54,570 bases of DNA from a virus (IMGVR_UViG_3300035150_000119:1-54570), one strand, 5' to 3'. Counted from the first letter of the stretch, positions 1-54,570 are shown. Notes: generated from the sequence alone by a model not told the origin. Made by a program: numbers and translations.

Positions 1-63
1 GTAATATTCAACTGCCCTAGGGCATGCGTCTATTTTTCTAAGATAATTTACGTTTAGTTTCAT
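1..63 (-). CDS. Ankyrin family protein, N-terminal fragment cut by window start
   Basis: The ATG at 63-61 opens a frame that runs off the left end after 21 codons, beginning MKLNVNYLRK. The same N-terminus (MKLN-I/V-NYL, then an Ala-Cys pair and EYY) occurs in the ankyrin genes at 60-455 and 6884-7288, so this is the start of a third family member. It overlaps the stop of the upstream gene in an ATGA arrangement. The matching remainder may be the partial gene at the other window end (54174-54570). Compared with the paralogues, about 14 codons would be missing between the two pieces, so circular identity is inferred and not shown. Confidence 0.7.
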   Translation of the reverse strand, partial: MKLNVNYLRKIDACPRAVEYY

Positions 64-455
64 TTAGCCCCCTTGCTTCTCAGTAATTCTACAATATCAA
101 GATAGCCACAATCACTCGCATACATCAATGCCGTCCTGCCTCCATCATTACGAGCATTCACATCAGCACCCGCATCAATTAATAGTCTAACAATATCAAT
201 ATGGCCAAAGCGACTCGCCCATATCAATGCTGTATAGCCAAAATTATCCCTGATATTCACATCAGCACCATTGTTAATTAGATGTTGAATAACATCAATA
301 TCAGCATTACCCATGAACCACACTTGCCAGTTAATTTTAGCCTCTTTAAATGCCGATATTACATCGACTTCTTTGTTGCCGTATTTATTCCTGTAATATT
401 CAATAGCCTTATAACATGCGCATATTTTTATAAGATAGTTAATGTTTAGTTTCAT
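60..455 (-). CDS. Ankyrin-repeat protein
   Basis: 131 residues. A family-specific N-terminal domain (about residues 1-50, with an NKYG and KEVDV signature and a WQVW motif) is followed by about two and a half ankyrin repeats showing G-x-TALIWAS-x-x-GH-x-DIVRLLI-x-x-GADVN. Ankyrin repeats are protein-binding scaffolds; the partner is unknown. The start overlaps the end of the 452-844 gene by four bases (ATGA), and its ribosome-binding site, GGGGGCGAAGGA, also codes the last residues of that gene. A 113-bp stretch is identical, in inverted orientation, to the ankyrin gene at 6884-7288, so the copies duplicated recently or are kept alike by gene conversion. Confidence 0.9.
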   Translation of the reverse strand: MKLNINYLIKICACYKAIEYYRNKYGNKEVDVISAFKEAKINWQVWFMGNADIDVIQHLINNGADVNIRDNFGYTALIWASRFGHIDIVRLLIDAGADVNARNDGGRTALMYASDCGYLDIVELLRSKGAK

Positions 456-844
456 TCCTTCGCCCCCTTAATTTCCGCTTGTAGAGAAAATCCACCATAA
501 TATCCATTATGTTCATTATGATTAACTATCTGAAAACTGCCTTTATCGGTGGTTATTTCAAGGAATTGACATTCATGTATCCAAATTTTATCTTCTTCTT
601 CATAATAATCACAATCTTTTAATTCTATGTTTGTTAATATACAATCATAGAAATCGGCTAAATTATCATCAGTTGTCATATATCTAGATTCACAACAAGT
701 TTGTCCATCATCCCAGAGACTCAATATTGATCCATCTTCAAAATAAATGTTTAAAGTATCGTCAATAAAATCACCATCTTGATTAATTTTAATAATCTTT
801 TTATTTAATGATGATTTTATTGCATTACTAGTTTCTTTATTCAT
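452..844 (-). CDS. Hypothetical protein, DUF7448-like
   Basis: 130 residues, acidic. The centre has an L-x-F-x-DGS-x-x-x-L-x-D-x-G-x-x-CCE pattern and the C-terminal third has NEHNGYYGG, resembling small proteins annotated DUF7448, which are common in phages and bacteria and have no known function. The family assignment is from memory of the motif layout. The C-terminus KGAKE is encoded by the ribosome-binding site of the downstream ankyrin gene, so the two are translationally coupled. Confidence 0.75.
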   Translation of the reverse strand: MNKETSNAIKSSLNKKIIKINQDGDFIDDTLNIYFEDGSILSLWDDGQTCCESRYMTTDDNLADFYDCILTNIELKDCDYYEEEDKIWIHECQFLEITTDKGSFQIVNHNEHNGYYGGFSLQAEIKGAKE

Positions 845-846
845 AA

Positions 847-984
847 TTATTCTCCTTTTAATTTATTCATTTTTCCCCTTTCCCTCCTTCTTGCAAATAA
901 TATAAATAATTCCTCAATAAATTTCATTTCCGTCTCTCTTTTTTTCATCTCCTCTCTTATTTGTTTTTCGTAATTTTTTATCAT
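847..984 (-). CDS. Small hypothetical protein
   Basis: 45 residues, highly charged and probably helical, rich in Lys, Glu and Arg. I start it at the ATG at 984 because a GGAGGT site sits five bases upstream (990-995); a longer in-frame extension to 1041 has no such site. It lies two bases upstream of the 452-844 gene and is probably co-transcribed. No family recognised. Confidence 0.6.
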   Translation of the reverse strand: MIKNYEKQIREEMKKRETEMKFIEELFILFARRRERGKMNKLKGE

Positions 985-1046
985 AATTACCTCCAAATGA
1001 AAAAGATGGACAGAGATAGACCGGATCCCAGCTCTGTCCATAATAA

Positions 1047-1211
1047 TTATTTTTTTTTCATGTTAGACCTCCTATCATATTCGTTAATTATTTTTGTCAT
1101 GTTATTGATGTATTCGTTCGCTTTTCTGAAGTGCTCCAGAAAATCACCCATATACCTTTTTGCATCATCTCTATAATCCTGTGGCGTTTTTGTTTTTTCC
1201 CAAGAATTCAT
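1047..1211 (-). CDS. Small hypothetical protein
   Basis: 54 residues, starting MNSWEKTKTP and ending in MKKK. A perfect AGGAGG precedes the ATG at 1211, which overlaps the stop of the upstream 1208-1459 gene (ATGA). Near its 3' end the 19-bp start region (AGGAGGTCTAAC-ATG) is repeated in frame, leaving a second well-spaced start only four codons before the stop; this looks like a duplication remnant. Predicted soluble and helical. Function unknown. Confidence 0.65.
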   Translation of the reverse strand: MNSWEKTKTPQDYRDDAKRYMGDFLEHFRKANEYINNMTKIINEYDRRSNMKKK

Positions 1212-1459
1212 GTTAGACCTCCTATATTATATACTTGCTTAATTACAGAAGCAAGTAGATATTCTTGAGTTCGTAACTTTTTTTCTAATATTTTTTTACG
1301 TTGTTGAATCTCTCCTAAATTCTCACTGCCAAAATATAATCTATCGCTTATAGATTGAATTTCGTCTTTTAATTTTATTTCTTCCCGAATCAATTCTACT
1401 ATTTTGGCATTTTCATTAATTATTATTTCTCTTAATTGTTTAAGATCATATCCAATCAT
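1208..1459 (-). CDS. Small coiled-coil protein
   Basis: 83 residues from the ATG at 1459, chosen because GGAGGT lies at 1464-1469; a GTG two codons upstream is less likely. Heptad-like spacing of Leu and Ile among Glu and Lys (residues about 5-70) suggests a coiled coil or helical hairpin. First gene after the 1480-1525 hairpin. Function unknown. Confidence 0.7.
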   Translation of the reverse strand: MIGYDLKQLREIIINENAKIVELIREEIKLKDEIQSISDRLYFGSENLGEIQQRKKILEKKLRTQEYLLASVIKQVYNIGGLT

Positions 1460-1479
1460 ATTCACCTCCGTTAAAATGT

Positions 1480-1525
1480 TAAGGTTTTAATTATGCCCTC
1501 CGAAAAGGGCATCTTCAAAACCTTA
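1480..1525 (-). terminator. Long intergenic hairpin, possible terminator or attenuator
   Basis: Two nested arms: TAAGGTTTT (1480-1488) with AAAACCTTA (1517-1525), and ATGCCCT (1493-1499) with AGGGCAT (1506-1512), separated by a four-base internal loop. The outer arm includes the stop codon of the 1523-1651 gene. No clean T-run follows on the transcribed strand, so it may protect or attenuate the message and not terminate it. Confidence 0.5.
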
Positions 1526-1651
1526 GTACAGGGATTTCCCTTGTAATGCAGGATGTTCATTATAGAGATAATCCTGCAAATTATTAATCTGTTTTTGCAG
1601 ATCAATGTAAAGCTGTTTTCTATCGGCTTCAAAAATTTCTAAGTCTAGCAT
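1523..1651 (-). CDS. Small hypothetical protein
   Basis: 42 residues, starting MLDLEIFEAD, helical and rich in Gln, Leu and Asp. The start at 1651 has an AAGGAG site about six bases upstream. The stop codon is embedded in the hairpin at 1480-1525. No homologue recognised. Confidence 0.6.
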   Translation of the reverse strand: MLDLEIFEADRKQLYIDLQKQINNLQDYLYNEHPALQGKSLY

Positions 1652-1847
1652 TTAAATCTCCTTAATATATAAAAAGCAGGCGTGTTTTTTGGATAGTTCG
1701 CATTAAGTCTGACATCACCAGACACCCGCTGATATTCATAATTAGAACGAGGGATATTTCACCCTCGTCCTCTAAGGAGATCAGACCGACAACGTCTAAT
1801 CTGATTTCCTATTTTATTTTTGCAAAATAAACTTATCAGAGCGAAAA
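1652..1847 (-). other. Structured non-coding stretch with four hairpins
   Basis: No convincing gene. Read leftward it contains: TTTATTTT-gc-AAAAATAAA just after the upstream gene; ATCAGA pairing with TCTGAT with an inner AGAC/GTC; ACGAGGG pairing with CCCTCGT (1747-1768); and GTCTG pairing with CAGAC. The upstream end carries TCGCTCTGAT, the motif shared with the repeated elements at 2049-3601. It could be a 5' leader or a processed small RNA. Structure inferred by eye. Confidence 0.45.
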
Positions 1848-2048
1848 TTATATAGATTTACCTTTTAATGTTAATTCAAGACAACATGTATTAGCATTAA
1901 AATATATAATATTCTTTTCTTTTAATTTTATTATTGCTTTTTCGACATTCTTTTTTCTATTATAATTATACTTATTTTTATAATATAACACATTAAACTT
2001 TTTGTACCCTCTTATAACATCAATTACTAAATTTTCTGTTTTTGTCAT
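1848..2048 (-). CDS. Small protein, possible winged-helix fold
   Basis: 66 residues. The order helix, Asn/Lys-rich helix (NYNRKKNVEKAIIKLKEK), then a beta hairpin with ECC-like cysteines (NTCCLEL) and LTLKGK resembles small winged-helix DNA-binding proteins, but this is only a shape argument. The start follows AGGAGGTCAGCG, identical to that of its upstream neighbours. Confidence 0.6.
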   Translation of the reverse strand: MTKTENLVIDVIRGYKKFNVLYYKNKYNYNRKKNVEKAIIKLKEKNIIYFNANTCCLELTLKGKSI

Positions 2049-2142
2049 CGCTGACCTCCTTAATATTGTACTCTGCTTTTCTCAATCCGGACTTGTAACC
2101 GTCTATGGTAGCATTACAGTGCAGGGGTGTAATTCCCCCTGC
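2049..2142 (-). repeat. Repeated intergenic leader element, copy 1
   Basis: Positions 2052-2118 are identical to 3512-3578 (67 bp). In the leftward message the element reads: variable hairpin (here GCAGGGG with CCCCTGC, 2121-2142), then TGTAA pairing with TTACA about 15 bases later, then GCAGAGTACAAT, then the AAGGAGGT ribosome-binding site of the next gene. Probably a structured 5' element controlling translation or processing of each small gene. Confidence 0.75.
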
Positions 2143-2149
2143 ATTAAGA

Positions 2150-2755
2150 TTATTCAGTTTTTAACGGAATAATTTTTATTCCGTTACCTCTTCCGCCACC
2201 CCGTGCGATACCAATGAGGCATTTTGTCTCGTTATTAAAATAATATCCATCTTTGACAATATAATTATCGCCTTCTCCTGTCCATTTAAACGATACTTTA
2301 TCTCGAAGTATTTTTGTTTTTTTATTTTCGGCTGAAATATAACAGCCGTTTTTTCCATATTTTTCTTCCCAATATTGAGATTTGGATATTCCATATTTTA
2401 ATACCCAGTTGGAAAAAACTTTTGTTTCTTCCCAAGAGTATTTTTTTTGAATAGGTATTGAAATATCCAAAATTTTTGGAGCCCTTTCATACTCTTTTTC
2501 AAATTCTTTTTTCGCTCCTTCAAAGAGATACCCAGTAGCTCTTTCATTTGCATTGTAAGTACTATGTGTCCATCCTGTTAATATAAGATGGATTCCTTGT
2601 ACTTTGTACAAAAGATACATAAATGCTTCTGCCCAAAATCCTTTGGAACTATATTCTTGATGGATGCTGTCCCATTGTCTAGCATCCCATGAAGAAAAAT
2701 ATAATGCGATTTCTTCTCCTTCAAAATTTAAATTTTTTTCTTGTTGTTTTGTCAT
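2150..2755 (-). CDS. Hypothetical protein
   Basis: 201 residues from the ATG at 2755, which follows the shared AGGAGGTCAGCG site; upstream in-frame codons are part of the leader element. Aromatic-rich (FSSWDARQWDSI, WAEAFMYLLYKVQG), with a Gly/Arg-rich tail (ARGGGRGNGIKI). Predicted soluble alpha/beta. The largest gene of the small-gene cluster behind the leftward promoter at 3999-4027, so it probably acts early after infection. No family recognised. Confidence 0.75.
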   Translation of the reverse strand: MTKQQEKNLNFEGEEIALYFSSWDARQWDSIHQEYSSKGFWAEAFMYLLYKVQGIHLILTGWTHSTYNANERATGYLFEGAKKEFEKEYERAPKILDISIPIQKKYSWEETKVFSNWVLKYGISKSQYWEEKYGKNGCYISAENKKTKILRDKVSFKWTGEGDNYIVKDGYYFNNETKCLIGIARGGGRGNGIKIIPLKTE

Positions 2756-2848
2756 CGCTGACCTCCTTAATATTGTACTCTGCATTTCTCAACTTGGCTT
2801 GTAACAAGTTATAGCTGCATTACAATAGCTCGATATTTCTACCGAGCT
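2756..2848 (-). repeat. Repeated intergenic leader element, copy 2 (diverged)
   Basis: Same order as copies 1 and 3: hairpin AGCTCG...CGAGCT (2827-2848), TGTAA/TTACA pairing retained, then GCAGAGTACAATATTAAGGAGG. The middle has diverged while the arm TGTAA/TTACA and the 3' part are unchanged, which suggests structural constraint. Confidence 0.65.
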
Positions 2849-2862
2849 TATATCAGAGTGAA

Positions 2863-3177
2863 TTATCTGCCTAAAAATTCTTTTATTTTTTTTACAGTTT
2901 CTTTTACTATTTCAAAATTATACATTTCGAATCCCCTATCACTACCATCATTATTTTTTACAAAAACTTCAACATTGCCACTTGGGAAGGATTTCTCATC
3001 ACCGTCTTGATTTTCAACAATAATTGTATTTCTGTCTTGACTTAATATTATGCTCTCATAACAATCAATATCTTCTTCATCAATTTTAGGAAGATAATTT
3101 AACATTACATTTTTAGGAATTAATGCATCTCCGCATTCTTCCCTACTGTTTATATAATACATCTTTTCTTTAGTCAT
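2863..3177 (-). CDS. Small acidic hypothetical protein
   Basis: 104 residues, acidic (many Asp and Glu), with alternating hydrophobic strands (TIIVENQDGDEKSF, VEVFVKNNDG) suggesting a small beta-rich fold and a C-terminal helix. Starts MTKEKMYYIN with the shared AGGAGGTCAGCG site. The high acidity is typical of small phage inhibitors or DNA mimics, but nothing specific supports a role. Confidence 0.7.
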   Translation of the reverse strand: MTKEKMYYINSREECGDALIPKNVMLNYLPKIDEEDIDCYESIILSQDRNTIIVENQDGDEKSFPSGNVEVFVKNNDGSDRGFEMYNFEIVKETVKKIKEFLGR

Positions 3178-3243
3178 CGCTGACCTCCTTAATATTTACT
3201 GACGCCCGAAGGCGTTTAGTCGTTCCCGACTCATCAGAGCGAA
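3178..3243 (-). other. Intergenic element with two tetraloop hairpins, hammerhead-like core
   Basis: The leftward message contains GCTCTGATGA, then hairpin GTCG-GGAA-CGAC, then TAA, then hairpin ACGCC-TTCG-GGCGT, then CAGTAAAT and the AAGGAGG site. CTGA and TCAG can close a three-way junction. The layout matches a hammerhead ribozyme except that the invariant GAAA strand reads TAAA, so activity is doubtful. It occupies the same position as the repeated leader elements. Confidence 0.5.
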
Positions 3244-3507
3244 TTATTTTCCTATGGTTTCATCTAATAACATTGATTCTTCAATAAGTTCCCTTTGTAT
3301 TTCTTTTGCAAATACAAATATTTTCTGCTCCCATTTTTGATCATCTTTTGCTAATATGTCAAATTTATCATCTGCAATGCTTTCAAGTTTCTGATAATTC
3401 TCAGTCATGCAAGCATCTGCAAGGTTATTACCATTTGTGCTTAACCATCTTCTATTAAGCCATTCGTTATTTAATACTTCATTTAAAAATCTTTCTTTGT
3501 TTGTCAT
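3244..3507 (-). CDS. Small hypothetical protein
   Basis: 87 residues, predicted all-helical, with a tryptophan cluster (NNEWLNRRWLS) near residue 15. Starts at 3507 behind AGGAGGTCATG. Lies between two leader elements and is co-transcribed with its neighbours. No family recognised. Confidence 0.7.
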   Translation of the reverse strand: MTNKERFLNEVLNNEWLNRRWLSTNGNNLADACMTENYQKLESIADDKFDILAKDDQKWEQKIFVFAKEIQRELIEESMLLDETIGK

Positions 3508-3510
3508 ATC

Positions 3511-3601
3511 ATGACCTCCTTAATATTGTACTCTGCTTTTCTCAATCCGGACTTGTAACCGTCTATGGTAGCATTACAATAGCTCGGTATTTCTACCGAG
3601 C
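3511..3601 (-). repeat. Repeated intergenic leader element, copy 3
   Basis: 67 bp (3512-3578) identical to copy 1, followed by the perfect hairpin GCTCGGTA-GAAA-TACCGAGC (3582-3601), an eight-base-pair stem with a GNRA tetraloop, and ATCAGAGCGA next to the stop of the upstream gene. The CTCTG beside that stop and the CAGAG near the ribosome-binding site can pair, enclosing both hairpins as a three-way junction. Confidence 0.75.
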
Positions 3602-3615
3602 ATCAGAGCGATTTT

Positions 3616-3798
3616 TTACAAACAACCATCCATTATTTTATCATTTGTATGTTGTAAAGCCGTATCCATATCTTCACCATAATTTTCCATATTATAAATA
3701 ACATCTTCAACAACTTCATCAAAAGACGCATCTGTGAAAGGATTTAATTCCCAATCACCGACTTCTTTTTTTATTTGTTTTTTAATTTTATTTGTCAT
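3616..3798 (-). CDS. Small acidic hypothetical protein
   Basis: 60 residues from the ATG at 3798, set by the AGGAGGTCAGCG site; codons upstream to 3822 belong to the leader. Acidic and helical (SFDEVVEDVIYNMENYGEDMDTAL). First gene of the leftward operon, about 200 bases downstream of the promoter at 3999-4027. Function unknown. Confidence 0.7.
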   Translation of the reverse strand: MTNKIKKQIKKEVGDWELNPFTDASFDEVVEDVIYNMENYGEDMDTALQHTNDKIMDGCL

Positions 3799-3998
3799 CG
3801 CTGACCTCCTTAATATTAACAAACTCTAAGAGTTTGAGTAAGCCATTATTTTATAATAGCTTATTGAAAATCTTCGAGTAGCTCCGATCCCGCAGGATAA
3901 CTGGTCGTACTCCGTAGAGGCGTGCCGGCTTTTTTCGGGGTGCAACTGCGTTCAAAGTTGCTCAGGTTTCAAAAGGTTTTCCTTATCCTTATATTAAA
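3799..3998 (-). other. Structured 5' leader of the leftward operon
   Basis: About 190 nt between promoter and first gene, less AT-rich than its surroundings. Visible pairings in the message: AAGG/CCTT near the 5' end; GCAACT with AGTTGC; GAGTA with TACTC enclosing ATCC-TGCG-GGAT; TAAGCTATTAT with ATAATGGCTTA (3836-3860); and AAACTC-taa-GAGTTT next to the ribosome-binding site. I cannot match it to a known riboswitch class. It may be an attenuator or a stability element. Confidence 0.5.
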
Positions 3999-4027
3999 AG
4001 TATATAGGATATAACAATAATTGTCAA
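3999..4027 (-). promoter_or_regulatory. Strong sigma70-type promoter for the leftward small-gene operon
   Basis: Perfect -35 TTGACA (4027-4022), 17-base spacer and -10 TATACT (4004-3999) on the minus strand. It faces away from the rightward promoter at 4130-4159. The roughly 100 bases between them hold no gene; an early-phage divergent control region is inferred, although no repressor gene is seen beside it. Confidence 0.8.
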
Positions 4028-4129
4028 TAATTATCTGTATTTTTTATTGCTGTTAGACTAAGCTATTGTATTTTCTATTTAACTGTTGTGCAAAAATGCT
4101 AGATTTTCGGGAAATTGTTCAAAATACCC

Positions 4130-4159
4130 TTGACATAAGACATACAAGCGTGTTACATT
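4130..4159 (+). promoter_or_regulatory. Rightward promoter of the early operon
   Basis: TTGACA at 4130-4135, 18-base spacer, TACATT at 4154-4159, about 45 bases before the first rightward gene. The consensus -35 and usable -10 fit a sigma70-type promoter driving 4207-7810. Positions 4028-4129 between the two promoters are AT-rich and I see no clear operator repeat there. Confidence 0.7.
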
Positions 4160-4206
4160 TGTAATGAATAATTTGGGTACCTCTACTCATTATATAAGGA
4201 GTTATT

Positions 4207-4500
4207 ATGAAGAATAAGCAAATGCTTGAAAAAAAAGAATGGAGCAAATTTAGAGATACGGGACTGCTTTTATTCGTTAATTTTTTTCTTCATATTTTTG
4301 GCTGGGCAATAGCAATGGACATTGATGACGAAACAGGAAAGGTTATAGAGTGCTTTCCTGCAAGAACAAGATTTAGGGGATTCGACGAAAAATCTCAGGA
4401 TAAGGCTTATTTCCTACTGAGCGAATATATGAGAAAAAATGCTTCCGCATTATTATCAGAAGCAAGTGACGAAAATGAGTATGCGCAAAAAAAGAAATAA
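4207..4500 (+). CDS. Conserved phage protein of unknown function
   Basis: 97 residues with WSKFRDTGLLLFVNFFLHIFGWAI then PARTRFRGFDE, a layout seen in small early phage proteins of low-GC hosts (memory-based). The hydrophobic stretch at about 18-37 could be a membrane segment or a buried core. AAGGAG precedes the ATG. First gene after the rightward promoter. Confidence 0.8.
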   Translation: MKNKQMLEKKEWSKFRDTGLLLFVNFFLHIFGWAIAMDIDDETGKVIECFPARTRFRGFDEKSQDKAYFLLSEYMRKNASALLSEASDENEYAQKKK

Positions 4501-4519
4501 AATTAAGGAGGAGAGCCCA

Positions 4520-4774
4520 ATGTTAGATTTAATTACAAAAATTAGAATACTAATTGATGTGCACAAAGACGCAATAGAAAGAGAAATGAAATATCTTGAA
4601 AATTATACGAAAAAAAAAGAATGGGTTAATGTAGGGTACACTCAATCTGTTATTGTCAAATATCAATTTCTAGTATCAACGTTAGAAAATTTTCTAATTG
4701 AAGTAGAGAATGACGTTCAAATAATGTGTGATGAGATTCAAGCAAACACAACGGAGAGAAAGCATGAGTTATGA
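4520..4774 (+). CDS. Small helical hypothetical protein
   Basis: 84 residues from the ATG at 4520, which has GGAGGAG upstream; a longer frame from 4439 overlaps the previous gene and lacks a site. Predicted helical with a possible coiled coil. Its last 11 bases overlap the start of the nuclease gene, implying coupled translation. Function unknown. Confidence 0.7.
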   Translation: MLDLITKIRILIDVHKDAIEREMKYLENYTKKKEWVNVGYTQSVIVKYQFLVSTLENFLIEVENDVQIMCDEIQANTTERKHEL

Positions 4775-5594
4775 TATTAAAAAAATAGGTGTTGATACTG
4801 AATATCAACAATATGCGTCGGTAACAACTATTACCGGGCAGATGGATAAAGATTCAAAACTATTGCAATGGGGTGTTGATCAAGCGGTTGATAATCTATT
4901 ATGCGAGGGGATGATTTTAGGTGCAAATGCAGACGGCATTAATATTTATCAAATTTTAGAATCTGATTTGGAAAAGTCACGCTATGCATGGAAAAAGACA
5001 CGTGATAAAACAGCAGATATTGGCTCTACATTACATCAATTAATCGAGACTTACATTAATATCAAATTAAGCAAAAATGACCGGCCAATGGCTTTATTTT
5101 TTGAACATGAAGTAAAAAAACATACTGAGAAACTTCAAGACATGTTTCAAAAATTTCTTGAATGGGAAAAAGAAAACGTAAAATGTTTTCTTGAATCAGA
5201 ACAAACTGTTTGCGATATTAATCTATGCATTGCAGGTACGCTCGATATTATTTTTCTTGACAAAGATGATAAAATTATCTGCGTTGACCTAAAGACATCT
5301 GATACTATCTACCGAGAACATGAGATGCAGGTAATTGCGTACAAATACATTCGCAATAGAATGCAGGGGCAATATCAAATTAAAAAAACGTCCAGTAATG
5401 TAATTCATAATTATGGGAAAATTCAAATTGATAAACCGGCAATACTACAAATCACACGACAGGCGGAATTAAAATATGTCGATAATATAAAAGATGAATC
5501 TGAAAAATTAAAATGCTTTCTTGCATTATTGACTGTTTATTATACATACGCAAAAAGACGCTTGAATAATAAGCGGGCAATAGGGCGATATTAA
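4764..5594 (+). CDS. PD-(D/E)XK nuclease-like protein (Cas4/RecB type)
   Basis: 276 residues from the ATG at 4764 with a GGAGAG site. The core shows a conserved His in STLHQLIE, then GTLDIIF, then ICVDLKTSD, matching the His, Asp and D-x-K residues of the RecB/Cas4-like PD-(D/E)XK superfamily, and a Gln-containing helix (MQVIAYKYIR). Such phage proteins act as exonucleases in recombination or DNA processing, usually beside an SSB, as here. No 4Fe-4S cysteine cluster is evident, so true Cas4 is unlikely. Confidence 0.8.
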   Translation: MSYDIKKIGVDTEYQQYASVTTITGQMDKDSKLLQWGVDQAVDNLLCEGMILGANADGINIYQILESDLEKSRYAWKKTRDKTADIGSTLHQLIETYINIKLSKNDRPMALFFEHEVKKHTEKLQDMFQKFLEWEKENVKCFLESEQTVCDINLCIAGTLDIIFLDKDDKIICVDLKTSDTIYREHEMQVIAYKYIRNRMQGQYQIKKTSSNVIHNYGKIQIDKPAILQITRQAELKYVDNIKDESEKLKCFLALLTVYYTYAKRRLNNKRAIGRY

Positions 5595-5616
5595 AAAATA
5601 AAGGAGAGAGAATAAA

Positions 5617-6027
5617 ATGAGCAATTCAAATTTCATAATAATCGGAGGACGACTGGCAAAAGATCCTGAATTAAGATATACCATTAATAAATTAGCTATT
5701 TGCAAATTTATATTAGCGCTTAATCATTCAAAAGATAAAGTGTCATTCATTGACTGTACTGCATGGAATGATATGGCGAAAATGATATCGCAAAAAAAGA
5801 AAAAAGGGGATTATCTTAAAATATCAGGAACTATTCGGCAAGAAACATGGCAAGACAAACAAACAGGTCAAAATAAATCAAAAATATCTGTAACCGCAAA
5901 CGAAATAATAGTTACATTTCCTAGTGTTAATTATGCTGTAAATAACAACCAACAATCTCAAAATCAAACAAACATTCAAAACAATTTTGATGGCGAAATT
6001 GTAGATAATGAAGATATCCCATTTTAA
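5617..6027 (+). CDS. ssb: Single-stranded DNA-binding protein
   Basis: 136 residues. An OB-fold of the bacterial SSB family spans residues 1-105 (FIIIGGRLAKDPELRYT, FIDCTAWNDMA, GDYLKISGTIRQETWQD), followed by an Asn/Gln-rich linker and the acidic tip DNEDIPF that recruits host repair and replication proteins. It binds single-stranded DNA during replication or recombination, partnering the nuclease gene upstream. Good ribosome-binding site (AAAGGAGAG). Confidence 0.95.
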   Translation: MSNSNFIIIGGRLAKDPELRYTINKLAICKFILALNHSKDKVSFIDCTAWNDMAKMISQKKKKGDYLKISGTIRQETWQDKQTGQNKSKISVTANEIIVTFPSVNYAVNNNQQSQNQTNIQNNFDGEIVDNEDIPF

Positions 6028-6043
6028 CGAGGAGGAAAAGATA

Positions 6044-6220
6044 ATGTTCAAATGTAGGGAAATAACAAAGAAAAATAAAAAACGATTAGCTGTACTATGT
6101 TATGAATATAATAGATACATCCCAATCTATTTATTCGACAGTTACCTTTTAGATTATATTGAAAATAATAAAGAAAATCTTTTTCATTTTATAAGAAATA
6201 AAGAGCAGGCTAACTTTTAG
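6044..6220 (+). CDS. Small hypothetical protein
   Basis: 58 residues from the ATG at 6044, preceded by GAGGAGG that overlaps the end of ssb. Lys-rich N-terminus then alternating aromatic strands (YNRYIPIYLFDSYLLDY). Cotranscribed with ssb. No family recognised. Confidence 0.65.
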   Translation: MFKCREITKKNKKRLAVLCYEYNRYIPIYLFDSYLLDYIENNKENLFHFIRNKEQANF

Positions 6221-6236
6221 CATATAAGCTCCTTAC

Positions 6237-6282
6237 GAGAGAATAGGGTGATCACCTCCCATTATTTTTGCTCTATTCTCTC
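6237..6282 (+). promoter_or_regulatory. Hairpin whose loop carries an anti-Shine-Dalgarno sequence
   Basis: GAGAGAATAG (6237-6246) pairs perfectly with CTATTCTCTC (6273-6282). The loop contains the palindrome GGTGATCACC and the sequence ACCTCC (6254-6259), complementary to the GGAGGT of the next gene (6292-6297). GATCACCTCC also equals the 3' end of 16S rRNA. It could shut off or modulate translation of the small membrane protein downstream. Confidence 0.55.
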
Positions 6283-6303
6283 ACTTTTATTGGAGGTAAT
6301 TAT

Positions 6304-6417
6304 ATGGCATATATAACATTATTTTTTATATTATATTTGGGGATATGTATTATTTTCGGTGCCTTCGCAACATTACTTGTGATAGGTGTCGTAATAATAT
6401 TTGGGAAAAAGAAATAA
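6304..6417 (+). CDS. Single-pass membrane micropeptide
   Basis: 37 residues: one hydrophobic helix (residues about 4-32) ending in GKKK, which is the typical positive-inside C-terminus of phage micropeptides. TGGAGGT lies seven bases before the ATG. Could be a holin-like or regulatory membrane peptide. Placed between two RNA structures. Confidence 0.65.
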   Translation: MAYITLFFILYLGICIIFGAFATLLVIGVVIIFGKKK

Positions 6418-6423
6418 TTATAT

Positions 6424-6556
6424 AATAGTTGCTATGTGGTGAAACAGAGACACTCTAATCTAGGCGTGGCGTATGTTTTGTAGGTTAGGATAAGTGAGAG
6501 AAATCAGCGTCTTTTCAAACTTAATGTAAGAATCGAATCTTACCATAGCAACTATT
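6424..6556 (+). ncRNA. tRNA-like structured RNA
   Basis: AATAGTTGCTATG (6424-6436) pairs perfectly over 13 bp with CATAGCAACTATT (6544-6556). Inside, in order: a D-arm-like GTG-loop-CAC (6439-6453), an 8-bp arm CTAATCTA/TAGGTTAG with an 18-base loop (6455-6488), a long variable-arm-like region with TAAGT/ACTTA, and a T-arm-like GTAAG-AATCGAAT-CTTAC (6526-6543) abutting the outer stem. The anticodon loop and T-loop lengths are wrong for a canonical tRNA, so it may be a degenerate tRNA or a tRNA mimic. Confidence 0.5.
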
Positions 6557-6573
6557 TATTTAAGGATATAAAA

Positions 6574-6867
6574 ATGGAAATAAAAGATTTATTCCCCGGA
6601 AAAGAAGTCTTAGTGAGACGCAATGAAAACGAAACATGGTTTTTGCATTGGTTTAAATGTATATCAAAAAAAGGCTTTCATACTGAAGAATATGGCGAAA
6701 TACCTTTTAGATATATTGCAGATGGAAACAAATATGAGAACCGGGGTGATTTAGGGCATGTTGATGGAGAGATTGATTTTGAAGAGAAATCGACAAAAGA
6801 ACAAATAAAAGTTTTAAAAGTTTTAAAAGATGCCTTAGATTCCTTTAAAAAGAGTAATATAATATAG
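6574..6867 (+). CDS. Hypothetical protein
   Basis: 97 residues. Starts with DLFPGKEVLVRR and shows several short strands with aromatic residues (ETWFLHWFKCI) and a helical Lys-rich tail. Begins 17 bases after the tRNA-like stem behind an AAGGA site. Possibly a small beta-barrel protein. Function unknown. Confidence 0.7.
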   Translation: MEIKDLFPGKEVLVRRNENETWFLHWFKCISKKGFHTEEYGEIPFRYIADGNKYENRGDLGHVDGEIDFEEKSTKEQIKVLKVLKDALDSFKKSNII

Positions 6868-6883
6868 TATAAGGGGCGAAGGA

Positions 6884-7288
6884 ATGAAACTAAACATTAA
6901 CTATCTTATAAAAATAGGCGCATGCTCTGAGTCTATTGAATATTATTATAATAAATACGGCGACAAGGAAGTCGATGTAATGGCTGCATATAATGAGGCT
7001 AAAATTAACTGGCAAGTGTGGTTCATGGGTAATGCTGATATTGATGTTATTCAACATCTAATTAACAATGGTGCTGATGTGAATATCAGGGATAATTTTG
7101 GCTATACCGCTTTGATATGGGCGAGTTTTTATGGCCATATTGATATTGTTAGACTATTAATTGATGCGGGTGCTGATGTGAATGCGAGTGCTAATGATGG
7201 ATGGACAGCATTAGCATGGGCGGAATGGAATAATAATACTGACATTGTAGAATTACTGAGGAAAAGAAGTAATAAAAGAGCAATATAA
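6884..7288 (+). CDS. Ankyrin-repeat protein
   Basis: 134 residues, paralogue of the 60-455 gene, with the same N-terminal domain (MKLNINYLIKI, NKYGDKEVDV, INWQVWFMGNADIDV) and two to three ankyrin repeats. GGGGCGAAGGA upstream of the ATG matches the leftward copies, so the gene was duplicated together with its ribosome-binding site. Positions 6995-7107 are identical to 232-344 on the other strand. Protein-binding role inferred; target unknown. Confidence 0.9.
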   Translation: MKLNINYLIKIGACSESIEYYYNKYGDKEVDVMAAYNEAKINWQVWFMGNADIDVIQHLINNGADVNIRDNFGYTALIWASFYGHIDIVRLLIDAGADVNASANDGWTALAWAEWNNNTDIVELLRKRSNKRAI

Positions 7289-7289
7289 T

Positions 7290-7688
7290 ATGGATATTAT
7301 AGCCACAATGGATGATAAATATAATTTCATTACCGATATTGATAATAAAAAATACTGTGCAATAAAATTAAAAAAGGGAAATACTTATAAAATAAAGGTA
7401 ACAAAAAGCAGAAATGTTAAACATAATGCAAAATACTGGGTATTATTAAAAGCTCTTGAATTCCATTTCGGGAATACCGATACTGCATATCATATGTATT
7501 TTAAAGAAATGTTTTTAGAACCGATTGTTTTAAAACTAAAATCAGGAGAGATAAAAAAATATCCTAACTCAACTGCATTCGATAAAATGAATCAAGTTGA
7601 ATTTGACGATTATTATAATAAGGTTGACAATTGGCTTATTGAACACGGATATGAAGCAAATGAGCTAATAAATACGATGGAAATATAA
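7290..7688 (+). CDS. DUF1367-like / NinB-like phage recombination protein
   Basis: 132 residues. The layout SRNVKHNAKYWVLLKAL, a central helix and NSTAFDKMNQVEFDDYYNKV matches the DUF1367 phage family, which lies in replication-recombination modules and is related in architecture to NinB. Starts two bases after the ankyrin stop. It fits an early operon with SSB and an exonuclease. Biochemical role not established. Confidence 0.65.
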   Translation: MDIIATMDDKYNFITDIDNKKYCAIKLKKGNTYKIKVTKSRNVKHNAKYWVLLKALEFHFGNTDTAYHMYFKEMFLEPIVLKLKSGEIKKYPNSTAFDKMNQVEFDDYYNKVDNWLIEHGYEANELINTMEI

Positions 7689-7705
7689 AAAAAGGAGAAA
7701 TAAAA

Positions 7706-7810
7706 ATGAATATATTAACTACAATTTCACCTGCAATTTCATTATTTATAGGAGTATTTTTAGGGTTTTTGATTACAATAGTTAGTATCTATTTTTGTAA
7801 TAAAAAATAA
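7706..7810 (+). CDS. Single-pass membrane micropeptide
   Basis: 34 residues, one hydrophobic segment from about residue 8 to 30 and a CNKK tail. AAAGGAG precedes the ATG. Last rightward gene before the terminator hairpin. Similar in plan to the 6304-6417 peptide. Confidence 0.6.
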   Translation: MNILTTISPAISLFIGVFLGFLITIVSIYFCNKK

Positions 7811-7866
7811 TAGTTTTTTCATTTCAGCCATCTATTAATAATTATGATAATAATAATAATAAACAT

Positions 7867-7891
7867 AATAGCGCATATTATATGCGCTATT
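7867..7891. terminator. Bidirectional terminator hairpin
   Basis: AATAGCGCATA - TTA - TATGCGCTATT, a perfect 11-bp stem between the end of the rightward operon and the end of the leftward late operon (stop at 7899). Read rightward, T-rich sequence follows after a short gap; read leftward, it is flanked by A/T-rich DNA. Its placement between converging units supports termination of both. Confidence 0.75.
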
Positions 7892-7898
7892 TCAAACA

Positions 7899-8006
7899 TT
7901 ATTTTTTCTTAATTTTTTCTATAATTTTACCTATCCAATTGTATTTTTTTGCTAAATATCCTAAAATAAAACAAATAATAAATCCTATTATTCCAAATAT
8001 AATCAT
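7899..8006 (-). CDS. Single-pass membrane micropeptide
   Basis: 35 residues: a hydrophobic N-terminal helix (MIIFGIIGFIICFILGYLA) then a basic tail (EKIKKK). GAGGAG lies upstream of the ATG at 8006. Last gene of the late operon, just downstream of the endolysin, so it may be a holin-like or lysis-accessory peptide. Confidence 0.6.
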   Translation of the reverse strand: MIIFGIIGFIICFILGYLAKKYNWIGKIIEKIKKK

Positions 8007-8024
8007 TTTACAACTCCTCTTATT

Positions 8025-8225
8025 TTATCTTTTATCCGCTATCCTACATCCTATACATTTTTCTTTATAATATATAACACAATTCCCATCGCTATCGAAT
8101 ACAGGGATATTCATAATAAAAGACCCGTGCATAATACTCAAGTCATGCATATTTTTTGAATTATATGGACAATCGGGGCATGCTTTAAGCCCACCCCCCT
8201 GACAATATTTTGCCAACTCGTTCAT
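8025..8225 (-). CDS. Cysteine-rich small protein
   Basis: 66 residues with eight-spaced cysteines: C-x-GGG-x-x-x-C-x-x-C near the N-terminus and C-x-x-C-x-x-x in the tail (EKCIGCRIADK). A zinc-binding or disulfide-stabilised fold is likely. Sits between the endolysin and the terminal membrane peptide. Function unknown. Confidence 0.7.
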   Translation of the reverse strand: MNELAKYCQGGGLKACPDCPYNSKNMHDLSIMHGSFIMNIPVFDSDGNCVIYYKEKCIGCRIADKR

Positions 8226-8236
8226 ATTATATCCTC

Positions 8237-8674
8237 CTAATTATAGTCTGACGGATTTTTGTAAAAAAGTAAAGAGGGAATATACCCCCAAATTTTCGGA
8301 GGACTCCAATTCGGATTATCCCATATCCCATGATGCAAATGATCTGCCCGCCACTCTTTTGTTTGATATTTAATTACTTTCCCTATCATTTCTCCTTCTT
8401 TTACTTTTTCTCCTGCACTCTTATATCTCACAATATGACCATATATACCGTAAAGTGTTCTTGTTTGATATTTGTGTCGAATTACAATCACGCCACCTTC
8501 TTTCCCGTAAGAGCCAAATCCTGAAACATAACCGGAAAAAACAACTTCTCCATCCCATCGAGATACAATATCTGTACCAACAGGCACATTGTAATCATGT
8601 CCCGTATGGAATAACCCGTTTTTTGTCTTCCAGCCAAACGACCGGTATCCACCTTTATCTTCACATGGATCCAT
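8237..8674 (-). CDS. M23 family peptidase (endolysin)
   Basis: 145 residues. A LytM/M23 metallopeptidase fold is indicated by H23-x3-D27 (HTGHD), then YGH at 78-80 and the H112-x-H114 pair (DHLHHG), the zinc ligands of the family. It cleaves peptidoglycan cross-bridges. No signal peptide is visible, so export would need a holin. The gene overlaps the next upstream gene by one base and lies at the end of the late operon, as a lysis gene would. Confidence 0.88.
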   Translation of the reverse strand: MDPCEDKGGYRSFGWKTKNGLFHTGHDYNVPVGTDIVSRWDGEVVFSGYVSGFGSYGKEGGVIVIRHKYQTRTLYGIYGHIVRYKSAGEKVKEGEMIGKVIKYQTKEWRADHLHHGIWDNPNWSPPKIWGYIPSLLFYKNPSDYN

Positions 8675-9306
8675 TATTTACCTCCAAAATGCCTGTAATA
8701 AATATCACTTTCTATTTTTAAATTTTCTAATAATTTGTTTGTGTTTTTGGTCATTACGTCTACAATTCCAACTCTACTCCTTTTTAGCCATTCGTTTAAT
8801 GGCATTATTACTTTGGAGTTATCATAATAATTATACAAAATGTCTGTACCTGTTTTCATGTACAGTGAAATTACATTTGATTTAAAAACTTCCCAATCAT
8901 TTTTATTTTGATATCTATATAAGTCATTATTATGTATATATCTGTTAATTGTTATATCTTCGCAAACATCATTCATGACAATTAATAATAATTTATAATA
9001 ACGAACGTCTTTTTCAATTCTTTCGTTTGTTACATTAATATTTTTTTCTTTAACATATTCTCTTAGAACTTTATCATACAATGCACCATTGTCAGCTATA
9101 ACATCTTTTTTCATATCATTACTGTAATTAGTCTGGGTCTTTATCTTTGTTATTTTACCATTTAATTTATCATCGGTATTTTTAAAAATTGACCCCCATT
9201 GTGTATTAATTGTATACCCGCTTGCAATTATTATAATAATAAGAAAACTAATTAATATTATTATTTTCCATACATCTATTTTTTTTATAAATTCTTTTAT
9301 TTTCAT
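8674..9306 (-). CDS. Membrane-anchored hypothetical protein
   Basis: 210 residues with one N-terminal membrane helix (about 15-33, IIILISFLIIIIIASGY) and a soluble, helical, Lys/Asn/Asp-rich remainder. An N-in, C-out orientation is predicted from the preceding Lys residues. Its position next to the endolysin suggests a lysis or envelope role such as an inner-membrane spanin, but no coiled coil or lipobox is obvious. Unassigned. Confidence 0.7.
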   Translation of the reverse strand: MKIKEFIKKIDVWKIIILISFLIIIIIASGYTINTQWGSIFKNTDDKLNGKITKIKTQTNYSNDMKKDVIADNGALYDKVLREYVKEKNINVTNERIEKDVRYYKLLLIVMNDVCEDITINRYIHNNDLYRYQNKNDWEVFKSNVISLYMKTGTDILYNYYDNSKVIMPLNEWLKRSRVGIVDVMTKNTNKLLENLKIESDIYYRHFGGK

Positions 9307-9377
9307 TTTTTTTTATTCTCCTCTTTTTTTTAAATTTTTTAATTCTTTTTTATATTATCATAAAACATAATTACACC

Positions 9378-11453
9378 TTATTTAAACAAATTATCAATAT
9401 ATTCTTCATTATTATATAATGTACTTAATTCAGCGACAAACCATACTTTCGAAGCATCACCAAGATTTTTGTATATTGTCATAAATGGAGAATTGAAATG
9501 AGCAATAGCTAAATAAACTCCATCCGTACTAAATGAACAACCATCTCCGCTACCCGCAGGCAATGTTGCAGGGTCAGAAAGTTTTGTAAATGTATCGCCG
9601 CTTCTTTTATAAATAGTAATAAGTGGAGATGTATCATGACTCACGGCTAAATAAGCTCCATCCGTACTAAATGAACAAGATTTTGATTGGTTGGTAGGCA
9701 ATGTTGCAGGGTCAGAAAGTTTTGTAAATGTATCGCCGCTTCTTTTATAAATTGTGATGTATGGAGATACATAATGAGCAACAGCTAAATAAACTCCATC
9801 CGTACTAAATGAACAACCCAATGAGATTCCCGCAGGCAATGCTACTGGATCACTTAATTTTGTAAACGTATCGCCACTTCTTTTATAAATAGTAATAAAT
9901 GGAGATACTTCATGAGCAACAGCTAAATAAACTCCATCCGTACTAAATGAAAAATCATGTCCGATTCCCGTAGGCAATGCTGCTGGATCACTTAATTTTG
10001 TAAACGTATCGCCACTTCTTTTATAAATAGTAATAAATGGAGATACATCATGTCCCACAGCTAAATAAACTCCATCCAGACCAAATGAACAACCAAATCC
10101 TATTCCCGTAGGCAATGCTGCAGGGTCAGAAAGTTTTGTAAATGTATCGCCGCTTCTTTTATAAATTGTGATGTATGGAGATACTAAATGAGCAACAGCT
10201 AAATAAACTCCATCCGTACTAAATGAACAATCTCTTCCTGTACCCGCAGGCAATGCTGCTGGATCACTTAATTTTGTAAACGTATCGCCACTTCTTTTAT
10301 AAATAGTAATAAATGGAGTAAGTGCATGAGCAATAGCCAAATAAACTCCATCCGTACTAAAGGAACAACCATAACCAGTACTAGCAGGTAAATCACCGGG
10401 ATTACTTAATTTAACTCCCGGTTCAATTCTATATCCTTTATCACCACCATATATTAATTTAGTATGAGATTTGCTAGGCAATTGTAGATATCCAGTTACG
10501 CCTTTTGTTGTGAAATATTTATTTAAATATTCAATGACATTTTCAGCGTCCCCCTGTAATATACTAACTTGATTTTCTGCAAAAACATCTATTGCATCGC
10601 CAATATTAGCAGTATCAGGCAATGTCATATTTTTACCACTTCCAGTCATTGTATATCTTTGATTAGAATCAAGACTAATATCATCGGTTTCTTCATGATA
10701 TCGATAAAAATCTATAACATTAATACATTGATAAAATCGTCTTATTGACCCACCTGTTTCTGTAATATTATCAATTACCGGCGCAACAATATTTTGTTCA
10801 GAATCTTGAGTTGAACTATAAAATGAGACATAATCGGTATTTGTATATCTGTCCACTACCTTTGGCATTAATAATCTTACTCCGGTTGTTGCTATATAAT
10901 AAGAATATTGAACCGCAGCATCAGTAACGCCGGTTCCTTTTATAGATGGAAAAATTAAACCACATCCAACGCCTGTAATTCTAAGATAAAACGGTGTATC
11001 CCCAGCAAAAAGATAAGCACCATTTTCAAATTGTATAAGTTTACAATTGTTAGTATCAAGATACCCCCACGTATCTCCGTCGGAAAGAAAGCTATTGCTC
11101 CCAAAACAAGCATACCCACCTGTAACATATCTCAAGTATAATGACGTATAAGAATCTTTTATCTTATATTGATTTGCAGCAACTCTTTCTATACAATTGT
11201 TGAAAGCTAGTTGGGATGCTATAACTGTTGAAAAAACGCCAGCAAAATTAATAATAGCATCTCTTAATTGTGTATGCACAGAATCAGTATTTGCATCCTT
11301 AATTTCAAGGCCACCATGAGTAATAACATTACAAATTTCTTCCTGTATGGCATTCAACCATCTATCTTCAATAGTTGTCGCCGGCGGACCGTTTGTGAAA
11401 ACATTATTACCATTGTTATCTTTTGTGAAATTTAATCCTTCGGTTCTATGCAT
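9378..11453 (-). CDS. Tail fibre with C-terminal seven-bladed beta-propeller
   Basis: 691 residues. The N-terminal part (NGNNVFTNGPPATTIEDRW, NAIQEEICNVI) has the form of a virion-attached fibre protein; the middle is beta-rich. Residues about 340-665 are seven tandem repeats of 46 residues: TKLSDP-AALP, a variable loop, CSFSTDGVYLAVAH, a second variable loop, SP-F/Y-ITIYKRSGDTF. Seven such blades form a closed propeller, a common receptor- or glycan-binding fold. Variation is concentrated in two loops per blade. Upstream lies a 279-bp AT-rich region that may hold its own promoter. Confidence 0.85.
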   Translation of the reverse strand: MHRTEGLNFTKDNNGNNVFTNGPPATTIEDRWLNAIQEEICNVITHGGLEIKDANTDSVHTQLRDAIINFAGVFSTVIASQLAFNNCIERVAANQYKIKDSYTSLYLRYVTGGYACFGSNSFLSDGDTWGYLDTNNCKLIQFENGAYLFAGDTPFYLRITGVGCGLIFPSIKGTGVTDAAVQYSYYIATTGVRLLMPKVVDRYTNTDYVSFYSSTQDSEQNIVAPVIDNITETGGSIRRFYQCINVIDFYRYHEETDDISLDSNQRYTMTGSGKNMTLPDTANIGDAIDVFAENQVSILQGDAENVIEYLNKYFTTKGVTGYLQLPSKSHTKLIYGGDKGYRIEPGVKLSNPGDLPASTGYGCSFSTDGVYLAIAHALTPFITIYKRSGDTFTKLSDPAALPAGTGRDCSFSTDGVYLAVAHLVSPYITIYKRSGDTFTKLSDPAALPTGIGFGCSFGLDGVYLAVGHDVSPFITIYKRSGDTFTKLSDPAALPTGIGHDFSFSTDGVYLAVAHEVSPFITIYKRSGDTFTKLSDPVALPAGISLGCSFSTDGVYLAVAHYVSPYITIYKRSGDTFTKLSDPATLPTNQSKSCSFSTDGAYLAVSHDTSPLITIYKRSGDTFTKLSDPATLPAGSGDGCSFSTDGVYLAIAHFNSPFMTIYKNLGDASKVWFVAELSTLYNNEEYIDNLFK
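9490..10430 (-). repeat. Seven tandem 138-bp coding repeats
   Basis: In-frame repeats within the fibre gene, spaced exactly 138 bp (for example gttttgtaaa at 9581 and 9719). Adjacent copies are almost identical in framework codons, including silent positions, but differ in the loop codons. This suggests repeated unequal recombination or gene conversion plus selection on the loops. Confidence 0.9.
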
Positions 11454-11732
11454 AATTATTCTCCATATTAAAATATATAAAAAGTCCTAGACTTTTAAGA
11501 ATATTTAGTAAAATATTATACATTTTTTATAGATATTATAGTATATATATCCAATATATCTATAATATATATAATATTTATACTAAATATTAGAAATAAT
11601 ATATCGTAAAATATCAATATGCTGTCAAATGCTCATATATTGTCATCATTGAACAATATGCCTATATAGTATAATTAATAAATTTAATAAACATTGTCAA
11701 TATAGGCGATATATGAGCAAATATTGACAATA
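11454..11732. promoter_or_regulatory. AT-rich intergenic region with nested inverted repeats
   Basis: No gene seen. AATATTTAGTA...ATATTATA pairs with TATAATAT...TACTAAATATT (about 11513-11592), enclosing TATAGATAT/ATATCTATA. Further right, ATTGTCAATAT pairs with ATATTGACAAT (11694-11733), and GCTCATATAT (11631) recurs inverted as ATATATGAGC. Several TTGACA hexamers face the fibre gene, without ideal -10 spacing. Possible regulated promoter, or a recombination or packaging site. Confidence 0.5.
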
Positions 11733-12314
11733 TTACTCTCCTTTCACTGCCCATTCGGGCTTAAAATACCATTTCCCGATAGCACTAGCACCCATGTCAT
11801 CACTCCAGCATATTGCACCAAGTATCATTACTGAATTTGTTGTAATTGTTGTTGTAATACTTCCGGGTACTCCACTTGCAAGATATACAGGTCTACCAAG
11901 TAACTGGCTAAAAAGTGTAGAAAAAGATGAATCATACACGATTCCTTCTTTCAATACAATACCTGTACTAATCCCAGCAGCGTAACTATCCATAGCCAAT
12001 GCTAACATACCGGTTTCAGCGCTTGCGCTTACATTCGCTAATCCCCATCCACCGCCGGAAACATTGTAATATAAAACATTCATAAAACTACATGCTGATA
12101 GAATTAATTGTGAATATTCTTTCCATCCCTTTGCCGTCTTATCTGTTGTAATATATTTTGCCTGCGGTTTTGACCAGAAATCGCCGGCATTAGCAAATTC
12201 ACTTTCCATTACAGTAATAACAAAATCTCTTAAATCTTGCGGTGAAATTTGTCCTGTAACATTATCAGCAAATAGTGCTAATATCTGTGCTTTAGACCTT
12301 TGCGTATCTGCCAT
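11733..12314 (-). CDS. Phage tail fibre/baseplate-associated structural protein
   Basis: 193 residues. The N-terminus (AQILALFADNVTGQISPQDLRDFV) is a motif common at the start of phage fibre and collar-type proteins, where it forms an attachment helix; the rest is beta-rich and Gly/Ser/Thr-rich. Located between the baseplate gene (gp48-like) and the fibre, so probably a fibre subunit or adaptor. Receptor unknown. Confidence 0.7.
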   Translation of the reverse strand: MADTQRSKAQILALFADNVTGQISPQDLRDFVITVMESEFANAGDFWSKPQAKYITTDKTAKGWKEYSQLILSACSFMNVLYYNVSGGGWGLANVSASAETGMLALAMDSYAAGISTGIVLKEGIVYDSSFSTLFSQLLGRPVYLASGVPGSITTTITTNSVMILGAICWSDDMGASAIGKWYFKPEWAVKGE

Positions 12315-12338
12315 AATAATTCCTCCTATAATTTATTT

Positions 12339-13277
12339 CTAAGCAGGACAACTGAATCCTGCGCCAGATTCTCTATCAAATCCCAGAGAAAATCCAAAAC
12401 TGAATCCTCCAATGATTTTTATTTCGCTTTTTTGAAAACCATCAGGTGAAAATCCACCACCTGAATTTCTATCAAAATCTATTGAAAAGCCATAATTGAA
12501 CCCTCCTATATAATTTACACCATGATAACTAGAATTATTTTCAAACCCATCTGAAAAACTTACATCAAACCCCAATCCAACCCAGTAATTATCATAATGA
12601 TAAAATCTCCTAAATCCTCTTCCAAACCCCCGATCAAATCCTGCATTCCACCAGTCGAATAATACATGAGTATGACCTGGTTTTAATTTGTTCATTTTTG
12701 CTATTATTTTAGTTAAATTTACTAAAATTGTTTCATTCGCTGTATAAAACATCGCATTATTTAAAAAACCATTATCAAATCCAATATCATATCCAGCAAT
12801 AACTAAATCTTTAATTCCATCAACATCAATATTTATTTTCCAAAAAAATAAATTAAGTTGACCCCCGCATGGATCCCCAGCGCAAGCGATACCACACCAT
12901 GCTGGACGGAACTCTTCAATCCAAACATTATTATAACCAAACGCATTGCAAATGTCTTCTAAATATCCTTTATCTTGCTGCCCAACCTCCAATAATTTTG
13001 ATTTTAATTCATTTCTTCTTAATTCTATTGTTTGTTGTAACTCCTGCCCTTCTTCCGGCAAACCATAATCTTCTTCATGTTCTGTTATCAATTCATTGGT
13101 TGTTGCTAATATTTTTTCGTTTATTAGATTACTGGCTCTTCCATCTATTCTTGATAATTCCTCGGCCATTCCCCATAATACTTTTGTTAATATACTATCT
13201 TCATTTCTATTCCATAATCGACCTTTTGGTAAGAGACTTTGTAATTGTTTTCTATACTGTAGACTACTTCTAGCCAT
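12339..13277 (-). CDS. Baseplate protein, Mu gp48/YmfQ-like (DUF2313), with Gly-Phe repeat tail
   Basis: 312 residues. Residues 1-160 match the YmfQ/DUF2313 family (YRKQLQSLLPKGRLWNR, GLPEEGQ, RRNELKSKLLE). The C-terminal half carries repeated G-F/Y-D-x-G-F units (GYDIGFDNGF, GFDRGFGRGF, GFNYGFSIDF, GFSFGFSLGF), unusual for the family. The protein caps the baseplate wedge in Mu-like phages. Upstream is the gp47-like gene. Confidence 0.85.
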   Translation of the reverse strand: MARSSLQYRKQLQSLLPKGRLWNRNEDSILTKVLWGMAEELSRIDGRASNLINEKILATTNELITEHEEDYGLPEEGQELQQTIELRRNELKSKLLEVGQQDKGYLEDICNAFGYNNVWIEEFRPAWCGIACAGDPCGGQLNLFFWKINIDVDGIKDLVIAGYDIGFDNGFLNNAMFYTANETILVNLTKIIAKMNKLKPGHTHVLFDWWNAGFDRGFGRGFRRFYHYDNYWVGLGFDVSFSDGFENNSSYHGVNYIGGFNYGFSIDFDRNSGGGFSPDGFQKSEIKIIGGFSFGFSLGFDRESGAGFSCPA

Positions 13278-13289
13278 TATATATCCTTT

Positions 13290-14396
13290 TTAATAAGTAT
13301 AATCCAAAAAATTAAAACTTCCCGGTCTATGAAGTTGTTCAGCGCTTACAGCAACATCACCAGTAGGATAAATGATTCTACATTTTTCTTCTCCAACCGC
13401 AGATGTGATGGCTTCATAAAATTGGCTTAATGCAATAGTACCGGCAGGTGCAGATTCTTGATTAATTAATTCTGTTAGTCTTGCTATTACATTTGTTCTT
13501 ACCGTACTATTGTTTGGATATAATTGTATTGTAAAATCAATAGTATAAGGCTCTAATTTTATTAGAAAAAATCCGGGTTCAGCTGTTACAGGAATACCAA
13601 CATTTTTGCCAAATGCACTATCTAAATGCTCAATTATATAATTCCTAACAGCTTCTCTTTCTGCTTCTGTCGGGAAAATGCTTACAGTATCATTATCTTT
13701 TACAAACGCTAATCCTATTGTACCAATACCTTGATATTCAGGGATAGCCCACGCCCTTGTAATATTTCCACTGTATTCAAGACACCATGCGACATAATCT
13801 TTTTGTATTCCTCCATGTGGGGGGAATCTTTTTCTATTTAATATTTTCTCTTGATATTGAATATCGGTATCAGCATTAACACCACCTTCTATCCCATCAT
13901 CAATTACCGTTACAGTAGCATTTACACCTGGGATAGGACTCAAGAAAGTAAGTATAACCCCAGCCAGTTCATTATAACTCGTTCCAAATTCAGATGCCAC
14001 GATATCTATATTAGCCTGATTGGATGATATTGTTGCTTCTGCTGTTGTTTTATATTTATTCCCAGATGCAGATTGTAATTCTGTATCAACTGGGATTGTT
14101 ATTCCGTCTGTACCGGTTGCAAGTACTGTGCCGGTAGCTTTTTCTCCAATTAATCTACTAATACCATATTCGCCTCCATGTTTTTCTAAGAATTCTCCAT
14201 CTGCGGAACTTATGAACAATTGGTCTTTCACATATTCTATAAAATCATAGAGTAAATGATTACTGCCACCTAAAACTCTTGCAAAAATTTTAAATACTGA
14301 TTTTTGTAGAAAAGTTTGTGAATCTTCTACTCTTATAACAAAATCATTTTCAATTCTATTTATTATTTCTACTAAACTCGGCCTGTCATATGGCAT
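13290..14396 (-). CDS. Baseplate wedge protein, Mu gp47-like (Baseplate J)
   Basis: 368 residues from the ATG at 14396, chosen for its GGAGGT site; an upstream extension to 14504 lies inside the previous gene. The Baseplate_J hallmark is present: LRVLGGSNHLLYDFIEY-like N-terminal region, EKHGGEYGISR, AxGTVLATGTDG-type beta segment, then RKRFPPHGGIQKDYVAWC. It forms the wedge connecting hub to fibres in contractile tails. Confidence 0.9.
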   Translation of the reverse strand: MPYDRPSLVEIINRIENDFVIRVEDSQTFLQKSVFKIFARVLGGSNHLLYDFIEYVKDQLFISSADGEFLEKHGGEYGISRLIGEKATGTVLATGTDGITIPVDTELQSASGNKYKTTAEATISSNQANIDIVASEFGTSYNELAGVILTFLSPIPGVNATVTVIDDGIEGGVNADTDIQYQEKILNRKRFPPHGGIQKDYVAWCLEYSGNITRAWAIPEYQGIGTIGLAFVKDNDTVSIFPTEAEREAVRNYIIEHLDSAFGKNVGIPVTAEPGFFLIKLEPYTIDFTIQLYPNNSTVRTNVIARLTELINQESAPAGTIALSQFYEAITSAVGEEKCRIIYPTGDVAVSAEQLHRPGSFNFLDYTY

Positions 14397-14844
14397 TGCT
14401 TTGTACCTCCATTCTCCACAAATCGTCAAACTTATAGGCTGTTTTATTCCCATCAGATTGATATAATAATATTTTAAAATAAAGCCTATTGTTATTTCTT
14501 TCAACTGTTACATCTATTTTTTCAACAACTTCATCATCAATCATCCATTGTAAACAATTTTCAATAGCTTCTTTAAATTTTACTATAACTGTTTGTGTAG
14601 TTTTTGCTCTTTCAAATTGCCATAGTTTACTTCCAATTGGAGTTTCACTTACTAGATCACCCCACCACCCTCTCGTATCATTTGGATCGTCAATTTCATC
14701 GTCTTCATCAGCTCTTGCATCAGAAAAAAGAGAAATAAGAACCGCTGTTGTTAAACCTTCCTCACGCAACAGATCACCGTCATTAAGAGCAAAATCCCCT
14801 TCTAAGAAATTTTCATTCCATATCATTTTAATGTCTCTTGCCAT
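14386..14844 (-). CDS. Baseplate protein, Mu gp46 (W)-like / GP46 family
   Basis: 152 residues with MIWNENFLEGDFAL, DGDLLREEGLTTAVLISLFSDARA, a DDTRGWWGD-type motif and GSKLWQ, all typical of the GP46 (gp25-like) baseplate family. It forms part of the sheath-initiating wedge. Overlaps the gp47-like gene by 11 bases, the usual Mu-like order. Confidence 0.9.
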   Translation of the reverse strand: MARDIKMIWNENFLEGDFALNDGDLLREEGLTTAVLISLFSDARADEDDEIDDPNDTRGWWGDLVSETPIGSKLWQFERAKTTQTVIVKFKEAIENCLQWMIDDEVVEKIDVTVERNNNRLYFKILLYQSDGNKTAYKFDDLWRMEVQSNAI

Positions 14845-14845
14845 C

Positions 14846-15223
14846 TTATTCCCCCTTCACCTTATTTTGTCCGGGATCATCAATTTCAACAACTGTTGTA
14901 TATGTCATTGTAGGTGGCGGTGGACTCATATTATCACCGGTCATTGTTATCACAGTACTCTGATCTCCTTTTCTCAAAACAAATTGCCCATCGACTTTAT
15001 TCTTAATAGCTGTTGCAATTAGTACACCGGTACCAGTTGCATTTATAGTTGTACTCCCATCAGAACCATTACTAATAGAGATAGCTAGAAGTGTTTTATA
15101 TACAAATTGTCCTCCAGCTTTTACTTTCGTAGATGCTGCACCTGTAACTGTTACAGTACCTGAATGAGCAGGGTTTACGAATTTAAATGTCATGCCTACA
15201 ACTGCAAATTCTTTTAACGCCAT
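14846..15223 (-). CDS. Small beta-rich baseplate-module protein, possible PAAR-like spike tip
   Basis: 125 residues, rich in Thr, Gly and Val (GTVTVTGAASTKVKAGGQFVYKTLLAIS). It lies between the gp45-like spike and gp46, where contractile systems often encode the spike-tip protein. The repeated short strands and the GG-Q-F-V-Y-K segment suggest a PAAR-like or DUF4280-like fold. Assignment rests mostly on position. Confidence 0.55.
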   Translation of the reverse strand: MALKEFAVVGMTFKFVNPAHSGTVTVTGAASTKVKAGGQFVYKTLLAISISNGSDGSTTINATGTGVLIATAIKNKVDGQFVLRKGDQSTVITMTGDNMSPPPPTMTYTTVVEIDDPGQNKVKGE

Positions 15224-15900
15224 TATTGTAACACCTCTAAATTCCCGTTTATTTTTACGCTTGTAACTCCCATTTCTATCGTATTGCCGTTCATATCCTC
15301 TATTGTTAATCCTGCACTATCTAATGTTATAATATTTCCAGAATTAACACTATCTTCAACAATGATACCGGTACCATCTAATGTAACCTTATGGCTATTA
15401 ACTCCATCTTCAACGAGAATACCATTATTATCAAATGTAACCTTATGTGCATTAACCCCATCCTCTATTATAATACCATCATCATTAATCAAAATATTAT
15501 GACCATCATAAGTTACAATATTTATTTCATTCTTTTCAGGTTTCATCCATATTCTATTTGCATTAGTATTATTACTGTCAATTGTATAGATACATACATC
15601 TCCGCTGGCTAGATCGGTAGGTCTTAATTTTCTATTATTAATTTTAATATTAATGCCTTTATTCGCATTTCTATTACCATATATAAACAACGTAATAGCC
15701 TCAGCATTAGGAATTACAGGAAAATTTTCAAACCCATATTCTTGATATCTTTCTATATCCGATATTACTTCATCAGCTAGATTGCTTATTTGAATTTTTT
15801 GCATTTCTTCATAATCATTATCAATTGCCAAGACTTTACCTCTCGAAATTAGAAGAAATATTTTTCTTATAATACTGCCGATGATCCCTCTAAATTCCAT
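15223..15900 (-). CDS. Baseplate spike, Mu gp45-like
   Basis: 225 residues. The N-terminal OB-like part (GKVLAIDNDYEEMQKIQISNL) is followed by a triple-stranded beta-helix region with repeats of DG-x-x-V-x-DG-V-N-x-H-K-V-T, typical of the Mu gp45 membrane-piercing spike. Repeats at about residues 135-195 are DGINVEDG-like and vary slightly. It punctures the outer envelope during ejection. Confidence 0.85.
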   Translation of the reverse strand: MEFRGIIGSIIRKIFLLISRGKVLAIDNDYEEMQKIQISNLADEVISDIERYQEYGFENFPVIPNAEAITLFIYGNRNANKGINIKINNRKLRPTDLASGDVCIYTIDSNNTNANRIWMKPEKNEINIVTYDGHNILINDDGIIIEDGVNAHKVTFDNNGILVEDGVNSHKVTLDGTGIIVEDSVNSGNIITLDSAGLTIEDMNGNTIEMGVTSVKINGNLEVLQ

Positions 15901-17031
15901 CTAAAATCCTTTTTTTACAAGTTGAATTGCTTGTTCATTAGTACTGTAACATTCTTTTCTTACTAATTCTAATGTTGACATATATCCGGAATCAGAATCA
16001 AAATCTAAATTAACAGCATTAATTAACATCAATTCATCAATCTCAAATTTACTATCTTTTACTTTTACTAATCGATTTGGTTTCCATATCTTTCCTGAAT
16101 TAACTTCAGTCCAACCTTCAAGCGTATAGTTAATCAATAATCCTTTTGCACGTCTTATATTCGCTTCATACAAACTTCGTTTGATACAATCTTCAATTGT
16201 TTGTGCTGTATCAGAGAGCATAATATAAGGCCTGAATCTATTACGCAACTCAGCATCTTCAACCTTTTTTTTATTTCTATAACTCCCAGCTTTTTCTTTT
16301 TCGATCCATTCTTGCTCTTGATCTACTTCATATAGCTTATCCGGTTTTATTTCTGCTTTCGTTATATAATTACTATACCTATCAGTCAAAGAACTGCCCA
16401 TTTGAGCGCTTAATATATTTGTGTCTGTTAATATATCAGAACTAATATCACTCAAAGTTGGTTGCGTTAGAAATAGTTTTCCATCTGAATTAGTAATTAC
16501 AAGAATACCTAATTTTACACATTCATCAACTATAAGATCAGCAACAGACCTACCTTGATCAACAGTATAATTTTCTAGTTTTGTATTAACTAAACTTTGA
16601 ACTGTTGGATCAACTTCTATTTCGATAGAAAACGGATCACACAATTTTTTAAATATATCTATAAGTTTTTGATCTTTAAATTCATTTTCAGTCTCAGAAA
16701 AATAACAACAATCTACAATATCACTTGTTTTATCACGCAAATAAAATTCTATATCACTACTGTTTGCATCATAATTTATACCAACTCGATCTATATACCC
16801 AGTACTAATTTTTTCATTATCAATCATGGCAATATATTGGTTTCCTTTTTTTAGTTTCCATTCTCCATTTTTTGAAGATTTATAAAGCCCTAATTCTTTT
16901 TCAAAAAAATTTAATGTACTTAATGATATTTCACTGCAAATATTTTCCATACTCATTCTTATATTCATTCTTTCCCAACAATCTTGATATTTGAATCCAT
17001 TAGAAATAATTGAAATAACATTATTATTCAT
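15901..17031 (-). CDS. Baseplate hub, Mu gp44 (P)-like
   Basis: 376 residues with features of the gp27/gp44/late-control-D hub family: YTVDQGRSVADLIVDECVKLG at about 170, LTQP and a C-terminal RAKGLLINYTLEGWTEV-NSGKIWKPNRLVKVKDS segment. It forms the trimeric hub between tube and spike. Overlaps the gp43-like gene by eight bases in Mu-like order. Confidence 0.85.
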   Translation of the reverse strand: MNNNVISIISNGFKYQDCWERMNIRMSMENICSEISLSTLNFFEKELGLYKSSKNGEWKLKKGNQYIAMIDNEKISTGYIDRVGINYDANSSDIEFYLRDKTSDIVDCCYFSETENEFKDQKLIDIFKKLCDPFSIEIEVDPTVQSLVNTKLENYTVDQGRSVADLIVDECVKLGILVITNSDGKLFLTQPTLSDISSDILTDTNILSAQMGSSLTDRYSNYITKAEIKPDKLYEVDQEQEWIEKEKAGSYRNKKKVEDAELRNRFRPYIMLSDTAQTIEDCIKRSLYEANIRRAKGLLINYTLEGWTEVNSGKIWKPNRLVKVKDSKFEIDELMLINAVNLDFDSDSGYMSTLELVRKECYSTNEQAIQLVKKGF

Positions 17032-18487
17032 CTAATATCCTTATTATTTCATTGTTCGGCATAAATCCGGGATGCTGAATTATAGGTTTATTTTTTTGAA
17101 AAATTTCAAAACTTCTCTCTAAATCATTATATTTATTATATGCTAATTCTAATGTTGTCTCTATATCAATAGGTATTCTATAATTGATCGCTTTTGTTAT
17201 AGAACTAGATTTCAACATCATATTGTCAGTGAATGTCTTTTTTATATCCTGTATACAAAGAAAAATATCTTTATTATCAATAGGTTCAGTACCGGATCCA
17301 ACACCAATAGCGCTAGAACCATACGCAGCCTCAGCACCTAGATCATCAAGAACATTATCAATCATAGTATTTATTTCTTCTAGATATTCTAATAAATCTT
17401 CTTGCCCAAAAAAATTAATCCTTATCGCTATTCTACATATAGTTGCTATTATTTGAAATTTAAATGTATCCAATAATAAAATTATATTTTTTTCTTGAAA
17501 ACTCGGTGTTAATGCGAGTTGCGTCATATCATAATTATTAACAATATTAATCATATTCCTTATGACTGATTTTCCAAGAATTACATCAATATTATTAGGA
17601 TCAAGTTCAACAACATTCCCCCTTACAACTCCGGAATAATTACCGGTTTCTCCGCCTGTAATATTAGTACTCAGAGTAATTTTATCGGCAAAATTATCTT
17701 TAGCCCTATCTTCAACAGCTAATCCATTATCGCTCGCATAACCTTTCTCAATTTGTTCAGCTAGTAAAATACTACTCATACCACACACACTAGCCATACT
17801 ATAACATGAATTTTTCAACGCATTAAAAACATCATTAGGAGTATTTATAATATCGCTAATAGAGTTTCTAATCAATGATACATTACCGGCAGATTCATTA
17901 ATTATTTTTGTTGCTATTCCATTTGTAAAACTTAATCCTGATTGTATTGTCCCTATTGTTCTACCAATTGCATTAGATAATGTATCTTGAAATAATGAAA
18001 CTGTACTATATGCATTATAAAAAGCATCGCCAACCATATCCATAGCCTCATTAATGGCTTTATCAACAGCACTAAAAAAATCAGTTAAGCTTTTAGGTAA
18101 TGCTCTTTTCCCTTTTTCCGTGAATGTAATTGTGAATTTAGCAATACCGCCTTCATCGAAAGTTTCTTTTAATGAAAATTGCCCGTCAACTCCTACTTTT
18201 TTTATCCCCAAAAACGGATGAATAAGAGTGCCGGCACTTCCCTGTCTTAATACCCTTATCAAATTATCTCTTTCAGTGAAATAATCAAATTCATTTTCAA
18301 TATTTTGAATAATATAGGCTTCAATTGTAAAAGATTCAGCTTCTTTCCCAAAATCCTGGAGGTATGGCGTCTCTCTATTCGCAAATTGTTTTAGTTGTGT
18401 TCTTCTTCCAGACGAATAATCATGTGATGACATTTTGAATGGAATATTCTTATAACTTGCATCAACTAATCTGTCTCTCCAACTCAT
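17024..18487 (-). CDS. DNA circularisation protein, Mu gp43 (N)-like
   Basis: 487 residues. The N-terminus (MSWRDRLVDASYKNIPFKMSSH, then HPFLG and TITFTEKG) matches the DNA_circ_N family located between tape measure and hub in Mu-like phages. I take the ATG at 18487, which overlaps the tape-measure stop as TAATG and has GGAG nearby; an ATG four codons earlier is also possible. Despite its name it is a virion tail-tip component. Confidence 0.88.
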   Translation of the reverse strand: MSWRDRLVDASYKNIPFKMSSHDYSSGRRTQLKQFANRETPYLQDFGKEAESFTIEAYIIQNIENEFDYFTERDNLIRVLRQGSAGTLIHPFLGIKKVGVDGQFSLKETFDEGGIAKFTITFTEKGKRALPKSLTDFFSAVDKAINEAMDMVGDAFYNAYSTVSLFQDTLSNAIGRTIGTIQSGLSFTNGIATKIINESAGNVSLIRNSISDIINTPNDVFNALKNSCYSMASVCGMSSILLAEQIEKGYASDNGLAVEDRAKDNFADKITLSTNITGGETGNYSGVVRGNVVELDPNNIDVILGKSVIRNMINIVNNYDMTQLALTPSFQEKNIILLLDTFKFQIIATICRIAIRINFFGQEDLLEYLEEINTMIDNVLDDLGAEAAYGSSAIGVGSGTEPIDNKDIFLCIQDIKKTFTDNMMLKSSSITKAINYRIPIDIETTLELAYNKYNDLERSFEIFQKNKPIIQHPGFMPNNEIIRILDE

Positions 18488-20196
18488 TAATGACTCCATC
18501 CTCTAAGATTACTATCAGATTGTATCTTTTTTTTCATTTTACCGGTACTTTTTACTCTATCAATTGTAGCAACTGAACCGTCTTCGGCTGAGACCTTAAC
18601 ATTTACATATACAATATTTTTTTCAGCCATTCCGCCTTTAAATTTTTTAAACATCTCATCCATGTTTAATAATGTTTTTTTCTCTTTCTTTTTTTCTTCT
18701 TCTTTTTTCTTTTTTTCTTCTTTTTCAGCTTCTTTTTTCTTTTGATTTTCAAGCTTACCCGGTTTTGTTTCAAACAACCATTTTAATACAGGATTATTTT
18801 TAGCCCAATCTGTGAAGGCTATCCAAAGTTCTTTTATTTTACCTATTGCTATTTTAAATGCTCCAACAATTCCAGCCCAAAGTTCTTTCAAAAATTTAGT
18901 TATACCCCATTCTTCTAATTTCCCCAATAACCAACTCATAAAAGTATTCCATACTTCACTAATTTTATTTATTACTGCGAAAAAAATATTTACAATACTT
19001 CTCCATAAAAAAGTAAAGAATTTTTTTAATCTTTCCCAATTCCTTATAATTAGAATTGGCAATAATAAAAATGGTGCAAACGCTGCAATAAGTATAAAAA
19101 TTATACGTGGCATCCTTTTAATATAATCAACAAATTTTTTCCATTTATCTGTTGTCCATGATGTAATTTTACCCCAATTTTTTATCACTACAATTATTAA
19201 TATTATAGCAGCAACAACAGCTAATATTATTCCAGTTATCAATAATCCTTGTGGTGTTACAAGAAACTTAACAACTTTCATAAGTGTTCCTATTGAACTT
19301 ATAAGTTTTCCTATAATAAATGTCAGCGGCCCAATTGCTGCGGTAATAGCCAATATAATCAAAATTATTTTTTTAGCTCTTGGACTTAAAGCATTAAACC
19401 TTTGTATCCATTCATTCATTTTTGTAATAACTTTTGTAAAAATTGGCAACAATATTTGGCCGAAGCTATTTGCCAATTCTTTTAGAGACTCTTGCATAAT
19501 TCTCATCTGATTAGCAGCACCGCCGCCAGTTCTCAAAAAATCTCCATGAGCATTAGCAGATTTTGACATAACATAATTGTATCGAAGCATTACCTTTTCT
19601 GTTTGTGTCATATCTTTAATCTTTTTTGTAATACCTTTTGAATAAGCGAACTCTTGCAGATTAACCTCAGTCATTACAATACCAAGCTTTTTCAAACTTT
19701 CAGTTTCTCCAGTATAAATTGAAGCCAATGCAGTTTGAGCTTGTTCAATTCGTATATTTTTGAAACTCGCTAAATCTCCTGCTAATCCAACCAATGACGT
19801 AGACATTTCTTCCGCTACATCTGTTGTAAGCCCCATAGAAGTGGACATATCACCAAAAAGTGCAGCCATATCCAATGCGCTACCTTGTGCAATACCAAAA
19901 TTTTTTAATGTAGTTTTACTCCATTCTTTTACACCTTCGGCATTATCGCCAAATGCGACTTCAACTTTGTTCATAGATTCGGTAAAATCAGATGCAAATT
20001 TTATACTCGCAGTTCCAGCAGCAATAATCGGCAACGTAATAAAAGTAGTCATCTTTTGACCAATATTTGATAATTTATCACCAACTTTTTTAGTTTTTTC
20101 ACCAAATTTTTCTAACTTACCCGCCATTTTTTGCATCGGGACTGACATTTTGTCGATTGCTCTGAATATTACTGATAGATCAAATGTTGACGCCAT
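18487..20196 (-). CDS. Tail tape-measure protein
   Basis: 569 residues. N-terminal TP901-type core (FRAIDKMSVPMQKMAGKLEKFGEKTKK; GDMSTSMGLTTDVAEEMSTSL), several hydrophobic helices at about 285-440, then an extremely Lys/Glu-rich coiled coil near 485-515. It sets tail length and helps DNA cross the membrane. It is short for a tape measure, so a short contractile tail is expected (roughly 85 nm at 0.15 nm per residue, inference). Confidence 0.92.
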   Translation of the reverse strand: MASTFDLSVIFRAIDKMSVPMQKMAGKLEKFGEKTKKVGDKLSNIGQKMTTFITLPIIAAGTASIKFASDFTESMNKVEVAFGDNAEGVKEWSKTTLKNFGIAQGSALDMAALFGDMSTSMGLTTDVAEEMSTSLVGLAGDLASFKNIRIEQAQTALASIYTGETESLKKLGIVMTEVNLQEFAYSKGITKKIKDMTQTEKVMLRYNYVMSKSANAHGDFLRTGGGAANQMRIMQESLKELANSFGQILLPIFTKVITKMNEWIQRFNALSPRAKKIILIILAITAAIGPLTFIIGKLISSIGTLMKVVKFLVTPQGLLITGIILAVVAAIILIIVVIKNWGKITSWTTDKWKKFVDYIKRMPRIIFILIAAFAPFLLLPILIIRNWERLKKFFTFLWRSIVNIFFAVINKISEVWNTFMSWLLGKLEEWGITKFLKELWAGIVGAFKIAIGKIKELWIAFTDWAKNNPVLKWLFETKPGKLENQKKKEAEKEEKKKKEEEKKKEKKTLLNMDEMFKKFKGGMAEKNIVYVNVKVSAEDGSVATIDRVKSTGKMKKKIQSDSNLRGWSH

Positions 20197-20664
20197 TATT
20201 ATTAATACTCCTGTTTATTTCATCCGCCTCTTCTACCCATTCTAAAAATTCATCAAGATATAAATTATTTATCTCTGATGGTTGAAAATGAAACGTGCCA
20301 GCTAATATCGTTTTCCCTTTTCTCCAATTCTTCGGGATGCTTAATTTTTTTTTTCAGTGTCTTTTGGAAAAACTTCTTCTAAAACTTCTATAACAGATTC
20401 AATATCCTCAAAATCAACATCTCGCATAGTTTCTTCCGGCACATTAAATATCCCGGCAAGAAACGGAATTAAATCTTTGAATACCGGCAACATTTCGCTT
20501 GCAGAAAATTCTAATTTTCCTTTTTCATTAGCTTTCGCCAATAGGCTTTCAGGAAGAAGTTCAAAATGTTTAACTTTTAATCTACTCGGTGTTAAATATT
20601 TTATCTCTTCCTCTTTCCCATTTCTTATAATTTTCACAGGATATTTTAATTCAACTGAATTCAT
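20180..20664 (-). CDS. Tail assembly chaperone, -1 frameshift fusion product (Mu gp41/41'-like)
   Basis: A run of ten A (20345-20354 on the coding strand) precedes the zero-frame stop at 20341. Slipping back one base continues through SIPKNWRKGKTILAGTFHF, QPSEINNLYLDEFLEW and VEEADEIN, ending at a TGA at 20180-20182 inside the tape-measure start. The extension has the F-H-F-x-P-x-EI...L-x-L-x-EFLEWVEEA form found in the shifted products of tail chaperones. The fusion is conserved between tube and tape-measure genes in tailed phages. Confidence 0.85.
20341..20664 (-). CDS. Tail assembly chaperone, unshifted form
   Basis: 107 residues, acidic C-terminus (EVFPKDTEKKN). Contains VKHFELLPESLL and IPFLAGIFNVPEETMRDVDFEDIE, like the gp41/E family of tail chaperones that coat the tape measure during assembly. 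Located between tube and tape measure. Zero-frame product of the frameshifted pair. Confidence 0.88.
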   Translation of the reverse strand: MNSVELKYPVKIIRNGKEEEIKYLTPSRLKVKHFELLPESLLAKANEKGKLEFSASEMLPVFKDLIPFLAGIFNVPEETMRDVDFEDIESVIEVLEEVFPKDTEKKN

Positions 20665-20675
20665 AATCTCTCCTA

Positions 20676-21065
20676 TTATTGAACGCTTTCAGTCCAATAA
20701 GCACCTACAAATTTAATAGGCGTTTCGCCTTCGCCACCGGTAATATTGAAATTTCTTGTACACGTTGCGCCTTCCATTGTGTAGGATTTACCTCCGCCAG
20801 CTGCTCTGAATATTACAGTTCCGTTACCTCTTATTTTAGCCAAATCACTTAATTTAACGTCGTCCCTGTCTGTTATTGTTACTTCCAGCATTGCATTGAT
20901 AGGTTCTTCAACAAACCCATGCAAGCCTGTATCACCATTAACGGGCTTTAATTCAAAATTAGGTTCTCCGCTTAATCCTAACCCAGACGCAACAGCACCG
21001 GCCTTATTCAAAAGCGGTACACTATTTACCAGCACTTCTATTCTTCCGGTTATTCTTCTGCTCAT
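20676..21065 (-). CDS. Tail tube protein, Mu gpM-like
   Basis: 129 residues, beta-rich. RRITGRIEVLVNSVPLLNKAGA, VEITDRDDVKLSDLAKI-like segment and TMEGATCTRNFNITGGEGETPIKF match the phage tail-tube family of Mu-like phages. It polymerises inside the sheath. Directly downstream of the sheath gene as expected. Confidence 0.9.
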   Translation of the reverse strand: MSRRITGRIEVLVNSVPLLNKAGAVASGLGLSGEPNFELKPVNGDTGLHGFVEEPINAMLEVTITDRDDVKLSDLAKIRGNGTVIFRAAGGGKSYTMEGATCTRNFNITGGEGETPIKFVGAYWTESVQ

Positions 21066-21077
21066 AGTTATACCTCC

Positions 21078-22589
21078 TTATAAAATATATTGTATTAGTC
21101 CCGCTAAAATTCTGAACTGATTAATCAAATCAGGTGGCAATAATACATCTACTCTATTAACATCAGTTTTATTTCTTTCAACAATAAGATTGTCAATAAA
21201 ATCATTAAGATTTTCAATCAGCCCCTGATCTCTCAAATTGGTAAATAGACTAATACTCTCAGCCTTGACATCCTTCGGTCTTACTATATTCATGCCTGTT
21301 TGTACGGGATAAGAATCATCAGCTAATTTTTGTCTTGTCTGAATAAATCTAGTAATCATTCTGGCTTTATACTGATACCTTATTTCAGCTAACGTAAACA
21401 ATGTTTGAATATCCAAATAACTTGGGTCTGGAATTCCAAGAGCGTTAGTTTGATACGTTGTAATAACCCGTTCAAGTAATACATTACCCGTGCTATCGAC
21501 TGTAAAAGTACTAATACCATCATATAACAGAATATCTCTTTCCTCTCGTGTAAATCTATTTTCTGTTGGAGGAGGTAGGACTCCTTTCAATTTCAATGTA
21601 TGTAATGGCCTAGCTGGATCATTGTTAAGATTATAACTTGCTTGTGCGCCTAATGCTGCGGCCCATTCGGCCGGATCAGTTGGCGAATCATAAGCGCCTA
21701 TTATAGTAGTGAAAGGGGAATTTCTTGCATTACCCGCAGTTGTACAATCCGCTTGTGTTGCTCTTATTGCCGTATATCCATGCCCCTGTTTATCTTCAAG
21801 TGGTTTGAATCTATCAGCTAATTCGGATTCTAATGCATCAAGATTAGTATCATCTTCCCATGGAGTTATTATATGCTGAAATTGTTCACTCTCGATTACT
21901 GTCCAAGCATCTGTTATATCAGGAGCGCCAACACCTCCAGCAAATCCTGTCGCAGTTATACTATTGCCGTTAAAACATGTAGGGAAACTCTGACCTTCAA
22001 GATAATTAAATCTAAGATTAAAATTATTACCAACGCTTCCGACATCAACACATTGTAGTATTACAAAGCTTTCTCCAACTGCATTACTTGCTATTGCTCC
22101 AACATTACTATTAGCATTAATTAACGCTACTAATGCAGATGCAATTTGACAATTACTCCAGCCTGATGTTAATGGCAAATCAAAAGCACTGCCATTAATC
22201 ATAACATGTAATTGTTCATTATTAGTGCTAACTACTCCAGTTGCATGCGATAATGAATTTGAAAAATAAATTACACCTGATGCATTAACAGTTAATGCAT
22301 CCCCGCTAAGAGCCATTGCATATACTTCTGTAATATTATTATTACCCTTGAAAATATTACACATTCTTGCTAAATTAGACCCAACTCCAAAATATCCATC
22401 AGCTAAATTATCTCGGCTAATTGCATAAAGAGTATTCAACACTGCATTGCCTTCTGTAATATGTTTCTGCCCAAGAATAAGCACTTTGTGCGGATTACTA
22501 ATCAGTCCTTTTATCGCTCTGCTATTATCAATCTCAATATAAGCACCCGGCGTTCTTGTCGTATTAGGAATATTATTGAAACTAATCAT
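21078..22589 (-). CDS. Contractile tail sheath protein, Mu gpL-like
   Basis: 503 residues. N-terminus ISFNNIPNTTRTPGAYIEIDNSRA and VLILGQ is the typical sheath start; the C-terminal domain has VLLERVITTYQTN-x-x-G-x-x-DPSYLDI and ARMITRFIQTRQKLADD, characteristic of sheath proteins. Its presence shows the virion is a myovirus. The stop is shared with the end of the DUF2635 gene region (ATGA-type junction). Confidence 0.95.
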   Translation of the reverse strand: MISFNNIPNTTRTPGAYIEIDNSRAIKGLISNPHKVLILGQKHITEGNAVLNTLYAISRDNLADGYFGVGSNLARMCNIFKGNNNITEVYAMALSGDALTVNASGVIYFSNSLSHATGVVSTNNEQLHVMINGSAFDLPLTSGWSNCQIASALVALINANSNVGAIASNAVGESFVILQCVDVGSVGNNFNLRFNYLEGQSFPTCFNGNSITATGFAGGVGAPDITDAWTVIESEQFQHIITPWEDDTNLDALESELADRFKPLEDKQGHGYTAIRATQADCTTAGNARNSPFTTIIGAYDSPTDPAEWAAALGAQASYNLNNDPARPLHTLKLKGVLPPPTENRFTREERDILLYDGISTFTVDSTGNVLLERVITTYQTNALGIPDPSYLDIQTLFTLAEIRYQYKARMITRFIQTRQKLADDSYPVQTGMNIVRPKDVKAESISLFTNLRDQGLIENLNDFIDNLIVERNKTDVNRVDVLLPPDLINQFRILAGLIQYIL

Positions 22590-22819
22590 TATCTTCCTCC
22601 TCTTCTATTTCTATTATTAGATTCATTATTATTAGATTCAGGTGTTTCAGGTTGTTCTGTTATTATGCAACTCCCGTCTTTAACTCTCCTTCTCCAATAT
22701 ATACCTTCTCTTCCAATCCATGGTTTTAATTCGCCATTTTCATTCAAAGGTATTTTACTAATTGGGTCTCTAATAATAATTTTTTGATTTTTTGGTTTAA
22801 TAAATTTATATCCTTCCAT
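22589..22819 (-). CDS. DUF2635 protein, Mu gp38-like
   Basis: 76 residues. GYKFIKPKN, then VRDPISKIPLNENGELKP and YWRRRVKDGSCI match DUF2635, which lies immediately upstream of the sheath gene in Mu-like phages. The tail is Asn/Arg-rich and disordered. Exact role unknown. Confidence 0.88.
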   Translation of the reverse strand: MEGYKFIKPKNQKIIIRDPISKIPLNENGELKPWIGREGIYWRRRVKDGSCIITEQPETPESNNNESNNRNRRGGR

Positions 22820-22829
22820 AATTCCTCCT

Positions 22830-23549
22830 TTATGTAAAATCTAAATCAAATCCTGTTGCAAAAGCTCTTGAAAAAGCACCTGCATCCGGATTTTTTGTTA
22901 AATCTATCCAATTTGCCATATTTGGCAATGTAACATCTGGAAAATCGTCAGGGAATGGCATATCACCATCCTCGCCAAACTTATTTTTATACGGTATTCT
23001 TGAATCTGGCGTATTAATCAATTGCATATATATCGTGTTAAAAGGCACAGGCTCTTCAGTATCATCAAAATAACTATCTTGTATGATTGCATCTCCAGTA
23101 ACGTGACCTTGTGAAGTTACCTCATCTACAATTCTGGAATCATATTCAAACTCAAATTGATACCAGAGATATGCATTATTAACATCAATAAGCTTCCCCC
23201 CTCGATAACATACCGGACATTCCGCACCGATTGGCATCCATCCTACTAATGCACGAATTAAATCATTTCTTATTTCATGCAATTTATCGTAAGATAAAAA
23301 TCCTAACTTATCGGTTTGACTCGAATCATTAGCTAATGCTACAACAACGCCAAATCTTTCTATTATTCTTTGATTGATAGATGTATCATACTGATTTTTA
23401 CCGGCATCATCAACCAATGGGATTACAAATGCCATGTCTTTTTTTAAAGTATTGCTTATAGCTAAATCTAATTCCGCAGTTCCGCCAACATAATTATCAA
23501 AATAAGTTTTTTTACTTCTTATTCTTAATACAATTTGTCCTAATCTCAC
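22830..23549 (-). CDS. Mu gp37-like tail terminator/minor tail protein
   Basis: 239 residues. A Gp37-type core (LAISNTLKKDMAFVIPLVDDAG, FGVVVALAND, LHEIRNDLIRALVGWMPIG) occupies the first 150 residues; the last 90 are extra and end in the Gly-Phe motif AFSRAFATGFDLDF. It lies between the HK97 gp10-like gene and DUF2635, as expected for a tail terminator. Confidence 0.8.
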   Translation of the reverse strand: MRLGQIVLRIRSKKTYFDNYVGGTAELDLAISNTLKKDMAFVIPLVDDAGKNQYDTSINQRIIERFGVVVALANDSSQTDKLGFLSYDKLHEIRNDLIRALVGWMPIGAECPVCYRGGKLIDVNNAYLWYQFEFEYDSRIVDEVTSQGHVTGDAIIQDSYFDDTEEPVPFNTIYMQLINTPDSRIPYKNKFGEDGDMPFPDDFPDVTLPNMANWIDLTKNPDAGAFSRAFATGFDLDFT

Positions 23550-24010
23550 CCTTTCAACCTCCTACCCGCAAATCTCTCAGCTGTTATTCTATTTATAATT
23601 CGACGTTTCCATTTACTTCTTTCAATCGCAGGTCCAAAAAATGGTCTTTCTTCCATTTTTTTAGTTCCATCCTTTTTTTTAGTTCCTTTCTCCAACCATT
23701 TTGCATATTTAACATTATTTGTATACACTTCACTATAATCATAACCTTTATCCACATATATTCTATTCCATAAGTTACCTGTATCTACTTTAGGTGGAAA
23801 TCCCGGCAAACTTGCAGCATGAACTTTACCTTTACTTTTATATACTCGTCCACCACCGGGGCTACTTCTCATAGATTTTAGTATATCATTTTTGACATCA
23901 ACAGCAATTTTATGCAATTCATTAACAATTGCTTTTCTTCCTTCGCTTCCAAAGGCTTTAATGAATTTTAATATTTCTTCTTCATTTCTAACATCAATAT
24001 CAATTTTCAT
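23546..24010 (-). CDS. HK97 gp10-like head-tail completion protein
   Basis: 154 residues. The HK97-gp10 family pattern is visible: early helix, SSPGGG-x-x-Y, HAASLPGFPPKVDTGNL, then TNNVKYAKWLEKGTKKK and RPFFGPAIE. Overlaps both neighbours by four bases (ATGA), typical of the connector block. Confidence 0.9.
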   Translation of the reverse strand: MKIDIDVRNEEEILKFIKAFGSEGRKAIVNELHKIAVDVKNDILKSMRSSPGGGRVYKSKGKVHAASLPGFPPKVDTGNLWNRIYVDKGYDYSEVYTNNVKYAKWLEKGTKKKDGTKKMEERPFFGPAIERSKWKRRIINRITAERFAGRRLKG

Positions 24011-24534
24011 TCGCTAGCTCCTAGCCCTCGCTCTTCATCCTCACTGCATTGGAAGATTACAAATTCTTTCAAATTATCATCCCTCACAATTCTATTAATT
24101 CGATATAATCTGCCTCTATAAGCATCACTATTGCCGGATTGTAAAAAAACAAAATAATCAGATTTAATTGGATACATATCTGTAAGACTATCAAAACCAT
24201 TATCATATCCAATACTAAACTTTCTGCCCATACCTCCATTTTCAAGACTGTCGACTCCAGATTCATATCCGCTATCAAAAGTTCTTTGAAATTTTGATAT
24301 AACACTGGAGAATCTTACTCCAAATTCATCCGTACTCATAGGAGAATTGTAATTGTATTGCTCAATATTACCGCCTCTTATAAGCATAAGATAACTTCCA
24401 ATAGATTTTTTCCATGCATGTAACGAAACTAATTTTTTATACTGTCTGGAAAAACCACCAAATTCATTAGGTGTATCAATTGCACGCATAATATGAATTC
24501 TATGTTTTAATTTTCCCGCAATATAACTTCTCAT
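24007..24534 (-). CDS. Head-tail adaptor (head closure) with Gly-Tyr/Phe insertion
   Basis: 175 residues, longer than the roughly 110 usual for head-closure proteins. The family ends are present: GKLKHRIHI...NEFGGFSRQY at the N-terminus and GRLYRINRIVRDDNLKEFVIFQC at the C-terminus. Between about 65 and 125 is an insertion rich in D-S/N-G-Y/F units (TFDSGYESGVDS, SIGYDNGFDS). The same motif type occurs in two other virion proteins of this phage. Confidence 0.8.
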   Translation of the reverse strand: MRSYIAGKLKHRIHIMRAIDTPNEFGGFSRQYKKLVSLHAWKKSIGSYLMLIRGGNIEQYNYNSPMSTDEFGVRFSSVISKFQRTFDSGYESGVDSLENGGMGRKFSIGYDNGFDSLTDMYPIKSDYFVFLQSGNSDAYRGRLYRINRIVRDDNLKEFVIFQCSEDEERGLGASE

Positions 24535-25151
24535 ATCCTTGCTATCCTATAAGTTTTAAGTATTTTTTTTACCTCTGGTGGAGGCTCGTTTTTTAATGTT
24601 TCACTGTCAGTCATACTTCTATTCTCATAGATCATAGTAACCCATTGCATTATTGCAATTCGTATTTGTTTAGGAACGCTTGATGCATCATTTCCATATC
24701 CAGCCGTGAAGATTATTTCATACCCCCCGCTTTCTCTTTCACTATTCAAAGGCTTTTGAGAGTTTTTCTTAATTATTATTTTACCCGGAATACTTTCGGT
24801 TACAACATAATAATTATCAGAATCATATACAGTCTCATTACCATCCTCATCAATTGTTTTAATTGATTGTACTGAAATTAATGGAGGCATGGGTAATTCA
24901 ATTTCTTTATCATTCCATGCATCCATTATCATTTTATATTGTCTAGTAATAAGAGCTTTTTTTAGATACGCCTCAGTATCATTTACAACTCCGATTAGAA
25001 AAGATTCCAATATCGAATCCTCGTCATTCCCATCAATACGAGCGAATTCTTTAATTTCTTCAACTGTTACGGGATATGATTCAGGTTCAGTTATAATAAT
25101 CCAGTTTTTATTATCATTTTTGGAATCATTTTCTGTTATCATTAATATCAT
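24531..25151 (-). CDS. Head-tail connector, gp6-like
   Basis: 206 residues. The gp6/connector pattern is visible: YPVTVEEIKEFARIDGNDEDSILESFL at the N-terminus, then a central strand region and the C-terminal helix IRIAIMQWVTMIYENR. An ATG three codons later (25142) has better spacing from GGAT and may be the real start. Binds the portal ring. Confidence 0.88.
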   Translation of the reverse strand: MILMITENDSKNDNKNWIIITEPESYPVTVEEIKEFARIDGNDEDSILESFLIGVVNDTEAYLKKALITRQYKMIMDAWNDKEIELPMPPLISVQSIKTIDEDGNETVYDSDNYYVVTESIPGKIIIKKNSQKPLNSERESGGYEIIFTAGYGNDASSVPKQIRIAIMQWVTMIYENRSMTDSETLKNEPPPEVKKILKTYRIARI

Positions 25152-25395
25152 CCTTAGACTTATTATTAGTCGATTTATCTAACGCTTTATTCATAGGCGA
25201 ATTCAAAATATTTTTTTCTTCTTTTTTAGGCTTTATCTTTCGCTTATCAATTTCAACAAAATCTTTAATAACATTTAATTTTTTAAATGCTTGATATAAT
25301 TTATCAGGGATATTGTATACTTCATCCTTATAATAAGTTTCTATTGTATACCCGTTCGGACTTCCCTGTATAGTTTTAAGCATTTTAACCTTCAT
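25126..25395 (-). CDS. Small hypothetical head-module protein
   Basis: 89 residues from the ATG at 25395 (AGGAGGAAATTT upstream). N-terminal half has short strands (YTIETYYKDEVYNIPDKLYQAF), resembling small phage proteins next to connectors; the C-terminal half is Lys/Asn-rich and disordered. Overlaps the connector gene start. Confidence 0.7.
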   Translation of the reverse strand: MKVKMLKTIQGSPNGYTIETYYKDEVYNIPDKLYQAFKKLNVIKDFVEIDKRKIKPKKEEKNILNSPMNKALDKSTNNKSKDDINDNRK

Positions 25396-25405
25396 AAATT
25401 TCCTC

Positions 25406-25912
25406 CTATGATTCTGCATATCCTTCTCTTGTCTCAATTACACACCATTCATCATCCTCAAAACAGCGTAATCTTACCATAGCTTGACTATTACTGGAAT
25501 TTCTCATGTAAAAACCAGAAATATTCGCACCATGCGGACTCATTATTGAACAACCAGATCCAGATATCCATATTTTACCACTTTGTCCCGTCGCACTCCC
25601 GGGTCGCATTATAAGAAATACTTCCATTCCTGCAACACATGAAGTAACCCAGAATGATATATTTGTCCAATTAGACGTTGTCGAAAAAATTACAACGCCT
25701 ATACCTGACGTTAAATTTTTTTCCGTCAAAGATTGAGTATTAGCCATAGAAGGACGTAATAGTTGCATTGTTGTATACAAGGCGTTCCTTAATTGATTAC
25801 CGGTAACATCAGCTCCATCAACATTGAAATAACCGTCATCATCAATGAATATTCTTTCCGCACCTTGTTCAATTCCGACTTTTGTCATATATTTTCCATC
25901 TCTACCAGCCAT
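25406..25912 (-). CDS. Virion structural protein, unknown
   Basis: 168 residues, beta-rich, with Gly/Ser-rich strands (GQSGKIWISGSGCSIMSPHGANISGFYM) and low charge. Starts MAGRDGKYMTK behind AGGAGG. Located between the decoration-like gene and the connectors, so it could be a head decoration or fibre-like protein. No family recognised. Confidence 0.7.
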   Translation of the reverse strand: MAGRDGKYMTKVGIEQGAERIFIDDDGYFNVDGADVTGNQLRNALYTTMQLLRPSMANTQSLTEKNLTSGIGVVIFSTTSNWTNISFWVTSCVAGMEVFLIMRPGSATGQSGKIWISGSGCSIMSPHGANISGFYMRNSSNSQAMVRLRCFEDDEWCVIETREGYAES

Positions 25913-25933
25913 TTTTTTCCTCCTTTTATATTT

Positions 25934-25961
25934 CGGACAGTAGAAATATATCTACGGTCCG
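25934..25961 (-). terminator. Intergenic hairpin in the head operon
   Basis: CGGAC-a-GTAGA pairs with TCTAC-g-GTCCG over ten base pairs with one mismatch, loop AATATA. It lies between two head genes without a strong following T-run, so it could be partial termination or an RNA-processing signal that adjusts relative expression after the capsid genes. Confidence 0.5.
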
Positions 25962-25972
25962 ATTTAAAATTA

Positions 25973-26482
25973 TTATGTATTAACCGGTTCATTTACAGGC
26001 CAATTAGCTGGTTCACCTAATACTGCTATTGCAGCCAACCACATTGCAGAAGCCGCACCAACGTTACTGATATTTAGTCTCAAATATCTATGTTTATTAT
26101 CTTTCTTGTATCCTACAATGTAAGTAGCACTATTACCACTTGCAGCAATATCACTAGCACTTGCTATACTCAAAAATTCTCCAGTACTGGCAGCTGAATC
26201 ATATCCACCAACAACACTATGAATTATCTGTGATAATGGCACGAGACTCCATGCTGATACACCCGCAGCGCTTGCTAATCCATGCATCAACTGAAATACT
26301 ACATAATCACCAGCGCCATTACCTAGCGATGCGTAAGATTTTATCATTATTGCTAATGTTACTGTATCGTATCCACGCATATCAATAGTTTGACCGCCGG
26401 CACTGCCAGCTGCATCAGTTGTTACATCTGGCGCCCATGCATGATAATACGCAAAATTTGAATAATTTTCTCTGTTTCCCAT
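25973..26482 (-). CDS. Probable capsid-associated (decoration-like) protein
   Basis: 169 residues, rich in Ala, Ser and Gly (DAAGSAGGQTIDMRGYDTVTLAIMI; SIASASDIAASGNSATYIVGYK), beta-strand pattern. It is the gene directly downstream of the major capsid gene, where decoration proteins usually lie. Family not recognised; call by position and composition. Confidence 0.65.
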   Translation of the reverse strand: MGNRENYSNFAYYHAWAPDVTTDAAGSAGGQTIDMRGYDTVTLAIMIKSYASLGNGAGDYVVFQLMHGLASAAGVSAWSLVPLSQIIHSVVGGYDSAASTGEFLSIASASDIAASGNSATYIVGYKKDNKHRYLRLNISNVGAASAMWLAAIAVLGEPANWPVNEPVNT

Positions 26483-26493
26483 TTTTTACCTCC

Positions 26494-27873
26494 TTATGCA
26501 CTTATAGTCATTAATTTGATAGCGTCATAATCAATTACATCACCACCAACTCTTTTTCTTGTATAGAATTCTACGAATGGTTTGACTGTATATGGGTCTC
26601 TCTGGATAGTAATACCTAACCTATCGACTATCATATAAGCTCGTTTGAAATCTGCCAAAGCTACTGCTAATGCAGAAGCTGCAACAGTAGGCATCGATGT
26701 ACTCATCCTTACAGGTAACCCTAGAATCAAACTTGATGGATCACTAGCAATCATACTTGGTTTCCATATATAATCACCCATACCATTCTTAAGAAGCATT
26801 GCATCTCTTAATGTTAATCTGTTCATTATCCATGTGCCTGAATTTAAGAATTCTTCTCTCAATGAATATTTTAGATTGACAAATCCATCAGCAGTTAATG
26901 CAGCAGCTGCACCTGATGCTATTTGTTCAATTTGTCCCCAGCTGGTACCATTATCATAAGTCAAAAACCCACGAGGTTTATTAATCCCATCTCCTGAAAC
27001 AAATGCAGCACCTTCAAATCTGCCCATTCGTTCAGCAACCTTGTTGGCAAGCCAACTTTCAATATTAATCGCTGAATCTTCGAGTAATTGCTGTGTTGCA
27101 TGAGGTTTTGCATACATGGTGTTAACAGGGATCCTTTTTCTTCCGAAATCAGGTGTACCCGTCTGCGCACCGGTTTCAGTTTCACCTTCCCAGCCCACAG
27201 TCGCTTGGTCTCTATCGACAAGCCATTCGACAGCGTCAGTACTAATAGACATTGTCTGAGCTAGTTGACGTATAGGATCACTCTCATACATTCTAGTTAA
27301 TATTTGAGTTGCCATGAATGGAGTTACCGTATATCCCCCATGTGGATCAACACCAACGCTTAGTGTTTTGTATTCTTCCGGAGTTACCAGTTTTTCGTCC
27401 ATTCTTAAGAAGTTTTCATAAGCTTTTTTATAAGATTTAAATTCTTCTATGTTCGGTTTAAAATCTTTAATTTCTTTGTAATTGATTCCTCCATCGCCCT
27501 TGACTGCCTTACAGCTAATATGATGTTCTAATGCTTCCTTGAATTCTTTCTCATTAGCTTCTGTTACAATTCCTCCCGGTCTTTTCATTGCCAATTCAAT
27601 GTTTTCAATTCTTTTTATATTTTTTTCTTGATTTTCCTTGAATTTCTTCTCTATCTCTTCTTGTAATGCTGTAACAACTGTTTTTAGCTTTTCAATTTTT
27701 GTTTTATCTTGTTTTTCAACTTCAAAACTATCAGTAAGATTCTTATAGTTTTTTTTCATTTCATCAATTTGATTCTTAATGCCAGTAATGTCATTGCCAA
27801 ATTGTTTTAGTTCTTTTATTGCCTCTTCTGCAACCTGACTTTCAGGCATTACATTCTCAATAGTATCACTCAT
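26494..27873 (-). CDS. Major capsid protein, HK97 fold
   Basis: 459 residues. N-terminal coiled-coil delta/scaffold domain (about 1-150), then a typical HK97 start (VGVDPHGGYTVTPFMATQIL), GWEGETETG and the C-terminal FVEFYTRKRVGGDVID. The delta domain is removed by the protease encoded next to it. Very likely the most abundant virion protein. Confidence 0.95.
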   Translation of the reverse strand: MSDTIENVMPESQVAEEAIKELKQFGNDITGIKNQIDEMKKNYKNLTDSFEVEKQDKTKIEKLKTVVTALQEEIEKKFKENQEKNIKRIENIELAMKRPGGIVTEANEKEFKEALEHHISCKAVKGDGGINYKEIKDFKPNIEEFKSYKKAYENFLRMDEKLVTPEEYKTLSVGVDPHGGYTVTPFMATQILTRMYESDPIRQLAQTMSISTDAVEWLVDRDQATVGWEGETETGAQTGTPDFGRKRIPVNTMYAKPHATQQLLEDSAINIESWLANKVAERMGRFEGAAFVSGDGINKPRGFLTYDNGTSWGQIEQIASGAAAALTADGFVNLKYSLREEFLNSGTWIMNRLTLRDAMLLKNGMGDYIWKPSMIASDPSSLILGLPVRMSTSMPTVAASALAVALADFKRAYMIVDRLGITIQRDPYTVKPFVEFYTRKRVGGDVIDYDAIKLMTISA

Positions 27874-27877
27874 TTTT

Positions 27878-28570
27878 TTATCCTCCTATTTTTTTCCTTA
27901 TATCTCTCACAAGATGTAACATCTCATAAGTATATTTATTCCAATTCTTCTCCAATGTAGGCTTACATATACTTGCTATATATTTCGCAGCATTATGACT
28001 CAAATTCCCTTCATCTCGAAGAGCATTCTCAAAATCTCGAATATTCTTAGCATTCTTAATCGCATCCTTCACGGATACTATTGTAGCTCGCCTATTTGCC
28101 GGAAAAGTAGCTGGACTAATTTCCCATAATTCCAATCTTTTTAAATATCTTTTACTTTTTTCTTCTGTTTTAACAATCTCATAACTATCTTCATATATAT
28201 TATTATTTTCATCTCTTAGAAAATCCCATCCTATACTCAACCCATTTAATGCGCCCATTTTCATCAAAATATAAGCTTCTTTCCCTTGCTGAACTTCTAA
28301 CGCTAATTGTCCAACAATCCTAAGCCCTTTTCTATTTTCCTCGATTTCTTCATATACTCCAATGGGCTTGTCGCTTCTATGCTGCCATAACATGCAGACA
28401 CCATTACCATTACGGCCACCTTTTTTTAATGTCTCTTTGAATGCTCCGCTGACTACTATATCACCATAATCATCGGGATCACCACCAAAAGTGCTGCCGT
28501 ATCCCTGAAAAATTCCTTTTTCTGAAATATCCTCTTTAATAAATGCACAATCAAAATATTTTTTTTCCAT
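27878..28570 (-). CDS. HK97 family prohead protease (peptidase U35)
   Basis: 230 residues. N-terminal GIFQGYGSTFG...DDYGDIVVSGAF, catalytic His64 in LWQHR and Ser112 in NGLSIGW, followed by LKRLELWEISPATFPANRRA. It cleaves the capsid delta domain during head maturation. Sits immediately upstream of the capsid gene with a five-base gap. Confidence 0.95.
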   Translation of the reverse strand: MEKKYFDCAFIKEDISEKGIFQGYGSTFGGDPDDYGDIVVSGAFKETLKKGGRNGNGVCMLWQHRSDKPIGVYEEIEENRKGLRIVGQLALEVQQGKEAYILMKMGALNGLSIGWDFLRDENNNIYEDSYEIVKTEEKSKRYLKRLELWEISPATFPANRRATIVSVKDAIKNAKNIRDFENALRDEGNLSHNAAKYIASICKPTLEKNWNKYTYEMLHLVRDIRKKIGG

Positions 28571-28584
28571 TTTTCCTCCTCAAT

Positions 28585-29391
28585 CTATTCAATCTCAGTT
28601 ACTTCGGTATTATATAATACCTGACATCGACATCTAATAATATTTGCTGCGGCAGATCCTTCACTACTAATATCGCCGGGATACATAAGAGCGCCACCTG
28701 TTTGAGTAAATTTTTCATGCATAGGTACTGTCTCTCCATTAGCAGCAACATGATTGAAAGGCGATCGTCTTACACGTTCATCCCCTACATTTATCCATTC
28801 CTTAGATTCCATCTTTACATTATTGCTTTCAATACTCTCAAAAGTACTCTTGTTGAAAGCCGTATGCACCTCAGTTGTAGCTATCATCATAGCTCTATTT
28901 TTATTAAGTTCTGTTTTTTTAACAATATCTTTTGCAATTTCATTATAACTCTTTGCATCTCTTATTCCTTTATCAATTATACCCCTTAATATTTTTTTAG
29001 TACTGCCATCAATTATCCTGCTCTTTGACAAAGCCTGTCCATTTATCCAAAGATTGTAATAATACCAAAAATTATGCTCACTATCCTTTTTATAATAATC
29101 ACTAATTTTTTTAGGCTTTATTTCCTGCAATCGCCTATTAACATTTTCAAAATTGTATGTACCTATTCTTTTATATTCAATTTTGAAAATATCAAGCATT
29201 TTTTGAGAATGCTTATTAACAATTACGGGTACGATATTTAGTGGATCACCATGTTCAATCATTATTGAAACCTCTTTAAATATTTTGTTCAATTCAGCTC
29301 TTATCTTTCTATACATTTTCAGCTCGTAATATTTCATTGCTATTAGCATTTGCTGAACAAACAATTTTTTATTTCTAGTTATATTTATCAT
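28585..29391 (-). CDS. Head morphogenesis protein (SPP1 gp7 / Mu gpF-like)
   Basis: 268 residues. N-terminal helical part, then IATTEVHTAFNKSTFESI and WINVGDERVRRSPFNHVAANGE with IIRCRCQVLY at the end: the phage Mu F / SPP1 gp7 minor-head pattern with conserved His and paired Cys. It enters the head during assembly or ejection. Follows the portal gene. Confidence 0.9.
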   Translation of the reverse strand: MINITRNKKLFVQQMLIAMKYYELKMYRKIRAELNKIFKEVSIMIEHGDPLNIVPVIVNKHSQKMLDIFKIEYKRIGTYNFENVNRRLQEIKPKKISDYYKKDSEHNFWYYYNLWINGQALSKSRIIDGSTKKILRGIIDKGIRDAKSYNEIAKDIVKKTELNKNRAMMIATTEVHTAFNKSTFESIESNNVKMESKEWINVGDERVRRSPFNHVAANGETVPMHEKFTQTGGALMYPGDISSEGSAAANIIRCRCQVLYNTEVTEIE

Positions 29392-29678
29392 TCAAAAAGT
29401 ATATGCTCCTTTGTATTACAATATTTTTTAGCTGCATCTTTTGACCAATCTTTTTTCGGCATCCTTATAGCCTGTATCTCAACCTTATTTCCCTTAATCC
29501 CCCAAATAAAATCTAATCTTTTCCCATTGTGCGTCCCCGCATTATTCTCACGTCGAAATCTATCATACTTAGAGGGATCACGAAGCCTGCAACTATATTC
29601 ATTCGCAAACGGTTTACTTTCAGGATATGTCATTTCGATAATCTCGCATCCTTTCTTATTACAATAGAATTCATTCAT
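29388..29678 (-). CDS. Small conserved head-module phage protein
   Basis: 96 residues from the ATG at 29678 (GGAGAG upstream). YPESKPFANEYSCRLRDPSKYDRFRREN is a motif recurring in phage and prophage proteins near portal genes; the C-terminal part resembles AIRMPKKDWS-x-x-A-x-x-YC. Function not known; possible protease or maturation accessory. Confidence 0.7.
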   Translation of the reverse strand: MNEFYCNKKGCEIIEMTYPESKPFANEYSCRLRDPSKYDRFRRENNAGTHNGKRLDFIWGIKGNKVEIQAIRMPKKDWSKDAAKKYCNTKEHILFE

Positions 29679-32199
29679 ATCTCTCTCCAACAATTATTCT
29701 TGCCATATCATCAGAATAACCCTCATCAACTAATTTTTGTATTTCTTTATCTTCCTCATCTTGTTGCTCTTCGCCATCAAGCATTGAGTCTAATTCTTCA
29801 TTATCAGCTAGTAATTGATCTAATGTAGTTGATCCCATGTTAACTAATATTACATTTCCCATACCGTTAGGTAATTTCTCTTTTCCAACCATTTCCCTTT
29901 TTTCATCAATTGTCAGAAAATCTGCATTTTCAACTCTTTTCCACATCAATTCTTTTTTGTATTCTAGCGCAGGTATTTTACTCAAATCATAATCAATGAA
30001 TATCTCGTCGGTTTCAAAAATCCAATTGTTTATTTCACCTTTAAATAGATTTAAATAATATATTATCGTTTCTTCCCAAAAACCTGCACGGGCTTCTTTC
30101 ATGTTAGAATTATGAACAATAATTCCTTCTGCTATAAAATTATGATTATTTTCAACTTCAATATCATATACATCTGTTTCATCTAATTCTTCGATGCAGT
30201 TTATTGTTGAAAATTCCATATATTCAATATCTATTAAGTTTTTTATTTTATCAATTGAATTTTTTCCGCCTGTACTCAATAAATATTCTTTTTTTTGTTT
30301 TTTTAAATTTTTATTAATTTTTTCTATATAAGAAAAAGTATGACTTTTTATTTCATTAACATCTTTTGCGCTAGTAACTAAAAAAGTATAAGATGTTGCA
30401 TTTATTTTTTTGCCATTCGGCAATAATGAAATATATTCTTGTTTCCTTATATTGTTAACTTGTAATCCTAATTGTAAGCATAAATATCTTATATCTTTTA
30501 TCAATTCTAAATTACATAATACAAATTGACATCGTCCTTGATGATTAATGCTCCCATCAGAATCAATAATACCTCTTAAAAATGCTAATTTTTTATTTTT
30601 TGGCAATTTAAAAATCCAATCCGGAATTCTTTTTTCATGTGCTGTCCCATATAACCCTAATTCATTTATTCTTTTACAATAATTAGTAGAACCATAACTA
30701 ATTGCTCTATTTCGCCTTATCCCAGTAATTCCGATTATTTCATCTGCAATATTTTTATAATATTCTTCATATTCACAACCTTCTTGTATTGCTAAATAAA
30801 TTACTCCGCCTCTTTTATATCCTTTGTTATCTGATATATATACCGGATCACTTTTATATCCATCGCCTAAATAATAACCTAATAATTCCATTTCTTTCTC
30901 AGTTATATCTTTATCTTCTATATCATAAGGAATTTTTTTACACTGAGTTACAATATCACCAATTTTTAAATCTTTTACTTGTATATATTCTAAATAATAT
31001 TCTTTTTCTTTTGACATTCTATTATTAAACATTGGAGCATTGACAAGTCTTTCTTTTCTTATCAAAATTGGATGATTCTCAGTTGCTTCAATTGTTTTAT
31101 TTCTAGTTTTTATTTTATATATTTTTTTAGTTCCAACTTTCCCTTGCCATTTAATTTTATTCTTTATTAACTTGCCCTTTTTATTTAACGAATAAACATT
31201 ATCACCTTTGTTTAAATCACCAATATATTTATATCCATCAGGTGTTGAAATCCTAGTTTTATATGGCAAACAATACGTGTTATCTCCAGGAATTCCCAAT
31301 AACATTGGAGGCACGCCGTACCCATTACATATTTTTCTACTTAACTCTCTATTTGATTCAATCCAGTCCATTTCTTTCGGAGTCCAACTATATGGCTTCA
31401 TGTCGCCGGTTGATTCTCCCTCAATTACAATAGTTTTACCTGCATTTTTACTGCCTCGATATTTATCATTCAATTGCTTCTCGAGTCTATCCCATTGTGC
31501 ATCTGTTAGAAATCCATGCACAAATACAGCCATACCGGGTCTGCCTTCATTTTCAAACACTTTCTTTTGCCATTCTGTCGCTTCATTGCTACTATCAATC
31601 TCCCGGGAAATCGGTTCTGTAATACTCAACCCATAAAAATCATCTAACGGATGAAATGATTTTATTTGCAAGATATCTGATTTTTTGGTTATTGGGTCGA
31701 CAGGAAAATTTAATTTTTGATCATACACATATTCAGCGATTACACCGGTATCTTTATTTGTTTTAATCGTAATCTTATCAGGTCTTAGCGCATATAATTC
31801 TCGAATCTCGCCATTAGCAACTGTAACACGTTCAATATAGGCATTGCCGGTTATCAGAAAAAAACTAATCAATCGCTGCATTAAAAAGGTAAAGCTTGTA
31901 TCCGGATTTGCTCTTTTTAGGATATTCACAATTGGATGGTCGGTAATTTGTATTCGTTCAGTATCAGATTTCTTATAAAGGCCCCAATCAACGCTTGCCA
32001 AACTCGAAGCTATATAAAAAATACATCTAAAAGAGATAACATTCTTCATGTAGCTTTCTTTTGAAAAATTCATATAATCACGGTCAGGCCAGTGTGCTGT
32101 GCCATATTTTGAATCTATTACAAGAGTTTTACTCACCTTAGTTTGATGATTTTTTTTGGTTTCTTTTTTATTTTTACTAAACAATCCTAAAAATTTCAT
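29671..32199 (-). CDS. Portal protein interrupted by an intein
   Basis: 842 residues before splicing. The exteins form a HK97-type portal of 454 residues: residues 1-309 (FRCIFYIASSLASVDWGLYK, ITGNAYIERV, VPPMLLGIPGDNTY) and 698-842 (SNMKEARAGFWEETI..., acidic tail). The intein splits the conserved GIPGDNTY-SN motif. The portal is the DNA entry channel and terminase docking ring. The acidic C-terminal tail (DGEEQQDEED) is typical. Confidence 0.93.
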   Translation of the reverse strand: MKFLGLFSKNKKETKKNHQTKVSKTLVIDSKYGTAHWPDRDYMNFSKESYMKNVISFRCIFYIASSLASVDWGLYKKSDTERIQITDHPIVNILKRANPDTSFTFLMQRLISFFLITGNAYIERVTVANGEIRELYALRPDKITIKTNKDTGVIAEYVYDQKLNFPVDPITKKSDILQIKSFHPLDDFYGLSITEPISREIDSSNEATEWQKKVFENEGRPGMAVFVHGFLTDAQWDRLEKQLNDKYRGSKNAGKTIVIEGESTGDMKPYSWTPKEMDWIESNRELSRKICNGYGVPPMLLGIPGDNTYCLPYKTRISTPDGYKYIGDLNKGDNVYSLNKKGKLIKNKIKWQGKVGTKKIYKIKTRNKTIEATENHPILIRKERLVNAPMFNNRMSKEKEYYLEYIQVKDLKIGDIVTQCKKIPYDIEDKDITEKEMELLGYYLGDGYKSDPVYISDNKGYKRGGVIYLAIQEGCEYEEYYKNIADEIIGITGIRRNRAISYGSTNYCKRINELGLYGTAHEKRIPDWIFKLPKNKKLAFLRGIIDSDGSINHQGRCQFVLCNLELIKDIRYLCLQLGLQVNNIRKQEYISLLPNGKKINATSYTFLVTSAKDVNEIKSHTFSYIEKINKNLKKQKKEYLLSTGGKNSIDKIKNLIDIEYMEFSTINCIEELDETDVYDIEVENNHNFIAEGIIVHNSNMKEARAGFWEETIIYYLNLFKGEINNWIFETDEIFIDYDLSKIPALEYKKELMWKRVENADFLTIDEKREMVGKEKLPNGMGNVILVNMGSTTLDQLLADNEELDSMLDGEEQQDEEDKEIQKLVDEGYSDDMARIIVGERYE
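30109..31272 (-). mobile_element. Intein with LAGLIDADG homing endonuclease in the portal gene
   Basis: Portal residues 310-697 (388 aa). Begins with Cys310 (CLPYKTRISTPDGYKYIGDL), has the block B-like TIEATENHPIL, two LAGLIDADG-type motifs (LLGYYLGDGY and FLRGIIDSDGS), block F-like DVYDIEVENNHNFIAEGIIVHN and a C-extein Ser. All splice residues (Cys1, His-Asn, Ser+1) are intact, so splicing and homing look functional. Confidence 0.93.
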
Positions 32200-32202
32200 T
32201 TT

Positions 32203-32589
32203 CTATCCTCTTACTGCCCAACCAATCGCTTCAATTCCAACAATATTAGTAACACTTATTGTGCTTGTTGTAATTACTAATGTATCACCACTAAAAAATA
32301 CTAATGGATTATCGTATTGAATAATAACATCTTGTGCATTGCTAATTTGCTGGCTAAGTAATCTTTGATTTATGCTGCTATCCTGAATAGAACTAATTGC
32401 AGCAATTAATGTGCAATCTGAAATAAGAGCAGTACTAAGATGTAATCTTAATTCGGCCAATTTCCATAAAACTGAAAAATATAATTCAGTATTGATTCCT
32501 GAAATACTATTCAATGCGATACTTAATTCATAAAAATGAAATTGATCCCATCTCTTATATTGATAATAATCTCCGTTATTTATTGCCAT
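32203..32589 (-). CDS. Hypothetical head-module protein
   Basis: 128 residues from the ATG at 32589; a longer start at 32622 lies within the previous gene. Mixed helical with many Ile, Ser and Thr. Located between a membrane protein gene and the portal. No family recognised. Confidence 0.6.
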   Translation of the reverse strand: MAINNGDYYQYKRWDQFHFYELSIALNSISGINTELYFSVLWKLAELRLHLSTALISDCTLIAAISSIQDSSINQRLLSQQISNAQDVIIQYDNPLVFFSGDTLVITTSTISVTNIVGIEAIGWAVRG

Positions 32590-32938
32590 ACACAACCCCC
32601 ATGCTGTAACAAAAAAATCCAACTACAAATAATAATATAAATTCAGTTATACTAACTGCGGACATCGTTCCAAGTCCGAATTTAATTGCATTATAATTTT
32701 TTAAATGTTTCATTGTGATATCATATTTTTTTTGCAAAAATACATAATCGTTAAGCAAAAATAATAATTGCTTGTACCCCGTGAACGGGATAAAAAAGCC
32801 TTCGACACCGTCATGAGTTATTTTTTGCATTTGAAATGATAAAATATAATTATTCAATATATCATCATGCTCTATCTCATTTGAGTGTGCCATCATTATT
32901 GATATTGTCATAATCAATATTATCAATAGCTTCTTCAT
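32576..32938 (-). CDS. Exported/membrane protein, lysis-cassette candidate
   Basis: 120 residues from the ATG at 32938 (AAGGAGG upstream). A signal-like N-terminus (MKKLLIILIMTISIMMAHS) and a second membrane helix at about 95-117. No lipobox Cys. Its start region overlaps the adjacent coiled-coil membrane gene by 62 bases, a spanin-like overlap, but the topology differs from a classic o-spanin. Uncertain. Confidence 0.6.
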   Translation of the reverse strand: MKKLLIILIMTISIMMAHSNEIEHDDILNNYILSFQMQKITHDGVEGFFIPFTGYKQLLFLLNDYVFLQKKYDITMKHLKNYNAIKFGLGTMSAVSITEFILLFVVGFFCYSMGVVYGNK

Positions 32939-33089
32939 TTTTTTTCCTCCTTTTTTCAAGGTTTTCTATTTTTTTATTAAAATTGTTATCCGATAATACA
33001 AGAAATGCCAGAATAGATATTACTATCCCAAATATAATATTTACTATTACACTAATTTTAATCAATATAGATTTTATTTTATCTTTCAT
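32877..33089 (-). CDS. Small membrane protein with charged coiled coil, i-spanin-like
   Basis: 70 residues: one N-terminal membrane helix (about 10-32, VIVNIIFGIVISILAFLVL) then a Lys/Glu-rich helix (KKIENLEKRRKKNEEA). This is the plan of an inner-membrane spanin. It overlaps the exported-protein gene by 62 bases and the holin-like gene by 11. Confidence 0.6.
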   Translation of the reverse strand: MKDKIKSILIKISVIVNIIFGIVISILAFLVLSDNNFNKKIENLEKRRKKNEEAIDNIDYDNINNDGTLK

Positions 33090-33408
33090 TATTATCCCTT
33101 ACTTTATTTCTAAAAAATAAATTTTTAACAGCATCATGAAATATCCAAGCACATATCCAACTTATCACGCCTTGTTTTATCCATTCTGCTAGATTAAATT
33201 CATTTAAAAATCCTAAAATAGACAACCCGAATGATAAAATAAAAGCTATCCAGATTCTAATTAGCCATTTCAACCAATTATCTTTAATATAATCTTTTAA
33301 TAATTTATCAAGAAATATTTTTCTAATTCTTGTCATTATTCCTACTACTAGAATAATAGTAAGAATATTAACAACTCCATATTGTTGTAATAATGTTAAT
33401 ATGTTCAT
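33079..33408 (-). CDS. Multi-pass membrane protein, holin candidate
   Basis: 109 residues with three predicted membrane helices (about 12-28, 46-65, 78-97) and a charged C-terminus (RNKVRDNNER), matching class I/II holin plans. Neighbouring spanin-like genes support a lysis role, although the M23 endolysin lies far away at 8237. Confidence 0.6.
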   Translation of the reverse strand: MNILTLLQQYGVVNILTIILVVGIMTRIRKIFLDKLLKDYIKDNWLKWLIRIWIAFILSFGLSILGFLNEFNLAEWIKQGVISWICAWIFHDAVKNLFFRNKVRDNNER

Positions 33409-33581
33409 TTTTTATTCCCCCAATCTTCTCTAAATTTCTTTGCAAAATTATCTATCCAGTATAAAACACAACTTAACCCTAAATCTCGCCCTGCTTTTTG
33501 ACTTTCTATCCATTTGTATTTTTGAATTGCCTCCTCTTGCGCTTTCATGAATTCATGGAATTCTTTTTCTTCATCTGTCAT
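33405..33581 (-). CDS. Conserved small phage protein
   Basis: 58 residues. HEFMKAQEEAIQKYKWIESQKAGRDLGLSCVLYWIDNFAKKFR is a pattern I recognise from small proteins in phage late regions (KWIES-x-KAGRDLG). Start overlap ATGA with the holin-like gene. Function unknown. Confidence 0.65.
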   Translation of the reverse strand: MTDEEKEFHEFMKAQEEAIQKYKWIESQKAGRDLGLSCVLYWIDNFAKKFREDWGNKK

Positions 33582-33606
33582 GTTTTATTCCCAATAAGGC
33601 TTCTCA

Positions 33607-33723
33607 TTATTTCTTATTCCAACTAATTATAAGTATCAATGCTATAATTGAAATTATTATAGACAAAACTAAAATAAAATTTAGCATATCAAATCCTTTT
33701 TTTTTAGATATAAAGCTAATCAT
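33607..33723 (-). CDS. Membrane micropeptide
   Basis: 38 residues from the ATG at 33723, with an alternative in-frame ATG at 33687 next to GGAT. One hydrophobic helix (LNFILVLSIIISIIALILIIS) and a WNKK end. Adjacent to the lysis candidates; a holin-accessory peptide is possible. Confidence 0.5.
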   Translation of the reverse strand: MISFISKKKGFDMLNFILVLSIIISIIALILIISWNKK

Positions 33724-33725
33724 AT

Positions 33726-33968
33726 TTATCTCTCTTTTATATTTTTTTTACTTGCAATAATGCTATTGTTGTTTCTTACCATCTCAAAATTATAATTGTT
33801 AATACTTGTTAACACATATTCGTTGTAGTTTTGCATTACAATAGACAAATCATCAAGATTGTTATTTTTTAACGCCTCATTGATTGCTAACAAAAAATTA
33901 GATTCAATTTGTTTTTTTATAGAGTCTACTTCTAGTTTATATCTATCTTCTATCATTTCTTTTATCAT
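33726..33968 (-). CDS. Small helical hypothetical protein
   Basis: 80 residues, helical and Asn-rich (NNNLDDLSIVMQNYNEYVLTSINNYN). Starts four bases inside the terminase gene end (ATGA-like overlap). Function unknown. Confidence 0.65.
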   Translation of the reverse strand: MIKEMIEDRYKLEVDSIKKQIESNFLLAINEALKNNNLDDLSIVMQNYNEYVLTSINNYNFEMVRNNNSIIASKKNIKER

Positions 33969-35293
33969 AATACTCTTATCCTTGGGCTTTTAGGCGTCCA
34001 CAAGACATTGAAAGCCCCGCTACAACTATCAATTTGATCAAAAAATTTTCCATCAGGGAATAATTCTAATTCATTGAAGAAGTCTTCATTCCAATGTCCT
34101 TTTACAACTTTTACATTGCCTGCTTCTGCTTGACTTGAAAATGGTGTTGCTCTTTGAAACTTACTACCGGAAACCTTATCGGGATAAAATGCAAACTCAG
34201 GTAGTATATTTCTACGATAATGATCAATATTGTTTTTACCTGAGGATCCGGGTTCCTGCTCCATATAGATTATTACATTTCTGCCATCCATATCAGCTGT
34301 TTGTCTAATTATTTGTTCGGTATATCTAGGCTCTTTTCGGAATCTAATTATTGATTCTATATATATAATATTATTCTTGTCTACTACCAGCTTAGTACCG
34401 GATGTATAAGCCGGTTCTTTATTAGATTTGGTTGGCTCTGTTGCTGCTAAATCCCAGTATCTTACCCGTTTTGCTTCAATCGGAGCTTCATTTACAAGTT
34501 CAAACCATTCTCGCTTAAATATATTACCTAATTGCTTAATTTCCCAGTCGCCCTCTTCCAGTTGCTTTCTTGTAATAATATCTAACTGCTGCAAACTTAA
34601 TTTATATTCATTAATATTAAGATGCTGATTGTCTTCCATTTTTGCAGGAATAAAAATTACACCTTTTTGTCTTGTTTCAGGATCAACATATCTTTTTTTT
34701 ACCCATTGTCCACGTGCTATTTGTTCACCGGCTGGTGGATTGCTCGCACATCTGAATCGTATAGGGATTGTGCTATCTTTTAACTTCCTTAATCTCGAAA
34801 ACATATATTTTGCCTGATTCTCTCTAATGTTAACAGCTTCATCAATACCAACATACTGAAATTGAGAACTTTGAAAATTAAAATGCGAACGAGGATCGTC
34901 TAAATATCCAAATGAAAGTGTCGCGCCCGATGGAAAATTCCATCGATTCTTATCGCCAGACCAATGCGCATCTGTACCGCTAAGCCATTGATGTGAAACA
35001 TCCATAATACTGTCGGGCATTGATAGATTCTTCATAGTATCCCTTATTAAAATAGCATTGTATTTTTGTTCATGCACATATAATAATGATGCTGTCAATA
35101 ATGCAATGCTCTTACCACCACCGGCACTCCCGCCGTAAAAAGCATCTAAACAATCAAGCATTAAGAAAATCAACTGCTTATCGGTTGGATTAATCGGTAT
35201 ATATTTCCGATTGATCCTCAATAAGTTTCTCAGAATCAATAATCGTTTCGTTGTGTTTTGCAAGATTGATGATTTTTGCAATTCTGTTATCAT
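33965..35293 (-). CDS. terL: Terminase large subunit
   Basis: 442 residues. ATPase: Walker A GGSAGGGKS (54-62), Walker B YVGIDE (147-152) and a motif III-like CASNPP. RNase H-like nuclease: Asp281 in RYWDLAAT, YMEQEPGSSGK and FDQIDSCSGAF. It packages DNA into the head through the portal. The 5' end overlaps the small-subunit-like gene by 104 bases; a TTG or other start nearer RKYIPINPTDKQ is possible. Confidence 0.96.
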   Translation of the reverse strand: MITELQKSSILQNTTKRLLILRNLLRINRKYIPINPTDKQLIFLMLDCLDAFYGGSAGGGKSIALLTASLLYVHEQKYNAILIRDTMKNLSMPDSIMDVSHQWLSGTDAHWSGDKNRWNFPSGATLSFGYLDDPRSHFNFQSSQFQYVGIDEAVNIRENQAKYMFSRLRKLKDSTIPIRFRCASNPPAGEQIARGQWVKKRYVDPETRQKGVIFIPAKMEDNQHLNINEYKLSLQQLDIITRKQLEEGDWEIKQLGNIFKREWFELVNEAPIEAKRVRYWDLAATEPTKSNKEPAYTSGTKLVVDKNNIIYIESIIRFRKEPRYTEQIIRQTADMDGRNVIIYMEQEPGSSGKNNIDHYRRNILPEFAFYPDKVSGSKFQRATPFSSQAEAGNVKVVKGHWNEDFFNELELFPDGKFFDQIDSCSGAFNVLWTPKSPRIRVL

Positions 35294-35780
35294 TTAATTT
35301 TACTTCCAAAATCTTTTTATTAACCTTCTTAAATTTTTTCTCCTCTTTGTTGCGGGAAGTAAACCATTTGTATTTATTCGTCATATTCATCATCCACAAT
35401 ATGTGATTGATTTTACCTGACCCTAAATTAATCCTACCTATTTCTTCCCAGTATCTTAATCCTAATTGCTCGCCTATTCGTACAGCCAAATCAAATTCAT
35501 CATAATATTTCCGCCATTTGCAAAATTGCTGCAAGCTTATACCTAACTCTGTCGCAACAGTTACCTTACTTTTCCCCTCAGCAAAAAGATCAAGAACTTT
35601 ATAACAAAAAGCTTTTCTATATTTTAACGGCTCGCCTCTGGTTTTAATCTCATCCCTTTTAATATTTTTTATTTTTTCTCTAATTACAGACTTAAATCTA
35701 TTAATAATATTATCAGGTAACTTTTCAGGATAAGAAGTATTAGATTTTGTTATAGATTTACTTCTTTTATTTTCAATCAT
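35190..35780 (-). CDS. Terminase small subunit-like DNA-binding protein
   Basis: 196 residues. A predicted helix-turn-helix lies in VLDLFAEGKSKVTVATELGISLQQFCKWRKYYDEFDLAVRIGE, the usual form of phage small terminases; the Lys-rich C-terminus is longer than average. First gene of the late operon and directly upstream of terL. It recognises the packaging site. Confidence 0.85.
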   Translation of the reverse strand: MIENKRSKSITKSNTSYPEKLPDNIINRFKSVIREKIKNIKRDEIKTRGEPLKYRKAFCYKVLDLFAEGKSKVTVATELGISLQQFCKWRKYYDEFDLAVRIGEQLGLRYWEEIGRINLGSGKINHILWMMNMTNKYKWFTSRNKEEKKFKKVNKKILEVKLNDNRIAKIINLAKHNETIIDSEKLIEDQSEIYTD

Positions 35781-35893
35781 GTAGCAATTATAATAGATTT
35801 GACGACCAAAATAAAGAATTTTTGCCTTTTTTTTAGTACAAATCCTTTATTTTTTCTTTTAATTATAATATAATCAAAAGAAGGTGCATAATT
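35781..35893. promoter_or_regulatory. Divergent promoter region
   Basis: Contains TATAAT at 35864-35869 for the rightward gene and, on the minus strand, ATTATAAT close to the late-operon ATG. Neither has a clear TTGACA. Positions of transcription starts are inferred; the leftward -10 lies so close to the ATG that the late message may have a very short leader. Confidence 0.45.
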
Positions 35894-36457
35894 ATGTTTT
35901 GTGGTAATAGTATTATTTTAATAAATGGTCAATGTCCAAGCGATGATAATCAATTTGTTAATGATTTTATAAAAGAACAAGTTGTTATTGGAAAAAGAGG
36001 TATTGGTTATACAACGTCTGCAACTGCACCTGATAGCTTAAAAGCTCAAAAATTTAAGGCTTTTTTAAGTTGTCAAATAACTCGATTAGGTTTTACTTTT
36101 TACGATGGAGCGAATGGAGATAAATTATTACTAGGAATTTATAATGATAATGGTTCGGGATATCCTGGAGATTTATTAGGTGTAACTGAAGAATTTACTA
36201 TTTCTAACGATATCGCAATAGATAAAGGATTAGATGTAATTTTAAATTTAAATTCACCAGTAAATATTACAAAAGATATTATTTACTGGTTAGTATATAT
36301 TTCAGAGTCCAATAGCGAAGCTTTGTATGGGACTAATACAATTGCTTCAGTAGCCCATTGTATAAGTAAAGGATATACCTATGACGGATCATTGCCAGAC
36401 CCATTCCCAAGTGGAGGTGGAGGATGGTATCCCAAGAATCTATTTGGATTAATATAA
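35894..36457 (+). CDS. Moron-like beta-rich protein on the opposite strand
   Basis: 187 residues. Contains LGIYNDNGSGYPGDLLG, a small jelly-roll-like motif (LGLY-T/N-D-x-x-G-x-PG-x-LL) common in phage and bacterial surface or adhesion proteins. Rightward, alone between leftward modules, with AAGAAGG before the ATG, so it probably has its own promoter. Likely an accessory gene; could be a decoration or lysogenic-conversion-type surface protein. Role inferred from motif and context. Confidence 0.65.
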   Translation: MFCGNSIILINGQCPSDDNQFVNDFIKEQVVIGKRGIGYTTSATAPDSLKAQKFKAFLSCQITRLGFTFYDGANGDKLLLGIYNDNGSGYPGDLLGVTEEFTISNDIAIDKGLDVILNLNSPVNITKDIIYWLVYISESNSEALYGTNTIASVAHCISKGYTYDGSLPDPFPSGGGGWYPKNLFGLI

Positions 36458-36462
36458 TTCTT

Positions 36463-39057
36463 TCATAGGTGAAATAAGCTATTTATATTTTTATTAATAA
36501 TTCCTAATATCTTTTTAGCTTCTAAACTATGTGGATAAATTTCAAGATACCTATCAATATGTTTTTTAGCATTTTTAAAATCTTTTATCCCAATTTCTAA
36601 TTCGGCTAACCTTATGCAAAAACTATCAAAATCATGAGTTTTATCAACAATTCTATTTAATATTTTAAGACCTCTATGTAAATCTTTTAATAACCAAACT
36701 TGACCTCGCTCAAATCTAAATCTTAAATTCTCAACATCAAGTCTACATAATTTATCATATGCAGTTATAGATTTTTTAATATTACCAAGATATTGGTATG
36801 TTGTTGCTAATCCCCATAAAGCAACAATTTTATCCGGTATTATTTTATTTGCTTTTTTAATATACTTTAAAGCTAATTTAAAATTCTTTTCTTTCCCATA
36901 TTTTTTGCTCAATTCTATATATTTATTAAACTCTATTTCATTAGTTTTATCTTCTCTTGATTGAGCAATTAAAATACATTTATGTCTCATATTTAAACAT
37001 TTTTCATAAATTTTTAGCACATAGGATTCATTATTTAAATTATTAGATATTAAATATTCAGATTCTAATAATGGTCTTGCCCAATTGCCATTATCAATAA
37101 GTGTTTCCCATACTTTAATATCAATTTTAGGATTAGAATTTTCGATTACAGAATTTTCAATATTATCTAATTTTTTTAAAACATCATTATAAATTTCTAA
37201 TAATTTTTTTGAACTTTTTTTAGCTTCTTCTAATATCAGTTTACTTCTTTCTACTCTTATTGCTAAATCTTTTTTGTCTTTTAATAAATGATTAGTTTTT
37301 CCATTAACTTTTAATTCTCGACTTTGTATTTTTCTACTTATTTTATAGATATGCAATGATAATAATATACTTTGTTTTGCGGTATTTTGTGCCTCAATTG
37401 CATATTTTTCATTTTCAGTTAATAATTTTTTTAATTCTGTTTTTTTATTTTTATTTAACATAGAAGTTATTGGCTTTAATGCTTTATTACAGAGATCAAT
37501 TTCTTTTTTAAATAAATCAATTTCCCAGTTTAATCTTTTTTTTGTCTCTTTAATATCTTTTTTATAATCAGGTTTTAAAGTAAGATATTTTTTTAATTTA
37601 TTTTTATTTATTTTTCTTTTACAATATTTTTTTAATGCTAGTTTTAAACTCATTTGTTCACAGTGTTTTTTCTTTGCACCACCTTCGCAGGAATTAATAA
37701 ATTTAATATCAGGATGACTTTTAAAAATATTTTCCATAGAAGTAACAAAACTAGCCAATCCCATATTAGTAGGTACTGGTTTCTCAAAATATCCGGGGAT
37801 CCAAATAGCATTACCTAATTTTTGTTGATTTTTTAAACTTGAAAGAGGATCGGTAATATTCCAATCCATACTACCATCTTTATTTATTTCTATTTTTCCA
37901 ATAGCATCGCCTAGTTTATTATGGCTTAACTTTTTGTCTGGGTCATAAGCGCAATCAAATCCAATATGAATTACAGGATTGCAGCCTAAATGAACAGCTA
38001 ATCCAATAGCCATATGACCGACACTCCCCCCTTGGTCTAATTGTCCTTTTTCATTTAGCATTTCAACTACCGTATTAGTATTTGCTGGATTAAATCCAGT
38101 TACTATAAATTTAGGCCCTTGCCATTTTTCTAAAATCGGGGCATAAGTTCGATTCAATGCAACAAAAGGTATATCTTTAATATGCCAAAGATTATCGAAA
38201 TGCTCATAATTTACCTTACCATAATCTACACTGCAAATAAAATCAGGTTTTATTCCAAATGCTAATAATGGTCTTAACATTTGTGCAATTGCTATTATAA
38301 TTATTCTTTCTCTTATTTTTTTATCTAATAATTGTGGTAATAATTCGGTTACTGTCGGTGCGCTGAGAATTACAATAGCCGGTTTACCTTTGAATAAATT
38401 TTTAATATCTTTTATACCTCTATGTTTAATTACATAAGGTAAATTTTTAATATCATTTTCAGCAATTATCTCACCTGCACCCATTATTGTACCAACATTA
38501 CAAATAATCTGATTAACTAAATCCATTGTTAATTTTGTAATTTCTGAATAAATATCTTGCAATATGACTGTATAATTATCTACAACAGTATGCCATAATT
38601 GGATAACTTTTGTTGCATCTATAAATGCTAAAATTGTATTTAATTCTTCTTTCCTTGAACATATTAATAATCTGCCATCTTTTATATATTTACTAAAATT
38701 ATAATTTTCAAAAGCATAATTTATTAATTGCTGTATAGGTTCTATTAATAATAGAACATGTTTTTTTTCTGATTTTTGTAGTAATTTATTCAATAAATAT
38801 CCATTTCCTATCCCAATTAAAATAGTACATTCATCATTATACAAATTAATATTCTGAAATGTTTCATTTGCTTGTTTATGTTCATTATTTTTAGGATATG
38901 CAAGAATTTCTTTAGAACCTAATTTAATTAAGAAATTTTTTCTATTTATTATTTTTATATTTTCGTGTTCTTTCTCTTTTTCATTTAATAATTTTTCTTC
39001 AAATAATTTATTAAATTCATGTATTGTTTTAATATTTGCCTCATAACAATTATTCAT
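36463..39057 (-). CDS. Maf/DUF115-type glycosyltransferase with C-terminal TPR repeats
   Basis: 864 residues. The DUF115 domain (about 210-430: GKPAIVILSAPTVTELLP, SVDYGKVNYEHFD, GSVGHMAIGLAVHLGCNPVIHIGFDCAY, FINSCEGGAKKKHCEQ) is that of motility-associated factors that attach nonulosonic sugars to flagellin. The last 150 residues are tetratricopeptide-like (YIELSKKYGKEKNFKLALKYIKKANK). Last gene of the nonulosonate operon, so it probably uses the operon's product. Acceptor on host or virion protein is unknown. Confidence 0.85.
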   Translation of the reverse strand: MNNCYEANIKTIHEFNKLFEEKLLNEKEKEHENIKIINRKNFLIKLGSKEILAYPKNNEHKQANETFQNINLYNDECTILIGIGNGYLLNKLLQKSEKKHVLLLIEPIQQLINYAFENYNFSKYIKDGRLLICSRKEELNTILAFIDATKVIQLWHTVVDNYTVILQDIYSEITKLTMDLVNQIICNVGTIMGAGEIIAENDIKNLPYVIKHRGIKDIKNLFKGKPAIVILSAPTVTELLPQLLDKKIRERIIIIAIAQMLRPLLAFGIKPDFICSVDYGKVNYEHFDNLWHIKDIPFVALNRTYAPILEKWQGPKFIVTGFNPANTNTVVEMLNEKGQLDQGGSVGHMAIGLAVHLGCNPVIHIGFDCAYDPDKKLSHNKLGDAIGKIEINKDGSMDWNITDPLSSLKNQQKLGNAIWIPGYFEKPVPTNMGLASFVTSMENIFKSHPDIKFINSCEGGAKKKHCEQMSLKLALKKYCKRKINKNKLKKYLTLKPDYKKDIKETKKRLNWEIDLFKKEIDLCNKALKPITSMLNKNKKTELKKLLTENEKYAIEAQNTAKQSILLSLHIYKISRKIQSRELKVNGKTNHLLKDKKDLAIRVERSKLILEEAKKSSKKLLEIYNDVLKKLDNIENSVIENSNPKIDIKVWETLIDNGNWARPLLESEYLISNNLNNESYVLKIYEKCLNMRHKCILIAQSREDKTNEIEFNKYIELSKKYGKEKNFKLALKYIKKANKIIPDKIVALWGLATTYQYLGNIKKSITAYDKLCRLDVENLRFRFERGQVWLLKDLHRGLKILNRIVDKTHDFDSFCIRLAELEIGIKDFKNAKKHIDRYLEIYPHSLEAKKILGIINKNINSLFHL

Positions 39058-39229
39058 TACATAGCTCCTTGCTTAATTCATTAATTTTTTTATCGTTATT
39101 AGTAATTTGTTTAAATATTTTTTTAGCTTCTTTTGGATTTTCTTTAAAAGCTAATTTTAATAAATTCATCCAGCAGATATTATTCTTTTTTCTTATTTCA
39201 AATATCTTATCTATATTTTTATTTGTCAT
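39050..39229 (-). CDS. Small helical protein of the nonulosonate operon
   Basis: 59 residues: EIRKKNNICWMNLLKLAFKE and KQITNNDKKINELSKEL. I recognise this pattern as a small protein that recurs in nonulosonate and Maf loci. Overlaps the GNAT gene at its start and the Maf gene at its end. May be an accessory subunit. Confidence 0.65.
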   Translation of the reverse strand: MTNKNIDKIFEIRKKNNICWMNLLKLAFKENPKEAKKIFKQITNNDKKINELSKELCNE

Positions 39230-39806
39230 TTTGTAATTTTCTAATATATTTATTTTTTAAAATAGCATAAGCAACCACATCTTCAAATTTACCATTTAAA
39301 AATTGTCCTTGTTTAAATGTACCTTCATGTTTCATGTTTAATTTATTAAATACTCTTATCATACCTTTATTCAAAATTGAAGTTCCTGACCAGATACGAT
39401 TTAATCCTAATCTCATAAAGCCATGATAAAATAATACTTGACATGCTTCTGTTGTAAACCCTTGTCCCCAGCAATCAGTCTCTCCAATTACAACCGCAAA
39501 CTCTGCAGACCGATTTATCCAATCAATTCGTTGTAAACTAATCATACCTATATGTTTAGCGCTTTTTTTTTCAATGATCATAAATGATAATAAAGATTTA
39601 TCATTATCGCATCGCTGGAAAAAATTATTTAATTCACTTTGAGATTGAGGAAATAGACCATGACTATTATATTGATTAACTTTTAGATCGCCAAACCATG
39701 ACAAATAAGCAGATTTATTAAAATCAATCAAACCTTGTAATTTTTCTTTTGATGTAGATACTAAATATAACCGGTTGGTTTCTAACCTTAAAGATAATAT
39801 ATCCAT
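39219..39806 (-). CDS. GNAT family N-acetyltransferase (PseH/LegH-like role)
   Basis: 195 residues. Acetyl-CoA binding region RSAEFAVVIGETDCWGQGFTTEAC (Q/R-x-x-G-x-G/A variant) and LNRIWSGTSILNKGMIRVFNKLNMKHEGTFKQG of the RimJ-like GNAT type. Likely acetylates an amino sugar in the pathway. Starts one base after the NeuB-like stop. Confidence 0.85.
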   Translation of the reverse strand: MDILSLRLETNRLYLVSTSKEKLQGLIDFNKSAYLSWFGDLKVNQYNSHGLFPQSQSELNNFFQRCDNDKSLLSFMIIEKKSAKHIGMISLQRIDWINRSAEFAVVIGETDCWGQGFTTEACQVLFYHGFMRLGLNRIWSGTSILNKGMIRVFNKLNMKHEGTFKQGQFLNGKFEDVVAYAILKNKYIRKLQNDK

Positions 39807-39807
39807 T

Positions 39808-40650
39808 TTACCCCCTTAATCCGGATTTAGGATCAGCTAATTGTTTTAATTGTTTTTCAGATATTATAAATTTACTATTTATAATATTTGATATTTTAAA
39901 TAATTTATTTCTTAAATTTGAAATTTCAGATGAAGTCCAACAATGTTTATATTTACTCTCACTACCTAATTTATCGTTAAGATCGAAATGCAATTCAATA
40001 ATTTGAGCATAAGAATTTACGGCTTCTAATATAACATCTATATCTCTTGTGTGATCTGAATAGCCCACAAAAATATTTTTATTTGATTTATCTTTTTTTA
40101 ATTGTGTTTTCTGGAAAATTAATGAATAAATAATAGCAAGTCTATTAATTGCAGCTTCTTCAATTAATGTCGGATATTTACTGACACAATGTAATAAATA
40201 ATATTTACATTCTTTTAACCCTTCATCTAAAATTAAATCAATTAAATTAAGAATATTATCATTCGATGCTAATCCACAACTGATATATATATCCTTTTTA
40301 GTTTGCATACTTTTTTTTATAAGATTTTTTCTTAAAATATCAAAACTGCTTATTTTAATAAAATCTACATAATTTTTTATTTCTTCAATTGCTTCTAAAT
40401 AAAATGGCGTGATCCCAAAAAACAACCCTAATCTTTTACATAATTTGGCTATTTCTGGAATCCAATCAATATTAAGTTCTTGCTTTTTATATTTATTTTG
40501 GCTATTTTTATTTCTAGTTATTTTTTCAGCTTTGAATAACTGAAATTTTACTGCTGAAAACCCCATTTCTTTGGCACTTGTAATTAAATCGCAGCATCTT
40601 TTCCAATCTTGATTATGATTCGAGCCTATTTCTGCAATTATTTGTAGCAT
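39808..40650 (-). CDS. neuB: NeuB-family nonulosonic acid synthase, without C-terminal SAF domain
   Basis: 280 residues. The barrel shows IIAEIGSNHNQDWKRC, SAVKFQLFKAEKI, FFGITPF, FIKISSFDI and YSDHTRDID with LHFDL, matching NeuB, which condenses phosphoenolpyruvate with a hexosamine. It ends about 60 residues before the antifreeze-like SAF domain found in many NeuB proteins, so substrate specificity or oligomerisation may differ. Directly upstream of the acetyltransferase. Confidence 0.88.
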   Translation of the reverse strand: MLQIIAEIGSNHNQDWKRCCDLITSAKEMGFSAVKFQLFKAEKITRNKNSQNKYKKQELNIDWIPEIAKLCKRLGLFFGITPFYLEAIEEIKNYVDFIKISSFDILRKNLIKKSMQTKKDIYISCGLASNDNILNLIDLILDEGLKECKYYLLHCVSKYPTLIEEAAINRLAIIYSLIFQKTQLKKDKSNKNIFVGYSDHTRDIDVILEAVNSYAQIIELHFDLNDKLGSESKYKHCWTSSEISNLRNKLFKISNIINSKFIISEKQLKQLADPKSGLRG

Positions 40651-40653
40651 TAT

Positions 40654-40824
40654 TTACCTCTTTTTATCAATTAATTTGTATAATTTTACTATTTCTGATA
40701 TTAAAAAATTCATTCCTAGTATAAAATATTCATGTTCGCTACAAGTTTGCATATTTTTCTCTATATATTCTATCATTTCATTTTTAATTTTCTTAATCAA
40801 CAATCCATCTTTATCCTCTATCAT
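40654..40824 (-). CDS. Small helical protein
   Basis: 56 residues, helical (IEDKDGLLIKKIKNEMIEYIEKNMQTCSEHEY). ATGA overlap with the aminotransferase gene end, three bases from the NeuB-like start, AAGGA upstream. Probably a genuine operon member. Function unknown. Confidence 0.6.
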   Translation of the reverse strand: MIEDKDGLLIKKIKNEMIEYIEKNMQTCSEHEYFILGMNFLISEIVKLYKLIDKKR

Positions 40825-42101
40825 TTTAATTCCTTACGGTTATCATAAACTTTATAAAAAGCATCTGCAATATCTTTAATGTCTAAATCAGATAATGGTA
40901 AAGCATGATAACTCATCATACAAAATTTATTATTTTGCAAATCTTCAACTACTGAAAAATTTAAATCCATATTAAATATAGGCATTTTATAGATAGGTTT
41001 TATATATCCATGCCAAATTAATGCATCAATTTTTGATGTTATTCCCATTTCAGTCCGACTTATAGTTAACTCAGACTTTACAGCATCAATAAATATATTT
41101 CTGCTAATACCAATTTTTTTTTCATCATATAAAAATGGTAACACATAATAACTATGTTCTGAGTTTGGTCGGCTATCACAAAATTTTATACCGTCGATTT
41201 TAATTGAATCTTTAATTTTTTTTACATTATTTTTTCTTAATTCTAATTCTTTATTTAAACATTTCAATTGCTCTATTAAAACAATAGCTTGCATTTCGGT
41301 CATTCTCATATTAAATCCATATTGATTTTCCATAAAATAATATTTAAGCTTACTAGGCATGCTATCAATAACGGCTTCCGCATGATTTCTAATCAATGCG
41401 CATTTCATATATAAATTATAATCTTTTGTTATAATAAATCCACCTTCACCGCAGGTACAATGTTTACCTTGCGTAAAACTAAAACATCCAATATCGCCAA
41501 AAGTCCCAGCTTGATTTCCGTTATATTTTGCGCCGAGTGCCTGAGCCGAATCTTCTATTACAAATAAATTATGTTTTTTTGCTATTTTGTTTATTTTTTC
41601 TACCTCGTATGGTTGGCCGAATAAATCTACAACAATTATGGCTTTTGTTTTTTTTGTGATTTTTTTCTCGATGCTTTTTGGATCAAGGCAAAAATAATTT
41701 TTTTCAACATCTGCGAATACCGGCGATGCAGAGTAAACCATCGGAGCTGTTGCAGAACATGTCATACTCCATGGGGTTACTATAACTTCATCATGAGAAT
41801 GTAATCCAATAGCACCGCATGAAATTTGCAAAGCTGAGGTACAACTATTTACAGCTAACACATAATATTTCTCTTTATTCTGAGAATTTTCATAAATCCA
41901 GTTTTCAAAATATTCTTCTAATTCTCTTATATATTTCCCTCCCCAAAAATGCTGGCCAGAACTACCTCTATATCCACTCAAAGTATTAGAAGAAACTAAA
42001 TTACATAATTTTTCTTTAATTATATCTTTATTATAAAGTTGTCTTTGAGGAAAAGGTGTTAACCGTATACTTTTACCACTATTAATTGATAATTTACTCA
42101 T
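40821..42101 (-). CDS. DegT/DnrJ/EryC1 sugar aminotransferase
   Basis: 426 residues. Fold type I PLP enzyme: substrate/cofactor region TSALQISCGAIG, VDLFGQPYE, VIEDSAQALGA and the PLP Lys213 in FSFTQGKHCTCGEGGF. These enzymes transfer an amino group to a keto sugar, giving the amino sugar that NeuB-type synthases use. The N-terminal region (TPFPQRQLY) is typical. Overlaps the downstream gene by ATGA. Confidence 0.93.
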   Translation of the reverse strand: MSKLSINSGKSIRLTPFPQRQLYNKDIIKEKLCNLVSSNTLSGYRGSSGQHFWGGKYIRELEEYFENWIYENSQNKEKYYVLAVNSCTSALQISCGAIGLHSHDEVIVTPWSMTCSATAPMVYSASPVFADVEKNYFCLDPKSIEKKITKKTKAIIVVDLFGQPYEVEKINKIAKKHNLFVIEDSAQALGAKYNGNQAGTFGDIGCFSFTQGKHCTCGEGGFIITKDYNLYMKCALIRNHAEAVIDSMPSKLKYYFMENQYGFNMRMTEMQAIVLIEQLKCLNKELELRKNNVKKIKDSIKIDGIKFCDSRPNSEHSYYVLPFLYDEKKIGISRNIFIDAVKSELTISRTEMGITSKIDALIWHGYIKPIYKMPIFNMDLNFSVVEDLQNNKFCMMSYHALPLSDLDIKDIADAFYKVYDNRKELK

Positions 42102-42774
42102 ATAAAATTCCTTTTATATATTCAATTTCTTTTTCAAGCTGTTTAATATTATCGCAAATACTTTCTAATATAATTGGGGTTTTTTGTGTTTTCATTATAT
42201 ATGCAATATATAATAATTCATCAATTTTATTTTTTTGTGTATTACAAAAAAATTTATGACAATTATTATCAATAGTATTACTAAGATGAATTTGTTTTAT
42301 ATAATTTTTATTTTTTTCATAAAATGTAAATAGTTCATTTTGAGCCATTGCGTGGCTTACATCAAAACAAATATTATCAATATTCTCAAAACTATATTTT
42401 TTATAATCTACATTTTCATATAATATTGGAATATCTGCATTTTGAAATATTTTTGGAATATTATTAATTAAATCTATATGTGCAATAAATGAATCTATAT
42501 TTAATTTATTCCTTTTCAAAAATGATAAAGTTAGAAAATAAGAATTATATTGATTAGGAAGATGTAAGCTTTTATATTTTAAACTATTTATCCATTTTAC
42601 ATTTTCTTTTGACAAGGTAAAAGTTTTTAATTCTTCTTTTGCCAAAAGAATTTCAATAGCATTTATTTTATTCCCAAATTTTTCTTTATATAAACTTATA
42701 ATATTATTTCTATCTTCAATAAATTTATATGCACAACCTAAACTTAACCCAAAAATATAATTATTATTTATCAT
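42094..42774 (-). CDS. TIM-barrel sugar isomerase/epimerase-like protein
   Basis: 226 residues. Xylose-isomerase-like barrel motifs: IEILLAKEEL, LHLPNQ, FIAHIDLI, ILYENVDY, FDVSHAM, IHLSN and ILES, with the His, Glu and Asp expected for metal binding. Short relative to typical members (about 280). Probably an epimerase or isomerase on a sugar intermediate. Function inferred from fold and operon. Confidence 0.75.
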   Translation of the reverse strand: MINNNYIFGLSLGCAYKFIEDRNNIISLYKEKFGNKINAIEILLAKEELKTFTLSKENVKWINSLKYKSLHLPNQYNSYFLTLSFLKRNKLNIDSFIAHIDLINNIPKIFQNADIPILYENVDYKKYSFENIDNICFDVSHAMAQNELFTFYEKNKNYIKQIHLSNTIDNNCHKFFCNTQKNKIDELLYIAYIMKTQKTPIILESICDNIKQLEKEIEYIKGILYE

Positions 42775-43557
42775 TTAATATTCCAACAATAATTTTGTAG
42801 ATTTTAAATTCTTATTAATTTCTAACAATTCTGGATTTCCTATAAGATAATTAATTATTTGCCAATATTTAATATATTTAAATTTATCAGAACCAAAATA
42901 GTCAATTATTTTTTTTATCAATTCTAAATCTTCCGGATAATCGATGCATAATCGCCATTCAGGATGAAAATGTTTTTTATCTGCTTCAAAATTAATTATT
43001 TTTAATTCTTCTCGATTAAATTTTTCTCTATAATGCCAAATATTCCAACCTGTCCAGTTAGGATTATAATCAATTCCTAAAATTTTCTCATATATTTCTC
43101 TTGTATATACTTGGATATCATAACCATCAGGAAAAGTTCGAGTAATACAATTTGCTGAATAACCTGCACCATAATCTATTAATCTATCAATTAACAAATC
43201 TGCTAATGAAGGATCAAAAAATGTACAACAATGACTTATATCTACAATAATATCAATATTAAATTGTTTTGCCGCATTTAAACATCTTAAAAAAATATCA
43301 TCATTATCACCAAATGAAACATTTATTTTAATTTCATTTTGTTTATAATTTTTTAAAAATTCAATTATGCTTTCAAATTCACCTTTTTTATTTGATATTG
43401 CTAATATTATTTCGTCAATATACAAAGAGGTTGAAGCTCTTTCTATTATCCATTCAAGCTGACATTTATCATGAATTTTCGATAATACTTTATTTGGGAA
43501 TCGATTACTGCTTAATCTTGTCGGAATGATTAACCCTACTTTATTATCTTTATACAT
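42775..43557 (-). CDS. SpsF/CMP-sugar cytidylyltransferase-like protein B
   Basis: 260 residues. N-terminal nucleotide-binding motif LIIPTRLSSNRFPNKVLSKI, central DISHCCTFFDP and HFHPEWRLCIDYPEDLELI near the C-terminus. Belongs to the acylneuraminate cytidylyltransferase/SpsF superfamily that activates sugars with CTP. Paralogue of the gene immediately downstream in coordinate (43557-44348), sharing WRLCIDYPEDLELI. Confidence 0.85.
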   Translation of the reverse strand: MYKDNKVGLIIPTRLSSNRFPNKVLSKIHDKCQLEWIIERASTSLYIDEIILAISNKKGEFESIIEFLKNYKQNEIKINVSFGDNDDIFLRCLNAAKQFNIDIIVDISHCCTFFDPSLADLLIDRLIDYGAGYSANCITRTFPDGYDIQVYTREIYEKILGIDYNPNWTGWNIWHYREKFNREELKIINFEADKKHFHPEWRLCIDYPEDLELIKKIIDYFGSDKFKYIKYWQIINYLIGNPELLEINKNLKSTKLLLEY

Positions 43558-44348
43558 TATTTTGCTCCTGCTATTTTTTGTTTACAATTTTTATTAATTT
43601 CTAATAATTTCGGATTCATTATTAAATAATTAATAATTTTATCATAAGAAATATTTTGAATATTATTTTTTCCAAAATGATCAATTATTTTTTCAATAAG
43701 TTCTAAATCTTCCGGGTAATCAATACATAATCGCCATTCAGGATGAAAATATATACTAGATGCAAGTATGTTGCCAAATTTACATTTTTTCTCCATCCCA
43801 AAAATACTTTGTATATCTGCAGAATATGCCCATATATTCCAACCTGAATGCTGTCTATGATTAGGATTAATAACTATTTCATTTGCTAAATCCAATAATT
43901 TAGAATTATATATTTGAATATCAAATCCTCGTGGATAACTTCTTACCATACAATTTGATAAATAATCATATTTTTCGTATATAAATCTTTCGAGCATTTC
44001 ATCAATCATAAACGGATCAATTAATGGACAATCAGCTGTAATATCTATAATAGAAATACTTTTTTTAGTTAGCCTAGTTATTTCTTTTGATACATTATAT
44101 ACTGTATCTATGGATTCATTTGGATTACCAATATTAAAACAAATAATATTATTTGTTATACAAAAGTCTAAAATTTCTACATCTGCTTCATCTGTTGTAC
44201 AGCCAACAACAATTTTATCTATTTTTTCACTAAGTTTTAATCTTTTAATCAAAAGGTCTAATAAATTTAAATCATCATAAATATTTTTCAAAACTTTACC
44301 CGGCAATCTAGTACTATTCATTCTTGCCTGAACTATCGCAACGTTCAT
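43557..44348 (-). CDS. SpsF/CMP-sugar cytidylyltransferase-like protein A
   Basis: 263 residues. Canonical VAIVQARMNSTRLPGKVLKNI motif at the N-terminus and DITADCPLIDP at about 105, with FHPEWRLCIDYPEDLELIEK at the end. The closer match of the two to functional SpsF or CMP-synthetases. One-base overlap with gene B; the pair could form a heteromer or act on two different sugars. Confidence 0.88.
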   Translation of the reverse strand: MNVAIVQARMNSTRLPGKVLKNIYDDLNLLDLLIKRLKLSEKIDKIVVGCTTDEADVEILDFCITNNIICFNIGNPNESIDTVYNVSKEITRLTKKSISIIDITADCPLIDPFMIDEMLERFIYEKYDYLSNCMVRSYPRGFDIQIYNSKLLDLANEIVINPNHRQHSGWNIWAYSADIQSIFGMEKKCKFGNILASSIYFHPEWRLCIDYPEDLELIEKIIDHFGKNNIQNISYDKIINYLIMNPKLLEINKNCKQKIAGAK

Positions 44349-44356
44349 ATTTAATC

Positions 44357-45358
44357 CTAATTTAATATTTTTTGATATACTTTTTGGACATCAAGAGCAT
44401 TTGTATCAGTACAAATTAAATTATATTGGTTTTTATTTTTAGACTTGAAATATTCAAGGGTATTTCTGTACATAGAAATAAGAGACAATTCAATTTCATT
44501 ATTAATAATTTTTGTTGCCTTGTAATTCATACTCGAAAAATCACCATAAACTTTTTCAGATTTTTTAAAATAAATTTTAGTTTTTTTACCATGATCTATT
44601 AAATTTATTCTTGCATTTTCAGTCAAAATATCCATTTCAAAAATACTATAATCTAAACCATTCGCAGGTGTCAAAAATATATTTTTGCATTTATCGTATT
44701 CCATCCAGACCGGGACCGTAAAATCTTTTTCATCAAAATCATTATATATATTATTTCGATTTCCTAAAATTTTACCTTGTTTAAATTCTCCAAAAAAATA
44801 ATTACATAAATCAATAGCATGGCATGCGTCTCGCTGAAATCCACGAACATAAATAATATTGCATGCTCTAATTTTACCATACTTTTGGGTTTCAAGTTTT
44901 GATTTTATTTCTAAAATTGATGGACAAAACCTTCTTGTATAATTAATGACAATAGGGATATTCGCTTTTTGATATTGTTTGCTAATTTTTACAGCTTCAT
45001 CATAATTATTACAAAAAGGCTTTTCTGCAATAATTAGTTTTGGATTTAATTTTAAAACTTCTAACATTATATTTGAATGATAATTAGTGTTTACTGCAAT
45101 TGTAAAAATATCTATATCAATATGATTGTTTTTTAATCCTTTTAAATTAAAAAAACCTTTACATTCCCATTTTTTACATGCTTTTACCAATTTTTCTATA
45201 TTATTATCAATAATATAAAATTCATTTATTAGTTTTTTCTTTCTTAAAAAATATAAAGAATGTGCATGGGTTAGAATATTTTTAGAATGGGGACTATCAT
45301 ATTTATCTGGTTTTAATGCTCCGATACTACCTGCACCAATTATACAGACATTTAACAT
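44357..45358 (-). CDS. Gfo/Idh/MocA family oxidoreductase
   Basis: 333 residues. NAD-binding Rossmann start NVCIIGAGSIGALK, IAVNTNYHSNIMLEVLKLNPKLIIAEKPFCNN (EKP motif) and VINYTRRFCPSILEIK. Oxidises a sugar hydroxyl, making the keto substrate for the aminotransferase. First enzyme gene after the ribbon-helix-helix gene. No classical PseB/LegB dehydratase is present, so this enzyme may replace it or process a host sugar. Confidence 0.9.
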   Translation of the reverse strand: MLNVCIIGAGSIGALKPDKYDSPHSKNILTHAHSLYFLRKKKLINEFYIIDNNIEKLVKACKKWECKGFFNLKGLKNNHIDIDIFTIAVNTNYHSNIMLEVLKLNPKLIIAEKPFCNNYDEAVKISKQYQKANIPIVINYTRRFCPSILEIKSKLETQKYGKIRACNIIYVRGFQRDACHAIDLCNYFFGEFKQGKILGNRNNIYNDFDEKDFTVPVWMEYDKCKNIFLTPANGLDYSIFEMDILTENARINLIDHGKKTKIYFKKSEKVYGDFSSMNYKATKIINNEIELSLISMYRNTLEYFKSKNKNQYNLICTDTNALDVQKVYQKILN

Positions 45359-45395
45359 AATTATCCTTTAATTATTTAGATTTTATTTCTTTTAT

Positions 45396-45530
45396 TATTT
45401 TTTGTATGTCTTCATGATTTTTTAAAATATCAATTATAAATTGGCGTATAGTTTTACGTTCGTATGCGGCTTGAATTTTAATCGCCGATTTTAAATCGTC
45501 ATCTAAATTTTCAATAATTATTGTATTCAT
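45396..45530 (-). CDS. Ribbon-helix-helix protein
   Basis: 44 residues. NTIIIENLDDDLKSAIKIQAAYERKTIRQFIIDIL has the beta-strand, helix A, turn, helix B form of Arc/MetJ and FitA-like repressors. It is the first gene after the palindromic promoter at 45544-45590, so autoregulation of the sugar operon is plausible. A partner toxin is not visible. Confidence 0.75.
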
Positions 45531-45543
45531 AGTTATTGCCTTT

Positions 45544-45590
45544 TATATGTTATATATTAAATATATTATCACATATATACATATTGTCAA
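45544..45590 (-). promoter_or_regulatory. Promoter with imperfect palindrome, probable RHH operator
   Basis: TTGACA at 45590-45585, 16-base spacer, TAATAT at 45568-45563. The -10 lies inside a 34-bp imperfect palindrome (45544-45577) whose ends are TATATGT and ACATATA. The palindrome is 14 bases upstream of the RHH start, an ideal position for repressor binding. Confidence 0.7.
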
Positions 45591-45607
45591 TAATATTTTT
45601 TAAGTTT

Positions 45608-45721
45608 TTATGATTTGTTATTTCTCTCGTTTGTTATTCCTAAATATTCAAATAACGTTATTTCACCTATTACCAATTTATTAAATAATAGTTTATCTTC
45701 ATGTTCTGAATTATAACTCAT
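45608..45721 (-). CDS. Small hypothetical protein
   Basis: 37 residues (MSYNSEHEDKLLFNKLVIGE...). AAGAGAG precedes the ATG. Lies just upstream of the sugar-operon promoter and downstream of the lipoprotein gene. No features recognised. Confidence 0.5.
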   Translation of the reverse strand: MSYNSEHEDKLLFNKLVIGEITLFEYLGITNERNNKS

Positions 45722-45757
45722 TTTTCTCTCTTTTATAAATAAGTCTTTTTTCATTTT

Positions 45758-46180
45758 TTAATTTTTTAAGTATTTTGCTATTTGCATAGTCTGATTATAA
45801 CTATAAGTTGCAATAATATTATCATAATTATCTTTCTTTTTGCCTGATGTACAATCATAATATTTGCCTTCATGTCGTACAACAGCATGGAATCGGCCTG
45901 AATCTGTTTTTACACCTATCAATTCAGTTTCTTTGCCTGTCTGATATTTCCATATAGCCATTAATAATATGGCCATATCTTCGCAATCGCCTTCTCCATC
46001 ATCTAACGTCTCGTCCGGCATTTTCCAATCATCTCCATCTTCTTTTTTATATTCAATATTATTATATATCCATTTGCATGCTTCTTTCATTGATGAAAAT
46101 TCAGGATTATTAAATGCAAAATCACCTCCCAATTCCCATGAACATGAGATTAATAAAAAAACCAATATAGCATTTTTCAT
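45758..46180 (-). CDS. Lipoprotein with transglutaminase-like protease fold
   Basis: 140 residues. Lipobox LISC with Cys13 after a hydrophobic signal. Transglutaminase-like triad Cys66 (GDCED), His98 (RFHAV) and Asp109 (YYDCTS), a small BTLCP-like fold. It would be anchored in the envelope facing the periplasm or exterior, and may cleave or crosslink peptidoglycan or a surface protein. Placed after the type IV cassette with the hairpin at 46245-46269 between them. Confidence 0.8.
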   Translation of the reverse strand: MKNAILVFLLISCSWELGGDFAFNNPEFSSMKEACKWIYNNIEYKKEDGDDWKMPDETLDDGEGDCEDMAILLMAIWKYQTGKETELIGVKTDSGRFHAVVRHEGKYYDCTSGKKKDNYDNIIATYSYNQTMQIAKYLKN

Positions 46181-46244
46181 TTTTACCTCTATAAATTTAA
46201 TCTAATTTTAGGGAATAATTTTTTACATATTTTGCTATTTTGCT

Positions 46245-46269
46245 GGGTAAGGGCTATTTGCCCCTACCC
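46245..46269 (-). terminator. Terminator-like hairpin after the type IV cassette
   Basis: GGGTAAGGGC - TATTT - GCCCCTACCC, ten base pairs with one mismatch, GC-rich against the AT-rich background. It lies about 25 bases past the CysH-like stop and overlaps the end of a tiny open frame. The following T-run on the coding strand is weak. Confidence 0.6.
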
Positions 46270-46298
46270 CCTTTTCCTGTTCCAGATTCACAATTCAT
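46254..46298 (-). CDS. Possible 14-residue peptide
   Basis: ATG at 46298 overlaps the CysH-like stop (ATGA) and has AGGAGG seven bases upstream. Encodes MNCESGTGKGGRGK. Its 3' end lies in the hairpin at 46245-46269. The strong ribosome-binding site is notable but the peptide may only be a leader or a chance frame. Confidence 0.3.
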   Translation of the reverse strand: MNCESGTGKGGRGK

Positions 46299-47062
46299 AA
46301 CAACCTCCTAATTTCTGGAAATTCATTCAAAATTTTATTATACTCATTAGGATATAACAATTTATTTACATGAATTCTACCATATTGATAACAATTTATG
46401 TCTGCTAAATTATTAACCCTAACTTTCTTGAAATCTAATTCATATTTTCTTGATCGAGCATAAACGGGATGAATAGGAATATTTTCTGAATATGCATACG
46501 AAAAAATGTCAATAACAGTCCATTTTGCAATAGGCTGTAAAATATCAGACAGCTCTCTTTTATTATAATAGCTCTCACCTCTAATGTAAAAATTTATTCT
46601 TCTCATTTTACTTTCTTCTTTTCTCAAACCCAATATAGTACCATTTATTTCATATTTATCCATTATTTTCCATCGTGGCTTTTCTAAAACATTGTATGCA
46701 AAATTAACTCCTGTATGTTTCTTTTGGATATTTTCTTTTAAATCTTTTTTAAAAAATTCTTTATAATTATCAACAAATGTTTCTTCATAATTGTTGATAA
46801 TATATTTTTCTAATACATAATTACGCAATCTTAATGTTTCTTCAGCTTCAAAGCCTGCATTATTCCACATAACTAATTTTAATTTATTTAATAAATCATA
46901 TTTTGATAAAATATGTAATATCGTCATAGAGTCTTTCCCAAAAGATAACGCTAACAGAGTATTATGATTTTTGATAAAATTATTACATAGTTCTACAGTT
47001 TTATTTTCTAACCATTTTTTATGAAATCGTAGCTTTAATGGATAATTATGAAATTCCTTCAT
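46295..47062 (-). CDS. CysH-like PP-loop ATPase/PAPS reductase-like protein of the type IV-B cassette
   Basis: 255 residues from the ATG at 47062 (ATGA overlap with csf3). PP-loop SFGKDS (40-45), then WNNAGFEAEETL and GLRKEESKMRR, as in PAPS reductase/CysH and 3'-phosphoadenosine-binding enzymes. CysH-like genes are a known companion of type IV-B CRISPR-Cas systems with unknown function. It lacks the C-terminal ECGLH cysteine of true assimilatory CysH, so sulfate reduction is unlikely. Confidence 0.85.
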   Translation of the reverse strand: MKEFHNYPLKLRFHKKWLENKTVELCNNFIKNHNTLLALSFGKDSMTILHILSKYDLLNKLKLVMWNNAGFEAEETLRLRNYVLEKYIINNYEETFVDNYKEFFKKDLKENIQKKHTGVNFAYNVLEKPRWKIMDKYEINGTILGLRKEESKMRRINFYIRGESYYNKRELSDILQPIAKWTVIDIFSYAYSENIPIHPVYARSRKYELDFKKVRVNNLADINCYQYGRIHVNKLLYPNEYNKILNEFPEIRRLL

Positions 47063-47796
47063 AAACAACACTCATATTCTTTACAATTTTTTCCAAAATA
47101 AGGCGATCTTATCGGGTTATATATAATATCATCATTTTTTATAGGTAATTTCTTTTGTCTTAAGTATACTAATGGCATCGGTCTTATATAATGTTTAGTT
47201 ACATTATCATATAATTCCAACTTATTTATTTCTTTAATTTTCATTTCACATTTTCCAAATCCTTGAGCCGTCCTTTTGCCTATATTTACACCCATATTCA
47301 ACAACATCTCTAAGATTTCAATATCACCAATACCTTTTATTATATATTTTTTTTTGGTTGAATACAAGACCGGTTTTTTATAATTTTTAAAAACTCCTCC
47401 ATTTAAACGAACTCTTTTATCTTTTACAATAGGAATTATCGGCTCCTCAGTTTTTTTTATCATAAAACAAATTTTATCAGGAATATCAAAAAACCCTCCA
47501 CAAAGATAAAAATATTCACGATACCCATTTTCAAAATGAAAATATTTTTTTTGGATAGGGACCTCAATATATAATCTTTCATCAAAATCTAATGACAAAT
47601 TAAAATACTGATCTTTTAAAACATGCCAAAAACAATAATGAGACATCACCGCATCAAAGAATAAAAAAGAATTTCCCACACGACCAATTTTAAAATTGAC
47701 CTCTATCTCAAATGGTTTATAATATTCTAATCTTTGCTTAAGATTATAATTCCAATTGTTAGCAAGTTCTTTTATTTTTTCTGATAATTTTCTCAT
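47059..47796 (-). CDS. csf3: Csf3-like Cas5 family protein (type IV)
   Basis: 245 residues. Cas5/RAMP features: FEIEVNFKIGRVG with FDAVMSHY at about 30-53, GGV-x-KNYKKP, KGIGDIEILEMLLNMG (154-169) and IGKRTAQGFGKCE (172-184), then YIRPMPL (203-209). Csf3 caps the crRNA 5' handle in type IV complexes. A Cys-rich end (CKEYECCL) is unusual. Gene order csf1-csf2-csf3 supports the call. Confidence 0.82.
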   Translation of the reverse strand: MRKLSEKIKELANNWNYNLKQRLEYYKPFEIEVNFKIGRVGNSFLFFDAVMSHYCFWHVLKDQYFNLSLDFDERLYIEVPIQKKYFHFENGYREYFYLCGGFFDIPDKICFMIKKTEEPIIPIVKDKRVRLNGGVFKNYKKPVLYSTKKKYIIKGIGDIEILEMLLNMGVNIGKRTAQGFGKCEMKIKEINKLELYDNVTKHYIRPMPLVYLRQKKLPIKNDDIIYNPIRSPYFGKNCKEYECCL

Positions 47797-47797
47797 A

Positions 47798-48982
47798 TTA
47801 CATACTCATAACATAATTTTTAATTTTTTCTTTATTTTCTTCAAGATATTTTTCAGCCAATTCAGGATTAATTTCATAATTATTTAACAATCTATATTCA
47901 ACTCTCCCAAATCCAGCTCGTCCCATCCCCCCTATCTTACCGTCTTTTTGAAGTTGAACTAATGCAAGATCAAAAAAAGATTTTTCTAATTCAGAAAGAT
48001 AAAAAGTATTTATCGACCATGCAAAACTGGATCCGGTTTCAACGCAAATAGCTGAATATTTCATTTGAATTGCAGATGATTTCTTTTTTTCGGTTTCTTC
48101 ACTAACAATACCTTCAAAATCATCACGACGAGTCATGAAATATTCCTTCAAAAAACTCATGCCATCTCGTTTGATTTCTGGATTTGTTTCCATACAATCT
48201 AATAATGCGAAATTCCAATTCATCTTACCCGGTAAATCTTCTTTGCCTAACATTGCACCAAAAATTGATAAGAAAGGCAGTTGCTCTCTTAATTTAATTT
48301 TTTCTTCAATATTCAAAAATCCGTCGGCAGTAGTTAACATCCCACCATTGAAAAAAGTATAATAAATTTCAGCTCTCAATTCTCTTTGATAATCATTACC
48401 AAAAATTTTTGAAAAAACATAATTCATTAAACATCTTCTTGTATGCCCTCTTAATGAATTACCCGGTATTACCGGGATTGTTATATCAATCTCAACCTCA
48501 CAAAGATCATCGTTAATCTCAAATTCATTTTTGAATAATGAAGAATCTTCACAATAGACCGCAGATGTAACAAAAATATCTATATTTTCTCTTGCCCATT
48601 GGATCAAACTCATATTTTCTTCTCTATTCAAAGTTAATGCAAATTTTGTAACATATTGATAACAATCAGATGATGACAATTCAACCTTATCTTTTAGATT
48701 CGTAAAAAAACTCGATATAGTATTTGTCATCAAAGAAACAAAAACACGATCACGAAAAATATCGGCATAACTACGATAACCGTAACTTTCATGTCGAGTA
48801 TTTCTGTATACACTTCCAACAATTTTAATAAATTCTTTTAATTTTTCTTTATCTACTTTAACAACTTTTTTTTCTTCCTGTGGTAAATGTAAAAGATAAG
48901 GCATACTAATTGTAGATACAGAATCGCTACCAACATGGATAGGACTCAAAGCATTAATTTTAAATTCAATCGTTTGGATCAT
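47798..48982 (-). CDS. csf2: Csf2-like Cas7 backbone protein (type IV)
   Basis: 394 residues. RAMP motifs: SPIHVGS (13-19), IPGNSLRGHTRR (172-183), GAMLGKEDLPGKM (242-254), a MKYSAICVETGSSFAWSI strand and the glycine-rich loop GGMGRAGFGRV (351-361). Cas7/Csf2 proteins polymerise along guide RNA. It overlaps csf1 by 17 bases and ends one base before csf3. Large for Csf2 (usually about 330-350), with an extended N-terminal half. Confidence 0.88.
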   Translation of the reverse strand: MIQTIEFKINALSPIHVGSDSVSTISMPYLLHLPQEEKKVVKVDKEKLKEFIKIVGSVYRNTRHESYGYRSYADIFRDRVFVSLMTNTISSFFTNLKDKVELSSSDCYQYVTKFALTLNREENMSLIQWARENIDIFVTSAVYCEDSSLFKNEFEINDDLCEVEIDITIPVIPGNSLRGHTRRCLMNYVFSKIFGNDYQRELRAEIYYTFFNGGMLTTADGFLNIEEKIKLREQLPFLSIFGAMLGKEDLPGKMNWNFALLDCMETNPEIKRDGMSFLKEYFMTRRDDFEGIVSEETEKKKSSAIQMKYSAICVETGSSFAWSINTFYLSELEKSFFDLALVQLQKDGKIGGMGRAGFGRVEYRLLNNYEINPELAEKYLEENKEKIKNYVMSM

Positions 48983-49643
48983 CTTTTTTCTCCTTCATTA
49001 AACAATCAATAATCAATTCATAACATTGATTGTTTTTATATTTTTTTATTTTAACAATATCATTAAAACTTAATTGATATTTGCTAATCTTTTTTGGATT
49101 TATTACACAAGATTTTAATTCATCTTTGGATATACCTAATTGAAATAGATTATTAACTATTTTATATATGTCTTTATATTTGTTTCTTTCAAATAAAATA
49201 TTATTTTCTTCTGTGCATACCCAAAATTTATTTTCATAATGAGATAATCTTGCTTTATAAAAAATATGTTTTTGTCCAGTTTTAGAAAAACATAATAAAA
49301 AAGGTGTTTGATATTCATAATTAAATAGATAATCTATTTTTTCTTTCATATCTATCGTTTTAAATTTTTTATTTTCAATAATAAAACTATACAATCTTAA
49401 TCCACATCGTTTCCCTTTCGGAGAATCTAAATAATTATCATTTAATAACTTTTGACAATAATCACAAATCAAATTAGAATTACGATATTTCATGTCAACA
49501 TAACCATTGAATGATTTAGATAATATTTTTTCTCGGGTTTCAAAATTATTAGCTTTTTCAATACCGCACATGCAACATTGTCCCTCAATATTATCTTTAT
49601 AATTTTTTTGTTCAATTGCTTCAACAATAATTTTTGAAATCAT
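48966..49643 (-). CDS. csf1: Csf1-like large-subunit protein (type IV)
   Basis: 225 residues. Zinc finger C23-x2-C26 and C60-x2-C63, then the Csf1 signature TPFLLCFSKTGQKHIFYKARL and LFQLGISKDEL near residue 170. Csf1 is the small Cas8-like large subunit of type IV complexes and has been tied to target recognition. First Cas gene in the operon. Confidence 0.85.
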   Translation of the reverse strand: MISKIIVEAIEQKNYKDNIEGQCCMCGIEKANNFETREKILSKSFNGYVDMKYRNSNLICDYCQKLLNDNYLDSPKGKRCGLRLYSFIIENKKFKTIDMKEKIDYLFNYEYQTPFLLCFSKTGQKHIFYKARLSHYENKFWVCTEENNILFERNKYKDIYKIVNNLFQLGISKDELKSCVINPKKISKYQLSFNDIVKIKKYKNNQCYELIIDCLMKEKKDDPND

Positions 49644-49646
49644 TTT

Positions 49647-50378
49647 TTATTCCACCTTTAAATTGTTAAATTCATTATATATTTTCATTATTTTGTCCGG
49701 ATAATATTCCTTTTCTTTTCGAATATATACTGCCTGTTTGATCGATTTAATGTCATCCCTATCAATCACGTGTTTTATTATCATTTCAGAATTACAATTA
49801 TAAGCCAGTAATAATCTTTCGTTTAGATTTTTATGGGTTTGTTTTTCAAGCTTTCTTTTATTCTGCTGCATCATCCGAAACCACATTCGAGTTACAAGTA
49901 ATAAATCATCGCATCCTTCATGATTATCATAACCGGTCAAACCCTTCCATGTCTGTCTCATGAATTGCAAGAATGATTTTTCTCCATGCCCCCCTATTGC
50001 TTCATTATTGAATTCACTCTCGCCGAATCCCATCGCAAGAAAAAGTATAGGACTCATTCCTGTTTCCTCAGATAATTCAAATGCTAACGAACTAATCTTA
50101 ATTTGATCTTCCTCTTCGAACTTCGCTTCTTTTATCTTGAAAATATATAATGCTTTTTTTATATAATTTTCTTTTCGTTCCTGATAAGACAAAACAAGAT
50201 CGGATTTCCGGTATTGGTCAAAATTATAATATGACTTCATAAATGATTCATTTTGCTCAATATTTAATCTTAATAAAAATATTATAAAAACAATTAATAT
50301 GGCAATAATTAAAGTCATTACAATCATTATGCAAAGATAGACTATCTTATGATGCCCTTGAGGATATTGTTTTTTCAT
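49647..50378 (-). CDS. Membrane-anchored lytic transglycosylase (SLT-like)
   Basis: 243 residues. One membrane helix (about 11-37), then an SLT-fold domain: catalytic Glu120 in MGFGESEFNNEAIGG, HGEKSFLQFMRQTWKGLTGYD and a C-terminal Tyr in LLAYNCN. Cleaves peptidoglycan glycan strands; could aid DNA entry, lysis or conjugation-like transport. Ends three bases before the csf1 start codon, so co-transcribed. Confidence 0.85.
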   Translation of the reverse strand: MKKQYPQGHHKIVYLCIMIVMTLIIAILIVFIIFLLRLNIEQNESFMKSYYNFDQYRKSDLVLSYQERKENYIKKALYIFKIKEAKFEEEDQIKISSLAFELSEETGMSPILFLAMGFGESEFNNEAIGGHGEKSFLQFMRQTWKGLTGYDNHEGCDDLLLVTRMWFRMMQQNKRKLEKQTHKNLNERLLLAYNCNSEMIIKHVIDRDDIKSIKQAVYIRKEKEYYPDKIMKIYNEFNNLKVE

Positions 50379-50629
50379 AATTTGCCTCCTTCTAATATAT
50401 TTTCAAACAATTCTATTGCCTCACATAATAACTCAGAAATAAAATCATTTGTATGTATCTTTGATGCCTGCTTACACCAAGCATTTATTCTTTTTCTTAA
50501 CATACTGTCTTTTATTTTTGATATAGAATTTTTCATACACCAATCAGACAACTCTTCAATTTTGATATCTTTTTCTTTTATGATTTGTTCAAAATCTTTC
50601 TTTAATTTATTCATTTTCTTATATTTCAT
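50375..50629 (-). CDS. Small helical protein
   Basis: 84 residues, all-helical prediction (IKEKDIKIEELSDWCMKNSISKIKDSM...), with two Cys. Overlaps the lytic transglycosylase gene by four bases (ATGA). A Cas11-like small subunit is not excluded by size and helicity but no specific motif supports it. Confidence 0.6.
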   Translation of the reverse strand: MKYKKMNKLKKDFEQIIKEKDIKIEELSDWCMKNSISKIKDSMLRKRINAWCKQASKIHTNDFISELLCEAIELFENILEGGKL

Positions 50630-50955
50630 TTAATTATTTTATATTCAATTTCAGGATATAAAGCTTTAAACAATTTATATTTAATTTTAAAATCTTTTGT
50701 CTCATATCCTTTTACATCGTGAACCTCTTTAATTCCATTTTTATTTATTACTTCAAAATCTATTCGATGGCTACAAATTAAAATATTGTTAACCTTTAGT
50801 TTATAAGTTACTTGCGTTTTATAACTTTGGATTTCTCCTGCTAATCTTAAATATCTTAATTGGTTACAATAATTTGCCTCAGCAATACTTTGATGATTAT
50901 GCCCTGAAATACATCTAGTCCATTTATTTTTATATTTATTTTTAGCCCTTATCAT
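50626..50955 (-). CDS. DUF1064 family PD-(D/E)XK-like nuclease
   Basis: 109 residues: GHNHQSIAEANYCNQLRYLRLAGEI, HRIDFEV and KEVHDVKGYETKDFKIKYKLF match DUF1064, with E-x-KG and DF in endonuclease-like places. These small nucleases are common in phage early or accessory regions. ATGA overlap with the neighbour. Confidence 0.85.
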   Translation of the reverse strand: MIRAKNKYKNKWTRCISGHNHQSIAEANYCNQLRYLRLAGEIQSYKTQVTYKLKVNNILICSHRIDFEVINKNGIKEVHDVKGYETKDFKIKYKLFKALYPEIEYKIIK

Positions 50956-51190
50956 TCTTCATCAACCTCCCGTTACAATACAAACAACATGCTGATTTTA
51001 GGTTATCATCTGAATGTATATAATCTTTACCATATTTTTTTATATTGCTCTTAGTTGCTGGCAAAACGTGTGCTAACTGCGGAGTCCCATATTGATATAT
51101 ATAGCCAAAACAATTTTGACAAATGTAATCATCTCTTATGAAGACTCTCAGTTTTGTTTCTGCTATTTTATATTTTTCTTTTTGCGTCAT
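50942..51190 (-). CDS. HNH endonuclease-like protein
   Basis: 82 residues from the ATG at 51190; upstream codons to 51244 cross a GC-rich repeat (WRVSGLAG) and are probably not translated. CQNCFGYIYQYGTPQLAHVLP with SDDNLKSACCLYCNGRLMK forms an HNH-type Cys/His zinc motif. Possibly involved in packaging or DNA processing. No clear second HNH residue, so activity uncertain. Confidence 0.7.
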   Translation of the reverse strand: MTQKEKYKIAETKLRVFIRDDYICQNCFGYIYQYGTPQLAHVLPATKSNIKKYGKDYIHSDDNLKSACCLYCNGRLMKNDKG

Positions 51191-51278
51191 AATAAAATGG
51201 CGGCCAGCTAACCCGCTAACCCGCCAACCTAAACAATACATCATTCAAAATATATTTTATTACCCTTCTACAAAGGGC

Positions 51279-51533
51279 TTAATTCCAATTATATAATATA
51301 TTTGTTAATATTTCAGCTAAATAATTGATACCATCACGCATGTATGAATCATCATTATTTAACTCGTCTTTTATTTTTTCAATATTTTTCTGTCCTCGAA
51401 TTTCAGCCCGATTCCTATTTAATCTTGCGTTTTTTATTTCACATCGTTTGCAAATATATGAATATCTTTTATGTACTGAATGATAGAAAAATCTATCGAT
51501 TGTTTTATCAAATCCACATTGTTTACAAATCAT
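51279..51533 (-). CDS. Zinc-ribbon protein
   Basis: 84 residues. C3-x2-C6 (CKQCGFDKTIDRFFYHS) and C-x2-C (YICKRCEIKNAR), a zinc ribbon often found beside HNH endonucleases in phages. The rest is helical. Four-base overlap with the next gene. Confidence 0.7.
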   Translation of the reverse strand: MICKQCGFDKTIDRFFYHSVHKRYSYICKRCEIKNARLNRNRAEIRGQKNIEKIKDELNNDDSYMRDGINYLAEILTNILYNWN

Positions 51534-51901
51534 CGACTATTTTTCTCCAATATTTCAAACGCTTTATATATTGCTTGTTCTTTTGCTTCTTGACGAAAGT
51601 TTTCATTTCCGGAAATAGTATCTAATTTTGATGATAATGAATATATAATATAATCATAACGTAAATACAATAAATTGTGTGCTATATTTATTATTATCCC
51701 AATATCATCAAAAAACTTTTCTATATCACAATAGCAAAGATAAATTGGATCACTTCCTTCTACCTGAAAATATATTTCTTTTTCCTTAATAAATATAACT
51801 TGATAAAAATTATCTCCACCATATTTTTTATTTAAATATTCTATACATTTATCAAAACTTTTAGGATACTCTTTTTTTATTTTATTCCAGTCTATATTCA
51901 T
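51530..51901 (-). CDS. Hypothetical protein
   Basis: 123 residues, aromatic-rich (NIDWNKIKKEYPKSFDKCIEYLNKKYGGDNFYQVIF), ending in a helix (GNENFRQEAKEQAIYKAFEILEKN). Short leader-less junctions with both neighbours (ATGA). No family recognised. Confidence 0.7.
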   Translation of the reverse strand: MNIDWNKIKKEYPKSFDKCIEYLNKKYGGDNFYQVIFIKEKEIYFQVEGSDPIYLCYCDIEKFFDDIGIIINIAHNLLYLRYDYIIYSLSSKLDTISGNENFRQEAKEQAIYKAFEILEKNSR

Positions 51902-52065
51902 TTATTCCTCCTGTAACAATATTCATTTAATACTTTTATTATTTTTTGTTTTAATATTTCTGTTTCTTGATAATATCCGATTGCTTTTAATTCTAATTTA
52001 TATTTATTTGGGTTACAATCAGTTGTTTGTTTTGGCATTATTTCAATGGTAAATTTTATATCCAT
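51898..52065 (-). CDS. Small hypothetical protein
   Basis: 55 residues, starting MDIKFTIEIMPKQTTDCNPN. AAGGAAG precedes the ATG at 52065, and the stop overlaps the next gene (ATGA). Helical. Function unknown. Confidence 0.6.
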   Translation of the reverse strand: MDIKFTIEIMPKQTTDCNPNKYKLELKAIGYYQETEILKQKIIKVLNEYCYRRNK

Positions 52066-52088
52066 CTTCTTCCTTTTAATTTATTCAT

Positions 52089-52289
52089 TTAATACTTTGA
52101 TTTTTGTCCACTAATTAATTCCCAACTAGGATCTAAATTAAATTGTTCTCTTGCTTTTTTTATCATTTCTTCTAAACTACTACCATATACATATATTTCA
52201 ATACCTCTTATTTCAGGAAATTCAACCTCTCTTTTTGTAGAGAGGTTTTTTCTAAATTCTAATTTACTTTCTTGATAAATACTTGCCAT
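52089..52289 (-). CDS. Small hypothetical protein
   Basis: 66 residues: KREVEFPEIRGIEIYVYGSSLEEMIKKAREQFN, a beta-alpha plan. Ends DPSWELISGQKSKY. Lies one base after a neighbour's stop. No family recognised. Confidence 0.65.
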   Translation of the reverse strand: MASIYQESKLEFRKNLSTKREVEFPEIRGIEIYVYGSSLEEMIKKAREQFNLDPSWELISGQKSKY

Positions 52290-52290
52290 A

Positions 52291-52464
52291 TTATTCTCCC
52301 TTTAATTTTCCAACAACTTTTATATTTTCATCATAGATTTTATTATTAAAAATAAATAGACCATGATATAAATTGTTTCTACGCTCTTCGTCTTTTTTTA
52401 TTAAACTAAATAAATCAGCTTTAAAATCTATTGGTATAACATCTTCTTTCACTATATTCAGCAT
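52291..52464 (-). CDS. Small hypothetical protein
   Basis: 57 residues (MLNIVKEDVIPIDFKADLFSL...). The start lies inside the methyltransferase 3' end, behind AGGAGG at about 52476. Followed closely by the 52089-52289 gene. Function unknown. Confidence 0.6.
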   Translation of the reverse strand: MLNIVKEDVIPIDFKADLFSLIKKDEERRNNLYHGLFIFNNKIYDENIKVVGKLKGE

Positions 52465-53183
52465 AAATTTAATATCCTCCTAAAAAGTATACACGCTATC
52501 TGAGGTACAATTGAATTCCCGAGTCCTGCAAGTCGCTCCACCCTATTGGGTAACCCATCATCCATTCCCTGAAAATCACGGAATGCGCCAAGTCCTCTCG
52601 CCCAATCAGGTACAAAAAATGATTCAGCCTCATCTGTTTTAACGTTTTTTCTGCCGGAAGATTGCATTTGTACGCTTTGTAATCCGTTGCAACCGGGGTA
52701 GGCAACAACCCAGATTCTCTCTCTTTTATGCGGCGCACCCATTTCGGCTGCCGAAATATTCTGCCATTCCGCATCATACCCGACTTCGGCAAGTGTTCCA
52801 AGTATTCTATCGAGTCCTGAAAAAGAGAGAGCTGACACGTTTTCAATAATTGCAAACGCTGGTCGTAAATCCCTAATAATTCGCCATGCTTCAAACCAAA
52901 GACCGGACCGACTTCCTTCGATCCCATCTCCTTTGCCGGCAATTGAAATGTCCTGACATGGAAATCCTGCTGTAATAGCCCATTCTTTTCCATATTTCTT
53001 TAACTCCATTGTATCAATCTCTCTTATATCCCCAAGCTGTATAGATTCAGGGAACCGCTTCTTATACAGCCGTATGCAATATGGGTCAATGTCCGAACTA
53101 AAATGTTTTTCTACTTTCATGCCTGCCCAGTATGCCCCGAGTGCGAAACCTCCTATCCCAGAAAATAGGTCAATATAATTCAT
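52458..53183 (-). CDS. C5 cytosine DNA methyltransferase
   Basis: 241 residues. Motif I DLFSGIGGF (5-13), motif IV with catalytic Cys76 in GFPCQDIS, ENV (114-116), GAPHKRERIWVVAYP (149-163) and motif X LGNSIVPQIA. Short target-recognition region (about 165-205). It likely methylates phage DNA against host restriction. Its base composition is less AT-rich than its neighbours, suggesting transfer, and a second conserved frame runs within it (52496-52993). Confidence 0.94.
   Translation of the reverse strand: MNYIDLFSGIGGFALGAYWAGMKVEKHFSSDIDPYCIRLYKKRFPESIQLGDIREIDTMELKKYGKEWAITAGFPCQDISIAGKGDGIEGSRSGLWFEAWRIIRDLRPAFAIIENVSALSFSGLDRILGTLAEVGYDAEWQNISAAEMGAPHKRERIWVVAYPGCNGLQSVQMQSSGRKNVKTDEAESFFVPDWARGLGAFRDFQGMDDGLPNRVERLAGLGNSIVPQIACILFRRILNLC
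52496..52993 (-). CDS. Overlapping-frame protein related to the methyltransferase-associated C-terminal domain
   Basis: 165 codons open inside the methyltransferase gene, in another frame of the same strand. The translation is not random: QQDFHVRTFQLPAKEMG, KTCQLSLFQDSIEYLEHLPKSGMMRNG, KERESGLLPTPVATDYK and EWMMGYPIGWSDLQDSG are motifs I know from the C-terminal domain or partner proteins of phage cytosine methyltransferases. The motif EWMMGYPIGW and methyltransferase motif X share the same bases. Translation in vivo is unproven, and its ATG lacks a strong ribosome-binding site. Confidence 0.6.
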   Translation of the reverse strand: MEKNGLLQQDFHVRTFQLPAKEMGSKEVGPVFGLKHGELLGIYDQRLQLLKTCQLSLFQDSIEYLEHLPKSGMMRNGRIFRQPKWVRRIKERESGLLPTPVATDYKAYKCNLPAEKTLKQMRLNHFLYLIGREDLAHSVIFREWMMGYPIGWSDLQDSGIQLYLR

Positions 53184-53853
53184 TTTTATCTCTTAATATT
53201 TCATAGTTTTTTAAATAATTATTAGGATAATGCTCCTGTATTGATTTAACAAGCCAACCAATTATACCACCAAAAAACCCCTTATATCCTATTTGTATTT
53301 TATTTTTTGTATGTTTATACCCAAAAAAACACGGAGGTAGATGTGTAATAAGATCACCACCATTGACTATTCTATAATGATTTTTTATATGTTTATTAAA
53401 ATATTTAGAAGCTTTCCTGTTAAAAACTCTTGGACTCCCCGCAGTTATAATTTCAATACTTTTAGCCCATCCAAAAATATCTAATGCAAATAATTGACCT
53501 AGCGTTGCACCTAGACTATGTCCTATAATTATTATTTTATATCCAAAAATATCTTCAATTTTTTTCGCAAAACATTCATATATAACAAACGATAATTCCC
53601 AAAATCCTTTATGAACTTTTCCATATTTTGTTTTAATTTTAGAATATTTCATATTATATTTCCAGTCCTCAAAATCATCACTCCCTCGAATCACAACTAT
53701 AATCTCTTTTTCTTTATTGTCAATCAAATAATAAAATACAATGTTATCTTTCTCGACTTTTTTATAGCCATCAAGTGATTTATTCTTGCCATATTTACCG
53801 CCATAAGACATAACCATTTGCTGTAATGCCTTATAGATTTGTTTTTCTTTCAT
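53170..53853 (-). CDS. Class 3 lipase-like protein
   Basis: 227 residues. Nucleophile elbow GHSLG (Ser113), GSPRVFNRKASKYFNKHI, GGDLITHLPP with Asp167 and nearby His171, following lipase class 3 order. RGSDDFEDWKYNM near 56-68 is the usual oxyanion segment. No signal peptide. Overlaps the methyltransferase start by 14 bases. Role unclear; could act on host lipids during exit. Confidence 0.85.
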   Translation of the reverse strand: MKEKQIYKALQQMVMSYGGKYGKNKSLDGYKKVEKDNIVFYYLIDNKEKEIIVVIRGSDDFEDWKYNMKYSKIKTKYGKVHKGFWELSFVIYECFAKKIEDIFGYKIIIIGHSLGATLGQLFALDIFGWAKSIEIITAGSPRVFNRKASKYFNKHIKNHYRIVNGGDLITHLPPCFFGYKHTKNKIQIGYKGFFGGIIGWLVKSIQEHYPNNYLKNYEILRDKNELY

Positions 53854-54181
53854 TTGTTTTACTCCTAATTAATAAATATATTTCTCTTGGTGCACATTCA
53901 AAAAACTTAAATAATGCAGGGCATAACCATCCTCGCATATTATTTTCAAAAATATACCAATTCCCCCCATACTCCTCTTTTTCCCATATTAATTTGAAAT
54001 TATAGTCAGGAAATTGAGAATTTGAAAAATAGCAATCGAACACTGTTGCATCACCAACTATCTTATTGATAATTTCAGGAATACCTGACACAAAAGGCTC
54101 TTTTACTAATCCTCTTTCTTTGTCGTCAAATACCCATGCCGCCCCAAATTTATATATTTGAATATAAAATATATTATTCAT
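53831..54181 (-). CDS. DUF6717-like hypothetical protein
   Basis: 116 residues: KFGAAWVFDDKERGLVKEPFVSG, NWYIFENNMRGWLCPALFKFFECAPREIYL matches the DUF6717 pattern (WVFDD-x-x-x-GLV-x-EPFV; GGNWY; GWLCPALFKYF), by memory. The ATG is preceded by GGGGGCGAAGG, the ribosome-binding site shared by the ankyrin cluster and coding the KGAK end of the upstream ankyrin gene. Confidence 0.75.
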   Translation of the reverse strand: MNNIFYIQIYKFGAAWVFDDKERGLVKEPFVSGIPEIINKIVGDATVFDCYFSNSQFPDYNFKLIWEKEEYGGNWYIFENNMRGWLCPALFKFFECAPREIYLLIRSKTNERKTNL

Positions 54182-54570
54182 CCTTCGCCCCCTTGCTTCT
54201 CAGTAATTCTATAATGTCATTATAGCCACAAAAATTCGCCCATATCAATGTTGTACTGCCATAATTATTTTTCGCATTCACATCAGCTCCATTGTCAATC
54301 AATAGTCTAACAATATCAATATGACCAAAGCGACTCGCAAACATCAATGCTGTATACTCATATTTATCTCTGACATTAACATCAGCTCCATTGTCAATCA
54401 ATAGTCTAACAATATCAATATGACCATTACGACTAGCCAATAACAATGCAGTATAGCCATTGCCACCCTTAGCATTCACATCAGCTCCATGATCAATTAA
54501 GTGTTCGATAACATTAATATCAGCATTCCATAGAACCCATACCTGCCAGTCAATTTCAGCCTCATTATAT
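54174..54570 (-). CDS. Ankyrin-repeat protein, C-terminal part cut by window end
   Basis: Open from the window end to the stop at 54174, encoding at least 132 residues: EIDWQVWVLWNADINVIEHLI, then three ankyrin repeats (GYTALLLASRNGHIDIVRLLI, EYTALMFASRFGHIDIVRLLI, STTLIWANFCGYNDIIELL) and the end SKGAKDE. The missing N-terminus would resemble the fragment at 1-63. Family as for 60-455. Confidence 0.9.
   Translation of the reverse strand, partial: YNEAEIDWQVWVLWNADINVIEHLIDHGADVNAKGGNGYTALLLASRNGHIDIVRLLIDNGADVNVRDKYEYTALMFASRFGHIDIVRLLIDNGADVNAKNNYGSTTLIWANFCGYNDIIELLRSKGAKDE

Follow-up and report, generated by a model that had tools for sequence, protein, structure and literature searches.

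The Cas11 component of the type IV-B-like effector cassette in this metagenomic tailed-phage DNA is not missing. As judged from profile matches and a predicted fold, it is built into the backbone subunit Csf2 as a nested domain. The window, which is the whole stretch of 54,570 nucleotides analysed, encodes this cassette together with a CysH-like partner. The same four genes with the same fusion recur in other viral contigs, and they are under purifying selection.

The csf1, csf2, csf3 and cysH ORFs are all present on the minus strand and form one operon. The csf1 gene (48966-49643, minus strand) encodes a Cas8-like large subunit of 225 residues with two CxxC pairs, which matches the PADLOC typeIV_Cas8 model at 2e-26. 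The csf2 gene (47798-48982, minus strand) encodes a Cas7 backbone subunit of 394 residues, in which the Cas11 domain is nested (typeIV_Cas7, 4e-39), and csf3 (47059-47796, minus strand) encodes a Cas5-like protein of 245 residues (typeIV_Cas5, 2.4e-14). The last gene (46295-47071, minus strand) encodes a CysH-like PP-loop protein of 258 residues, CasCysH (PAPS reductase family PF01507, 3.4e-16). All four matches are well beyond chance level. The csf1 and csf2 genes overlap by 17 bp, csf2 and csf3 are separated by 1 bp, and csf3 and cysH overlap by 13 bp when cysH starts at GTG, or by 4 bp when it starts at the ATG three codons later. The sequence-only reading, which had proposed four adjacent leftward Csf1-, Csf2-, Csf3- and CysH-like genes, is thus confirmed, and in the HMM comparison the four proteins fall in these families and not in unrelated ones. 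It had placed the cassette at 46254-49643; the end at 49643 is correct, but the start is not, because the cysH stop lies at 46295, 41 bases inside that limit. The matches to the NCBIfam models cas8u_csf1 (3.8e-11), csf2 (1.5e-11) and csf3 (8e-8) are all under the strict cut-offs of NCBI, so that the Csf proteins of the window are divergent members of their families. When compared with PDB sequences, Csf1 gives no match and Csf3 gives just weak rows at chance level. The best match of Csf2 in a single-sequence search of the PDB is 11fs, named 'Cas7c', for which a literature search gave no paper.

The PADLOC Cas11 family matches the whole record at one site only, 48560-48850 within csf2 (5.4e-6; model positions 6-102 of 114), and residues 45-140 of Csf2 match type IV Cas11 models in the PADLOC scan. 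The domain itself covers residues ~45-143 (48554-48850, minus strand) and contains six predicted helices. An HMM made from 79 stand-alone Cas11 proteins, from which all fused ORFs were excluded, finds the insertion in every fused Csf2, at 4e-15 in L042, 1e-11 in L024, 2e-11 in L058, 1.1e-5 in the window, 4e-5 in L009 and 3e-3 in L008, while the top unrelated ORF among 9,745 scores 0.12. When the six insertions are aligned with stand-alone Cas11 by hhalign, the probability is 98.7%. In the fused Csf2 proteins, the GNS motif lies 170-212 residues from the N-terminus, as compared with 38-63 residues in 80 non-fused ones. The earlier statement that a cas11 gene was not recognised is overturned by these PADLOC and HMM matches. 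The 84-residue ORF at 50375-50629, which had been put forward as a Cas11 candidate, is ruled out, since it has no PADLOC Cas11 match and none at E<=10 with the Cas11 HMM.

The insertion sits in a Csf2 loop that runs from strand 1 to the helix with PGNSLRG, directly after the sequence GSD, and the Asp residue at the insertion point is conserved in all six fused proteins. The Csf2 protein of the solved type IV-B complex (7jhy) has a putative catalytic Asp42 and an unstructured loop at this site, near the path of the target strand (PMC7937560). According to the alignment, the insertion occupies the loop that matches the 'catalytic loop' of 7jhy Csf2 and Csm3. In Csm3, the corresponding loop is the target-cutting loop.

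The AlphaFold2 model of the window Csf2 (mean pLDDT 86.7) has a Cas7 fold that is broken by six helices at residues 45-143. The whole model is similar to the type IV-B Csf2 chain 7jhy_a with a VIA Z score of 17.9 over 222 residues, and slightly more similar to type IV-A Csf2 chains, with a Z score of ~20. The insertion was folded alone, because the Cas7 part fills the Foldseek and VIA lists of the whole model. When only the six fused sequences are used as input, the insertion is predicted with a mean pLDDT of 86.8, and its best match by VIA among 331 chains, by a wide margin, is 7jhy_g (Z score 8.7, 3.1 A over 103 residues). This chain belongs to the type IV-B complex and, with 143 residues, is Cas11-like in size. 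The runners-up are type I-D Cas10d (Z score 4.4) and a small chain of the type I-B CAST Cascade (Z score 4.0). When the 111-residue insertion is searched by Foldseek, 7jhy_g ranks seventh, with an E value of 4.3. This weak value makes the structural evidence for Cas11 moderate, though it agrees with the evidence from sequence, and the case rests on VIA together with the sequence profiles. If the helices were instead an unrelated elaboration of Csf2, like the thumb or finger extension of type IV-A Csf2, the phage would have no Cas11. The higher Z score of the whole model to type IV-A Csf2 and the weak Foldseek value would fit this possibility. However, it is very improbable, because Cas11 profiles and hhalign match the insertion, the insertion-alone fold is closest to 7jhy_g with other CRISPR effector complexes next, and a separate cas11 gene is absent exactly in the fused loci, none of which carries a second cas11.

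In several type I systems, Cas11 is made from an internal start in cas8. An in-frame ATG at codon 27 of csf2, which lies ahead of the insertion, might likewise allow Cas11 to be made additionally alone. However, no stop codon follows the insertion, so that such a product would carry the entire Cas7 remainder, and this possibility is extremely improbable.

The assignment of the cassette to type IV-B-like systems is supported by its gene content. In the record, a linear sequence from which parts of the genome may be missing, there are no CRISPR array-like repeats and no Helicase_C_2 (DinG), Cas6 or Cas1 family anywhere, in agreement with the sequence-only reading that DinG, Cas6 and an array are absent. 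Thus, neither the marks of type IV-A (DinG helicase, Cas6 and array) nor adaptation genes are found in it, as in type IV-B. An Rfam scan of the window gives no RNA match. The large subunit is a Csf1 protein of 225 residues and not a Cas10-like protein, 7jhy Csf2 is matched by the A2 profile at 4e-65, as is expected for type IV csf2, and csf3, a Cas11 component and a CysH-like gene without the catalytic cysteine are all present. However, cas11 is not a gene of its own. With Cas11 encoded solely as a domain within csf2, the system is not a typical member of type IV-B.

This difference is evident when known systems are compared. The type IV-B operon of Mycobacterium sp. JS623 (7jhy) has the same Csf1, Csf2, Csf3 and Cas11 gene set and also has no array (PMC7937560), but its Cas11 is a separate protein and its complex contains six Csf2 and five Cas11 subunits, whereas Cas11 of the window phage lies within Csf2. 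In the solved complex, Cas11 is located on the Csf2-Csf2 interfaces and the bound RNA is heterogeneous (PMC7937560); Csf1 and Csf3 have no clear density (PMC8175902, PMC7937560). The type IV-B operon of the Thermococcus nautili plasmid THER333_p (L004) has the same gene order, csf1-(cas11)-csf2-csf3-cysH, except that cas11 is a separate gene encoding 136 residues. Type IV systems have been reported from prophages and lytic phages (PMC10848311, PMC11656645). Fuxivirus, a tailed virus of Bathyarchaeia, likewise carries adjacent csf1, csf2, csf3 and cysH-like genes; it differs in that its locus has five genes (Fuxivirus_1 to 5), a Cas11 tree is given and a mini CRISPR array is present, and a Cas7-Cas11 fusion is not described (PMC10848311). 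A virus-borne type IV-B system with CysH is thus already known, and a Cas11 nested in a type IV Csf2 was not found in the open-access literature searched. Cas7 and Cas11 are also covalently fused in Cas7-11 of types III-E and III-I, in which several Cas7 domains and one Cas11 form one effector (PMC12669027). In contrast, the window Csf2 has one Cas7 domain with one Cas11 nested in its fold, and Csf1 and Csf3 are kept separate.

The CysH-like protein of the window retains the SxGKDS and GLRxEESxxR motifs and lacks the ECGxH cysteine motif. ECG[LIVM]H is found in none of the 73 CysH homologues compared, while SxGKDS and GxRxxESxxR are kept. The catalytic cysteine that characterises a PAPS reductase (CysH) is thus present neither in the window protein nor in these homologues. 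The best solved relative of a profile of 20 cassette CysH proteins is the sulfate adenylyltransferase CysD (1zun_A, 6.5e-26). Absence of the motif and likeness to CysD agree with the published proposal that the CysH-like protein of type IV-B is an ATP alpha-hydrolase (PMC8175902). Several type IV-B loci (L010, L013, L029, L039 and L079) have a second, longer CysH-like gene (360-446 residues) in addition to the short one; the longer gene in the Natrinema locus L002 is annotated DUF3440.

The distribution of the cassette was analysed with 67 viral and 30 genomic loci encoding type IV Csf2, plus plasmid operons, and csf1, cas11, csf2, csf3 and cysH were annotated in each locus. An alignment was needed as the query, because a scan of IMG/VR with the single Csf2 sequence gave no confirmed match; a tblastn search of Csf2 against named phages also gave none. 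The 67 viral loci, found in the IMG/VR scan, qualify the statement that most type IV-B systems are on plasmids. In 51 of them, csf1, csf2, csf3 and a cysH-like gene occur together. The cas11 gene is separate in 53 viral loci and lies in csf2 in six (L008, L009, L024, L042, its near-copy L043, and L058), so that five distinct viral contigs besides the window share the nested fusion; additional scans gave no further contigs with a fused Csf2. Cas11 and csf1 signals lie in one ORF in four of the other viral loci, two have no cas11 signal, and two are cut by the contig edge. Csf1 ORFs of ~340 residues with a C-terminal Cas11 match (5e-7 to 2e-3) are located at L065:8841-9869, L067:8853-9869 and L069:8829-9875, and csf1 is likewise long in L055 and L127. 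This is apparently a different fusion, of Csf1 and Cas11, in a second group of viral loci.

The fused Csf2 of L008 is 66% identical to that of the window, and that of L009 is 46% identical. When the window is compared with the available flanks of the five other fused loci, detectable protein similarity is confined to the four cassette genes, with the exception of a shadow ORF opposite csf2. The flanks contain tape-measure genes in L024 and L042, and endolysin and GroEL genes in L058. The gene order is csf3-cysH-csf1-csf2 in L008 and csf1-csf2-cysH-csf3 in L024 and L042. Because the fused loci have only the four cassette genes in common with the window, the cassette moves as a module, and the changes in gene order show that the four-gene set is kept together. 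Decay in close relatives would have spoken against a working cassette; between the window and L008, however, dN/dS is ~0.24-0.46, a value that is approximate since dS is >1, and amino-acid identity is 66% in the insertion and likewise in the Cas7 part. This result indicates that the cassette is intact and under selection. In a quick tree of the Cas7 part, the fused proteins split into a group of window, L008 and L009 and a group of L024, L042 and L058, but the likelihood is higher for a tree in which they form one group (AU p 0.65). A single origin of the fusion is therefore not rejected, yet not proven.

The window encodes T4-type baseplate, tape-measure, major head, portal and terminase proteins, which makes the term myovirus reasonable. 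The earlier description of a type IV-B-like cassette with CysH in a myovirus thus agrees with the profiles, structure, operon layout and structural genes. Stretches of the structural region have nearly identical counterparts (96-99.9% at the nucleotide level) in two other IMG/VR records. The terminase (33965-35293, minus strand) is closest among named phages to that of the methanogen phages psiM2/psiM100 (43.5%), and the major capsid protein to that of Azospirillum phage Cd (41%). From the terminase, the phage may have an archaeal host, but the two proteins do not agree on it. The portal protein (29671-32199, minus strand, 842 residues) is interrupted at residues 323-697 by an intein (PF14890, 3.7e-16) that includes a LAGLIDADG-like domain. 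A gene set for surface sugars (36463-45358, minus strand), which consists of an MptE/Maf-like protein with TPR repeats, a GNAT acetyltransferase, NeuB, an aminotransferase, two cytidylyltransferases and an oxidoreductase, hints at nonulosonate modification. Seven copies of a 138-nt tandem repeat (9420-10385, minus strand) lie within the tail-fibre gene (9378-11453).

The explanation that best joins these results, to which we give roughly an even chance, is a mobile phage cassette of type IV-B-like character, in which Csf2-Cas11 forms an RNA filament, the CysH-like protein is the enzyme, and the whole is used against rivals or the host. Cas11 would be grafted into the Csf2 loop that faces the groove of the target strand. 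The Csf2-Cas11 hybrids would polymerise along RNA into a Csm-like filament, in which each hybrid brings its own belly subunit at a fixed 1:1 ratio of Cas7 to Cas11, and Csf3 and Csf1 would cap opposite ends. The RNA would be taken in trans, because neither an array nor a processing enzyme was found. As suggested by its motifs, the CysH-like protein may work with the filament on the bound substrate by ATP alpha-hydrolysis or adenylyl transfer, and not as a PAPS reductase. Most likely, the complex would serve the phage in conflict with rival elements or with RNA-guided defence of the host, and not in adaptive immunity.

Two narrower functions have to be weighed. The complex may be a sponge that coats crRNAs or small RNAs of the host or rivals for counter-defence, without target recognition or a guide of its own. 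Such a role is a tentative possibility, because the Mycobacterium type IV-B complex binds heterogeneous RNA (PMC7937560), array and Cas6 were not found in the record, the cassette is located in a phage, and the insertion takes the place of the loop facing the target strand; however, it leaves the strictly kept CysH-like gene, a point made previously (PMC8175902), and the retained Csf1 unexplained. Alternatively, the complex may silence or defend against plasmids and other phages with guides from host arrays, while CysH modifies the bound target. Type IV-A represses plasmids (PMC11656645) and the PP-loop enzyme with its adenylation-type motifs is conserved, but this function has neither a guide source nor a known modification chemistry and is rather unlikely. 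To return to the anti-host or anti-rival filament, its more specific form is a phage branch of type IV-B in which two filaments are merged into one polypeptide, with a Cas11 on every Cas7 at the site of the target-cutting loop of Csm3, to give a compact three-subunit RNP, a PP-loop adenylation enzyme modifies the bound material, and a second viral group has Csf1-Cas11; in this form it is held to be doubtful.

Because the four genes recur together, in changed order, in dissimilar viral contigs, Csf1, Csf2-11, Csf3 and CysH are argued to be a sufficient functional unit. For work on the function of type IV-B systems, the phage version offers a well-delimited set of four genes that can be expressed and deleted. 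A built-in Cas11 would fix the stoichiometry and register of the subunits, which should aid structural work, and the fusion indicates that merging of Cas7 and Cas11 took place outside type III too.
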